This document shows positions 1-64,000 of a stretch of 64,000 bases of DNA, one piece after another. Numbering within the stretch: the stretch's first letter is position 1; every line of letters starts with the position of its first letter. The notes beneath the pieces were generated by a model. That model had not been told where the DNA came from and did not search any database. It saw only the letters and a list, made by a program, of their open reading frames with translations. Where the stretch lies: positions 1,612,001-1,676,000 of the forward strand of contig CP021222.1 in assembly GCA_003999685.1 (NCBI GenBank). Direction: 5' to 3'. The position numbers and the translations under genes were made by a program. This DNA is from Taiwanofungus camphoratus. Its lineage: Eukaryota; Basidiomycota; Agaricomycetes; Polyporales; Taiwanofungaceae.

Positions 1-3000
1 ATGCTCAACTACCGGTTGAGGTAAAACAGGCTTTGAGGAACGCAGGTATGCCGGGCAGCGACATCTGTGCAACTTCTGCTTTGCACTAACCGATCTTTCT
101 GACTAGATTTCTATCGAGATGCGTACACTGGCGATGTTGATCCACTGACCGGTTTTGCTGTGGTCGCGTCTCGCGAGACATGTTTTGTGTGGAAATATTC
201 TCAGGTATAATTCGTTCGTCGTTGTCATTAAAGTGTTATACGCTTAGACATATTACAGGCCCTGACGGGAACTCCTACATGCTATATCTTTCTCTGCCCG
301 CAAGATGTATTCCAGGACGCCATGGTCACGCCTTTCCACGCTCTAGTACCATATGGCCCATCTCGAGAACCAGGGCTCATTATCAGTTCTCCTACAGGTC
401 AGATTCGTTTCTGGGATAGCCTTGGAATGGGTCTTGCCGGAGGTGATAAATTTGCGCTCTCCTCGCTCGAGTTGGATGAGGGCGAGAACGTAACGACTTT
501 AACGCGGTCAGACGTGTGTGCTCATTTGGCGATGTCTGTGTGAAGGTCCACTTACATGAATGTACCGATAGCCGAAAACATATATAGTCTCTACCTCAAA
601 GGGTCGACTTTTTCGTCTTGTTCTTACTTCAACTGGCGGCAGCTACCACCTCGTCTCCCATGTCTTCAACCGTCCTCAATCACCACTGTCGCTCTCGCGT
701 CTCCTTCCAACTATGTGGTCCGTACCAAATCTCCAACCCCAAGCAGGAAACATCAGTGCAGTTGCTCTTGGGGAGCAAGGTAAAGATGCGACGGGCAAAG
801 ATGTCTGGGCAATTATAGATTTGAGACTTCAGAGATGGAACATGTCTGTCGAAGGATGGGAGGATCTAATACTCGAGGATGATATTGCGGGACCGACTCG
901 CGTGGCTATCCGTGAAGCATTTACTTCTGCATCTCGAGATGATGCTGAATTAGATCTCGAATTGCTGGATCTGAAAATTGATAGGTGACCCACTTAATGC
1001 TAGCGCAAAAGATATAGACTCATACCGTTCCTTTTCGATTTAGTTCAAAAAACCTGGTTATGCTTGTGTCTTATGCTGGCCAGGAAGATGCATCAGTCAT
1101 GGACCTTAGCACTCACCCCCGCCGCATATATGTTGTTGTTCGTCTGCTACACACGGCGGGTGATTTCGAGGTGGTGAATGTGAAAAGCGTACCTTATCAA
1201 AGTGTGAGCCCTTTGGTTGTTTTGCGAAGGTGTAAAGTTGAAATATCGGTTTGATCTCTTAGACTTCCAGCTCGGGCGCCCCGATGCATCCTCGCTTACA
1301 GCTCATTCAGGGTGGGGAGTTGATCGCTATTCAATTTGGGGATGCAGTGACTTTCTGTGCAAGAGGTAGACCGTTTCTCACGGATGAAGCTCGCGTAATT
1401 GACTATGTCTGGCAGAGAAGGAGTATATGGACCGGCTCGAGCTGAAGTCTGCTACAGATCGCACATTAGGTGTTGGTGTTATTGAAGGGCAAAGCGAGTT
1501 ATTGGTCTTGACTGCTGCAACAATGATGAAGGCCTACTTCGATATGGATCAGATAGTCAAATTTGATCCTGAGTATGTGCTTCCACTGCAAAGAGTCCTC
1601 ACCATTCCTATAAGCTTCTTACAATTCTTGGACCGTGATACAGAACTGGCCGTGCAAATCTAATCAAGTCCACCATGACGCAAGCAATCTTGTATGGGTC
1701 CTATATCGAGGTGATTCCTGCTTTTCAGAGTCTTGTTACTTCCGTTTAAGCAGTCGTCATCAGAACCCATTACACTTCAGCTTTCCTCCAGAGATCGACG
1801 AGGAGGCACTTATGGCTGGAGCCGAACACCTCAGTCGGGCGATATTAGAGTCAAGTTCGCTCTCTGCTGATTCGCGGTCCTCAGCAACTTCAATGACGCC
1901 CATTTTTCAGATCCCGAGGTAGTGCGACCGCATCATGATCTCCAGTCGCAAATGGCGGGTCGGAAAGAGCGGCTCAGTTTTCTCATCAAATTTATCAACG
2001 ACAATGCAGCCCTGACCAAGGTAGGATGGGTCTATGTAGTCGAATATGGATGTGCGGTTGACACAGATGGCTCCGATAACAGATGTCTCAGAGAAGCCGA
2101 CAACGACTTGCGACGGATGCCGAGAAGCTATATGCAGCCTATCAACTATGGGTACGGCATGGCGACTTTCTTGGGTGCGACAGCTTCTTGTCATTGTCTA
2201 TTCATCTAGCTGACTCGACTGCAGAGCTAGTCACGCAACCAGCATTCTTAATGAAGCAGTCTATGCCTACATGAACAAGGTCGGTGAAAGCCACCACGAA
2301 GATTGTGTACGAGCATTCTTCAGACTGAGAATTGAAGACCTTGGAAATCTCCTTCCTCATGTTCTGGAAGTTGTTCGGCAATGCGTATACGAGAACAGTC
2401 GCACCCTAACGAACAACGTGGTCGAAGCGAATCGGGTTGTTTTGGTGCATTTTTTCCTAAATTATCACTTGAACTGGACTTGCTGATGCGCGCTGTCCTA
2501 ATTGAAGACGGTACTTCAGTCTGCCACTCATTACAGAGAATACAACTTGGGCGTATACGGCGTCGAGCTTCCATTGATGGATCCGTGGTCAAGTCAGCCG
2601 TTTGTTATCAACATCGTAACAGAGCTGTTCAACACCACGACGAAGCTGGTAGAGATGACGCCCACAGCGAATCTAAATGGAACGCAAACCCAGGAAGGGC
2701 CAAGGGCGCAACTCCCTGAGTTGGCATCGATTCTGTTCGCTTGCATCAAGGAACGGCTTGAGTGGCTAGACAGGTAAATTCTTGACTCAGCAGTGATAGA
2801 TACATCCTTAACTGATGTGCAGCCCTGTTGCAACTGAAACCACATCCGTGCGTGAACGGTCTGAGTTCGAGGACAGATTCCGTCAGCTGCGGCCCGAGGT
2901 TCTAGAGACGCTTCGTGAGCGAATTCAACTATTTCACTCGAGGGTGTTCTGACGTATATGAATACTCACAGGTAGGAACGGCTCCGCTGATGATGCCTTC

Positions 3001-4450
3001 AAGCTGGCGGAAGACTATCGGGATTTCCGTAGTCTAGCATTTCTGTGCCATAAGGATGCTGTATACCCACCTCAGGACAACCCAAATGCGGCGCGAATTC
3101 AGTCTTATATCGAGAAATTCAAGGAGGACTTCACTACAGAGCTCTACCAGTGGTATATTGAACATGGTTGGTCGTCCTGAAACTTTGCAACCTGCCTACG
3201 TGCTTATCTGGTGCGCAGGAGAACTCAGAACTATGTTCACGCAAGAGCATGACGAATATATGGATGCTTTTTTCTCGAAGTACCCAAATCCTGCGATCTC
3301 GTGGATCCATGACCTCGGAAGAGGACGATACGGACTTGTGTCAGAGTCACTCCTTTCCGAGGCAGAAAACGCCACAGAGCTCGTGGCGAAACACGTATGA
3401 TTTCTGTCATCAACATATGACCAAAACAGCTGAAGAACCGTACACAGCTCATGCTCAGCATTGGCAAACTATCTCATCTTGCACAGCTGCACGAAAATGA
3501 TGTTTCCATCAATCAAAACGTCCTTGACGGTCAGTGGCCTCTTTGTGGTTGGTGCAGCTGTCTGATACACGCCGTGCGTAGCATTCCATGACGGCCTGGA
3601 CTTCGTAAGCGTACACGAGACCCTGATTGACGACCTGAAGTCCGCTTTGGTTTCTGTTCGAGCTAGACAATCGCTCGAGATGCAGGTAGAGACGATCGCC
3701 CAGTCCAAAGCGTCAAACCTTGCGGATCGCAGAGCCTTGCAAAATGTGTGTCTCCAGCTGCGCTAAAGACTGTCCCAATCCGTTTGTTGATCTTCCGTTC
3801 AGGTCTTCAAGAAACTGGTCCGTCAGTTACTTCAGGGCAAAGCTCTATCGATGGAGGACGTCGCAGACGTACTGAGTCTGAAGGACAATACGGACACACG
3901 AGAAGACTACACCACCGCACTTCATCTGCTATCTCGTGCCGAGGCAAGTTTGACATCTGCTTGCTCTCGTAGACATACTTACTAGATTGGCAACAGAACA
4001 TCCCTGACACGCGACGATTATCTGCATTCAGAAGTGTGTGGCGGCGGATCTACATCCATGATGAGTGCGTTCACCAATTGTGCCGAACTTGGCGGGTACA
4101 TTTGACACCTTTTCGTTAGCTGGGACATGATCCAACAGACTGCAAATGTCACAGACGCTGAGTTAAATGAGCGTTTGCGGGGCACTGCTCTCTACGTAGC
4201 TCTCCAAGCAACGATGACCAAGCGGCACCAACCAGAGGGGTATGTCTCATCTCCACCCGAGGCCTTGACAATTCCGGAGCAACCTGAGATCGCTCTCCGC
4301 TGGCCTGGTATGTCTCCTGACGAGGTGGAGGCTGTTGAGCGGGACTGTGAGAAGGAAAGCAGACACCTGGAGAACCTAGGATTAGGAAGCATGTACGAGA
4401 GCATGCGCGAGTTGGTCGCTGAAGACGAGGGATGGACAGACATTGCATAA
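1..4450 (+). CDS. NUP133: Nucleoporin Nup133-like, 3' part (5' end outside window)
   Basis: Scaffold nucleoporin of the Y (Nup84/Nup107-160) complex of the nuclear pore. The window opens inside the gene: exon sequence to 45, an intron 46-106, then an exon starting at 107 (DFYRDAYTGDVDPLTGF). Many short introns follow. The first kilobase encodes an N-terminal beta-propeller (VASRETCFVWKYS, YIVSTSKGRLFRLV). The rest is the alpha-helical C-terminal domain, with LAEDYRDFRSLAFLCHKDA near 3010 and KFKEDFTTELYQWYIEHG near 3120, the most diagnostic stretch. It ends at TAA 4448-4450 (EDEGWTDIA). The stop is only 27 bp from the stop of the convergent COA8-like gene. Nup155-type paralogues share the architecture, but the C-terminal motif favours Nup133. 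The individual exon chain was not fully resolved. Confidence 0.85.
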
Positions 4451-4477
4451 TAAGTTATGTACGCTATATGATACAAG

Positions 4478-5069
4478 CTACTCGTTCTTGTTCTCGTTTC
4501 TTGATGCAAATGGGCTCGATATGCGCGCCATGAGCTTTTCGTACTGCAGCCGTGCACCCAACAGGATGCTTGACCAATTCCGCTTCCTCCATTCTGCGCT
4601 GTACCCCTGTTGGCGCGCCGTCTCTTGCACAAGCCATCTTCTGTAAAAGTCGGAAAGCGCGGATTCGCGATCTTCCGCTGAAGACGTTTCGGGCAGACTC
4701 TCGAGCATGGCAGACTTTGCGGCATCAAAGCGTGAGTTACTCTGTGATGTATCGAATGGGGTTGGTGCTCTAAACTAGCGATGACTATGAACAGCTCACA
4801 TCTGCCCAAAATGCATGATTGTATGCGTCTAGCTGCTGTCGCTGCATCTTCCACTGATACTCTTGCGTGTCGCCCCTGAACTCCCTCAAGGAGTACGGAT
4901 GAGGGGCATCAGTACGCACAGGAGGCACATCATCATATATGACTGGACGGATGTTGGAGACGGGATGAGGGGGGCCTACAAGATGACTGCGAACGCCAGT
5001 GCTGCAGAACTGCCGGAACAGCAATCGATGTGGGCAGACGAGCATCATGGCCGTCTGCATGTAAGTCAC
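4478..5069 (-). CDS. COA8: COA8/APOPT1-like mitochondrial cytochrome c oxidase assembly factor
   Basis: Two exons, complement(4478..4741, 4800..5069), give 177 aa. COA8 (APOPT) proteins act in the mitochondrial matrix in cytochrome c oxidase assembly. The N-terminus (MTYMQTAMMLVCPHRLLFRQ) is basic and lacks acidic residues, as expected of a mitochondrial presequence. The family signature follows: HPVSNIRPVIYDD, then HPYSLREF, then QLDAYNHAFWADSNSRF, which is created exactly across the intron (GT donor at 4799, AG acceptor at 4742-4743), then DFYRRWL and EWRKRNW. A second in-frame Met lies three codons after the chosen start. The gene is convergent with Nup133. The name rests on motif recognition. 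Confidence 0.8.
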
Positions 5070-5158
5070 GGTACTGATTAGAAGTCACAGCTTGTGCATG
5101 TCACAGCGGATCACGCAACTCTCGTCATTGGTGAACGGGAATAAGACTTCCGTGTGTT

Positions 5159-5319
5159 TTTTTTTTTTTTGGTGGAGCGTTGCACCTCGGGGATGCTGGG
5201 CCTGACAGTCGACAAGTCGACCTCAGGTTACCCGCTAGTTGTACAGGGAATTTAAACCCCATTGGTTGAAAACAGCAGAGAAAGTATTACCACCGTTGAG
5301 GGAATGCAATTACGCACAG
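5159..5319 (-). repeat. SINE-like retroposed insert with 15-bp target-site duplication
   Basis: A 161-bp insert lies between two perfect 15-bp direct repeats (agacttccgtgtgtt at 5144-5158 and 5320-5334). A run of T directly abuts the left repeat, which is a poly-A tail if the insert is read on the minus strand. Long target-site duplications plus a 3' A tail are hallmarks of LINE-mobilised insertion. On the minus strand a sequence resembling a Pol III B box (ggtttaaattcc, 5258-5247) lies about 60 nt from the 5' end, as in tRNA-derived SINEs. No convincing A box was found. No second copy was noticed in the window. Confidence 0.6.
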
Positions 5320-5340
5320 AGACTTCCGTGTGTTACTGTA

Positions 5341-6073
5341 TCGCCGTTTGCAATAAAGCTGGGACGCGCGGCGACGCCACAGCCAGGAATGATGTACCTA
5401 TATCTCAAGAACGAGAGACCAGAATACCCCACATAGGGGTGATTCTTGAAGCCCTGAATGAGGGCTATTGAACCCCCATAGATATCATTGTGTTATGTGG
5501 AGATTCCATTGATGCCGTTTTGGCCCTGCCCTGTGGGCAAAGAACTCCCTCCAGAGACAAATGAATGTACTTTATAAAATTGTTTATTATACCAAATGGA
5601 TCCTTTTGGATGCCTGAAGTGAGCCCCAGCAAAAAGAATGGCATACAAGCAAGAGTTGAAGTTGAATTGAGGTTTTTGCTGCAGATCCACCGTCCGAGAC
5701 TAATCACGTGACCAAACCTGCCCCGTATATCTCATATAATTCCTCAATTCAGCTTCAACCCTTGCTTGTATGCCATTCTCTTTGCTGGGGCTCACTTCAG
5801 GCATCCAAAAGGATCCATTTGGTATAATAAACAATTTTATAAAGTACATTCATTTGTCTCTGGAGGGAGTTCTTTGCCCACAGGGCAGGGCCAAAACGGC
5901 ATCAATGGAATCTCCACATAACACAATGATATCTATGGGGGTTCAATAGCCCTCATTCAGGGCTTCAAGAATCACCCCTATGTGGGGTATTCTGGTCTCT
6001 CGTTCTTGAGATATAGGTACATCATTCCTGGCTGTGGCGTAGCCGCGCGTCCCAGCTTTATTGCAAACGGCGA
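5341..6073. mobile_element. Foldback/MITE-like element with about 330-bp inverted arms
   Basis: The left arm (5341-5672) and right arm (5742-6073) are near-perfect inverted copies around a 69-bp loop. Both outer ends read tcgccgtttgcaataaagc going inward. TA lies just outside each end (5339-5340 and 6074-6075), which could be a TA target duplication of Tc1/mariner type or simply the last matching bases. No transposase is present and the reading frames inside are mirror images of each other, so this is a non-autonomous foldback element. It lies between the COA8-like and Aim34-like genes. Confidence 0.75.
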
Positions 6074-6199
6074 TAACCGTTGATGTCCCCTGTTCATCGG
6101 GCTCCGATGCTTGCTGGCGTCGACATGACATGAGCTGGTTTTCATTAATGAACTACTTTTTGCTCATGAAACGGGTTGTGTAGATAGTCCTGAAGTTAC

Positions 6200-7211
6200 C
6201 TATTGTCCTCCAGCGGCCTTCTCCTCAGCCTGCTCCGCGGCTTCTTCCGCCTTCTCAGCAAACACCGACGGTACTTGGAAATAACCCGCGGCTACCCACG
6301 AGCCCGTAAGGAGACCCAACAGCGCCCACAAGCCCTGCTTCTCGTCCTTGTCCAGAGTGCGTGAGTAGGACCTTCCTTGTCCTGCCGAAGTTCCCGTTGT
6401 CTCCGCAACATCGAAGAGCTCGCCTGCTTGTGCTACGGGATTGGGCAGCTTGAGTGATGTGGGCAAGTTTAGGTCTTCTGCGAGATCCCGCCAGAAACCT
6501 GAGGGGCCGGGCTGAGACGGCGTCTCGCTTGCAAGCTCAACCTCTGGATTGACGAGATGGTGCGTGGGTCCTCCGCCGTGGTGGGTAGCAGATCCTGCAA
6601 CTGCGATCATTTTGGGCGTGGAGGGCTCGGCCGGTCTGGGTGTAGACTCGGCTTTTACACGGGATGAGTCCCACAGATCTGGGACGAAGGGCTAACCAAT
6701 GCGATGGTAGGGGAACGGCATGCATGGGCAGCACAGTTAATCGTCACTTGATAAGTGTCAGCGCGAGGAATCGAGTTTGCGACATACGATTTGGATTTGC
6801 GGTTCAGGATCTGGCTTTGCGAGATTGGGCAGTTTGACGTTCATGAATTCCTTGGGCCAGGAAGGTGGCGGGGCTGTGGATGGGATGCCCGGCACTTCGG
6901 TGGTCGAAGCATGACGCACTCGCGGGGAAACCAAGGGCGAAGCAGCGAGGACCTTCTTCTCATCGTCCTGGAGCAACCGGGTGACGAGAGTGGCTTTGTT
7001 CCCCTGTCTGCAGGGTATTTTAGTACAGTACATCTTCTCTGAACAAATATCACGTTGCGCACTGGGGCAAGCCTCTTCTCCTCGCCTCTCGCCGGAGGTC
7101 ATTGACGGTTTCGTTTTCCCATGCCTTTGTGAGCAACACGGTCGAGACGAAGGTGCGAGAGTATGTGCTGGAAGATGGCCGAAGCTGGGCACGCAACGCT
7201 GACCGCAACAT
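6200..7211 (-). CDS. AIM34: SAP-domain mitochondrial protein, Aim34-like
   Basis: Three exons, complement(6200..6691, 6788..7007, 7063..7211), give 286 aa. The first about 30 residues (MLRSALRAQLRPSSSTYSR) are Arg/Ser/Ala rich and free of acidic residues, like a mitochondrial presequence. A SAP motif follows (VNDLRREARRRGLPQ, then QGNKATLVTRL across intron 1). After a low-complexity linker there is one hydrophobic segment near the C-terminus (GLWALLGLLTGSWVAAGYF) and an Ala/Glu-rich tail. Presequence, SAP and a C-terminal membrane helix is the layout of fungal Aim34, whose molecular role is poorly defined. The start was set at the Met directly before the presequence; an in-frame Met upstream (7289) would put a hydrophobic stretch before it. 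Confidence 0.7.
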
Positions 7212-7693
7212 TTGAAATGGGAGACCGAGTGGACGCTGGACTAACGCTACTGTATGCCCGAAAGTTATTCGCAAAGGGCACGTGGGCAACGCATGGCGTC
7301 CCCAGGTCGCCTATGCCTATGCATCTTAGATTGTCTCTTCGTATCTTTATTCAATAAGTACGCGCTCGCGCGCGTCGAATTCTTTGTCCTCCTCGTCGAC
7401 GTCAACGACGAGCAGGACACAGGGCTCAATATAGCCAGGCCAGCTACAGATCCCGGTGTTATTATCAGCTTCGCCATCTTTGATATCTGCAGCATCACCT
7501 ACAACTGAGTCACTTGTGAGTACTGACAGTCGCCGCATACAGTACAGCATCTTGGTCTGCCTCGTGTTCCTTCGCCTCGTGTTTATTTCCACAGATCCTT
7601 TTCAGTGGCATGACTCTTTCACTTGCCCCATAATCATCTCGTCCTTCTAATCTTTCACTCACGTTTCCTCTCTTTCTCCTCCTCCTCTAGATC
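7212..7693. promoter_or_regulatory. Divergent intergenic region between the Aim34-like gene and the 7.7-kb gene
   Basis: The two flanking genes diverge, so this 482-bp stretch should hold both promoters. The right end is strongly pyrimidine-rich (7640-7690, tctttctcctcctcctct), typical of the sequence just upstream of fungal starts. No TATA box or recognised operator was seen. Confidence 0.45.
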
Positions 7694-9557
7694 ATGCTTC
7701 TTTCACCCGCGTACGCATCCTCGATCTTGGCCGCGCGTTTGCCGCTCTGACTCTTGTATGCAGGGCTTCGAATGCAAGCCTCCCTTCTTCCCAAGGCTTC
7801 TGGGGGCGTTTTAAGACACCCAAGAGCCAAAAGGATGTGGAGCTCCCCAATAAGCAAGCTCATATGGCTCTCACTAGGCAACGTCTCCTCACGCTTGCTT
7901 TCAACGACATGGAGACGATCCGAATGGTCAGTACTCGATATCCTCCGATTCCCGACTTGGAATGCTCACGCGTAGCCGCAGCTCCCTAATACTTTCGTTG
8001 TGAGTCTGTTACTAGGAGATCGTATGCGACGCAATATCTAATAGCTTCCACAGGAGCTGGACGCCTTGGCACGAGATTGGATCAAGCCCCCATCGGATGC
8101 TATCTTCAGCTTGCGCGTCCCAGTAGAGTATGCGTCGCTTCACGCAGCGGTAGGTCATTCAATACTCCATGGCGTCGATTGTAGACTCATCGTCGTTGTA
8201 GCGATTGGTCGCAGGACCTTATATCTATGTAAGAGCTTGACCTGACGTGCAGAATGTTTAGCTCAGTGATGTATCATGAACAGTTAACAGGAGAAGACTC
8301 ATATCAGATTGCTACCATGGGCGTGCAAGGTCTCAGGGTAGAAATCGTGAGCGATGGCCCCCCGCCACCCGAGGATGAGCCACCGTAAGTCAAAAGTATA
8401 TCGTGCTTCTGTGTAGGATCTGACAATGTAGACTATGATTCAGACCGCCACCGTACGTCTCTTTCGCCTTGTATGAACCTTCCCGCTAACAGTGCTGCAG
8501 ACCTCCTCCAGTCCTGGAGATGCCTGCGACGTTCAGTCTAGAGCTCGCACCGGGTCAACTAGTGGCTTTAGACACGACGATTACCTCAGACGAGCTCGAC
8601 ATGGCACGTATGGAGGACGGGACGACCGTCGACGGCTCATTCTGGGGCAAGCTCGATATCGTACACGACGGCGACACACATAAGCTAGACTTCAGTGGCA
8701 CGCGCATCTCAAACTCCCAGGACGTGACACCGGACCTCATAGTCGATTCGCGCGTCATCACCAAGCTCGCCGTCGCGGCCAAGCCCGCCACGGCTAAGTG
8801 TCACATGAGCATACTCGCACCGAGCCAGCAGTACTGCGACGTTACCCTATCTTTCTCCCCACTCTGGAAGCTGGGGCTGACCTGGCCGCCAGCTGAACCG
8901 CTCTCCGACAGTAAGGTCAAGTACTTCTTGCGTGTGCACCCTGGTGGTGCTGTTGAGCACTTTGAGACAGAAATGATTGCTACGTCATTGTATTATGAAG
9001 CGATGTCAGTGCCGCTATTCGCTTGATGAGCTTTTCTTACCCACATGCGTATACGAACAGACCAGAACCAGGGATGCTTGATCCAAACGAATTCATTGCT
9101 CCCAGAAACGGCTTTGCAATGTCTTTCCGAGACTTCATACCCCACCTCATGAATGTCCTAGATCAGCTAGGAATGTCCCTTCACGCCCGCACGAATTTCA
9201 TCAAGTACGTGTCTTATCGCATTGTGCTATCACGTTATCTCACCTTTGGACCATTCTGCAATTTACAGTAACAACATATCCTCGTTTTCAGCGCATCGAA
9301 ACATCGCGTATCGCTTCATGTCCCCCAGCAAGATCGCTGCAGCGATCGATATCTCCGTGACGACCGAGAATTGTGTCTTCACTCGCCTTTTCCTCATGTT
9401 CCGCGGGATATCGGACGACGACCTCAGCCTATTCTCAGGTGCAGGCGAGAAGGAGGCCAATGCTGTCAACTGGCGCGAGGTCGTCGGTTGGTCGGAGCTC
9501 TCCAAGGACCCGACACAGTTCCGAATCCTGGAGACTTCGGTGTTAGAGGTGACATAG
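7694..9557 (+). CDS. Conserved-looking protein of unknown function, ten exons
   Basis: I do not recognise a named domain. A consistent ten-exon model (7694..7710, 7764..7926, 7982..7999, 8054..8149, 8202..8228, 8284..8384, 8444..8452, 8501..9004, 9061..9204, 9269..9557) has GT-AG borders throughout and gives 455 aa. Two exons are tiny: 18 nt (7982-7999) and 9 nt (8444-8452, lengthening a proline run). The N-terminal part has NKQAHMALTRQRLLTLAFND. After the proline run comes a soluble, beta-rich looking region, and the C-terminal part has MSFRDFIPHLMNVLDQLG and AHRNIAYRFMSP, the kind of block conserved among basidiomycete proteins of unknown function. No signal peptide or membrane span was seen. 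Confidence 0.75.
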
Positions 9558-10774
9558 ACTTGGATTTCCTCCCAATGTGTTCTGCTCTGTTCTATCCCCC
9601 TTCTTTGTCCACGCATAGGTTATTCCTTTCTTGGTTGTGTCTGTTCGGATTCTCAATCTGTAGTCTTATCACTCACATAGTCGGTAGCGCGCCTTCCAGT
9701 CGGCGCCGTTGTTTCATAGTCGAGGTGGACCTGCGTTCATCTATCGCGTTTTCTGATCGGCATACGTTATCCCTTCTCGCCCACGGACAGAATTCAGCTG
9801 CTGTCTTGCTATCGTAGTAGTCCTTGGTCATGACCATGTAGCCATTTTCCAATTTAAAAACATGTGGATAATCAACAGTGCCCGAAGATTGGCGCGAGCC
9901 AGAACAGAAATTGTGTCGTGTTAGAGAACATTCGTGGGTTACAGTACGTTCATATTACATAGAGGGTCTTGAATACAGGGTAGGAATACAGCGGCGGAGC
10001 GACTCACTTGACTGCGACGATCACCCTTGGTCCACATTCTGAGACCAGTCCCGGTCTGATGTTCTCGTAATATCAGGTCATGAGACACTTCAGCATGCCA
10101 ACCTGCTCCCGAGGTCGAGCCTATGTGCTTTCCCAGTACCTCCAGCGGCTGGAATCTCTTGGCTATTTTGGATACAACCCACAAGACGATTGCAAATAAC
10201 ATGGCCTCGAGCGAACCTCGGTAGATGTGGCGTACGGCATTACGTGGTCTAGCTTGCATTCATGACAGAACGGCTGATGAGCAAGAAACGTGCCACGTCT
10301 TCAACCTACCAGATGGCGAGAGCTGGGATGCTCGTATGATGACGGCGTGGTTTGATGCGATTGAGCGCCGTGAAAGACAGGATCGAAATGGTATATTCAA
10401 GGCTATGGCCAGTCCAACATCAGACCCTTTCCAATACGGACAGTCTGCACGATTCGTTGAAGTAACTGAAGCAATGGACCGATAGTGACTCTAGGAGGAA
10501 AAGAATCTGTTGAGAGGGTTGCAGGCTCTTGCTTCTTGGCCACGTTCACACAAATTCATAGCTAGAGAACCAATGTCAATGCGATGAAGATCAGCTTCCT
10601 TTGCAGAGGTTAATGTCTCCAACAACCGCGAAGAGATGAAGACGGACCACTAACCCTAACCCCAACGAATGGCGGCAGTACGGCATATTCAGCTGGCAAC
10701 TCGCAAGCCCGAACGCGTAACAAATGGCTACTTATTCCTGACTACAACCATTATTACCAACATTGATAATCCCC
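9558..10774. other. Intergenic stretch without a supported gene
   Basis: Two overlapping open frames compete here: 10225-10485 (+), 86 aa with NLPDGESWDARMMTAWFDAI, and 9939-10259 (-), with one possible membrane helix (EAMLFAIVLWVVSKIAK). Neither has a recognisable family or a convincing splice structure, so neither is called. A two-unit telomere-like motif (taaccctaacccc, 10651-10663) lies near the right end. Confidence 0.4.
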
Positions 10775-11339
10775 ATGAGCTCTGCGGCAGGTCAATCTCA
10801 GTCCCCTCAGAAACCTGAATACGGGTTGGTTTCGCGAAACCGTTCAGCAGAGCAGTGTCCAAGCTAACGCTTTTTCGACTTTCTCGCGTCGCTTGTGCGC
10901 AGGGAACCGTCGTTGCATCCTGCAAATGCGCCCCCGATGACGGACGGAAAGTCGTCGTCGTCTCCGCGTCTCCCAGACCTGGACCTCTCGCAATCTGAGT
11001 TCGATCTGACCAAGACCCTTGAGTCTATCCTGGCGAATCCGATCCTACATAATGAGGATCCTGAGTAAGTCATCGTCGCTCACTCCATGCAGCCGGCCGC
11101 CAGCGCTCGGCGGGCGACGCGTTTATGACCCTCGCGTTATGCATGATTGATGCTGCTCTGTACACAGAGCGGAGACGGTGCAGAAACGCGCCAGTAATGT
11201 CTTCAAGTTGTCCCAGGAGAATGAAAAGCTCAAGGCAGAGCTCAGAGCGATGACAGAGAGGTTGGAGGCCGCAGAGCGGAAGCAGCAGGAGCTCGCGAAG
11301 AGAGCGCGTTTCAAGGAGCGGAACGATGTTGCATCTTGA
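10775..11339 (+). CDS. Small coiled-coil protein, unknown function
   Basis: Three exons (10775..10824, 10903..11064, 11168..11339) give 127 aa with consistent phases; the first donor is gttggt. The N-terminal half is Ser/Pro/Asp-rich and probably disordered, followed by SEFDLTKTLESILANPILH. The C-terminal half is a strong heptad-type helix (SNVFKLSQENEKLKAELRAM, then ERLEAAERKQQELAKR), so dimerisation by a coiled coil is likely. No catalytic motif was seen. The start is the first ATG that opens a frame joining cleanly to exon 2. Confidence 0.65.
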
Positions 11340-11632
11340 TTGTTGTCGCCCACGAGCCATCCTCTATTATATAGTATACCTTTCCATACCCACACCCATT
11401 CTTCATCATACCAACTTGCCCTTTGCGTGTGTACAATGCATCACTGTCTTTCCGCATGATACACATTCGATGTACGATCCGGGCACTATGTTCAGCGGTT
11501 ATCCGGTTTGTATAGTAAAACTGAGATTGTCCGAGAGCTCAGCGCTGGCTTGTCAGTAAGATTGCAATTCGACTCGAACAGCGGCGTACGCGCCTGCAGC
11601 ACTCCACGCAGCCTCAGGAGCGTATAAAAGAC

Positions 11633-11640
11633 CTCTTTCC
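11633..11640 (+). promoter_or_regulatory. TATA box of the oxidoreductase gene
   Basis: A consensus tataaaag lies 119 bp before the ATG at 11759. It is followed by a CT-rich tract and a start context of accaacATGG. It is the only clear TATA element I noticed at a gene of this window. Confidence 0.6.
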
Positions 11641-11758
11641 CATCACCCGCCATCTTATCTTCATCGGCCTACTCGCGCGCCCTGTTATAAGCCCTGTTCT
11701 CCGCTTAAACCTCTTTCCGCCCCACCCTCACCTAGTACTCTCAGCCATCCATACCAAC

Positions 11759-13772
11759 ATGGCCAGTCGACGCCCTTCAGCTTTGGGCTCGTCCATGTCG
11801 ATGTCGCCACCCTCAGTGGCCAACCGACGCCCTTCTGTCCTGGACTCGCCCTCGTCTAGGCGTCAGTCGGGGTTGGGCTCCCGACGCCCCTCGATCGACC
11901 CGTCCAGGCTGATTCCTATGGACAAGTTCAGTGTTCTCTCCACTTAAGTTTCTGAACTATATGACCACTTCGCCTCAACGATCTGCGGGGACGTGGGCTC
12001 GAGAAGATCGCGGCTCATCGCTCTTCCGGATCTGCGCATTTGCCGTGCACCAGTAACGATATAACGGGTATATATGCTGACCACTAGGGTCTCTCCTGAT
12101 TCTTTACAGGGCGTCTCACATCGGCGGTTCCAATGACTTTAATGTCGTGTTCGTCGGGGCAGGCAATATCATGTTTGGTACGCTCTTGCATACTCCTAAC
12201 ATGATCGTCCTCTAATCAGCATATAATTTACTGAACAGGGTCGGACGAGGGTCCTTGGAATCACTCTTTCCGCTTTGAGCAGTTAGTCCTCTCCATCTAA
12301 TGTCTAAATTTCTTCGTTGAACTCAGACGCCAGCAAACTCGGCCCGCGTCTCAAAGTGGTCGCGCTGATCGACCCAGCGGTTGAGCGCGCGTCGATGGTG
12401 CTGCAGAAGAAGTGCGAGACGTTCGTGCGCTCCGCGTATGAGAACACGCGCGTGTTCAAGACGCTCGAGGACTTTGTCAAGAATATGTCGCACAAGGACA
12501 CGCCGCGCGCGGTCATCGTCGGCTCGCCGCCCATGTTCCGCGGCACGACGCAGTCCGGACGCGATATCGAGTCCCAGATTCTGCGCTACTTCCCCGGCGT
12601 TGCGATGTTCATCGAGAAGCCTGCAGCGACGGGCCCCTCGAGCGAGATCGAGGAGGCATTCAAAGTCGCCAAGTTTATCGACGATAGCAACACGATTTGC
12701 TCGGTCGGGTGCGTTGCGTGACCCGCATATAGCCACCTTCTGAAGCTATGTTATTAATCTTACCACGGCAGATACATGCTGCGCTACTTGAAGGCCGTGC
12801 AGATGATGAAGCAGATTATCAACGAGAACGACCTCACGGTCATGGCTACTGTTGCACGTTATGCCTGCGCCTACGAGGCCATCGCCAAGCCAGATTGGTG
12901 GGACAAGTCCAGGAGGTCCGCTCTGCCCCCTTATTATAGCAATCCATTTATTGACACAGTTGCCACTCTACAGCGCGGGCCCCATCATCGAGCAAGGCAC
13001 GCACTTCTGCGATCTCTCCCGCTACTTCGGAGGTGAAGTCGACATGAGCAGCGTCTCCGCGCACTCGCTCGAGTGGGATGAGAATGCGGGGCACCTCTCG
13101 AAGATGGTCGTTGACGAGACTGCGATCCTGCCCGAGAACAGGGTCCCGCGTGTCACAGCTGCGACCTGGTAAGGACCTCGCGACGATGGGTTGACCGAGC
13201 TGATCGTGAATGCGTGGACAGGAAGTATGACAGCGGTGCTGTGGGCAGCTTCACCCACCTCGTGGCGCTGCAGGGGCACGACTACAGCTGCGAGCTGGAA
13301 GTCTACGCAGATGGGTACCAGCTGAAGTGAGCGTCCTGGCTCCGGTTAAATGTGTCGACTTTCTCACTTGCATGCACACAGGCTGGTGAATCCCTACGTC
13401 CAGCCCGTCCTCTACGTCCGCAGGCCAGGTAACGACCATGAAGAATCGTACAGGTTCCCTGATGACGATCCGTTCTTCTCTGAGGCGAGTGTCAATCGCT
13501 GCGGTTCAGTTCTGGAGCGTGAATGACCTGCCAACTTATCCCGCAGATTTCTGTCTTGATTGACAATATTGAGGACATTGAGGAAGACCCTGAGACCGCG
13601 CAGATTCTCAGCTCGTTCGAAGGTGAATACTACATGTTAATGAAGGCAACAAGGAGACCCACTTTTCGTGTCCGCTTTTCTTACAGATGCATGCAAGACC
13701 TACCAGCTAACATGGGCTATCCGCGAAGCCAGCGAGCGCAACCGCAAGATCAAGAAGGAAGCTGCAGTCTAA
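11759..13772 (+). CDS. Gfo/Idh/MocA-family NAD(P)-dependent oxidoreductase
   Basis: Ten exons (11759..11925, 12110..12177, 12239..12281, 12334..12708, 12772..12915, 12974..13168, 13222..13326, 13382..13484, 13547..13622, 13687..13772) give 453 aa. A Ser/Arg/Pro-rich leader with repeated RRPS motifs, possibly phosphorylated, precedes a Rossmann fold (FNVVFVGAGNIMFG). The family's EKP motif (MFIEKPAATGPSS) carries the catalytic lysine, and GTHFCDLSRYFGGEVD carries the His/Asp pair of the C-terminal domain. Sugar or inositol type substrates are usual in the family; the substrate here is unknown. Exon 8 ends with a GC donor (tgag/gcgagt at 13485), the model that best keeps FFSEISVLID. A TATA box lies upstream. 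Soluble, no targeting signal. Confidence 0.85.
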
Positions 13773-14184
13773 AATAAGAAGGTATCGTGGAACTAGATGT
13801 AAGACAACGGACGAACTCGTAGATCGCCGTTACTGGCAATTTCTTTGTTACCTTTGTATCCTGTAGCAACACGAAAATTGATCAACAACAACAGAAAGGA
13901 CAATTTGTGATCTATTTAGGCTTCTAGCTCAGGTTGGCATCAAGACACAACTTGTGGGGCTCATAAGCTGTCGGAGGCGACGGCTTGCGGTCCATGGTCC
14001 ATGGATACTCGGTACATGATGACGAATTGTCGACGATGCACAAAGTTCTCGCGCCAAGCTCGAGTTGGTGAGTCTGACTTCTTGTCCACTCGTCCTGGAA
14101 TCTCTCCAGATTGACTCTAGTGACAATAACCTGCTTTTCGTAGCATGCTGAAAAAGTTACAACGACCATCTACAGTAACGAGAT
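13773..14184. other. Intergenic, convergent 3' regions
   Basis: The stops of the oxidoreductase (+) and the DUF6533 gene (-) face each other across 412 bp. Nothing beyond presumptive 3' UTRs was seen. Confidence 0.5.
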
Positions 14185-15830
14185 CTAGTCGAAAATGCTG
14201 TCACATTCGTCGCTCTCAGTGTCGGGAGGGCCCCTCTCCCGATCGCTCTGGCGACTGTGTTTGAATCCCAACGACAGCGTACGAAGCTCATAAGCCGACT
14301 GGACTTGCGACGGTCGCGTCCAATGAGGAGAGCCTTGCAAGTTCGGATCACGCAGGTTAAGCATCAGTCGAGATGTCAAGGTACTCGCCATGCTGCGGGT
14401 AGGTCATTTTTGAGTATCATGCACTAGGAATTGGGAATACTGACACATTTGTTATCGTAGTGGCCATACCTTTAGCGGGTGGCTATGGGGTTGCAAATGA
14501 GGATGCTGTTCTGCTGCTCAGTATGACAACAGACAACACCTACAAATGCAAGCTGAAGAGCATCAGTATATGGACGGGATGGGTAAATGATGAGATGCGT
14601 ACAACGTATGTGAGGATGTTGGTAACGTTGAGGACCACTAAAATTCCGAAGTAGAGAGTACCTGTGATGTTATGATTGACCAACAGATCGAAGTATACGT
14701 TGAAAGAAAGGCACGACTCCTCACCATCACGAATCATGACTTGAAACAGAGTCCCTTTCCAAACACGTCCGACCCAGATAGCCTTCATGAAAGTCAACAG
14801 GAATACGGCCACATCAAAGAACAACATAGCGCCCCAGGCGATCGCAAGATCTAGAGTATGGGTAAGTAATTTTCTGTTTAGGTTCTGCCGCGGCAGGAAG
14901 ACTCACGATGCCCTCTGATACGGGTCAATCATCACTCTCCAGCAAATATGAATAACTAGATGATCACTCACTCTTGCACTGATATGGAAACATCACAAGT
15001 AGGCATCGGGACACGCTTTGTCGCTGTGCTTTTCAACCCTGTGGCGATGGTCCACTGTCGAGAAAGCATCGTCGTTGAGGTGCGTCAGAATGTCACATGA
15101 GGGAATCACTTGCAATGCTGACAGTGCCTCCCACCAAGCAAATTGACACAAGAAGTACAAGTACCCATTTGGCACGCTGATACAAAGCGTACGTTCGCAC
15201 AATTAGGAGAGCTACATCGAGTCAGTCGGATCTAACTTCCTTGTGACCGCTCATCAATAGAACAAGCGTACCGGCCACAACGCCCTGTGTAACAGCCGCA
15301 AAATATTGGTGGTACGACTGTAAGTGTCGGCAACTACGTAAATCATCAGCATTCACTGTTGTCGAAAACATACGGCTCGATTCTCACTGCTGTCACACAA
15401 TAGAGTAATGAACGCCCGTGCAGTCAATGTCACGAAAGATCAGCTCACAATTTCCGGAAAGTTGCCGAAATACTCCAAGATAACCGGTATCTGGCCGAGT
15501 AAGGACAGGTAACGGTTCATCAAGAACAACACAGACACTACAGAGAGCCTGCGTGGTTTCCAGAATCGCTCGAGCTCCATGGGTAGAGTCAAGATGTAGT
15601 CATAATACAGAATAGCTGCGTGTAATTGCGCCGTCAATTAGTCAACCAGGCACAGGAGACAGCGGAGAACATGCAGAATGAAACCAAGGAACTGTAACGG
15701 ATTGCTTGCACTCCGTTGAGTCTGCGTCGAGCCACGTCAATATGCCAAACTAGAACGATGGATATCTGCTTAAACTTACATTGTTGTCACAGTGTGGTCA
15801 TAGGCTTGGGAAGAACCCATGGCCAAGTCT
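14185..15830 (-). CDS. DUF6533-domain integral membrane protein (copy 1), exon borders approximate
   Basis: Basidiomycete DUF6533 proteins are multi-span membrane proteins of unknown function that occur in expanded tandem families. Family blocks are seen in order on the minus strand: ILYYDYILTLPMELERFW and LFLMNRYLSLLGQIPVILEY (15630-15445), CRHLQSYHQYFAAV (about 15330), IVRTYALYQRAKWVLVLL (about 15190-15130), TIATGLKSTATK (about 15040), AMLFFDVAVFLLTFMK and VMIRDG (14830-14720), and SRLMLNLRDPNLQGS ending at TAG 14185. A first exon near 15820 (MGSSQAYDHTVTT) is plausible. At least two junctions, before AILYYDY and before TIATG, do not splice in frame with simple GT-AG sites, so a pseudogene is possible. 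Confidence 0.6.
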
Positions 15831-16559
15831 TCTCTTCACTGGCATACAGTGCACAGAGAACGATCAGAATTCCACTCTGAAAGTGTGCATCAGTCAAGAG
15901 GATGGGTGACCGGGAAAGCCTTGTGCGAGCGAAAGCGAGACAATAAATAACAGACACTCCCCTGGCTTCATTACATCCACATGCGATGGCAAGTTCGATC
16001 AGTAAAATCTAGTAAAGGATGTCGTTCTAGCTGGTACCTGGTATTGCGTCTAGCGTGCCTAGATCTTCCAAAAAGAAATTTATCGCGCTGAGATAAAAGG
16101 CATATCATGTGTCTCAGAGTCGTCTCTTGTATTCCGACACTGGCAGAATGAATGTCTCAACTGACAATGGCAACGGTTGAGACCTGTTGCTAGGACAAAC
16201 CGAGTCCCTCCGTATGTATTTACGGCGAAAGCATCTTCAACTTTGTCAGCTAGATCTTCAACCAATTGTCTACAAAATACCTCCGGCGGGTCCTCCGTCG
16301 ATTCGTGAGAAATTTGGACAGCGTTCATGCGTGAAGCGGCACCCGTGTCTGGGACTGTGTAGACTTGTGGCAAATCCTAACAGGGAAATTCCGCTTTATT
16401 TCGTCCATCCCAACAACGACGGACATCTCATGGAACGGTTCATGGTGAAGCTTCCATATTTAACTCGGGTACATCATCACGTTCCTCGCCTGATCCCTTC
16501 AGGCAGTCTTTCACTTAAGTTGTTCTGGTTGGTCATTCATGAACGTTATCGTGCATGAC
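15831..16559. other. Intergenic between tandem DUF6533 copies
   Basis: Contains the upstream region of DUF6533 copy 1. Open frames at 16187-16558 (+) and 16080-16373 (-) have no family resemblance. No other feature was seen. Confidence 0.4.
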
Positions 16560-16856
16560 TGAGGTCGATCTCTAAATTCCATTTGTGACAGTGTGGTCAT
16601 TTGAAGCGACCCTCGTAGATTTGGATTGCGCAGGTTAAGCATCAGGCGTGATACCAGAGTGTTAGATGCTGTTTGCGATCATATATCCCACGATGAGTGT
16701 GCTCGAAGTGCCGAACAGAGATGCCACTGACGTGTTTGTCAAAGTTGTGCTCGTCTGCGACGTTGATGATGATGAAATCAGCATTTATATACCGCAACAA
16801 GCAAACTAGTGCTAAGACGCGGTGTTTCCCGGTAGGTACAAATAGTAGGCATTAGA
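16560..16856 (-). pseudogene. DUF6533 copy 2, 3' fragment
   Basis: On the minus strand this encodes the typical end of a DUF6533 protein (SRLMLNLRNPNLRGSLQ at about 16660-16600), closely matching copy 1 (SRLMLNLRDPNLQGS), preceded by a TSVASLFGTSS-like segment. The upstream exons are absent here; matching 5' exons of a DUF6533 gene appear at 51.7-52.0 kb in the same orientation. The gene is therefore split by the retroelement nest. Confidence 0.7.
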
Positions 16857-17698
16857 ATGCGCCACTGTTCTATACTACGCCAGAAACATTCTAAGAGGGC
16901 GACGAGTTTGGTTATGGGGGGATATAGTAGATGCATGGGTGGGGGTTTTGGCTCTGTTGGGTATGTGGTTCTTGTTAGGTACCGGAATAAAATAGGGCTA
17001 CCACAGTTGTTTTCGTCGCATATATGGTCTGAACTGGCATATTATCCTGTGTGAGATCAGGAAAGTTGCTTGCATAAGGGGGTACAATGGAGAAGTTTGC
17101 GGTTGGGGTTGGTCTTCTTCCAGGGGCGCAAGTCGGTATTGTTCCCCTGGTGCACGGGTGTGTGTCGGTTGTGTTATGGGGAGTTGTTGGGGACGGTGTG
17201 TTGCCGTGCAGCGAGCACCGTGTTCTGGCTGTTCTATCGTTCATCTTCTTCTTCACCCTCTGTTTCTTCGACGTCGCTCTGTCTTGCTCCTTCCTCCTTG
17301 TCCTCATGCCTCTGTTCCCCTTCCCCTTTTCTCTCGCCACTCTTCGTCATTGCTCCGCTTGCCTTGATGAACCGTCCTAGTGCTCCAATCCCTTCTTGCG
17401 TGCCGAGGATGATTGGTAGTTCGATGGTTTCGCTAGTTTTCCGTAGTATGTGTCTGTACCTTTTGTATCTAGGGCAGTGTTGTAATATATGTTGTCTGGT
17501 CTGTCGTTTGGCTCCGCAAGGGCATTCAACTGTTTCAGACGGTACAAATTGATCATAGTACTCGCCTAGGAACCCATGGCCTGTGCGGCATTGCACTAGT
17601 CTTCCATATACCTCTCTCGGGAGTGTTGTGAACGGCTTTCAGGGGTGCATCTGTGGTTGGAGATGGTTTGTGGTGGCGTATCTGCCTGAAGGTGTGGT
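16857..17698 (-). mobile_element. LINE segment 5: C-terminal zinc finger and 3' region
   Basis: The minus strand encodes the post-RNase H region of a fungal Tad1/I-like LINE: LPREVYGRLVQCRTGHGFL, then a CX2C zinc motif in ECPCGAKRQTRQHILQHCP (about 17530-17480), then an acidic Glu-rich tail. An in-frame stop upstream of LPREV shows decay. The 3' terminus cannot be set exactly because no poly-A tail was recognised; 16857 is approximate. Confidence 0.7.
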
Positions 17699-17702
17699 GC
17701 AT

Positions 17703-18500
17703 TGATGCGCACTGAAACACTCCAACCCCAACTGGGTACGACCTAGGGAAGCTGGAAGGCTATAGAACTAGTTAGTGTGGAGGGGAGAGTCAGCAGCAAA
17801 GGGTTCCCGATCTCAAATGGGTCGAGAGACGTCTACGAAGGTCTTCGACGACCTTCTATGTGTGTCGCGACTGCTCAACGTAGCTTCAATGCGCTACTAT
17901 GCTGTACTATACTAAGGAGAGGCTTAAACGTGAGAACTTAGCTGATACGCAGCCCTTCGAAATACTGTAGAAGGCGGACTTGGGTTAGAGAGAGATGCTA
18001 GCACAACCCTTCAATGTGGCTCGAAGGTGGACGTAAGACTGAATGCAACTCTTCGACAGATGTCGAAGATGGACGAGACGCAACCCTTCAAGATACTGTA
18101 GAAGGCAGATAGTAGACGCAACTCTTCGAACATAATCGAAGACGGAAGGATGCAGTAGAATGCAGTAGATGACTGAATCGAAGGTGCTCTTCTTGAGCTC
18201 TGCAGGATGGGGGAAAACTTCTCTGTTGTTCCGAGACACCATACATCGCGTTTATACTACTGTACTATAATGTAAGGCGCATCGGGAGTGGCATAGTATG
18301 AGTGGCATCCTAACTACTTGCGTACTACGAACTACGGAGTGGCATGAAATATACTAAGACAAGACCTGGGGCCGTAGCGTTATCGAGTACATTGAGTGGC
18401 GCGTCGTAGCAGATTGAGTGATATTGAAGTGGCGTGTCCAGTCACGTGCAAGGACATTGAGTGGCAACTACATGTGGCGTATTGTGCGTAGAGGGAACAG
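17703..18500 (+). repeat. LTR of a second Gypsy-like family (family B), 3' end missing
   Basis: About 800 bp homologous, in opposite orientation, to the complete solo LTR at 45655-46585. It starts TGATGCGCACTGAAACACTCC and carries short repeats such as caacccttc and ctgtagaaggc. It stops abruptly at 18500, where the family A LTR begins. The last about 183 bp, including the TATCA end present in the intact copy, are missing and do not reappear after the inserted element. Confidence 0.75.
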
Positions 18501-20108
18501 TGATGAGTCCCGTAGCCTCCTGGGCCCCGAATCGCGATTATTAGGAGCTTTCTAATCCCCCAACCGACCACTCTAAGACTCTCCTACAGCCTACGACAGG
18601 AGGGATAGGTCCCTATAATATTCCTAACGCCCCCTCTCCTTCCTAAACCCTCCTAACACCCTACGAAGTCTTGCAAAGTCACACGAGGTGCTACGAGATT
18701 TCGAATGCTAGACGCGAAGTCCCTAACTCCTGCTAAGTCCACTATCGGACACTGCCGGCCCTCCCATACTGTTCCATTGGATCTAGGTCCTATCTACTAC
18801 GTCACTCATCCCGGGCTTAGCTAAGAAGTCTTAGCTAAGTCTCTCCTAGCTCTTGTGATTGCAGCTACCTCCGATAGGCTCTGAAACGGTCCAAAGTTCC
18901 GGAAGTTGGACTTAGGAAGCCTTGTGCACCCCCATGGGTCTCGATCCTATGCCATAAGGTCATCCTAGGGCGTACCCATATGACCCTCCACCCAGTTAGG
19001 ACACCTCCTACCCCGATTAGGCCAAGTCCCGCTGCTAAGAACTTCGTGCGCTCTTAGCCCACTAAGATAGGTGATCACGGCGCATGGCTGCTCTCGGATA
19101 GTCATCCCGCCCTCGTGAATGAAGTTGGTCACCTTTCTACCGTTCGTAGTTCCCCTGTTTCAGTTCCTAATTAGTTCCTATCCCCCTCGTGTTCACTTCA
19201 GAGTCCATGCATTTTAGTACACATTTTGGACTCGTAAGGATCACTTCACGCAAGATTAGTTCACCTCACGCTCCCCTATTTAGTCAGAGGTAGTTTACTA
19301 TGTACGAGAGAGACCCCTCCGTGCACGCTTCTCTTTTTGGAATACCAGTTCCCCTGTAGCTCTGATCTCAGGAAAGCGCCGCAAGTACAACCTTAGGAAC
19401 GGTCCTAAGGTCCCTAAGTCTCCACCCCAGCTTCGTTTCAGTACCTTTGAACTACGTCTACACTCGCGATATATCTACAAACCACGTCTACGCTTCCCGA
19501 ACTACGCACTACGATCTACGAAAGTCGCCGTGACCTCGCACCCTTCAGCACCTCTTATAGCACCTATCCGGTGGGCCTCCGCCTTAGTTATACCCTTAGG
19601 CTCACGTTGCGTCATCCCTACGTCCTACGAATAGCCCTACGACTCTCCCATAGCCTTAGTTACAGGCTATAGTACATCTCCCTACGCCCTCGAACTCTCC
19701 AACCTCTCCTACAGGTCTCCTACGCTAGCCAAACCTCGTCCACCTCGCTCTAACAAACCTCTAAACCTTACGCCCTTTAGCTAACTCTAGCTAAAAGGAC
19801 TTCACAGCATCTACGAAGTCAGCTCGCACGATTTAGCTAAAACTTCGAAGGACTTCGCAAAACTTCGAAGAACTTCGCGTACTTCGGAGGGCCTCGCAAG
19901 GCCTTAGGGATAGTATAGCACTTAGGAACAAGATCCTGTTGTGCAGGACCCTTGACCCCTTACTCCCCTACTTACAAAAACAAGACATACAGGTTTCCCG
20001 GTATCATACAGGTTGTAGCTCCTACCCTCACACCCTCACAGTTATCACACTACCCCCAGCCACGTTGCGGAGCACTCCCTAGGTACCAGGGTCCCCTAGG
20101 TCGTATCA
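18501..20108 (+). repeat. 5' LTR of left Gypsy copy (1608 bp, shortened and mosaic)
   Basis: TGATGAGTCCCGTAGCC to CGTATCA. It is about 89 bp shorter than the 3' LTR because of a deletion near 19700. From 18501 to about 19310 it follows the inner (3') LTR; from about 19320 on it follows the outer LTR of the right copy, so it is a recombinant. It contains five ACTTCG units at 10-bp steps (19842-19887) and the start codon of the gag-protease ORF (19952). Confidence 0.85.
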
Positions 20109-21883
20109 CCGTGCCCGTGGGGGGCTCATCGCTAAAGATAGAGGATCTACAGACGTTCGCAGAGATCCTCACGAAGTCCGTAACCAGTGCGCTAGCTCCT
20201 GTTCTTGCGAACCAGCGACCCCCTCGATTGGACAGCTCGCGCGGCGAGCACACTCATGTGGAAGGCCAGTACTGTCACTATTGCGGGGACTTGGACTGCT
20301 GCACTAGGTGTTGCAAGCACATTGAGCAAGACATCAAGGATGGCAAGTGCAAGCGCAACCCAGATGGAAAGATAGTGCTGCCAAATGGAAATTTCGTACC
20401 CAGAACGATCCCAGGACGTACGATTCGCGATAGGCTTTACGAATATCATCGACGAAATGGCACGAATTCCTCCCCACAGCTCCTATTCGAAATCGACAAT
20501 CGCCTAAGTGTGCCCGCATTCTCACTATCCGCCAAGGATCATATAGCCGCTTTAGAACACGAGATTTACCAACTTCGGAGACGTCGCGAAGTCTTCGATG
20601 GTGTGGAAGTACCCCAGCACAGAAGGCAGGGTGCTCCTAACGCGCAGTCTGATCCTAGAAACCCACCCATAGCCAACGCACCTCCGATAGGACGCGCTCA
20701 GCATCCAGTAGTGGATCCCCCCGCTAACCAAGATGCCCCAGTAGCAGAGGCACAGAACCAGACCCCTCCTACCATTCTGAGGCGATCCAATTATCCTTCT
20801 AATTCAGCGCCGTCGCCTCCGAAGCCTGCGAATGCGTCTGATCCACACACGAACTCATCGGAGCATGCCTCGTCTACACCTAACGTACCAGCCCAACCAG
20901 CATCACAGGCAGCCATTCCACCGCCCACTCCATCAGTACATCCTTTCGCTAGTGCCCGAGATGCTACTTATGCACCTCCGAATCTTCGAAATTTCGCAGC
21001 AGCTCTGAAGCCTACAGCAGACAAGGGCAAGGACGTGGCCTATAAGACGATCACACCGGTTCATCAGGAGAAACTTACAGAGGAAATATTTGCGCGATCT
21101 ATGAGAACACCAGTGGTTACACTAACGCCCGAGGAGCTACTATCTATATCCCCGGATGTTCGTGCGCGATATCGCGAGGCTATCACCCCTAAACGTGTGC
21201 CTATGGATCCTAAGGCTACTCATATGGCTCAAATTACGGAACTCTCAGATGATCTCGCTTCTAAAACGACGCTAGCAACCTCCGAACTATCGTGCCACGG
21301 TGAACCCCTTGTCCCTGGTTCGACCATCATTCCAGACCCCTACGAAATGTACTTACGACATGTACCCGGAAAGGAAGAACCCTCCGAAATCATAGTAGCC
21401 CGCGACTCGAATTCTATCCGTTCTATCGAAGCCCTAATCGACAACAAAGAGCGAATCGAATGCATCGTGGACCCTGGGTCACAAGTGGTTGCGATGTCAG
21501 AGCAAGTCTGTCATGCCTTAGGGCTAATCTACGACCCTTCTGTGCAGCTAAATATGCAGTCTGCTAATGGCAGTATTGACCGTTCCTTAGGACTGGTTCG
21601 AAATGTCTCGTTCCAAGTAGGCGACATTGTGTTGTACCTACAGATGCACGTCATATGCAATCCCTCCTACGATATTCTTCTAGGCCGTCCCTTCGATGTG
21701 GTAACCGAGAGTGTGGTTAAGAACTTCGGAAACGAGGAGCAGACCATCACGATCGTATGCCCGAACACGAGCGAAGTCGCGACAATCCCTACGATGCCTC
21801 GAGGACGTCAAAAGTTCTTACCAGCCCATCATCATAGTTGCCCCCACGCAAACTCTTCAAATCATTTGCGATTGGGTTTTTAG
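19952..21883 (+). CDS. Gag-protease polyprotein of left Gypsy copy
   Basis: 643 aa. The first about 52 codons lie inside the 5' LTR. Beyond it comes SLKIEDLQTFAEILTKSV, then a Cys-rich knuckle region (CHYCGDLDCCTRCC), a long Pro/Ala/Ser linker, and a retropepsin-like protease (ECIVDPGSQVVAMSEQVCHA, later YDILLGRPFDV). The active site reads DPG, as in many Agaricomycete Gypsy elements, rather than D-S/T-G. The capsid domain that normally precedes the knuckle is not seen. The ORF ends TAG 21881-21883, directly after the heptamer GGGTTTT. It differs from the right copy by one residue (Leu against Pro at 21005-21007). Confidence 0.85.
   Translation: MTPYSPTYKNKTYRFPGIIQVVAPTLTPSQLSHYPQPRCGALPRYQGPLGRITVPVGGSSLKIEDLQTFAEILTKSVTSALAPVLANQRPPRLDSSRGEHTHVEGQYCHYCGDLDCCTRCCKHIEQDIKDGKCKRNPDGKIVLPNGNFVPRTIPGRTIRDRLYEYHRRNGTNSSPQLLFEIDNRLSVPAFSLSAKDHIAALEHEIYQLRRRREVFDGVEVPQHRRQGAPNAQSDPRNPPIANAPPIGRAQHPVVDPPANQDAPVAEAQNQTPPTILRRSNYPSNSAPSPPKPANASDPHTNSSEHASSTPNVPAQPASQAAIPPPTPSVHPFASARDATYAPPNLRNFAAALKPTADKGKDVAYKTITPVHQEKLTEEIFARSMRTPVVTLTPEELLSISPDVRARYREAITPKRVPMDPKATHMAQITELSDDLASKTTLATSELSCHGEPLVPGSTIIPDPYEMYLRHVPGKEEPSEIIVARDSNSIRSIEALIDNKERIECIVDPGSQVVAMSEQVCHALGLIYDPSVQLNMQSANGSIDRSLGLVRNVSFQVGDIVLYLQMHVICNPSYDILLGRPFDVVTESVVKNFGNEEQTITIVCPNTSEVATIPTMPRGRQKFLPAHHHSCPHANSSNHLRLGF
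21874..21880 (+). promoter_or_regulatory. Putative -1 ribosomal frameshift heptamer
   Basis: G GGT TTT lies in the gag frame immediately before the TAG stop and matches the X XXY YYZ slippery pattern. After a -1 slip the next codons read TTA GAT TTC, which is the pol frame. Any downstream stimulatory structure was not evaluated. The same heptamer sits at 38410-38416 (-) in the right copy. Confidence 0.7.
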
Positions 21884-24220
21884 ATTTCGAGGATTTGAGA
21901 AATCAAGGAGAGGTCGCCCTGGTCATTGAGTATGAATCTGATACCCCTAAAATCGTGTCTTTCGCTGCTGTAAATGCAGCAGATAACAATTCTGTTCCTG
22001 CGCTCTATCTATCAGTCTCTAACTCTGCGTCTAGCTATCTGCAGTCTCTCTATTTTAGCGAAACTTCGAAAGTCTCAGAAGGTTCTGCTGATCATACTAG
22101 GTGGCTATCTGGCTTTCTAGCAGCAGCAACACCGCACGAGGCTCCCCCCCTTTCACACGATAATCCGAATTCTCTCCCTATGCTTTCGCTTTCCGCCTCT
22201 AAAGACATATCCTCTATCCCCATTCCAGGTCCCAGGAACGCTACGAAGGTCACGAAGTCAGCCCGAAGACCTTCCCTTGCTCCTAATCCGATGGTATCCC
22301 TTCCTAAGTTGTCAGATTCTTCCCCTATTCCTACATTTGCAGCATCGAAAAAGAAGTACAAGCCTGTAGCGCTGAAGACTCGCCCTATTCTGGGAGCATT
22401 GGACGAACGATTCCGAATCATTCGCGAAATTAAAGGCGACCCTTTAGCGACGATGCCTACCCTATCACCGACTCCACCACCTTTCGAACCTACTTCGCGA
22501 TATACGCAAGAACGGCACGATCTCACGGACAAGCTACACAATGGAGACTTCCTACAACCAGCAGAGAGGGACCTCCTACATCACTTTATGACCCTACATG
22601 CTGATGCGTTCGCTTGGAATGACTCCGAAAGGGGGTGCTTCAAGCCGGAGTACTTCCCTCCCATCGACTTTCCGGTAGTACCGCACACGCCATGGGTACA
22701 AAAGAACATTCCTATCCCACCCGGAATCTACAACGAAGTGTGCGCAATCATCAAAAAGAAGATCACAGCTGGGGTCTACGAACCTTCAAATTCTTCCTAT
22801 CGTTCACGATGGTTTTGTGTGGTGAAGAAAGACGGAAAGTCCCTACGCCTTGTACATAGTCTGGAACCCCTAAACGCTGTCACGATTCAACACTCAGGCG
22901 TTCCCCCGACTCCCGAACACCTCGCAGAACAGTTCGGAGGACGACCTTGTGGTGCTATGTTGGATCTATATGTAGGCTATGATGAACGCTTGATAGCGGA
23001 GACTTCGCGCGATCTTACGACATTTCAAACACCTTTCGGAGCTATGAGATTGGTCACTCTACCTATGGGGTGGACCAACTCGGTCCCTATCTTCCACGAT
23101 GATGTTACGCACATCCTACAGCCCGAAATTCCTCACCTAACGGTTCCCTATATCGACGATGTTCTGGTCAAAGGCCCTGAAAGTTCGTACGATCTCGTAC
23201 CTATTTCGGAGAACCCAGGCATTCGAAAGTTTGTTTGGGAACATTTTACGAACCTCAATAGGATAGTCACACGCATGCGCTATGCAGGAGGTACCTTTTC
23301 TGGAGTTAAAAGCATTCTAATTGCCCGCGAAATCACCGTTGTAGGGCATCGGTGTACTCCAGAAGGTCGCCTACCGGACGAGTCTCGTGTTGCAGCCATA
23401 CGCAACTGGGGACCTTGTGCGACCCTATCTGACGTTCGAGCCTTTTTAGGAACCATTGGAGTAGTCCGTATCTTCATCCGAAACTTCGCACATCGTGCAG
23501 ATGCCTTAGTACGCCTAACGCGAAAGGCGGTATCCTTCGAATTTGGTCCAGCGCAAATCGCAGCGCAGGAGGACCTTAAGGATGCTTTGCTGTCCTCCCC
23601 AGCTCTCCGATCCATTAACTATTTGTCAGGTGCGCCCGTGATCTTAGCGGTTGACACCTCCTATATTGCAGTTGGCTATCACCTTTGCCAATGCGATGAG
23701 GACAACCCTAAAGTTCGATTCTACAATCGTTTCGGATCCATCACCCTAAATGATTGCGAGCGGAGGTTCTCGCAACCGAAGTTAGAGATCTACGGATTGT
23801 TTCGAGCACTTCGCGTACTACGAATCTACCTAATCGGAATTAGGAACCTTATAGTGGAAGTTGACGCACGATATATCAAAGGGATGTTGCAAAATCCGGA
23901 CATCGCACCCAGCGCGAGTATAAATCGCTGGATCGTATCGATTCTAACATTCCATTTCACCCTAGTACATGTACCAGGTACAATGCATGGACCAGACGGA
24001 CTATCAAGACGAACCCCCCAGCCAGGAGATCAAGAAGAGAGCAGCGAAGAAGACTTCGAAGACTGGATAGACAAAATGCACTCGTTTCTACATCACATCC
24101 AAGCCCCCCCTTCCCATCCTATACCATCGATTTCTACCCTATTCCCTTATGAATTCGCCTCTAACATTCCTATCACAACCCCCACACCTCCGATAGCTCC
24201 AACCTTCGCCTTCGAGTTGG

Positions 24221-24253
24221 CTGAGGACAGCCAAGGTTTCAATAGGGAGGAGG
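24221..24253 (+). promoter_or_regulatory. Candidate central polypurine tract (left copy)
   Basis: 33 bp, 30 identical to the 33 bp ending at the 3' LTR border (27739-27771), with 17 of 17 identity over tttcaatagggaggagg. It lies about 260 bp from the element's midpoint, in the linker between RNase H and integrase (coding FNREEE). The right copy has it at 36037-36069. Confidence 0.6.
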
Positions 24254-25692
24254 AGAGCTACGATAGCGTCCCAAGATCCGAAATGGCCAAAGAAGCTGAC
24301 GCAAGACTTGACTTAGTAGCAAAATTCCTACGAAGCCTCACGAGACCTGCCAACCTATCGGATTCAGAATACGAAGGTTTCGTAAAATACTGTCTTCTAT
24401 TCTTCCTCGACGAGGACATACTATGGCGCAAAGATCCACAAGGAGCTCACAAACTAGTTGTAAAGCAGGCAGATCGTCTACGAATCCTCCGAGAATGTCA
24501 CGATGCAGTCGCGCATCGAGGAATACACGCTACGAAGGTGCTGATTTCGGAGCGGTTTTGGTGGCCCTACCATCATATCGACATTGCCTGGTATGTTCAG
24601 AGCTGCCACCTATGCCAGATTCGCCAAGTGCGGCAGATCCTAATCCCTTCTACGGTCGCTACGCCCACTCCGATCTTCGCAAAGGTTCATATAGATACCA
24701 TGCATATGCCCCCTTCTAACGGGTTTAGGTACTTGGTGCAAGGCCGGTGTTCTCTAACCCAGTACCCCGAATTTTGGATGCTTCGCAAGGAGACGGCTAA
24801 AGCTTTGGCAGAATGGCTCTTCGAAGACTTTGTTTGTAGGTGGGGCGCGCTATCGGAGATAGTCACGGACAACGGCGCTCCCTTCGTAAAAGCCACGAAC
24901 TACATAGCGAAGAAGTACCAGCTACGACACATCTGAATTAGCGGATACAATTCGTGTGCCAACGGACTGGTGGAGAGGCCTCACTTCAATGTTAGGCAGG
25001 CTCTATTCAAGGCCGTGGATGGCGAAGAGTCTAAATGGTCTCAGGCAACGTACTCAGTCTTCTGGTCCGAAAGGATCACGACTCGAAAGCGCATGGGATG
25101 TTCGCCCTATTTCGCGGTCACTGGCACCCACCCTGTTATCCCTTTGGACGTCGTAGAGGCCACCTATATCCTTCCTCCTCCGTCCTCCATGCTATCCACG
25201 ACCGCTCTTATTGCACGTCGAGCTATCGCATTGCAAAAGCGGGTGACTCAGGTAGCGGAACTACATTCGAAGGTCTACAAAGTGCGAAGACAAGCTGCTC
25301 TGTGATTCGAAGAAAAGCATAAGCACTCCATCCACGATTTCAACTTCGAAAAGGGCGATTTAGTACTAATTCGCAACACACAGATAGAAAAGTCCCTAAA
25401 TCGGAAGATGCGACCTCGCTACCTCGGCCCAGTACTCGTAGTATCTAGGAACAAAGGTGGTGCTTATATCCTATGCGAATTGGATGGTTCGGTACTCGAC
25501 AGGCCTACGGCAGCCTTCCGAGTCATCCCCTACTTAGCGCGAAAAGCCCTCGAACTTCCTACCGAACTCTTGGACGTGTCGACGGAGCGACTTCGCGAAT
25601 TAGAGCTGACTACCACCCAAGGCGATGACGAAGAACTAGGATCGTATCCCTACTCTCCTAAGTCCGGCTCTAGTCCATCTGAAGCTCACTAA

Positions 25693-26226
25693 AGAATCAG
25701 AGGAGCAATCGATGATACCCCGACTTTAGCTAAGATTACGCTACGTCCATTTTACTTTTCGCTTACCCTTTGGTCATGTTTTACTTTCCCCAACAAGCCC
25801 CCACTCAGTTTTGACAGCTACGAAGTCCCAAATGTCTACGAATTTTTACTTACAACATCTCCGACTTTTTACTATAGTGATTCAACTCACGAAGTTGCGA
25901 TATCGTTCTAAAGGCTCCTAAAACGCCGAGCGGAGCGAAGATTGCGCGAGGGGCCTTATGCCCTTCAAGGCCATGATGATTTACTGAGCCTAAATGAGCG
26001 CATTTTATCCCCCTAAGTCTTCTAATTCATCTCTGTGTTGTTTGGTTACTTCACGCACTTAGGAACCTTTTCACAAGGACGATGTTTGCGTCCACTATAT
26101 TCAGACTATTGTACACATATTGAAGAAGGTCCCTAGCAAAGGGACGCGCAACGAGAGAGAATACAGCACATTGGTGCGACAGATACGGAATGGGCGAGAC
26201 GACAAACTATGAGCCCCCCCCACCTT
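25693..26226. other. Spacer between pol and the antisense gene
   Basis: About 530 bp where pol (+) and the antisense gene (-) converge. It is AT-richer than its surroundings (tttactttt tracts near 25750-25870). No ORF or repeat was recognised. It would hold the 3' UTRs of both. Confidence 0.5.
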
Positions 26227-27604
26227 CTAAACCTCGGTCTCGGCATCTTCCTCATCCTGCTCGGACTCACCGGAGGGACCAGGATCAGTAGAGGAGGCGG
26301 CGACGCGACAGCGAGGAAGAGGGAGAGAACTCAAGTCGAGCGGCGCAGGCATACAACCGGTTAGGGCGGTTTCGGCACGATAGAGCCCCGAGATGTAGTC
26401 TTCGAGACGCATTGCACGACTCTCGGCCATCGCGCGGTCATACCAGAGGCCTTCGACAACGGCTTGATGCGCAGGGGTGAGGCCATCCAAGTATTCGGCG
26501 CCGTTAAGGGCCAGCGAGGCCTCGAGCGACATTGTAGGCGCAGGGGTCGACTTTGCCTTCTTGGACTCACGGGCGCGAGGCAGGGACACCTGAGGAGGTT
26601 GGCCCGCAGCTAGAGGACGTCCTAACATCAGCAATGATGCGATAACGAGGGCGCGAGGAGCCCTACCGCGCTTCGAAACGCGCACTCCACGCTCCTTACC
26701 GTCTACAGAAAACCCGCCCCAATAACACCCCTGCGACTCTCGCAGGCACTTACCACACTTCACGGCGCCTGCGGGGAGTTCGCACTCGAAGTCGGTGGTG
26801 TAGGTACTGCAGTGATCGCACTGGAAAGCAATAATAAGTCGCGAACAGCCACGAAAAAGAAGCGTACTCACCTTCGCATGAGTTCGCCTATGCTCCGCCG
26901 CCTTCGCCATGTTAGCCAGGGCTTCGGGCGTCGGAGGAGCCTTCGCCTTCGCAGTGTCCTTCCCCTGAGTAGGAGGGACCCCTACGAAGACACCCGAACT
27001 CGTGGACGAGGCGAGTTCGCCGACTTGGCCGCTAGAAACGGAGGCCATGATTGAGCTGGCCTGGGAAGCCGCGCGAGTAGAAGCTGCTGCCTTGGCCCGA
27101 GCTGAGGGACGACGAGTGTGCGATGAGGTACGACTAGGGGCCGGCGAGGGAGCAGAAGACGAAGCCGCAAGTTGGGCAGCGCGTTCAAGCGCAGCGCGCT
27201 CGACCGCCTCCACACGAAGACGTTCAGTCGCGCGGGCGAGTTCGCGCTGTGCGTCTCGCTCTTGAAGCATAGCAGCGAACTGAGGAAAGCCGGTGCGAGC
27301 CCACGAGATCCACAACGAGTCCGCAAGAGGGAGGATCGCCGTCAAACCTTCGACGATGGCGGCCTCTAAGGTAGGATCGGCGGGAGCGTTCGAAGCCTGG
27401 GACAGGACCTGCCAGTTACTCTATAACGCAGTGAAGACGATGTATCGAGCGATCGAGGAGGGTACGTACCACACGACGTCCTAAGTTCCTCGCCCACCGC
27501 AGGTAATCTTCGGCCTCCGCTACGCCCTCCGGACGAGAATTGAGGAGCGCCAGGACATCGCTGTGAGCTAGGCCAACACCATCAGAGTCCATATCGTCGA
27601 ACAT
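26227..27604 (-). CDS. Antisense accessory gene of the Gypsy element: cysteine-cluster protein, two introns
   Basis: Three exons, complement(26227..26820, 26872..27420, 27470..27604), give 425 aa. Introns of 49 and 51 bp have GT-AG borders; the second is a multiple of three and open, so retention also preserves the frame. The start (MFDDMDSDGVGLAHSDVLAL) was preferred over an upstream Met 51 nt earlier, whose extension looks like untranslated sequence. Features: an acidic N-terminus, a long Ala/Glu/Arg-rich helix (ERDAQRELARATERLRVEAV), a Ser/Pro/Ala linker, and a cluster CX2CX8CX8CX2CX6C (CDHCSTYTTDFEC, then CGKCLRESQGC) beginning just after intron 2. A basic stretch and an acidic C-terminus (EQDEEDAETEV) follow. 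The cluster resembles zinc-binding Cys-rich proteins seen in Agaricomycete mobile DNA; function unknown. Confidence 0.7.
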
Positions 27605-27771
27605 GATGGGGAAGGGAAAGGCAAAAGGGGAGGAGGAGAAAAAGATAAGAGGCACCCACGATTAGCTTCTATCAGGATATCGCCCGCTTCGCAGATCGGA
27701 TGCGATAGGCTACAAGTTCCCACGGTCGCGCACACTGACTGAGGACAGTCAGGATTTCAATAGGGAGGAGG
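27605..27771. promoter_or_regulatory. Antisense-gene upstream region and 3' polypurine tract
   Basis: The sequence aatagggaggagg ends at 27771, directly against the TG of the 3' LTR, which is the position of the plus-strand primer in LTR retroelements. The same 167 bp must contain the core promoter of the antisense gene unless that lies in the LTR. On the minus strand the region just before the ATG is pyrimidine-rich. Confidence 0.6.
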
Positions 27772-29468
27772 TGATGAGTCCCGTAGCCTCCTGGGCCCCG
27801 AATCGCGATTTTAGGAGCTTTCTGATCCCCCAACCGACCACTCTAAGACTCTCCTACAGCCTACGACAGGAGGGATAGGTCCCTATAATATTCCTAACGC
27901 CCCCTCTCCTTCCTAAACCCTCCTAACACCCTACGAAGTCTTGCAAAGTCACACGAGGTGCTACGAGATTTCGAATGCTAGACGCGAAGTCCCTAACTCC
28001 TGCTAAGTCCACTATCGGACACTGCCGGCCCTCCCATACTGTTCCATTGGATCTAGGTCCTATCTACTACGTCACTCATCCCGGGCTTAGCTAAGAAGTC
28101 TTAGCTAAGTCTCTCCTAGCTCTTGTGATTGCAGCTACCTCCGATAGGCTCTGAAACGGTCCAAAGTTCCGGAAGTTGGACTTAGGAAGCCTTGTGCACC
28201 CCCATGGGTCTCGATCCTATGCCATAAGGTCATCCTAGGGCGTACCCATATGACCCTCCACCCAGTTAGGACACCTCCTACCCCGATTAGGCCAAGTCCC
28301 GCTGCTAAGAACTTCGTGCGCTCTTAGCCCACTAAGATAGGTGATCACGGCGCATGGCTGCTCTCGGATAGTCATCCCGCCCTCGTGAATGAAGTTGGTC
28401 ACCTTTCTACCGTTCGTAGTTCCCCTGTTTCAGTTCCTAATTAGTTCCTATCCCCCTCGTGTTCACTTCAGAGTCCATGCATTTTAGTACACATTTTGGA
28501 CTCGTAAGGATCACTTCACGCAAGATTAGTTCACCTCACGCTCCCCTATTTAGTCAGAGGTAGTTTACTATGTACGAGAGAGACCCCTCAGTGTACGCTT
28601 CTCTCTTTGGAATACCAGTTCCCCTGTAGCTCCGATCTCAGGAAAGTGCCGCGAGTACAACCTTAGGAACTGTCCTAAGGTCCCTAAGTCTCCACCCCAG
28701 CTTCGTTTCAGTACCTTTGAACTATGTCTACGCTCGCGATATATCTACGAACTACGTCTACGCTTCCCGAACTACGCACTACGATCTACGAAGTCGCCGT
28801 GACTTCGTGCCCTTCAGCACCTCTTATAGCACCTATCCGATGGGCCTCCGCCTTAGTTATACCCTTAGGCTCACGTTGCGTCATCCCTACGTCCTACGAA
28901 TAACCCTACAACTCCCCCATAGCCTTCATTACAGGCTATAGTACATCCCTCTATGCCCTCGAACTCTCCGACCCACACCTCGAAGTCATCAGACACTTCA
29001 GAGCTTCCAGCAACCTCGTTCCCTCATTCCTATTCCAAGTATTAGCTCTCCGAACCATCCGACCTCTCCTACAAGTCTCCTACGCTAGCCAAACCTCGCC
29101 CACCTCGCTCTAACAAACCTCTAAACCTTATGCCCTTTAGCTAACTCTAGCTAAAAGGACTTCGCAGCATCTACGAAGTCAGCTCGTGCGATTTAGCTAA
29201 AACTTCGAAGGACTTCGCAGAATCTCGAAGAACTTCGTGTACTTCGGAGGGCCTCGCAAGGCCTTAGGGATAGTATAGCACTTAGGAACAAGATCCTGTT
29301 GTGCAGGACCCTTGACCCCTTACTCCCCTACTTACAAAAACAAGACATACAGGTTTTCCGGTATCATACAGGTTGTAGCTCCTACCCTCACACCCTCACA
29401 GTTATCACACTACCCCCAGCCACGTTGTGGAGCACTCCCTAGGTACCAGGGTCCCCTAGGTCGTATCA
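27772..29468 (+). repeat. 3' LTR of left Gypsy copy (1697 bp)
   Basis: TGATGAGTCCCG to CGTATCA, nearly identical to the inner LTR of the right copy (30822-32518, inverted). It retains the about 89 bp missing in the 5' LTR. It is followed directly by LINE RNase H sequence (acgtgagatc). Confidence 0.85.
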
Positions 29469-30821
29469 ACGTGAGATCTTGTGGCCTTCGTTGGTCCTCC
29501 ATCGAGTTCTGTCGCTTTCTTGGCTAACTGGTCCACTAGTTCGTTGCCTCGTATGCCTTTATGACCTGGGGTCCATTCTACTTCAATGGTGTTCTCTGGG
29601 TGTGCCTCTAGGAAGGCGATCGTGATTTCTCGGAATATCCTTGCATGTCCTTGGCCTGGTCCTGCCTTTGGTTCGAAGATTGTCTTGATAGCTGAAGTGT
29701 TATCTGCATAGAAATGTAAGTGCTTTATGTCTGGGTCAGTTTCTCGAATATATGTGGCAATGTCTCTCGCTGCCCATGCTAGACCGGCAAGCTCTGCATC
29801 GTATACTTCTGCTTTTTTACCTAGCCCAATCTTCCTCGAGGAGATTGGTATGTGTTGCTTTAGGGCTACGTACCCCACCCCCACTCTTCTGCTTCCTCTT
29901 GTCTCCAGCATGGAGCTGTCTGAATACACAAGTAAGTGTTGGGGTGAGTTAGTGAACACTCCTACCTTTAGGATGTGTTCTAGTGAGGCGTCGTCCTTTG
30001 ATGTGCCTTTTGTCGCTGGTGTGACTTTTAGGCGGCCATTGAAGTCTGGTATTGTCTTCTTTCATGGCGGTAGGCATAGGGGGAGAATTCTTTCGTCTAG
30101 AGGGTCCAATTGGAGTGCCAGTTTGCATAGTCGTGTTGTCTTTGTTGGTTTTCTTCTTCTTGGTGTAGGTTTTATGTGTGTTGGTAGCGGTGGGGCTTCA
30201 ACTTCGAGGATCCTCCATGTTTGCAGTAATCTGTGTAGAATAGAACTGTAGGGCATTAGTTTGTTCAATCGAATAGCTGCTCTGTCACTCATTAGTTCCA
30301 AATGTTGTCTGATAGAGGAGATGGCTGCTTCTATCTCCAATGCTATAATAGGGGTTGTGCGGAAGGCCGCACAGATTAGTCGAAGAGCCTGTCATTGTAC
30401 TCATTCCAGGCAGTTTACATGGAGTTGCTTCCCTGTCTGCCATGCCGCGCTAGCGTATGTCATCGTCGGCCTGACACATGCTATATACAGTGTCCTCAGG
30501 TGTTCTTGCGAAAGGCCTCAAACTGTGTTTGCGAGCATCCCCAAACCATTTACTGTTTTTTCTGCTCTTCCTGCTATCTGTTTTATGTGAAAATCAAATG
30601 TCAGTCGCCTATTGAGATATACCCCTAGCCATTTGGTGTTCGTCTCTGCCTTTATTTCTCTCTCATCCCCATTGACGTCCGGGAGTGAGATAGAAGGCGA
30701 GTCTCCTGATTTGTGTCTGCGCTTGAAATAATGCATTAGTTCTCGTTTTACCATGTCTGGTGCGAGCCCAATGCTCTCTAGCCATTTGTTGACAACTTTG
30801 TAGCCTATCTTGAGGATACGC
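29469..30821 (-). mobile_element. LINE segment 4: end of RT region and RNase H
   Basis: The minus strand first encodes RILKIGYKVVNKWLESIGLA, then the RT C-terminal part (NTKWLGVYLNRRLTFDFHIK), then a complete-looking RNase H with its acidic residues (LVYSDSS, DAELAGLAW, HFYADNTSA, GNELVDQLAK). It breaks off at KATRSHV. It is the 1.35-kb spacer of the big inverted repeat. In-frame stops lie between the RT end and RNase H, so it is inactive. The outermost 4 bp at each end are candidate target duplications. Confidence 0.85.
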
Positions 30822-32518
30822 TGATACGACCTAGGGGACCCTGGTACCTAGGGAGTGCTCCACAACGTGGCTGGGGGTAGTGTGATAACTGTGAGGGTGT
30901 GAGGGTAGGAGCTACAACCTGTATGATACCGGAAAACCTGTATGTCTTGTTTTTGTAAGTAGGGGAGTAAGGGGTCAAGGGTCCTGCACAACAGGATCTT
31001 GTTCCTAAGTGCTATACTATCCCTAAGGCCTCGCGAGGCCCTCCGAAGTACGTGAAGTTCTTCGAGATTTTGCGAAGTCCTTCGAAGTTTTAGCTAAATC
31101 GCACGAGCTGACTTCGTAGATGCTGCGAAGTCCTTTTAGCTAGAGTTAGCTAAAGGGCATAAGGTTTAGAGGTTTGTTAGAGCGAGGTGGGCGAGGTTTG
31201 GCTAGCGTAGGAGACTTGTAGGAGAGGTCGGATGGTTCGGAGAGCTAATACTTGGAATAGGAATGAGGGAACGAGGTTGCTGGAAGCTCTGAAGTGTCTG
31301 ATGACTTCGAGGTGTGGGTCGGAGAGTTCGAGGGCATAGAGGGATGTACTATAGCCTGTAATGAAGGCTATGGGGGAGTTGTAGGGTTATTCGTAGGACG
31401 TAGGGATGACGCAACGTGAGCCTAAGGGTATAACTAAGGCGGAGGCCCATCGGATAGGTGCTATAAGAGGTGCTGAAGGGCACGAAGTCACGGCGACTTC
31501 GTAGATCGTAGTGCGTAGTTCGGGAAGCGTAGACGTAGTTCGTAGATATATCGCGAGCGTAGACATAGTTCAAAGGTACTGAAACGAAGCTGGGGTGGAG
31601 ACTTAGGGACCTTAGGACAGTTCCTAAGGTTGTACTCGCGGCACTTTCCTGAGATCGGAGCTACAGGGGAACTGGTATTCCAAAGAGAGAAGCGTACACT
31701 GAGGGGTCTCTCTCGTACATAGTAAACTACCTCTGACTAAATAGGGGAGCGTGAGGTGAACTAATCTTGCGTGAAGTGATCCTTACGAGTCCAAAATGTG
31801 TACTAAAATGCATGGACTCTGAAGTGAACACGAGGGGGATAGGAACTAATTAGGAACTGAAACAGGGGAACTACGAACGGTAGAAAGGTGACCAACTTCA
31901 TTCACGAGGGCGGGATGACTATCCGAGAGCAGCCATGCGCCGTGATCACCTATCTTAGTGGGCTAAGAGCGCACGAAGTTCTTAGCAGCGGGACTTGGCC
32001 TAATCGGGGTAGGAGGTGTCCTAACTGGGTGGAGGGTCATATGGGTACGCCCTAGGATGACCTTATGGCATAGGATCGAGACCCATGGGGGTGCACAAGG
32101 CTTCCTAAGTCCAACTTCCGGAACTTTGGACCGTTTCAGAGCCTATCGGAGGTAGCTGCAATCACAAGAGCTAGAAGAGACTTAGCTAAGACTTCTTAGC
32201 TAAGCCCGGGATGAGTGACGTAGTAGATAGGACCTAGATCCAATGGAACAGTATGGGAGGGCCGGCAGTGTCCGATAGTGGACTTAGCAGGAGTTAGGGA
32301 CTTCGCGTCTAGCATTCGAAATCTCGTAGCACCTCGTGTGACTTTGCAAGACTTCGTAGGGTGTTAGGAGGGTTTAGGAAGGAGAGGGGGCGTTAGGAAT
32401 ATTATAGGGACCTATCCCTCCTGTCGTAGGCTGTAGGAGAGTCTTAGAGTGGTCGGTTGGGGGATCAGAAAGCTCCTAAAATCGCGATTCGGGGCCCAGG
32501 AGGCTACGGGACTCATCA
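30822..32518 (-). repeat. 3' LTR (inner) of right Gypsy copy
   Basis: 1697 bp, near-identical inverse of 27772-29468. The few differences I found are C/T or G/A type, for example cctagc against ttctagc near 32174 and changes near 31040-31075. Confidence 0.85.
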
Positions 32519-32551
32519 CCTCCTCCCTATTGAAATCCTGACTGTCCTCAG
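32519..32551 (-). promoter_or_regulatory. 3' polypurine tract of right copy
   Basis: Inverse of 27739-27771; the purine tract abuts the inner LTR end at 32518. Confidence 0.65.
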
Positions 32552-32685
32552 TCAGTGTGCGCGACCGTGGGAACTTGTAGCCTATCGCATCCGATCTGCG
32601 AAGCGGGCGATATCCTGATAGAAGCTAATCGTGGGTGCCTCTTATCTTTTTCTCCTCCTCCCCTTTTGCCTTTCCCTTCCCCATC

Positions 32686-34063
32686 ATGTTCGACGATATG
32701 GACTCTGATGGTGTTGGCCTAGCTCACAGCGATGTCCTGGCGCTCCTCAATTCTCGTCCGGAGGGCGTAGCGGAGGCCGAAGATTACCTGCGGTGGGCGA
32801 GGAACTTAGGACGTCGTGTGGTACGTACCCTCCTCGATCGCTCGATACATCGTCTTCACTGCGTTATAGAGTAACTGGCAGGTCCTGTCCCAGGCTTCGA
32901 ACGCTCCCGCCGATCCTACCTTAGAGGCCGCCATCGTCGAAGGTTTGACGGCGATCCTCCCTCTTGCGGACTCGTTGTGGATCTCGTGGGCTCGCACCGG
33001 CTTTCCTCAGTTCGCTGCTATGCTTCAAGAGCGAGACGCACAGCGCGAACTCGCCCGCGCGACTGAACGTCTTCGTGTGGAGGCGGTCGAGCGCGCTGCG
33101 CTTGAACGCGCTGCCCAACTTGCGGCTTCGTCTTCTGCTCCCTCGCCGGCCCCTAGTCGTACCTCATCGCACACTCGTCGTCCCTCAGCTCGGGCCAAGG
33201 CAGCAGCTTCTACTCGCGCGGCTTCCCAGGCCAGCTCAATCATGGCCTCCGTTTCTAGCGGCCAAGTCGGCGAACTCGCCTCGTCCACGAGTTCGGGTGT
33301 CTTCGTAGGGGTCCCTCCTACTCAGGGGAAGGACACTGCGAAGGCGAAGGCTCCTCCGACGCCCGAAGCCCTGGCTAACATGGCGAAGGCGGCGGAGCAT
33401 AGGCGAACTCATGCGAAGGTGAGTACGCTTCTTTTTCGTGGCTGTTCGCGACTTATTATTGCTTTCCAGTGCGATCACTGCAGTACCTACACCACCGACT
33501 TCGAGTGCGAACTCCCCGCAGGCGCCGTGAAGTGTGGTAAGTGCCTGCGAGAGTCGCAGGGGTGTTATTGGGGCGGGTTTTCTGTAGACGGTAAGGAGCG
33601 TGGAGTGCGCGTTTCGAAGCGCGGTAGGGCTCCTCGCGCCCTCGTTATCGCATCATTGCTGATGTTAGGACGTCCTCTAGCTGCGGGCCAACCTCCTCAG
33701 GTGTCCCTGCCTCGCGCCCGTGAGTCCAAGAAGGCAAAGTCGACCCCTGCGCCTACAATGTCGCTCGAGGCCTCGCTGGCCCTTAACGGCGCCGAATACT
33801 TGGATGGCCTCACCCCTGCGCATCAAGCCGTTGTCGAAGGCCTCTGGTATGACCGCGCGATGGCCGAGAGTCGTGCAATGCGTCTCGAAGACTACATCTC
33901 GGGGCTCTATCGTGCCGAAACCGCCCTAACCGGTTGTATGCCTGCGCCGCTCGACTTGAGTTCTCTCCCTCTTCCTCGCTGTCGCGTCGCCGCCTCCTCT
34001 ACTGATCCTGGTCCCTCCGGTGAGTCCGAGCAGGATGAGGAAGATGCCGAGACCGAGGTTTAG
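32686..34063 (+). CDS. Antisense accessory gene of right Gypsy copy
   Basis: Exons 32686..32820, 32870..33418 and 33470..34063, 425 aa. The translated exons are identical to the left copy, including both GT-AG introns and the CX2CX8CX8CX2CX6C cluster. It is antisense to pol of its own element. Intact frame and splice sites in both copies contrast with the broken pol genes, although the copies are so similar that this is one observation rather than two. Confidence 0.7.
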
Positions 34064-34597
34064 AAGGTGGGGGGGGCTCATAGTTTGTCGTCTCGCCCAT
34101 TCCGTATCTGTCGCACCAATGTGCTGTATTCTCTCTCGTTGCGCGTCCCTTTGCTAGGGACCTTCTTCAATATGTGTACAATAGTCTGAATATAGTGGAC
34201 GCAAACATCGTCCTTGTGAAAAGGTTCCTAAGTGCGTGAAGTAACCAAACAACACAGAGATGAATTAGAAGACTTAGGGGGATAAAATGCGCTCATTTAG
34301 GCTCAGTAAATCATCATGGCCTTGAAGGGCATAAGGCCCCTCGCGCAATCTTCGCTCCGCTCGGCGTTTTAGGAGCCTTTAGAACGATATCGCAACTTCG
34401 TGAGTTGAATCACTATAGTAAAAAGTCGGAGATGTTGTAAGTAAAAATTCGTAGACATTTGGGACTTCGTAGCTGTCAAAACTGAGTGGGGGCTTGTTGG
34501 GGAAAGTAAAACATGACCAAAGGGTAAGCGAAAAGTAAAATGGACGTAGCGTAATCTTAGCTAAAGTCGGGGTATCATCGATTGCTCCTCTGATTCT
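34064..34597. other. Spacer between antisense gene and pol, right copy
   Basis: Inverse of 25693-26226. No feature was recognised. Confidence 0.5.
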
Positions 34598-37500
34598 TTA
34601 GTGAGCTTCAGATGGACTAGAGCCGGACTTAGGAGAGTAGGGATACGATCCTAGTTCTTCGTCATCGCCTTGGGTGGTAGTCAGCTCTAATTCGCGAAGT
34701 CGCTCCGTCGACACGTCCAAGAGTTCGGTAGGAAGTTCGAGGGCTTTTCGCGCTAAGTAGGGGATGACTCGGAAGGCTGCCGTAGGCCTGTCGAGTACCG
34801 AACCATCCAATTCGCATAGGATATAAGCACCACCTTTGTTCCTAGATACTACGAGTACTGGGCCGAGGTAGCGAGGTCGCATCTTCCGATTTAGGGACTT
34901 TTCTATCTGTGTGTTGCGAATTAGTACTAAATCGCCCTTTTCGAAGTTGAAATCGTGGATGGAGTGCTTATGCTTTTCTTCGAATCACAGAGCAGCTTGT
35001 CTTCGCACTTTGTAGACCTTCGAATGTAGTTCCGCTACCTGAGTCACCCGCTTTTGCAATGCGATAGCTCGACGTGCAATAAGAGCGGTCGTGGATAGCA
35101 TGGAGGACGGAGGAGGAAGGATATAGGTGGCCTCTACGACGTCCAAAGGGATAACAGGGTGGGTGCCAGTGACCGCGAAATAGGGCGAACATCCCATGCG
35201 CTTTCGAGTCGTGATCCTTTCGGACCAGAAGACTGAGTACGTTGCCTGAGACCATTTAGACTCTTCGCCATCCACGGCCTTGAATAGAGCCTGCCTAACA
35301 TTGAAGTGAGGCCTCTCCACCAGTCCGTTGGCACACGAATTGTATCCGCTAATTCAGATGTGTCGTAGCTGGTACTTCTTCGCTATGTAGTTCGTGGCTT
35401 TTACGAAGGGAGCGCCGTTGTCCGTGACTATCTCCGATAGCGCGCCCCACCTACAAACAAAGTCTTCGAAGAGCCATTCTGCCAAAGCTTTAGCCGTCTC
35501 CTTGCGAAGCATCCAAAATTCGGGGTACTGGGTTAGAGAACACCGGCCTTGCACCAAGTACCTAAACCCGTTAGAAGGGGGCATATGCATGGTATCTATA
35601 TGAACCTTTGCGAAGATCGGAGTGGGCGTAGCGACCGTAGAAGGGATTAGGATCTGCCGCACTTGGCGAATCTGGCATAGGTGGCAGCTCTGAACATACC
35701 AGGCAATGTCGATATGATGGTAGGGCCACCAAAACCGCTCCGAAATCAGCACCTTCGTAGCGTGTATTCCTCGATGCGCGACTGCATCGTGACATTCTCG
35801 GAGGATTCGTAGACGATCTGCCTGCTTTACAACTAGTTTGTGAGCTCCTTGTGGATCTTTGCGCCATAGTATGTCCTCGTCGAGGAAGAATAGAAGACAG
35901 TATTTTACGAAACCTTCGTATTCTGAATCCGATAGGTTGGCAGGTCTCGTGAGGCTTCGTAGGAATTTTGCTACTAAGTCAAGTCTTGCGTCAGCTTCTT
36001 TGGCCATTTCGGATCTTGGGACGCTATCGTAGCTCTCCTCCTCCCTATTGAAACCTTGGCTGTCCTCAGCCAACTCGAAGGCGAAGGTTGGAGCTATCGG
36101 AGGTGTGGGGGTTGTGATAGGAATGTTAGAGGCGAATTCATAAGGGAATAGGGTAGAAATCGATGGTATAGGATGGGAAGGGGGGGCTTGGATGTGATGT
36201 AGAAACGAGTGCATTTTGTCTATCCAGTCTTCGAAGTCTTCTTCGCTGCTCTCTTCTTGATCTCCTGGCTGGGGGGTTCGTCTTGATAGTCCGTCTGGTC
36301 CATGCATTGTACCTGGTACATGTACTAGGGTGAAATGGAATGTTAGAATCGATACGATCCAGCGATTTATACTCGCGCTGGGTGCGATGTCCGGATTTTG
36401 CAACATCCCTTTGATATATCGTGCGTCAACTTCCACTATAAGGTTCCTAATTCCGATTAGGTAGATTCGTAGTACGCGAAGTGCTCGAAACAATCCGTAG
36501 ATCTCTAACTTCGGTTGCGAGAACCTCCGCTCGCAATCATTTAGGGTGATGGATCCGAAACGATTGTAGAATCGAACTTTAGGGTTGTCCTCATCGCATT
36601 GGCAAAGGTGATAGCCAACTGCAATATAGGAGGTGTCAACCGCTAAGATCACGGGCGCACCTGACAAATAGTTAATGGATCGGAGAGCTGGGGAGGACAG
36701 CAAAGCATCCTTAAGGTCCTCCTGCGCTGCGATTTGCGCTGGACCAAATTCGAAGGATACCGCCTTTCGCGTTAGGCGTACTAAGGCATCTGCACGATGT
36801 GCGAAGTTTCGGATGAAGATACGGACTACTCCAATGGTTCCTAAAAAGGCTCGAACGTCAGATAGGGTCGCACAAGGTCCCCAGTTGCGTATGGCTGCAA
36901 CACGAGACTCGTCCGGTAGGCGACCTTCTGGAGTACACCGATGCCCTACAACGGTGATTTCGCGGGCAATTAGAATGCTTTTAACTCCAGAAAAGGTACC
37001 TCCTGCATAGCGCATGCGTGTGACTATCCTATTGAGGTTCGTAAAATGTTCCCAAACAAACTTTCGAATGCCTGGGTTCTCCGAAATAGGTACGAGATCG
37101 TACGAACTTTCAGGGCCTTTGACCAGAACATCGTCGATATAGGGAACCGTTAGGTGAGGAATTTCGGGCTGTAGGATGTGCGTAACATCATCGTGGAAGA
37201 TAGGGACCGAGTTGGTCCACCCCATAGGTAGAGTGACCAATCTCATAGCTCCGAAAGGTGTTTGAAATGTCGTAAGATCGCGCGAAGTCTCCGCTATCAA
37301 GCGTTCATCATAGCCTACATATAGATCCAACATAGCACCACAAGGTCGTCCTCCGAACTGTTCTGCGAGGTGTTCGGGAGTCGGGGGAACGCCTGAGTGT
37401 TGAATCGTGACAGCGTTTAGGGGTTCCAGACTATGTACAAGGCGTAGGGACTTTCCGTCTTTCTTCACCACACAAAACCATCGTGAACGATAGGAAGAAT

Positions 37501-38452
37501 TTGAAGGTTCGTAGACCCCAGCTGTGATCTTCTTTTTGATGATTGCGCACACTTCGTTGTAGATTCCGGGTGGGATAGGAATGTTCTTTTGTACCCATGG
37601 CGTGTGCGGTACTACCGGAAAGTCGATGGGAGGGAAGTACTCCGGCTTGAAGCACCCCCTTTCGGAGTCATTCCAAGCGAACGCATCAGCATGTAGGGTC
37701 ATAAAGTGATGTAGGAGGTCCCTCTCTGCTGGTTGTAGGAAGTCTCCATTGTGTAGCTTGTCCGTGAGATCGTGCCGTTCTTGCGTATATCGCGAAGTAG
37801 GTTCGAAAGGTGGTGGAGTCGGTGATAGGGTAGGCATCGTCGCTAAAGGGTCGCCTTTAATTTCGCGAATGATTCGGAATCGTTCGTCCAATGCTCCCAG
37901 AATAGGGCGAGTCTTCAGCGCTACAGGCTTGTACTTCTTTTTCGATGCTGCAAATGTAGGAATAGGGGAAGAATCTGACAACTTAGGAAGGGATACCATC
38001 GGATTAGGAGCAAGGGAAGGTCTTCGGGCTGACTTCGTGACCTTCGTAGCGTTCCTGGGACCTGGAATGGGGATAGAGGATATGTCTTTAGAGGCGGAAA
38101 GCGAAAGCATAGGGAGAGAATTCGGATTATCGTGTGAAAGGGGGGGAGCCTCGTGCGGTGTTGCTGCTGCTAGAAAGCCAGATAGCCACCTAGTATGATC
38201 AGCAGAACCTTCTGAGACTTTCGAAGTTTCGCTAAAATAGAGAGACTGCAGATAGCTAGACGCAGAGTTAGAGACTGATAGATAGAGCGCAGGAACAGAA
38301 TTGTTATCTGCTGCATTTACAGCAGCGAAAGACACGATTTTAGGGGTATCAGATTCATACTCAATGACCAGGGCGACCTCTCCTTGATTTCTCAAATCCT
38401 CGAAATCTAAAAACCCAATCGCAAATGATTTGAAGAGTTTGCGTGGGGGCAA
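34598..38452 (-). pseudogene. Pol of right Gypsy copy, same two nonsense codons
   Basis: Same domains as the left copy. The TGA codons lie at 35354-35356 and 34985-34987, exactly at the mirrored positions. The RT, RNase H and integrase translations show no differences from the left copy in the segments compared. Confidence 0.88.
36037..36069 (-). promoter_or_regulatory. Candidate central polypurine tract (right copy)
   Basis: Inverse of 24221-24253, identical in sequence. Confidence 0.6.
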
Positions 38453-40338
38453 CTATGATGATGGGCTGGTAAGAACTTTTGACGTCCTCGAGGCATCGTA
38501 GGGATTGTCGCGACTTCGCTCGTGTTCGGGCATACGATCGTGATGGTCTGCTCCTCGTTTCCGAAGTTCTTAACCACACTCTCGGTTACCACATCGAAGG
38601 GACGGCCTAGAAGAATATCGTAGGAGGGATTGCATATGACGTGCATCTGTAGGTACAACACAATGTCGCCTACTTGGAACGAGACATTTCGAACCAGTCC
38701 TAAGGAACGGTCAATACTGCCATTAGCAGACTGCATATTTAGCTGCACAGAAGGGTCGTAGATTAGCCCTAAGGCATGACAGACTTGCTCTGACATCGCA
38801 ACCACTTGTGACCCAGGGTCCACGATGCATTCGATTCGCTCTTTGTTGTCGATTAGGGCTTCGATAGAACGGATAGAATTCGAGTCGCGGGCTACTATGA
38901 TTTCGGAGGGTTCTTCCTTTCCGGGTACATGTCGTAAGTACATTTCGTAGGGGTCTGGAATGATGGTCGAACCAGGGACAAGGGGTTCACCGTGGCACGA
39001 TAGTTCGGAGGTTGCTAGCGTCGTTTTAGAAGCGAGATCATCTGAGAGTTCCGTAATTTGAGCCATATGAGTAGCCTTAGGATCCATAGGCACACGTTTA
39101 GGGGTGATAGCCTCGCGATATCGCGCACGAACATCCGGGGATATAGATAGTAGCTCCTCGGGCGTTAGTGTAACCACTGGTGTTCTCATAGATCGCGCAA
39201 ATATTTCCTCTGTAAGTTTCTCCTGATGAACCGGTGTGATCGTCTTATAGGCCACGTCCTTGCCCTTGTCTGCTGTAGGCTTCGGAGCTGCTGCGAAATT
39301 TCGAAGATTCGGAGGTGCATAAGTAGCATCTCGGGCACTAGCGAAAGGATGTACTGATGGAGTGGGCGGTGGAATGGCTGCCTGTGATGCTGGTTGGGCT
39401 GGTACGTTAGGTGTAGACGAGGCATGCTCCGATGAGTTCGTGTGTGGATCAGACGCATTCGCAGGCTTCGGAGGCGACGGCGCTGAATTAGAAGGATAAT
39501 TGGATCGCCTCAGAATGGTAGGAGGGGTCTGGTTCTGTGCCTCTGCTACTGGGGCATCTTGGTTAGCGGGGGGATCCACTACTGGATGCTGAGCGCGTCC
39601 TATCGGAGGTGCGTTGGCTATGGGTGGGTTTCTAGGATCAGACTGCGCGTTAGGAGCACCCTGCCTTCTGTGCTGGGGTACTTCCACACCATCGAAGACT
39701 TCGCGACGTCTCCGAAGTTGGTAAATCTCGTGTTCTAAAGCGGCTATATGATCCTTGGCGGATAGTGAGAATGCGGGCACACTTAGGCGATTGTCGATTT
39801 CGAATAGGAGCTGTGGGGAGGAATTCGTGCCATTTCGTCGATGATATTCGTAAAGCCTATCGCGAATCGTACGTCCTGGGATCGTTCTGGGTACGAAATT
39901 TCCATTTGGCAGCACTATCTTTCCATCTGGGTTGCGCTTGCACTTGCCATCCTTGATGTCTTGCTCAATGTGCTTGCAACACCTAGTGCAGCAGTCCAAG
40001 TCCCCGCAATAGTGACAGTACTGGCCTTCCACATGAGTGTGCTCGCCGCGCGAGCTGTCCAATCGAGGGGGTCGCTGGTTCGCAAGAACAGGAGCTAGCG
40101 CACTGGTTACGGACTTCGTGAGGATCTCTGCGAACGTCTGTAGATCCTCTATCTTTAGCGATGAGCCCCCCACGGGCACGGTGATACGACCTAGGGGACC
40201 CTGGTACCTAGGGAGTGCTCCGCAACGTGGCTGGGGGTAGTGTGATAACTGTGAGGGTGTGAGGGTAGGAGCTACAACCTGTATGATACCGGGAAACCTG
40301 TATGTCTTGTTTTTGTAAGTAGGGGAGTAAGGGGTCAA
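38407..40338 (-). CDS. Gag-protease polyprotein of right Gypsy copy
   Basis: 643 aa, identical to the left copy except Pro in place of Leu (codon CCG at 39283-39285 against CTG on the left, a CpG-type transition). It starts inside the outer LTR and ends at the GGGTTTT heptamer (38410-38416). Confidence 0.85.
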   Translation of the reverse strand: MTPYSPTYKNKTYRFPGIIQVVAPTLTPSQLSHYPQPRCGALPRYQGPLGRITVPVGGSSLKIEDLQTFAEILTKSVTSALAPVLANQRPPRLDSSRGEHTHVEGQYCHYCGDLDCCTRCCKHIEQDIKDGKCKRNPDGKIVLPNGNFVPRTIPGRTIRDRLYEYHRRNGTNSSPQLLFEIDNRLSVPAFSLSAKDHIAALEHEIYQLRRRREVFDGVEVPQHRRQGAPNAQSDPRNPPIANAPPIGRAQHPVVDPPANQDAPVAEAQNQTPPTILRRSNYPSNSAPSPPKPANASDPHTNSSEHASSTPNVPAQPASQAAIPPPTPSVHPFASARDATYAPPNLRNFAAAPKPTADKGKDVAYKTITPVHQEKLTEEIFARSMRTPVVTLTPEELLSISPDVRARYREAITPKRVPMDPKATHMAQITELSDDLASKTTLATSELSCHGEPLVPGSTIIPDPYEMYLRHVPGKEEPSEIIVARDSNSIRSIEALIDNKERIECIVDPGSQVVAMSEQVCHALGLIYDPSVQLNMQSANGSIDRSLGLVRNVSFQVGDIVLYLQMHVICNPSYDILLGRPFDVVTESVVKNFGNEEQTITIVCPNTSEVATIPTMPRGRQKFLPAHHHSCPHANSSNHLRLGF

Positions 40339-41788
40339 GGGTCCTGCACAACAGGATCTTGTTCCTAAGTGCTATACTATCCCTAAGGCCTTGCGAGGCC
40401 CTCCGAAGTACGCGAAGTTCTTCGAAGTTTTGCGAAGTCCTTCGAAGTTTTAGCTAAATCGTGCGAGCTGACTTCGTAGATGCTGTGAAGTCCTTTTAGC
40501 TAGAGTTAGCTAAAGGGCGTAAGGTTTAGAGGTTTGTTAGAGCGAGGTGGACGAGGTTTGGCTAGCGTAGGAGACCTGTAGGAGAGGTTGGAGAGTTCGA
40601 GGGCGTAGGGAGATGTACTATAGCCTGTAACTAAGGCTATGGGAGAGTCGTAGGGCTATTCGTAGGACGTAGGGATGACGCAACGTGAGCCTAAGGGTAT
40701 AACTAAGGCGGAGGCCCACCGGATAGGTGCTATAAGAGGTGCTGAAGGGTGCGAGGTCACGGCGACTTTCGTAGATCGTAGTGCGTAGTTCGGGAAGCGT
40801 AGACGTGGTTTGTAGATATATCGCGAGTGTAGACGTAGTTCAAAGGTACTGAAACGAAGCTGGGGTGGAGACTTAGGGACCTTAGGACCGTTCCTAAGGT
40901 TGTACTCGCGGCGCTTTCCTGAGATCGGAGCTACAGGGGAACTGGTATTCCAAAGAGAGAAGCGTGCACTGAGGGGTCTCTCTCGTACATAGTAAACTAC
41001 CTCTGACTAAATAGGGGAGCGTGAGGTGAACTAATCTTGCGCGAAGTGATCCTTACGAGTCCGAAATGTGTACTAAAACGCATGGACTCCGAAGTGAACA
41101 CGAGGGGGATAGGAACTAATTAGGAACTGAAACAGGGGAACTACGAACGGTAGAAAGGTGACCAACTTCATTCACGAGGGCGGGATGACTATCCGAGAGC
41201 AGCCATGCGCCGTGATCACCTATCTTAGCGGGCTAAGAGCGCACGAAGTCCTTAGCAGCGGGACTTGGCCTAATCGGGGCAGGAGGTGTCCTAAATGGGT
41301 GGAGGGTCATATGGGTACGCCCTAGGATGACCTTATGGTATAGGATCGAGACCCATGGGGGTGCACAAGGCTTCCTAAGTCCAACTTCCGGAACTTCGGA
41401 CCATTTCAGAGCCTATCGGAGGTAGCTGCAATCACAAGAGCTAGGAGAGACTTAGCTAAGACTTCTTAGCTAAGCCCGGGATGAGTGACATAGTAGATAG
41501 GACCTAGATCCAATGGAACAGTATGGGAGGGCCGGCAGTGTCCGATAGTGGACTTAGCAGGAGTTAGGGACTTCGCGTCTAGCATTCGAAATCTCGTAGC
41601 ACCTCGTGTGACTTCGCAAGACTTCGTAGGGTGTTAGGAGGGTTTAGGAAGGAGAGGGGGCGTTAGGAATATTATAGGAACCTATCCCTCCTGTCGTAGG
41701 CTGTAGGAGAGTCTTAGAGTGGTCGGTTGGGGGATCAGAAAGCTCCTAAAATCACGATTCGGGGCCCAGGAGGCTACGGGACTCATCA
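40182..41788 (-). repeat. 5' LTR (outer) of right Gypsy copy (1607 bp)
   Basis: Carries the same about 89-bp deletion as the left copy's 5' LTR and matches it almost base for base over the gag-proximal half. The distal half differs from all inner LTRs at many positions (for example catttagg where the others have cagttagg). Confidence 0.85.
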
Positions 41789-41792
41789 ACGC

Positions 41793-43557
41793 TGATATGA
41801 CCTAGGGGACCCTGGTACCTAGGGAGTGCTCCGCAACGTGGCTAGAAGGTATGGTGTGTGAACTGTGGGGATGTGAGGGGAGGAGCTACAACCTGTATGA
41901 TACCAGGAAACCTGTATGTCTTGTTTTTGTAAGAGAGGGAGTAAGGGGCCAAGGGTCCTGCGTGACAGGATCTTGTTCCTAAGTGCTAGATGATCTCTAA
42001 GGCCTTGTGAGGCCCTCCAAAGTGCGCGAAGTCCTTTGAAGTTTTGCGAAGTTCTTCGAAGTTTTAGCTAAAGTGCACGAGTTGACTTCGTAGGCTGTAT
42101 GGAGTTAGGGAGCAATAAACCAATGGAATATAGCTTCAATTAATTGGCAAATGGTACGAGACTGCTGCGAAGTCTTTAACTAGAGTTAGCTAAAGGGTGT
42201 AGTGTTTCGAAGCTTGTTAGCACGAGGTGTGCGAGAGCTGGCTAGCATAGGAGACCTGTAGAAGAGGTCGGATGGTTTGAGGAGTTAATACTCAGAATAG
42301 GGATGAGGGAATGAGGTTGCTGGGAGTTCTGAAGTGTCTGATGATTTTGAGGCGTAGGTTGGGGAGTTCGAAGGTGTAGGGGGATGTACTATGGCCTAAA
42401 ATGAAGGCTATAGGAGAATTGTAGGGTTATTTGTAGGACGTAGGGATGACGCAACATGAGCCTAAGGGTATAACTAAGGCAGAGACCCACCGGATAGGTG
42501 CTATAAGATGTGCTGAAGAGTACGAAGTCACGGCGACTTCATGGATTGTAGTGCATAGTTCGAGAAGCGTAGACGTGGTTCGTAGATATATCGCGAGCAT
42601 AGATGTAGTTCAAAGATACTGTAACGGAGCTAGGGTGAAGACTTAGAGGCTTAGGACCGTTCCTAAGGTTGTACTCATGGCACTTCTCTGAGATCAGAGC
42701 TACAGGGGAACTTGTATTCCAAAGGGGAGAAGCGTGCACTGAGGGGTCTCTCTCATACATAGTAAACTACCTCTGACTAAATAGGGGAGCGTGAGGTGAA
42801 CTATTCTTGCACGAAGTGATCCTTATGAGTCCGAAATGTGTGCTACAGCACATGGGCTCCAAAGTGAACACGAGGAGGATAGGAACTAAATAAGAACTGA
42901 AACAGGGGAACTACGTACGGTAGAAAGGTGACCAAGTCCATCCATGAGGGCGGGATGACTATCTGAGAGCAGCCATGCACCGTGATCAACTATCTTAGTG
43001 GGCTAAGAGCGTACAAAGTTTCTAGCAGCGGGACTTGGCCTAATCGGGGTAGGAGGTGTCTTAAATGGGTGGAGGATCATATGGATGCGCCATAGGAGGA
43101 CCTTATGGCATAGGATCAAGACCCATGGGGTGCGCAAGGCTTCCTAAGTCCAGCCTTTGGAACTTCGGACCGTTTTGGAGCCTATCGGAGGTGGCTGCAA
43201 TCACAAGGGCTAGGAGAGACTTAGCTAAGACTTCTTAGCTAAGCCCGGGATGAGTGACATAGTAGCTGGGACCTAGATCCAATAGAACAGTATGGGAGGG
43301 CTGGCAGTGTCTGATAGTGGACTTAGCAGGAGTTAGGGACTTTGTGGCTAGCGTTCGAAACCTCGTAGCACCTCGTGTGACTTTGCAGGACTTCGTAGGG
43401 TGTTAGAAGGGTTTAGGAAGGAAAGGAGTTGTTAGGGACATTATAGGAACCTATCCCACCTGTCGTAGGCTGTAGAAGAGTCATAGGATGATCTGTTAGG
43501 GGATTAGAAAGCTCCTAAAATCACAATTTGAGGCCCATGAGGCTACAGGACTCATCA
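41793..43557 (-). repeat. Older solo LTR of family A (1765 bp)
   Basis: A diverged family A LTR in the same orientation as the right copy and separated from it by just acgc. It holds extra sequence near 42095-42165 that the young copies lack; a similar stretch occurs in the LTR at 47273-49037 and is probably ancestral. Flanks are acgc (41789-41792) and atgc (43558-43561), a target duplication with one C-to-T change. Confidence 0.85.
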
Positions 43558-45654
43558 ATGCATGTTAGTGTCTAATGATTCAGAGGATACGTACAGTTTT
43601 CCATCATCTACAAACATGATTAGATTTGTCGCTGTCAGGTTGTCCAGTAGTTTGAGTCCTGTGGCCTTTGCGTGTCTGTCATTTTCAGCTTTGGCCTGGA
43701 AGATTTCTAGTACCTCTGCTGCATAGATGATTGATAGGATAGGGGACGTTGGTGATCCTTGGAAGATCCCATTCTCCACTGGTTTCATCTCACCCCGAAT
43801 ACCGTCCAGACATATCGCTGCTTGTCGTTCTGATAGAAAGGATGCAGTCCAACACACCAATTGGATTGGTATTCTCTTTTCTCGCATCACCATCAGTAGT
43901 CGTTTATGATTAACGAAGTCGAAGAATCCTTTGATATCAAATGTAAGTGCTGATGTTACCTTTCCATGGTTGTGTTCTGCCTCTACATCGTTAATGAATG
44001 TCAGTATCGCATCTTCTGTGGAACTACATGGTCTGCCTCTGAATTGGTTTGCTGGGACTAGGTTGTGTGTTGTGACCAGGTATGCTAATCTAGTGGCCAC
44101 AATGCGTTTGAGGACTTTGCCTCACTCAAGAAGTTGTATCAGTCTGTATGCACGTGGGTTAGAGTAGTCCGGTTTTCTTGGTTTTGGTAGTGCTACTGCA
44201 ATCGCCTTTCTCCACGCCTTGGGGTGGTATCCTGTCTTTATGCAATGGTGCATTAGTGCTGATATTGTCTCCGGGCTCACCTCCCAGGTCCATCTGATTG
44301 CGCGGAACGTGTTCTGGGTTATGCCTGGTGCTTTATCAGCTCCCTGATCATAGATTGTGTTCCTTACCTCCTCTCATGTAGTCGGTATGTGTATAAAGTC
44401 GTCTACTGCAGCGGTCGTTAGATCGGGGAATTGCACCCCTTGGAGCGGTGGTGGGGGTTGGAAAAGTTCTTCTCATAGGGTGTTGCACTTATCCTTGTGC
44501 TGGACTGCGGGTGGTTTGTCTGGTCCTCTTGAGATTGCCGATGATGGATATGTCCGTGTGCCTTTGCCCCATTTTGGGAAGCTCCAGATGTCCTTTGTCT
44601 TTGCTGATTCTAAAGTTTTGGTTATCCATCTGGTGTGTGCCTTTTTGTAGAGTCGTTTGAAGTAGTTCTGCAATTTCTTAATCAGTGCTGATATGGGAGC
44701 TGATTGCATACCCCAGTGCCTTTGATGATCCAGGTTCATTGAGCATTGTTCAGCAATGCGCTTGTTTGCCATCTCTAGCTCCTTGTTCCACCATGGCCTC
44801 GCCTTGTCGCTTGATTTTTGTATTGGAACTGCTTCCTCGTTCGCTTCCTGCATGGCTTTGGTTAGGCTTTCTGTGGCGTTATCGAGTTGTTCTTCCGTCA
44901 GATCTGCCTCCAGATTGAGCAATATCTGGAGGTTCTCGTTGTGATTTGCCCTTGTCCTTTGGAACGCTTCCCTCCATTTCTTTGGGTCAGCAGCCTTAAA
45001 GTTGAATCTTTTACCTGTAGGGTTTTCGATTTCCTTTGTACCATAGTCCAGGTCCCATCTTAATGCGAAGTGGTCGGAGCCAAATGCTTTCATCCTGTCT
45101 ATGGTCCAGTTTCTTGCCGCATCCAGTGTTGTTGCCGTCGGGTTAAGGAATGTCAGGTCGATTGTGGACCATGAGCTGTGGGTGTGTGAGTAGAATGTGG
45201 GTTCACCTTTCTTGTTTTTGAGGGTGTACCCTTCCTGATTCAGCCAGTCTACTGTTTGTTCCGTAGACTCATTCGCCAGTGTTGTGTGCTTTGACCACAT
45301 TGGATGGTGGAGGTTCCAGTCGCCCGAGAGGATTATTGGTAGCTCCTGTGGAAGGTTGATACGTTGTAAGCATTTTACTGCCGAATCCCTACCTTGTCTT
45401 CTATCGTCATTATATAGGTTCACAATGATTGTCGACAGATGTGGGTTCTGTTGGACTTCAAGGATCTGCATATCAAGATCGTTAGCTAGGTCCGAGCATA
45501 GGGTTACAGTGAAATCGTCTCATTTTCGCATGTATGCCATAGCTTGTGGCCTTCTTCCCTCTGGGACTGTTGATACTGGGATTATTGGTGTCCATCCTGC
45601 TGCTGCTTCTGACACTGGTCCTTTGTTCTCCCCTCCAATATTGCCCCACCACGG
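43558..45654 (-). mobile_element. LINE segment 3: endonuclease and reverse transcriptase
   Basis: The minus strand encodes an apurinic-type endonuclease (VPEGRRPQAMAYMRK, LEVQQNPHLSTIIVNLYNDD, SGDWNLHHPMWS, FGSDHFALRWDL) between about 45650 and 45000. Then comes a linker and the RT fingers/palm (QFRGRPCSSTEDAIL, FDIKGFFDFVNHKRL, GIFQGSPTSPILS, IMFVDDGKLYV; VDD is the catalytic motif) down to 43562. Several in-frame stops mark it as dead. It continues in frame into segment 4 once the LTR block is removed (DTNM then RILKIG). Confidence 0.85.
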
Positions 45655-46585
45655 TGATAGGTGCCAGGCCCTTCTAGGCCCCGTGGAGCGCCCTCACTCG
45701 ACCCTAGGACCGTAGTCATACCTTCGACGCCACTTGACACGTCCGATACAGCCCGAAAAGCCACCACGGGACTCTCTGATGGCTTCGAATCACGCCACCA
45801 CCACTCCGCCAGTTCTGGTCTGATGTTCCAGTGTACCGTTCCCTCTATGCACAATACGCCACACGTAGTTGCCACTCAATGTCCTCACACGTGACTGGAC
45901 ACGCCACTTCAATATCACTCAATCTGCTACGACGCGCCACTCAATGTACTCGATAACGCTACGGCCCCAGGTCTTGTCTTAGTATATTTCATGCCACTCC
46001 GTAGTTCGTAGTACGCAAGTAGTTAGGATGCCACTCGTACTATGCCACTCCCGATGCGCCTTACATTATAGTACAGTAGTATAAACGCGATGTATGGTGT
46101 CTCGGAACAACAGAGAAGTTTACCACCATCCTGCAGAGCTCAAGAAGAGCACCTTCAATTCAGTCTCCTTCTGCGTTCTGCTGCGTCCTTCCATCTTTGA
46201 TTATGTCTGAAGAGTTGCGTCTACCATCCGCCTTCTACAGTATTTTGAAGGGTTGCGTCTCGTCTGTCTTCAACATCCGTCGAAGGGTTGTGTTAGCATC
46301 TTGTCTCTAACACAAGTCTGCCTTCTACAGCAATTGAAGGGCTGCGTATCAGCTAAGTCCACACGTCTTGCCTCTCCTTAGTACAGCATAGTAGCACATT
46401 GAAGCTACGTCAAGCAGTCACAACATACGTCGTAGGTCATTGAAGGCCTTCGTAGACATCTTTCGACCCATTTGAGACCGGGAACCCTTTGCTGCTGACT
46501 CTCCCCTCAACACTAACTAGTTCTATAGCCTTCCAGCTTCTCTAGGTCGTACTCAGTAGGGGTTGGAGTGTTATAGAGCGCATCA
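45655..46585 (-). repeat. Intact solo LTR of family B (931 bp)
   Basis: Read on the minus strand it starts TGATGCGCTC and ends CCTATCA, flanked by the perfect 4-bp repeat acgg (45651-45654 and 46586-46589). Removing it joins the LINE endonuclease codons ATC ATA GAA CCG to TGG TGG GGC, restoring the IIEPWWGN reading. Homologous to 17703-18500. Confidence 0.85.
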
Positions 46586-47272
46586 ACGGTTCTATGATGA
46601 GAATAAGGTCAAAGCTCTCCACACCTACCGCCGCATTGAGGAGTGCGTGGATTGCTTGATTTTGTATGTTTGCATTGAGTTGGAGTATTCGGATTGGTCT
46701 TGTGTTCGCTGTCTCACACATATTACCTCGTCGTCAGTGATCATCGGGTGTTGCGTTGCAGACCTGTTTGCCTGCCATGATCTCTTGATATTTGCTACTG
46801 CAGCTGCAAAGTTGCCGTCAGCTTCCTTTAGTGCACCTGCTTTCATTTCCATGTCCATCTCTGAGAATCGGAGGTCAAGGGAATGTAGTGTGTTAATCTG
46901 CTGTTCATCCTCCAGTTCTTGGAAGTGGTTCAGTTGCTGTTGTGAGTATTTACCTGTCTTACCGGGTATTCAGATTGTCATCTTTTCTTTTGTTCTTTCG
47001 TCTGTGCTTTCTGATGCCTTCTCTTTTCGATTCTGTTTGTTAGCTGTTACTGTGTTCCATTCGTTTGAGATCTTTGCTCCTCCCACTGATGGCTTCGTTG
47101 GTTGTGACTTTGGGATGCCCACTTTATGTGATCAAACTGGGCAGTTTCTAAAGTTAGCTGTATGGGGTCCTTTACATGCTACACAAACGTAGTCATGTTT
47201 GCACTTGTCTAGGTCCATTGCATTGTCGCCATATTCTGCTGTGCACTCTCGACATATATGGTCAGTCTCCAC
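46586..47272 (-). mobile_element. LINE segment 2: ORF1 zinc knuckles and start of endonuclease
   Basis: The minus strand encodes CCHC-type residues (HICRECTAEYGDNAMDLDKC, then YVCVACKGPHTANFRNCP), a Lys-rich C-terminus of ORF1, and the beginning of ORF2 with QSTHALLNA-like and ILIIEP motifs. Numerous stops, many of the type expected from C-to-T change. Confidence 0.75.
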
Positions 47273-49037
47273 TGATGAGTCCTGTAGCCTCCTGGGCCCC
47301 GAATCGCGATTTTAGGAGCTTTCTAATCCCCCAACCGACCATCCTAAGACTATTCTACAGCCTACAACAGGTGGGATAGGTTCCTATAATGTCCCTAACA
47401 ACTCCTTTCCTTCCTAAACCCTTCTAACACCCTACGAAGTCCTGCAAAGTCACACGAGGTGCTACGAGGTTTCGAACGCTAGCCACAAAGTCCCTAACTC
47501 CTGCTAAGTCCACTATCAGACACTGCCGGCCCTCCCATACTGTTCTATGGGATCTAGGTCCCAGCTACTACGTCACTCATCCTGGGCTTAGCTAAGAAGT
47601 CTTAGCTAAGTCTCTCCTAGCTCTTGTGATTGCAGCCACCTCCGATAGGCTCCAAAACGGTCCGAAGTTCTGGAGGCTGGACTTAGGAAGCCTTGCGCAC
47701 CCCATGGGCCTCAATCCTATGCCATAAGGTTCTCCTATGGCGCATCCATATGATCCTCTGCCCAGTTAGGACACCTCCTACCCCGATTAGGCCAAGTCCC
47801 ACTGCTAGAAAACTTTGTATGCTCCTAGCCCACTAAGATAGTTGATCACGGTGCATGGCTGCTCTCGGATAGTCATCCTGCCCTCATGAATGAACTTGGT
47901 CACCTTTCTACCATACGTAGTTCCCCTGTTTCAGTTCCTATTTAGTCCCTATCCTCCTTGTGTTCACTTCGGAGTCCATGCACTGTAGTACACATTTCGG
48001 ACTCGTAAGGATCACTTCGCGCAAGAATAGTTCACCTCACGCTCCCCTATTTAGTCAGAGGTAGTTTACTATGTACGAGAGAGACCCCTCAGTGCACACT
48101 TCTCCCTTTGGAATACAAGTTCCCCTGTAGCTCCGATCTCAGGAAAGTGCCGTGAGTACAACCTTAGGAACGGTCCTAAGGCCCCTAAGTCTCCACCCCA
48201 GCTCCGTTTCAGTACCTTTGGACTACGTCTATGCTCGCGATATATCTACGAACCACGTCTATGCTTCTCGAACTACGCACTACGATCCATGAAGTCGCCG
48301 TGACTTCGCACCCTTCAGCATCTCTTATAGCACCTATCCGGTGGGCCTCCACCTTAGTTATACCCTTAGGCTCACGTTGCGTCATCCCTACGTCCTACGA
48401 ATAGCCCTACGACTCTCTCATAGCCTTCATTTCAGGCTATAGTACATCTCTCTACGCCCTCGAACTCTCTGACCTACACCTCGAAGTCATCAGACACTTT
48501 GGAGCTTCCAGCAACCTCGTTCTCCCATTCCTATTCCAAGTATTAGCTCTCCGAACCATCTGACCTCTCCTACAGGTCTCCTATGCTAGCCAAACCTCGC
48601 CCACCTCGTTCTAACAAACCTCTAAGCCTTACGCCCTTTAGCTAACTCTAGCTAAAAGACTTCGCAGCAGTCTCGTACCCTCTGCTGCTTAGTTGAAACT
48701 ATAGTTTATTGGCTTATTGCTCCCTAACTCCATACAGCCTATGAAGTCAGCTCGTGCGATTTAGCTAAAACTTCAAAGGACTTCGCAGAACCTCAAAGGA
48801 CTTCACGCACTTCGGAGGGCCTCGCAAGGCCTTAGGGATCGTATAGCACTTAGGAACAAGATCCTGTTGTGCAGGACCCTTGACCCCTTACTCCTCCACT
48901 TACAAAAACAAGACATACAGGTTTCTCGGTATCATACAGGTTGTAGCTCCTCCCCTCACATCCCCACAGTTCACACACTACCTCCCAGCCACGTTGCAGA
49001 GCACTCCCTAGGTACCAGGGTCCCTTAGGTCGTATCA
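47273..49037 (+). repeat. Solo LTR of family A inside LINE ORF1 (1765 bp)
   Basis: TGATGAGTCCTGTAGCC to CGTATCA, in the orientation of the left Gypsy copy. The 4-bp flanks are ccac (47269-47272) and ctgc (49038-49041). They can be derived from one target, GCGG on the LINE strand, by one CpG transition in each copy. It splits the zinc-knuckle region of LINE ORF1. Confidence 0.85.
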
Positions 49038-50700
49038 CTGCGTGCTCACCTGTGCACAGGCAGCAGATTGTACGGTTTTTGCATCTGCCACCCGAGTGGT
49101 CGTACTCCCAGCAGTTGTTGCACTGGAGCACAGGGGGACGGTCAGCATATCTCTGTACTTCTGTGAACCTTCCTGTGATGGCAAGGTTCTTGAGTCTCTT
49201 GACCAGGTGTTCTGCATCGTCTTGGTTTGCTAATGCAATAACTACTGACGAATAGAATAGTGTCTTGAGGTCTGAAAGATGTCACATCCATCTCGGGAGC
49301 TGGAGGATCTCCATTCTTGCATAGTCCGGGTTATTGTCCACAAGCTCTTGATGTATTTCTTCCGGTGTGGGTATGTCGTGTGTGTTTTGATTCCATGTGC
49401 TTACCTCATTCACCTGTACTTTGTACCATGGGCGGTCTGCTCTGACTTGTGTTGCTCGGTCTCTGGCTATCAAATCTGTGAATCTATCAGCAAAGGGGAT
49501 CAGTTCTGTTGCCCGCTGGTCAGCACGTACAAAGACTATACAGTTATTCTGGGGATTATACTTTATATTTACCACTCATAAGTGTTTGCTGTCTTCATGT
49601 TTCTGTAACCGTTTGTTGATATCTTGAACTATGATTGCTTCTTTGGGCCTTTTGCCCTCTGATAGGCCGTCTTGTATTTCTACAATGAGGTGCGATGGGT
49701 GGTGGGCTGCAAGTGGGTTTGTCGGAAGGATTTTGCCCTTCGACAACTCCGCTGTCGCATTCCGGGGTTTTGGAATTATTGGTCTGGCAGTCGCTCAAGT
49801 GTTAGCTATCTTTGGTGAGTCACTCACTGTTTGAGCTGGTCTCTTTGTTTTGGTCGCCTCTGTCCCCAATGCTCCCTTTCTGTTGTCGCCTAGGTGCTTG
49901 TTCGTCACTTCTCCCTGGGCAAGTCTTGGTGCCAGGATTGGTAATTGCATTTCGATCTGGTCCATTCTCGTTGTGAGCTTTACAAGTGATGCTGTGATTT
50001 GTGCCAGGTGCTCCGTTCCTGTACTTGTCCCCTTTTTTGGGTTTTTCTCACTGACCTTTTGCGTTTGTTGTCTTAGTGGGCCTGTACCAGTAAGGTTATC
50101 TATTCCTGGAGTCAGCCTCTGTGCAATTATGGTTGCCTTCTCGAGAATTGACGGTGTGAACTCAGTGTGGCTCGACATTTGCCCCAGAATCTCTGCTGCT
50201 CTTTCTATTGCCTCTTCTAGGTCTTTCATTGTGCTCTTTCTGGTCTCTCTTCTCTCTATCTCTGTTATCATCTCCATCGCTTGTTATGCTTCTCTTCTGG
50301 TGTCAAATATGTCCATGCCGATGCTGACATCAGTAGGTCCCTCATATGATACTATGCTCACATTGTCTCTTTCAGGCCCCTGTGTTTTTCTGGTGTTGTT
50401 ATCTTCTCCTGATATTATTATTCCTTCCATGCTCCCCTCATGTCTGGGTTTTGTAGGGGTTCTAGATAGTCTCTCTCTAATCCTCTTGGTTATTGTCTGT
50501 TTTTTCGGGGTACTCGGTGTGGTCACTGCATTTTCAGCTTCCATTCTTGTTGTCCCTTTTTCTACTATACTCTTTACACTCTCATTTGCTTTTTTGGGGT
50601 ACAAACTAGGTCCGTGTCCCTGTTGGCCTATGGCCTTGTCCTTAGGCATGCTTATTCAACTGTGATACCATCTTTCTGCTTTTCTAAGCATGGGAAAAAG
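49038..50700 (-). mobile_element. LINE segment 1: ORF1 (Gag-like) N-terminal part
   Basis: The minus strand opens at about 50649 (MPKDKAIGQQGHGPSLY). ORF1 is Lys/Thr/Glu-rich with a coiled-coil stretch (MKDLEEAIERAAEILGQ). Downstream come a conserved-looking domain (RADQRATELIPFADRFTDLI) and the first zinc knuckle (CNNCWEYDHSGGRCKNRTIC) near 49120-49060, where the LTR cuts in. In-frame stops occur at 50284 and in the later parts. The exact LINE 5' end is not determined; 50700 is approximate. Confidence 0.75.
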
Positions 50701-52045
50701 ACAGCCATTGGTGGTAGCAACCAGAGGAGCAGTTCCTCATCTGCGACATGACGGGGTCAGCACAATGTTCGCGGCTTGAATGAAGGTATTGTACTCACCA
50801 GAAATGTCAAGATATTTGATAGAGTCAGCACTACCAAAATCCTGAAATACACGATGCCTACAATGACACAGTGTCAGGCGTGGAACATAGTCAAATTCCA
50901 ATGGAGTTCACGATCATTTTACCACCCCAAAGCATGATCTAAAATAAAGCTCCTTCCAAGCTGCGGTCGATCCGCAAGAAAGGACTATATCGAACAGTAC
51001 TTGACCCAGCAATGATTGATAGTGATTGGCAAAAAATAGGATAGGAACCCATGAGGACTGACAATTGTTTCAGAAATTCTCTCTACCCCTATGGTGACGG
51101 CGAGAGCATAATCATAATATGTACAGTCCTGCTGCAGCCGATTTCTTATTGTGCCAATTCTTTGGAGGAAAAAAAAATTGTGCCATGTACTCCACACAAT
51201 GAGTGAGAGAGAGATAAGAACTCACCTGTATTTTATTTTATAGATGCTACATATTGTATAACTGATGAGCCAAAGACAAGAGATGTGTTTTAGACTTACG
51301 TTTTCTGGTCATCACCTCCCAGTTGCACTGTATTCATTGCAGTTCTCACTTGCTACTGAAACATTCGGAAAGACCAAAAGACCAAAATATGTGGAAGGAG
51401 TACAACTGTGCTTATCTACGCAAATTATGGACGTCCATAGGGGAAATGCATGGCCTCGACTATTTATTGCATATGGACACGTTGATTGAGATGGCTGACG
51501 TCTTTGATTCAAGAGTTCTGCCAAAGTATCACATGTCACTTTTTGGACCATCCAAGTTTCTGTGTTCACCACTGACACTTCAAGGTCTCATGCTAGAGAG
51601 CACTGTCGTTGCAGGGTGGCATTCTTAATTCTCAGTGTGGAGGTGACTGGACATGCATGGAAATTCATACCACTGAGTAAAAACAACCAGTTGTGCTACT
51701 CAAAAATATGTAAAATCTTACTGTTTTGGGGAAATCACCAAAGTATTCCAATATTACAGGCATTTTTCCGAGCAGAGACGAATATCGATTCAAGATGAAT
51801 AAAGCTGAAACCCAAGATCATGGTCTGCACATCCAGAATCTCTCAAATTCCATATCAACTTCAGGAAAAATGCAGGTAACTATGTAGCTGGATTTGCTAC
51901 ATCCCCAATCTATAGTACTATATAGTGCTACAGATTTGGTTGTAGTTGCCGTAGCATCAGGAGCTTCCCTGATTTTTTTCTGATGAAGATTTAGAACGTA
52001 GTCATAGTATAGTATACCTGGATCGCGTTGAATGGTGATCATGGG
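50701..52045 (-). pseudogene. DUF6533 copy 2, 5' part, interrupted
   Basis: The minus strand encodes ILYYDYVLNL (about 52010-51985), then after an extra about 130 bp MEFERFWMCRP and SALFILNRYSSLLGKMPVIL (about 51855-51750), the same two blocks that are contiguous in copy 1 (YYDYILTLPMELERFW). A stop follows MCRP. Later exons are not recognisable between 51.7 and 50.7 kb; the matching C-terminal exon lies at 16.6 kb beyond the retroelement nest. Confidence 0.65.
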
Positions 52046-52950
52046 GTGTACTTCAAATACTATGGTTGAATTAACACACTAAATGCAACAAGGGAACAAT
52101 AACGATTGATCAGCGCACCGTAAAGCCCATGCCGTATAGTATAAGTCGATAAACCATGTTGAATATCATGACAATGAACGTACAATTCTCGTACAATCTA
52201 TGGGGATCCATTGCGCCTACAATGCAAATGGGGAAGATGAGGGGATCAAAAGCTGTAGGATGTGGGCAGAGGACAACATTCTGCTTTGTCTTTCATTATA
52301 TCCGCGGTAACGTCGGATCCAACCCAGCTGCTGTCAGTTCCTCAAGTATTTGCACTTACGAATATGGTGGAAAAATGCTTCCTGAGGACTCTATTCTGAT
52401 CTGGCCGGCTCATTCGCAATTGGAGCGGCTTCATCAGCGCTCGTTAACTGGAATGATGCTTTCCCAAGCATACTTGGTAGCCTCGGGCATGCGCGGATCC
52501 TTCATTTGTAGCAGTGATATGAGTCGTAAGATTAAATAAGACATCGGAGTCATCAATAATAAGCCAAGAGAAGCCTGAACTTGACCTGTGCATGAAGGAG
52601 TGAACTGGAAGTGTGCAGGCGAAGATGAACTCGTAACTGTTCAAGGAAGTACACTCCTTATTCTTATAGCAAACCACTGCCACGTTCTGATAAAAGTGCT
52701 GTGTCACATGTTGCCTGCGTCTTTGCTACACAATTGCCGGGATTGTAGTGGGCGTTCTTGGATAGATATTACACCACGAAAGAGTGTGGTGCTGCGTGCA
52801 GGCGTTGGAAATGCATGAGTGCTGTATGAGGCAGCTGAACCCCAAACATCTGGGACCGAGTGAACGCTCTCACAATACATGACCGCGTATTAGATTACAA
52901 GTGCACGTACATATACAGTGATCGAGACAATACACGTTCTGTCGGAACTC
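52046..52950. other. Intergenic, nothing recognised
   Basis: Open frames exist at 52156-52539 (+) and 52444-52707 (-), but neither shows family motifs or a splice structure. The region would include the 3' UTR of the Gyp7-like gene. Confidence 0.4.
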
Positions 52951-55900
52951 TTACCGTCGCCCTGGAGGCAGCAGACTTCTCAGTTCCTCGCTCAGCAGCG
53001 GTCTTGCTGAAGTAGGTCGGTCGTCCCTATGACCTGTGGTTTCGCCAGTATGCACTCGTCTCCATACTTGGCCAGCATGTGATACATTTTCCTCCGCCAC
53101 ACGCCGATCCATGTCGGCTACCAGCTGAGTAAACGATAGGAAAAGAACTTCCGCTTGCGCCAGGGTGGTATCCAGTTCGATGGTCATACTGAGCTCGTTG
53201 CAATACTGGAAGAAAGGTCTGCTCTCGAGCATATTAATGAAGAAAGGCCTGAAAAGTACCTTCAGAATTTCATCAAACTGTGTTCAAAGGTGAGACCATG
53301 TTCATTTCTTTAGGATTATCATCATACCTCAACTAGATATCGCAAAATCACTTCTCTATGTGACTCTAGTATTGCGAGAGCCACGAAGAGTACAAAGTCA
53401 TTGCTGTAATAGTCGGTCCACAAGACTTCCCAAAGACGCAGGACATCTTCGAAAGGGAACTCCCGTTTGAAGTGGATGAGTACCCATCTAGGCGTATTCT
53501 CAGCATTGGCATGACAGTCAGCAGCATGAAACAGATACCGGAAGCAAAAAAAGAGGTTCAAGGCATCAGTTTTCTCTGAAATGGTAACATCAACGACCAC
53601 TTTATAGACAGCTCCGAATCGGAAATACCTAAATGCCGATATAACTCCGGATCCATGACGGAAATCAGCTGTTGCAACGTTAACAGCTGCTTCTTCATAC
53701 CGCTCTGGTCTCGCAGGAAATTTTGTTTCTGTATAAGGATATTTGAACAGTCCGATCCATCAATGAAGCGGTAATACCAACCATACGATTCATGATTTCA
53801 ACGAAGCACCAAAATGTCAATTCTTCATCACCGCCCATCACCACATAAACAGGCGCACAAAGATCCGACATGCCCTGAACGTAGCCTTCGTCGTTTCAAA
53901 ATTAGCATTTAATGACTAACGCTGGCGGTTCGGTGGACTATAAATACGCACCCAGTTCTTTCTCATAGAAGTTATATGTCAACAATATTGCAGCGAGCTG
54001 CTCGATGTGCTCATTTGTCGGTGCCTGAGCTCCAATGTCGCACATCTGTGGCGACATTGTGGAATAGCGCATGTGCATGCCCTTTTCGTCTTCCGTGTTC
54101 TCACTCACAGGCGTCGATCCCGCAAATAGGGGCTGAGAACGGTCCGTACGACGACAATCCACGTCTATGCGATGTCTTTCCTGCAGAGATAAACCCATGT
54201 TTTCACGCATACGAAGCAGAATTGAAGAGCTTAGACAAACCTCCAGTATATCCGGTCGATCAAATACTTCCGCTACGCCGCACCATTCGTCCTTGATCGA
54301 ACGATATTGCTTGCTGGTGACGAAGTCAGAATAGCCACGCGATCAGAACGACCAGTAGAAATACCATTTCGTTTGCCAACGCAGTTCCCGCTCAATACTA
54401 TCGGCATTCCAGTCGTACACTCCTAGAAGAAATGGCCATATTTCTTTTCTTAGATTGCCGACAGCACTAATTCCTCTTCTGAAAATCGCATGCCTCATCT
54501 CCTCGATCCCCACCTTAGGTGTACCATCTTCTCCGAACCAGCCCTTCCACATCTTCTCATCCACAGGATGCTGAGGCTCTCTGGTACTCTTCGGAGTAGG
54601 CAAATTCGACGTTGACTGTAGTAACTCGAAAATCCCCAGCGATGATGATTCTTCGGCAAGTTCGGACGAAGATGGCAGTGTCTGCGCTTCTCGCCGTCGA
54701 GCACGCTCGCCTTCTTCGGCTACGATGCGTGCCCAACGCGCAAGGTAAACTCTCGCACTCTCGAATTCACCGACGCCACCTTTTTCTACCCAGCTGCCCC
54801 ACTCCCACTCACCGTTAGCATTAACGAGGCTCTTCACTGGATCTGGAAGATGTGGTACAATGGGTTTTGCTAGCGGATGCGAGAGAATTTGCTGCGCTGC
54901 ATGCGTTGCATGACGTGTTATCTGCGAAAATGACTGCAGTAGCGCCATGCGGGCCTGTGAAGGTGAATTCGACGAGGATACTGGAGACAGCGAACGGTGC
55001 AGTATAGACGAGCGAGTAGAATATGGATTTGGAGGTTGTGAGGAGAGCGGTCGGGGCCGACGGTGAGCGGGAATAGGAGAATGGGAATTAGTGTACGAAG
55101 ACTGTGCAAGGATGTCGTCAACTGCAGTATCTGAAAAAAGCTGGGTCGAATGCGTTTCAATGTCTTCCCGAGAAGGATCTACTAGATAAAGGTTAGGCTG
55201 CAAGGTGGAACGAAGGATGTGAGCATAATATCGCAATCGTGCAAGCAAGTCCTCGCCGCCCCAAGAAGTGCCACTTTTAGGTGCAGGAGTAGTGTCAGAA
55301 GGAGGTGGTGGGTAAGACATGGTACCACTACGATTCTCAACTGGGGACTTCGGGGACATGGTGAAGGACCGAGATTCGTCATCATGGAAATAAAGCGTGG
55401 AGAGTGTAGACCCGCTGATCAGGTTGACAGCGATGGATCCATCTGAACAAGATTGAGACGTGGTAAGTAGTCTAGATGATATGATCCATATGACGCAGTC
55501 ATGAACATGTAGACTTCTAGAGGTACTTACACCATGACGAGAGCGAAGGTGGATGTACAATCAAGGAATAGATTGAGGTTAGTGGTACAGAGAAAGCGTA
55601 TGACTCCGGGCGCTGTATTGGGAGGTCAATGAGGACCGCATCTGCAGGAAATAAGCTTAGAAAAAGATTCATCACGAAGCTATGGGAACAGACCATCATC
55701 CTCATCTTCAATTGCTGCATGCTCTTCAATCTTGGTGAACTTGTCCCACTCGCTTTGCCCCTTTTCATTCAACAACCTCTCAGGGATCCAGGCAAGCAAG
55801 TACGTAGGATTTGTAGTCTCCTGGGCAAATTGTGTGAAATCAGTACGCTAGACATATAAACGGCACTAACTCGTTTCACGAGTGCTACGAAGCCAGGTAT

Positions 55901-56047
55901 ATTGTCTCTTGCGTAAGCCGTTGGATTGACATACACCTTCGATTTGCTGTAGATCAGCCTGCACCTGCCTTCTTCGTGACTGTCAGAGTCTCCCGAGGGA
56001 GAATGTGGGTGCTCAGGACGCAAAGATGCGCGTTTAATCTCCACCAT
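52951..56047 (-). CDS. GYP7: TBC-domain Rab GTPase-activating protein, Gyp7/TBC1D15 type
   Basis: Eleven exons, complement(52951..53205, 53260..53277, 53328..53487, 53540..53576, 53629..53728, 53782..53885, 53952..54313, 54365..55442, 55531..55641, 55694..55820, 55871..56047), give 842 aa with all phases consistent. Gyp7 stimulates GTP hydrolysis on Ypt7/Rab7-like GTPases at vacuole and endosome membranes. The N-terminal Gyp7 region (RLIYSKSKVYVNPTAYARDN) precedes a Ser/Pro-rich linker. The TBC domain holds the arginine finger (IDVDCRRTDR) and the glutamine finger (YVQGMSDLCAPVY), both intact, then FCFRWVLIHFKREFPFEDVL. One exon is only 18 nt (53260-53277, FDEILK). Confidence 0.9.
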
Positions 56048-56459
56048 GTCGGAGTCAACCTAGAACGAGGAGGTCGGTCAGTCGAGAGTGATTCTAGTAA
56101 GCAAGCGAATCCAGACTTGACTGACAGATAGCGTAGATAAAGAACCGTCGAAAGCTGGAGGATGAGGGGAACCACTCATCAGTTGAACATGTGCTCGGGT
56201 CTGGCTTTATGTGGTTGAACTGTGCAGCGCTGCGGTACTGCGAGCGTCTAAGGGCAGTGGGCCGCTTGAGCGGCGCGTCATCCCACGTGCTGATTTCACG
56301 TGACCGCAGCATCTCAGTCATCCGTTTTTGGCAAGTCTGCAAATATTTGCAAACAGAAAAGTCACAACTGTACAGTTCCTAACCTTGCGTCCCCACTCTA
56401 CTCGCCGTGCACCGCGTTCTCCGACTGGCCCAACAGAATACACCACGCCATAATACATT
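56048..56459. promoter_or_regulatory. Shared upstream region of GYP7 and RPS21
   Basis: A 412-bp divergent promoter region. Two cacgtg E-box-like hexamers are seen near 56284 and 56297. No TATA box was found near the RPS21 start. Confidence 0.45.
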
Positions 56460-56902
56460 ATGGAAAACGATCAGGTGTGTCCCAATGCTGTGAGAAGTGC
56501 CAGGGAGAAAAATTGAGCTACTTGGCGCTCTAGGGTGTCCTTGTCGACCTCTACGTCCCTCGCAAGTGCGCGGCGACTAGTACGTGCATGATATGAAATC
56601 TGCACCATCTTATTGACTGGACTGCTATCTGTACAGACCGACTCATTACGGCTAAGGACCATGCTTCGGTGCAGATCAGCGTTGTCGATGTGGATGCCGA
56701 CGGCCGGGCTCTGCCCACCTCCACGACTTTTGCACTCTGTGGACAGGTCCGAGCAATGGGAGAGAGCGATGACTCTATCAACCGACTTGCAACCAAGGCA
56801 GGATGTTCGTCTTCCTGTCAAATCTACCTGCTTCCCGCCCTGGTACTAAATCTGATCTTCTTTTATGCAGTGCTCCGGAATGTATGGTCGTACCAAAAGT
56901 GA
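56460..56902 (+). CDS. RPS21: 40S ribosomal protein S21 (eS21)
   Basis: Four exons (56460..56474, 56534..56579, 56637..56804, 56871..56902) give 86 aa, the usual length. The order is [49 protein letters not shown] and [10 protein letters not shown], which is eS21 throughout. The first exon is 15 nt, just MENDQ, a common arrangement in fungal ribosomal protein genes with an intron close to the start. It functions in the small subunit and late 18S rRNA maturation. Confidence 0.95.
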
Positions 56903-57196
56903 TCATTGATTTGACCGGAGTTTTGGATTGTCCTGTATCACTTCTTTATCACTTTCTGGCTGCAACTTCTCGCTCGCTGTGATATATTCTCGTCACTGTC
57001 TCCAACTGCCGTCATGATGCACACCACGTCCTAGTGTATAGTACTCGTAAGAAAATGCTGACAGGCATGAAACTTGCACATGTCCCTGAAAGCCCATCTT
57101 GTCCGAGGACTCAGAACAGCGCTTCTGACACCTGCAATATGAGTCACTCTTAAAAACCGCGCCAAGCTTTCCTTCGGCCCATAACAGTTTCCATGA

Positions 57197-58737
57197 TCAA
57201 AGCAAGACATCGTCTGGATCTGATGCTCTTTGGCCACTGTCATCCTTCCACAGTTCATGACCGTGCGCATCTCTGGGTACAGTTTCCAGTGACAGCTCCT
57301 GGTTACTGTACCTCCGCTCTGCATCCAGCCGACCCGCCAGAGGGGCAGATGTAGAGCTCGAAGTACGGTGATGCGTTGGTAGGAGCTCTTCACGCTTGAT
57401 GCGTGGCGAGTAAGGGCGATGGCAGTACTCGGAAGCCAAGGGCGGATAGTATTGGCGATAGGAAATATATCCCGCCACAACGCCAAGGAGGGAGCCTGCG
57501 AAAACGTCCGTCGCGTGGTCTACAAGAGGAATAAGCGTTGGCGCTGCCTCAATCCAGGTAGAAATACAGCGCTTACGGCGATAATCCATGGTACGCGAGA
57601 TTGCTACTAGCGCTGCGGCAGCGAAGGGCGTAAGAGCCGCCCATACCTTTAGCTAGATCATCATCAGTGCCTCGAGTTGTCACTCGATGCAGACGAAACT
57701 CACCGCACAACCTCTATGGTCAAATAGGTGAAGCTTTCCAGATAAATAAAACGAAAAGAAACCGAGCCCTGCAAACGATGCTGAAACGAGTCCATGGGTG
57801 ATGTCATCTTGCAAAGACCGTCAGAATGCTTACAGCTGGAATGGCCGCTGGGAAAACTCCTCCATCCGTCGGTCATGATGTACTTGTCAGTCTGGGTACA
57901 GATTGCTGCTGTAGATAGTCCAAAGGGCGGGTCCACAGAGCCTGCCTTGGGTATACATCGCGCAATCAAGTCTACAAAAGCCCCATTGAGTGCCTATAAA
58001 GCATCGGACGATGTGGGTACATACCAGGCCGAGGCCGGCCCACTGTGATCTTAGCGAATTGAGTGACCGTGCCGGCCAATGCAAGGCTTAGAATGACTAT
58101 CACCGTGTCAATGGTTACGTCAAAACAAGTTATACATCTAACTGGGAGGGAAAGGTACGCACGGCCTAGAGTACTGTTATGGAGGTCCCACCAGGAGCGG
58201 AGGGTGAAGAAATTGATAACAGACTGGAGGACAAATGGAGCAATCCCGCAGATCATGTACAGCGCAACATCCTGTTGTTACTCGAATGGTAAAGATCGAC
58301 GGCTGGCTCGTACGAGACTGACTGATTACGCACGGGAACGCGTTCATGCACAGCATATCTGAAGGAGGCGGTGAGCTCAGACTGCCGTGTAACTAAGCTG
58401 TAATGACCTTACGGATGATACAGCCTATGTTCGCTTTGTGAACTGACTTGCTCGATATCACACGACTCGACAAGAACTCACGATGTATCTTCCAGAGAGA
58501 ACTGTCTCTTGAAACCAGGCACCTCATTAAGTGCTATAAAGAATATGCTAGAAAAATGCCACGCTCAGCATGGTACTGTACAAATCGTGTAGCACAAGCA
58601 TGGGTAGGTACCCCAGCACGATGGTGATAATCCTGTGGGTCATTGGAAATGGTCAACTCCAGCTCTACAATGATCGGCCAGAATTACCAGTCTGGCGCGT
58701 AAGTGAGAATCAACTGGCGTCTCCTCCTAGTGTCCAT
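57197..58737 (-). CDS. Lipid phosphate phosphatase, PAP2 superfamily (DPP1/LPP1-like)
   Basis: A many-exon gene of roughly 340 aa. The model starts MDTRRRRQLILTYAPDW (58737), followed by membrane helices (IITIVLGIFFIAL), KRQFSLEDTSYAVHERVP, a helix at MICGIAPFVLQSVINFF, and the three phosphatase signatures: KITVGRPRPDL, PSGHSSSSFAGLGF, and SRTMDYRHHATDVFAG (last motif joined across a short intron near 57480-57540). The hydrophilic C-terminal tail is Ser/Arg-rich. The enzyme should dephosphorylate diacylglycerol pyrophosphate, phosphatidate or related lipids at the ER or vacuole membrane. An in-frame Met farther upstream (58869) is possible, but the signature YAPDW normally lies near the N-terminus. 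Confidence 0.88.
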
Positions 58738-59446
58738 CGTAGGCTTCCCTATACTGAGGTTAGAGGCAGAGATGGTAGGCAAGGAGCCAGTGGGGTTCTG
58801 ACCCTGCCGAAGTGATGTAGGCAGGACGCGGAGAATATGCATTTCAGGAAGTTGCGCTGACGTCAGCAACCATGAAGATTGCTCTCAGATGCCAAGTTGC
58901 TCAGAAATTTGAGCAGTCATTTTTGAGATGAAGTATATTATTATCGTGTATATATGTAGTCTGGCTTGTTGGAAATCGTCTCTTCACACAACTTCACAGT
59001 CGCAGGTTGGTTGTGGAGACAGATACCCGCTCGCGCAGCCTGCATGCACCCAACAGGCTTGGCAGGCAGTCGAGGCTCCTCAATGTGGGAGGCGTCTAGC
59101 TTCCAACCAGTCAGAAGTAGATGATCAGTCGAGATATCCTCTCAATTTGGCATGTCGGAGGTTCGAGGGAACTCAGGTCCATGTCAGGACGTGTGTTATT
59201 TTCAGGTGGGAGTGGACAAGAGTATTTTTTGAGGTTCTTTCGCGACGTGATTGGGAAGATCAATTCTCGTATGAGAAAGCCTCGAAAGAAATCGACAGGT
59301 AGAAGTTGACCTCCACAAGTCACGTGAAAAATACCCGACGCGCGTGCGTTGCGTCTCAACGCGCAAATTCGTTTGCACTCATTCCATTTTGCCCAGGAGC
59401 ACGTCCATCGAACATCGTTCTAAAATCGAATCACCTATTCTCGGTC
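58738..59446. other. Divergent intergenic region
   Basis: Lies upstream of both the lipid phosphatase (-) and PPP4R2 (+). Open frames at 58928-59302 (+) and 59111-59359 (-) overlap each other and look accidental. Confidence 0.4.
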
Positions 59447-60635
59447 ATGGAACGAGAGAAAGCAAGTCTTGAATTTGGATGGGTGCCAGGTACCGTTCAT
59501 ACTGGGTTCTGGAGCATCATTGAACCAACATTGTTTCGAGTTGGCAGAGTATGACGAGCTTCTGGAGCAGATAGCGTCCACTGACATTGTCGAGTGCGCT
59601 CACCTTCAATCTCTGATATGAATGAACCTTTGACTCGTGTTTGGCATGTTTAAGTGTGGAATGGACGCGATTACGCGATATGATAAAATATAAGATCAAC
59701 CAGGTATCGTAGTCATTATCTCAAGCTCGCAACTTGCTCAGCAGGCCGGGCAGAACATCTCACTCTTCCTCTCTGGAGAGGTGAAACCTGATTATGAGAG
59801 AACTGTGACTGCGCTCCCAGGTCCCGGTGGATTGAAGCTCCCGCCTTTTCCACCTCGTGAACGAAACGGTCCCAATCCAAGTGAAGCGCCGAAAAACGTA
59901 CTGACCGAGAAAGAAGCAACTAACTACAGGGATGTTATATATGCGCAACTAAATGAGTTCGAAGGGTGAGCTAGTTCGTCTCTCGAAAGCTCATATTTTG
60001 ACTGTTTTATGTTGCTTTATGTAAGGAGTCCGCCATTTACTATACAGCGTATCTGTGAACTGTGTCTTCGCCCTACAGAACACTATAAGCAGCTTGGTAA
60101 ATACCTTCGCGCGGTCGAAAAATCCCTCCTTGTGACATCGACATGGGACGCATTCCCAGCGTTGACGGATGGCGCAAGCAGCCAACCAAACGCTGGCCTC
60201 GGTTCTATTAGTACCACTAGTCTTTCAGCTTCAGCCCCGACTACACCCATGTTCTCTCCTATTCCGTTCTTACACGAGGATGCCAGACGATCGAGCTCGC
60301 GCAGCCCTCCTCCTAGTCCTCTCGTACTTCCGGCGATGGGGGCAGGCGGTACGGCGACTACTGCCCCACATGCTGGAGCGGAAAATGCAGAACAAAAGGT
60401 GTTGGGTCTTGTTGATGAGATGGATGATCCTAGTCCAGGACATCTGAGCGAACACCCTCGGGCTATCTCCTCGACAACGACCGTGGATACGAAGCCATTA
60501 CATGGCAGCTTGGAAGAACGGTTCGTGAAGGGAAAGACAGAGGAGTCAAAAGCAGCGGACAACTTGAAAGACTCAGGTGGAGGTGGCAGTATGACAACGG
60601 AGGTACCAGATACGAAGAAAGCGAAGACAGAATAG
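59447..60635 (+). CDS. PSY4: Protein phosphatase 4 regulatory subunit 2 (PPP4R2/Psy4)
   Basis: Four exons (59447..59489, 59548..59593, 59726..59965, 60026..60635) give 312 aa. The N-terminal PPP4R2 domain reads FGWVPEYDELLEQIASTD, AQQAGQNISLFLSG, then GSPPFTIQRICELCLRP and HYKQLGKYLRAVEKSLLVTS. The second half is a Ser/Pro/Thr/acidic disordered tail ending in a basic KKAKTE. The protein targets the PP4 catalytic subunit, with roles in DNA-damage recovery. The start at 59447 was chosen because it splices directly into the conserved EYDELLE block; the frame is open farther upstream. The third-intron acceptor (ctcaag) was chosen by frame. Confidence 0.85.
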
Positions 60636-60765
60636 TGTAATTAGATTGTTTTGCGCTATTGTTCGCATGTGCAAACCATGCTCGTTTGTCTATCCAGGCC
60701 GCCATTTGCTTTGGATCAATCGATACTCGAAGCAAGCTCAAGTCCCTGACATTGTCCGTCAGAAT

Positions 60766-61482
60766 TCAGGCCAAGTCTCGTTTGATCTTCTCTAACATGG
60801 CATTCATGTGTAACCGCATATCTGGCTGACCTCTCCCTCGTCCTCTTGCAGACTCTCCCTGACTTCGACCTCGGCGTCTGTCACCCGCGCTCTCTCTTTT
60901 TCTGGGATCGGGTGCTCGGTGACGATGCAATGGATCAGACTTGAAGTGATGTAGAGAAGACCGTGCATACGCTTGCCTGCTCAGTTGGCGTAACGTTGGT
61001 CCTTGGTCTGGCGACTCTTCACGTTGCTTTTCCTCCGCCCTCTTCGACAAAGACGGTCTTTTCCTCGGAGATGGGAGATCATCCGAGTCTTCCATAGCTT
61101 CTCCGTCGTCTTCACCATCCGACGGCTCAGTACTTCTCGAGCCAGAAGGAGTAATATCCTCTTGCTCCGTTTCTTCGTCGCTTGAGCCTTCGTGGAACTT
61201 CTCAGGCTGGTTGTCTTCTTCGGACACTGCAAGTACTGACTGTTTCTCTCGGACTACTGATCCTTCTTTGCGTTTTTGTGCCTTCCATTGGCTCTTTATC
61301 TTTTGAGTTTCTACCCACGATCGTTTGAGTTTCTTAGCTGCAGTAGCGGAGGAGAAATAAGTCAGATGATTTCGACATAATAAACAACTCCATTCATGTT
61401 TCCAATGCTCACCGCGATCAACGGGTAGGTGGCGGAAAGTGGGCGGTTTTTTCTTCTTCCTCTCCTCTTGAACGGGCGCCAT
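60766..61482 (-). CDS. FYV7: rRNA-processing protein Fyv7-like
   Basis: Two exons, complement(60766..61337, 61413..61482), give 213 aa. The conserved N-terminus crosses the intron (PPTFRHLPVDRAKKLKRSW, then ETQKIKSQWKAQKR). A long Asp/Glu/Ser-rich and then Arg-rich middle follows, and the C-terminus (RGQPDMRLHMNAMLEKIKRD) is the family's second block. Fyv7 acts in nucleolar 18S rRNA processing; the charged composition fits a nucleolar protein. Its stop is 130 bp from the convergent PPP4R2 stop. Confidence 0.8.
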   Translation of the reverse strand: MAPVQEERKKKKPPTFRHLPVDRGEHWKHEWSCLLCRNHLTYFSSATAAKKLKRSWVETQKIKSQWKAQKRKEGSVVREKQSVLAVSEEDNQPEKFHEGSSDEETEQEDITPSGSRSTEPSDGEDDGEAMEDSDDLPSPRKRPSLSKRAEEKQREESPDQGPTLRQLSRQAYARSSLHHFKSDPLHRHRAPDPRKRESAGDRRRGRSQGESARGRGRGQPDMRLHMNAMLEKIKRDLA

Positions 61483-61679
61483 TGCAAGGGTGGAGTATAT
61501 AATTAATGTATAGACCGCCTGGAGGCCCATATACAGATACGCCGCATCGATTACGTAACTGTAGCTATAAGGAGCGAACGGTTCAGTCAGCTTTACTTCA
61601 TTCCTTCATCTCTCTCGCAAGACACAACCCCCACTCAGTCTTCACTTTCTACTACACTATACATATTTCCGACCGTCGC

Positions 61680-62217
61680 ATGAGCGTGCAGAATCTCAAC
61701 ACTTTCGGTGTGTCTGTCACCCACCAGTCCTGTGCGCTTATCGATAGGCTGACTACTTCGTTTTTTTCCCTGCAGATCCTTTCGCAGACGAGGGAGACCC
61801 GCTCAGTAGCAGCAAAGACGTAGGATCTCAGCAGAACTATATCCACATCCGTATCCAGCAGAGGAACGGACGAAAGACGTTGACCACGTTACAGGGTTTA
61901 CCCAAAGGTGCAACCGACCGCCCATGTCTGATCTGATCGTTGCTGATGCAGGGTCTCAACAGAGTATGATGCTAAGAAGCTTTTGAAGGCCTTCAAGAAG
62001 GTGAGTCGCAATTCCACCACACGATTGGGACCTCATGGACGTTTTTACTGACTTTTCATCCATTAATTCACAGGAATTCGCTTGCAACGGCACTCTCGTT
62101 GACGATGAGGAGGCTGGTCAAGTCATCCAGCTTCAGGGTGATCAACGTCTCAAGATCTCTAACTTCTTAGTTGAAGAAGGCGTCCCGAAGAATACCATCA
62201 AGATCCACGGTTTCTGA
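61680..62217 (+). CDS. SUI1: Translation initiation factor eIF1 (SUI1)
   Basis: Four exons (61680..61707, 61776..61907, 61963..62000, 62074..62217) give 113 aa, matching the usual eIF1 length. The N-terminal MSVQNLNTFGDPFADEG tail is followed by the SUI1 fold: YIHIRIQQRNGRKTLTTLQG, EYDAKKLLKAFKKEFACNGT, QLQGDQRLKISNFLVEEG and a C-terminal IKIHGF. It binds the 40S P site region and enforces start-codon selection. All splice borders are canonical. Confidence 0.95.
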
Positions 62218-62763
62218 TTAGTATTGCATTGGGGCAAAGAACAGATAGAGAGCACTGGCTTTGTGCGGTCCACATTTTCCATTCTCTTTGCTGCGCTCTT
62301 TCTCCATTTCATGTCACGTCTGTACGCATCGTTTTATGGTTCTCCGTTTTCCGTTTCCCCTCTGTACTACTTAGTGTCGAATGCTTATCGGACGCCCGTG
62401 GCGTGTACCGTTTTGCGTGTATGCGGCGTGGACTCGGATACAATTGATCATCGGCAGTGCAATTGTATGCGTGAATTGTGCATAATTCACGACGGAAGAT
62501 CAAAGTGTGGTAGCATACATACTTGCAAAGGCAGATCAGAAGTGATTGGATGGCACTCACTGAGCTCCATACGAACGTTCGTCCTAAACTATGTGGTCTA
62601 CAGTGGTATCATCTTTGGCTCTCCGTCCTGTTCTTTCACGGACGGTAGTAGATCATAGCGGTACATCAACAAGGCACGACTTAACTGCAGCAGTCTGGTG
62701 TCAGGCAAATGCACCGCAAAATAATTGCATAGCAAGCCATTCGACGGTGTGAAAGGCGGATCA
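62218..62763. other. Convergent 3' regions of SUI1 and SNRNP27
   Basis: 546 bp between two convergent stops, pyrimidine- and T-rich near 62270-62360. No gene was seen. Confidence 0.45.
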
Positions 62764-63801
62764 TTACTTGATCTTGTCCAACGGCCTGGTTGAAGAAGAA
62801 TGTCACGACAACTATACAGAGCAATGAACACTGCATCTGACCTGTTGAAGCCTCCGCGTCTACAAAAGATCATCGTCAGTCTGACAATCAAGATACCGCA
62901 GATGTAGAGGACCACGAACCGGTTCATGTACTGACGCCATGTACGCATCTTCTTTATCTGAGCAGCACCATCCTGGTTGCCTTCAACGTGTCTACCCTTT
63001 GAGGTCGACGGACGTCAGTCTCGCCAAGAACGGTCGCAATATCGAGTATGTGTATTACACACCTTCGTGGTGCCAAAGCCAGACAAGCCCATCATGGCCA
63101 TCATGGCGTCGTCGTCGCCATTAGTCGCATCCATAGCCTCACCCTCCTCTTCGCCCTCTGTTGGCACCGCAGACTCCTGTCGCGAACGATCATCCGGCAG
63201 CTCTTCAGACGCCGCTGGAGCTAATAGCAATTAGTCTATAGGACAGCTACATAACGTAAAGTAAAGTGCTCTCACCAGGACGCGAACTGCCCGCCCTGCT
63301 AGCCGGTTCGCCCGCGTCGTGGGGCCTGGCGTCCCGCTCGTGCGGACGGTCTCCCGGCCTCGCGTCCCTGTCTTTGTCTCGTTCCGGGTCTCGCGCCCGT
63401 TCCCGCTCCCTCTCTCGCGGCGGCAGAGGCTCCTTCTTGCCGTCTCTATCCCGGTCGTTGTCCCTCCTATCCCTATCCTCTTTCTGCCGGTCGTCGCGCC
63501 TGTCTCTGTCCCTCCTCTCGTCTTCCCTGTCGCGCCCAAAGTCTCTCCGGTCTGCAAACCAAGCATCGTCGACCAACACATTCAAGACACAATAATCATG
63601 CGGATGCAAGTACTTACGGTCGTCTCGTCGGCCTCTGTCGCCACCTCTTCCGCCGCCTCTGCGTGGTGGGCTCCTCGACCGGCTCCTCCGCGGTGCATTG
63701 CGATGCCTGCCGTAGCGCTCTCTGTCCCTGTCCCGATCCCTGTCGCGCTCGTCGCGCTCCCAGCTGCGGTCACGTCTTCTGTAGTCATGGCGTGAGGACA
63801 T
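62764..63801 (-). CDS. SNRNP27: U4/U6.U5 tri-snRNP 27 kDa protein (SNRNP27)
   Basis: Six exons, complement(62764..62785, 62842..62859, 62920..62996, 63063..63220, 63276..63551, 63618..63801), give 244 aa. A long Arg/Asp/Ser repeat domain is followed by the highly conserved C-terminus MMAMMGLSGFGTTK, GRHVEGNQDGAAQIKKMRTW, RQYMNRRGGFNRPLDKIK. The last 50 residues are spread over four exons, including one of 18 nt (62842-62859). The protein belongs to the spliceosomal tri-snRNP and influences 5' splice-site choice. The start at 63801 (MSSRHDYRRRDRSW) is the only Met before the repeat region. Confidence 0.92.
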
Positions 63802-64000
63802 GTCGCCTTGTTACTCGTGTGCTGGTCAATGGTCGTCAGAGGCGAGACTTTGCAAAGCACGAGAAACACGTGGCATAAGCGCCGCCTGTATGCGGGTTGG
63901 AGGTTGATATCAATCGCCTTGGTGAGAACAGTCAGCTATTGGTATTTATTTGATCATATTACGGATCCGAGCAGATTATTGTGACAGATGAATCGCATTA
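63802..64000. other. Upstream region of SNRNP27
   Basis: 199 bp to the window edge, presumably the SNRNP27 promoter. No further start codon with family resemblance was seen. Confidence 0.4.

Follow-up and report, generated by a model that had tools for sequence, protein, structure and literature searches.

In the window, by which we mean the whole stretch of 64,000 nucleotides of the Taiwanofungus camphoratus genome analysed here, a Gypsy retrotransposon carries a gene of four exons on the strand opposite to pol, between pol and the 3' LTR. This gene is under purifying selection, is found in two diverged Gypsy families, and has a relative that stands on its own elsewhere in the genome of the host. 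Taking all evidence together, we consider it probable that it represents an accessory antisense gene of a Gypsy lineage which encodes a trans-acting nuclear regulator, and that the standalone gene is a copy taken over by the host.

The retrotransposon and its two copies in the window

The first Gypsy copy extends from 18501 to about 29468-29472 and is bounded by LTRs of approximately 1.6-1.7 kb, which start with TGATGAG and end with TATCA. Its plus strand contains the 5' LTR (18501-20108), a gag-protease open frame with an aspartyl protease domain (19952-21883), a pol frame matching RNase H-like and integrase H2C2 models (21838-25692), and the 3' LTR (27772-29468). Among the Pfam matches listed at an E value of 1 for the pol frame between 21838 and 24936, the RNase H-like and integrase models were present but no reverse transcriptase model. 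The antisense gene occupies 26227-27604 on the minus strand, with its ATG at 27604.

A second, inverted copy of the element is located at 30818-41788 on the minus strand, and its antisense gene is thus found on the plus strand (32686-34063). Both copies were noted in the preliminary description as carriers of the gene, and indeed the two genes are identical; however, the elements differ at only 27 of 10,972 aligned positions and therefore have to be counted as one witness rather than as independent evidence. Across the two inverted copies, the 5' and 3' LTR stretches differ by about 2-4% and an indel, and the match ends at the element ends. Plain retrotransposition is expected to yield identical LTRs, and given the near identity of the inverted copies, conversion or recombination may have been involved in the copying. 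Elsewhere in the window, more LTR-related stretches are present at 42175-43560 and 47270-48985 (68-95% identity in ungapped pieces), and an inverted repeat with arms of 334 nt that are 99% complementary and separated by a loop of 69 nt is located at 5339-6075. A burst of Gypsy elements has been published for T. camphoratus (PMC8865532).

Structure of the antisense gene

The gene consists of four exons on the minus strand (exon 1, 27470-27604; exon 2, 26872-27420; exon 3, 26667-26820; exon 4 including the stop codon, 26227-26609), which are separated by introns of 49 nt (27421-27469, phase 0), 51 nt (26821-26871, phase 0) and 57 nt (26610-26666, phase 1), and it encodes a product of 406 amino acids. 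In the preliminary description, two GT-AG introns and a product of 425 amino acids had been proposed. Both introns are retained in our model, as is the TTATAG acceptor of intron 1 that leads to the length of 425 amino acids if intron 3 is not removed, whereas the third intron, which is in frame, had been missed. The CX2CX8CX8CX2CX6C cysteine spacing described for the window gene, which is encoded by exon 3, was correct.

This gene model was evaluated in an alignment of 38 gene copies, comprising the window gene, 32 further near copies (L013-L040 and L042-L045) and five older copies (L049-L053); four partial copies (L046-L048, L054) as well as L001 and L003-L012, which repeat aligned copies or the window's other copy, were excluded. 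The AG of the intron 1 acceptor is present in 38 of 38 copies, and an alternative acceptor, GGCAG, was dropped as it occurs in the window copy only. Intron 3 starts with GT and ends with AG in all 38 copies, and the 38 rows displayed each have a CTGAT/CTAAT motif within it. If intron 3 is read as codons, its pN/pS amounts to 0.71 among 32 near copies and to 0.73 against four diverged copies (L049, L050, L051 and L053; L052 was left out), compared to 0.13 and 0.23, respectively, for the exons, and a coding nature of intron 3 was rejected on these grounds. In addition, the standalone homologue described below has an annotated intron at exactly this position. The splice sites, the relaxed pN/pS and this annotation together lead to the four-exon model and a product of 406 amino acids.

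Considering the three introns together, all 38 copies preserve five of the six splice dinucleotides, and 37 preserve the sixth, an acceptor that is lost in L052. When six copies were compared, 25 of 80 background GT and 31 of 71 background AG dinucleotides of the gene were conserved in all six, as opposed to five of the six at splice sites. Loss of an intron was observed in none of the 38 copies.

Distribution of the gene among Gypsy elements

The gene is not peculiar to the window. A DNA search of the genome yielded 75 candidates, of which 40, including the two in the window, were scored, and all 40 span positions 1-1378 of the gene; a search at the protein level gave a list of 106 matches to single exons. 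Likewise, among the best 36 of 672 pol candidates, the gene lies 547-552 nt beyond pol and in opposite orientation in every scored copy (36/36). Four genes of this family (family 1) at positions 627302, 637770, 648239 and 658707 of contig C10 (C10:627302-659921) recur at intervals of about 10,469 bases, suggesting that elements with common LTRs are arrayed in tandem there. At C1:4190455 and C1:4197667 (L046 and L047), the two parts of a family 1 copy are separated by approximately 6.5 kb of other DNA, with the break in the antisense gene falling at intron 2 or adjacent to it.

When the standalone protein was used as a query, weak matches were obtained on contigs C7, C9, C10 and C12, and these led to a second Gypsy family. 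At the C9 locus (L055), pol is encoded on the minus strand and is 66-74% identical to the pol of family 1, and the antisense gene is found beyond its end on the plus strand; for family 2, the antisense-to-pol arrangement is documented at this one locus. The gene at L055 contains four introns, three of which correspond in position and phase (0, 0, 1) to those of family 1 while one is extra, and the cysteine spacing is the same as in family 1. Its protein shows 25-42% identity to the other homologues, with the higher values restricted to the cluster, and this low identity compared to that of pol points to a much more rapid evolution of the antisense gene. The second exon of the family 2 gene matches at least 16 places in the genome with 69-99% identity and at least 15 more with 42-58%. 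In seven family 2 genes analyzed (L055 and six more), the three common introns keep GT and AG in every case, and the extra intron lacks a clear acceptor in L056-L058. Three of the seven genes are broken, by one stop codon each in L058 and L061, and by two stop codons and a length change in L060.

As a single control, we included an unrelated Gypsy element (L062) with a chromodomain recognised by eye, and no match to the family 1 or the family 2 gene was detected in it; the standalone protein gave a match at chance level only (E 0.079). At this locus (L062:1-4401), where the element has an end that looks chromodomain-like by eye, the integrase end is followed after about 1.2 kb by another gag of equal orientation, an arrangement reminiscent of tandemly arrayed elements. 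Further weak matches to the standalone gene or to a Daedalea quercina protein were seen at C7:741463-741801 and C3:893230-893364 and may represent additional paralogues.

Outside the genome analyzed, homologue searches of a set of 5.8 billion proteins returned, among the matches listed, only proteins of T. camphoratus, one of them 94% identical to about half of the window protein, and of D. quercina (DAEQUDRAFT_770994, 768768 and 767789) together with pieces from one further source (lgn) resembling the standalone gene. In two of these searches the list comprised approximately 8000 candidates (7997 in one case), so that distant relatives might have been missed.

A related standalone gene and the direction of gene flow

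The standalone gene is located at C3:1164016-1165346 (L041:6480-7810, minus strand) and encodes a protein of 385 amino acids, which matches a T. camphoratus protein annotated in another assembly (P0003, locus tag AcV5) at all but two residues. Identity to the window protein amounts to 34-35% along most of the sequence, and all three introns and their phases are common to both genes; intron 3 of the standalone gene has GC-AG borders in this assembly. Within 10 kb around the gene, we found no gag or pol match (tblastn, E 1), no repeat of at least 30 nt and no LTR, and blastn with the element recovered three pieces of only 19-64 nt. The neighbouring frames match the Pfam models SSF (transporter) and RNA12, and a further neighbour looks, by eye, like an FG-repeat protein.

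A tree computed from 12 proteins contains a branch (support 100/99) that separates the standalone protein and family 1 from family 2 and D. quercina. This tree is unrooted and has long branches, the standalone protein was flagged as a long row whose position is uncertain, and support for family 2 is 93/90. The standalone gene is most simply explained as a copy of the element gene that would have been taken over by the host, introns included.

The main rival to this explanation assumes the opposite direction of transfer, i.e. that a cellular, intron-bearing gene was taken up in antisense orientation by an ancestral Gypsy element and that the standalone gene is the surviving donor. The standalone branch is indeed short (0.34, compared to 1.05 for the family 1 stem), and both the location of the gene among host frames and the three common introns speak in favour of this reading. 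However, the standalone protein groups with family 1 and not outside both families in the unrooted tree, and capture thus requires either a move between families or a double uptake at the same place. Moreover, the matches listed and scored did not include a full-length ortholog from any species other than T. camphoratus. We therefore consider capture from the host unlikely, albeit the most serious of the alternatives.

Selection acts on the encoded protein

An open reading frame is by itself weak evidence for function, as 47% of neutral simulations with 54 substitutions remained without a stop codon. Pooled over 32 near copies (L038 was left out), the uncorrected pN/pS is 0.154 with three exons and 0.133 with four. 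In comparisons with or among the five older copies, omega ranges from 0.11 to 0.31 at dS values of up to 1.37. For the same near pairs, omega amounts to 0.15-0.34 for pol, 0.11-0.21 for gag (four copies) and 0.13-0.34 for the antisense gene; the constraint on the antisense gene is thus similar to that on gag and pol. In family 2, omega is 0.19-0.28 between diverged subfamilies (dS 0.9-1.3) and 0.34-0.58 in six close pairs (dS 0.08-0.25), indicating weaker constraint in the latter. In ten near pairs (L042-L045 and the window copy), dS of the antisense gene is 1.2 to 2.9 times that of pol, an excess for which a higher GC content is one possible cause.

The comparison of dN and dS across copies and the search for homologues in other Gypsy families had both been suggested in the preliminary description, which proposed an antisense accessory gene maintained by the element. 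Both bear out this proposal: the ratio is well below 1 and a homologue is located antisense beyond pol in a second family, in addition to the presence of the gene in all 36 scored copies and to the retention of its introns in the alignment. In contrast, the notion that the gene stays open while pol is broken applies to the window copy, whose pol contains early stop codons at 24934 and 25303, and not to the family, where pol is free of stop codons in 27 of the 36 scored best copies and the antisense gene is intact in 25 and broken in 8 of 33 near copies. The aligned near copies are mostly the best-scoring ones, which introduces a bias towards intact genes, and 26 near full-length places lie outside the alignment.

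One might argue that the product of the locus is an antisense RNA rather than a protein, with regulation being achieved through pairing or small RNAs; regulation of retroelements by antisense RNA is discussed in a review (PMC7264820). Yet the constraint tracks codons, with a pN/pS of 0.13 in exons against 0.71 in the in-frame intron 3, and splice sites and cysteine cluster are kept across families, which makes this improbable. It is still less credible that the gene is a captured passenger without use for the element and open only through the youth of its copies. The near copies, it is true, differ by only 4-6% from the window gene and 8 of 33 are broken, but the low omega at dS values of up to 1.37 already contradicts this, and so does the homologue in the second family. 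Finally, a sense open frame of 155-159 codons overlaps the gene in three of five elements examined (L043, L044, L045), but with no sense frame of at least 150 codons in the window copy and in L042, and with variation concentrated at third codon positions of the antisense frame, a sense-strand gene as the cause of the open frame is ruled out for all practical purposes.

A possible mechanism

Our preferred reading, that of an accessory antisense gene encoding a regulator, can be outlined as follows. Transcription would start from an antisense promoter located within the 3' LTR or next to it, and the transcript would be spliced. An intron in antisense orientation goes unrecognised when the genomic RNA is spliced and is thus copied back into DNA. 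The introns of this gene, being read backwards in the genomic RNA, would therefore remain unspliced and survive reverse transcription, and intron retention in all 38 aligned copies agrees with such an escape from splicing. The gene might already have been carried by the ancestor from which the two element families descend, and the host might have taken over a copy together with its introns.

The presumed promoter region is the interval of 167 nt between the ATG and the 3' LTR (27605-27771, minus strand). A scan of 600 nt on the promoter side found no TATA-type match, one CCAAT at 446 nt, and a pyrimidine-rich leader before the ATG. A promoter of its own near the 3' LTR and a nucleic-acid-binding function, both put forward in the preliminary description, are inferences that we share.

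The predicted product would combine N-terminal helices, a coiled coil, a metal cluster of six cysteines, basic stretches and an acidic tail. The CX2CX8CX8CX2CX6C arrangement is found in family 1 and family 2. The first loop is X8 in both families and in the standalone gene, and X9 in D. quercina. Neither the whole proteins nor the clusters reached the cut-off of any Pfam family (best match below the cut-off: zf-HYPF on a D. quercina cluster, E 0.0084), and sequence searches of the PDB returned matches at chance level (E 0.18-0.7) or nothing. The structure model of P0003 is too poor to support a fold search (mean pLDDT 52, cluster blocks 25-30) and shows, at this low confidence, N-terminal helices, a long helix at residues 87-149 and C-terminal helices, with the cluster undefined. 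Most likely, the protein is a trans-acting nuclear factor that binds nucleic acid and regulates either the expression of the element or its nuclear steps. A standalone gene taken over by the host may in turn act on the elements, for example in copy-number control or as a silencing factor in competition with the version encoded by the element; we put this forward as a tentative possibility.

The antisense placement of the gene provides a way for introns to persist through rounds of reverse transcription. At the same time, the introns are a strand-specific mark by which spliced antisense mRNA can be distinguished from genomic RNA and from DNA, so that expression and function are directly testable. 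The three intron positions and phases shared by the standalone gene and the element gene make the direction of gene flow testable by synteny in polypores. With dozens of copies of the element in a medicinal mushroom, the standalone relative offers a handle on the origin of such backwards genes.

Comparison with known systems

The cysteine cluster invites comparison with the Zn2Cys6 (Gal4-type) factors, with which the protein shares six cysteines, two halves each led by CX2C, a CX2CX6C end and nearby basic stretches. The Gal4-type spacing is CX2CX6CX5-12CX2CX6-8C, with a first loop of X6. The first loop in the present protein is X8, and the cluster is situated in the middle of the protein; as there is in addition no match to PF00172 and no solved relative, we do not assign the protein to this class.

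Among fungi, the closest parallel is brtn, reportedly described by Zhao et al. in 2011 (cited in PMC8365987) as an antisense gene of Boty-like Gypsy elements in Botrytis cinerea. In both cases a fungal Gypsy element carries an extra gene antisense to gag-pol. The available text of a survey of fungal LTR elements uses neither the word antisense nor the word opposite (PMC3248453), and among the titles and abstracts we consulted (papers behind subscription were outside the scope) we recognised no fungal or basidiomycete antisense case with introns or a standalone relative.

In plants, the antisense ORFs (aORFs) of Grande (gene23), RIRE2 and PvRetro13 share the place, the orientation and the gag-pol-like conservation of the present gene according to a review (PMC7264820), in which the Grande gene23 product is described as nuclear and the gene as having its own promoter and an antisense transcript. 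Like the aORF-3R of that kind, the gene of T. camphoratus lies antisense between pol and the 3' LTR (in the window), accompanies all 36 scored pol copies and is conserved similarly to gag-pol. The aORFs of Retand elements contain a TRP28 domain (PF04195), for which the present gene has no match in Pfam-A, and we therefore do not assign it to this group; furthermore, it has introns and a standalone relative, whereas similarity to TRP28 outside transposable elements is reported to be absent for Retand and the word intron does not appear in the main text of that study as available (PMC11963269). The review likewise states, in the part available, that aORF-like genes are missing outside transposable elements (PMC7264820), which sets the gene described here, with its standalone relative, apart. 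The origin and function of antisense accessory ORFs have been called unknown (PMC7264820; PMC11963269 for TRP28). Antisense accessory ORFs as such are thus a known kind, represented by Grande and Retand in plants and by brtn in Botrytis; the new part of the T. camphoratus system is its introns together with its standalone relative in the host genome.
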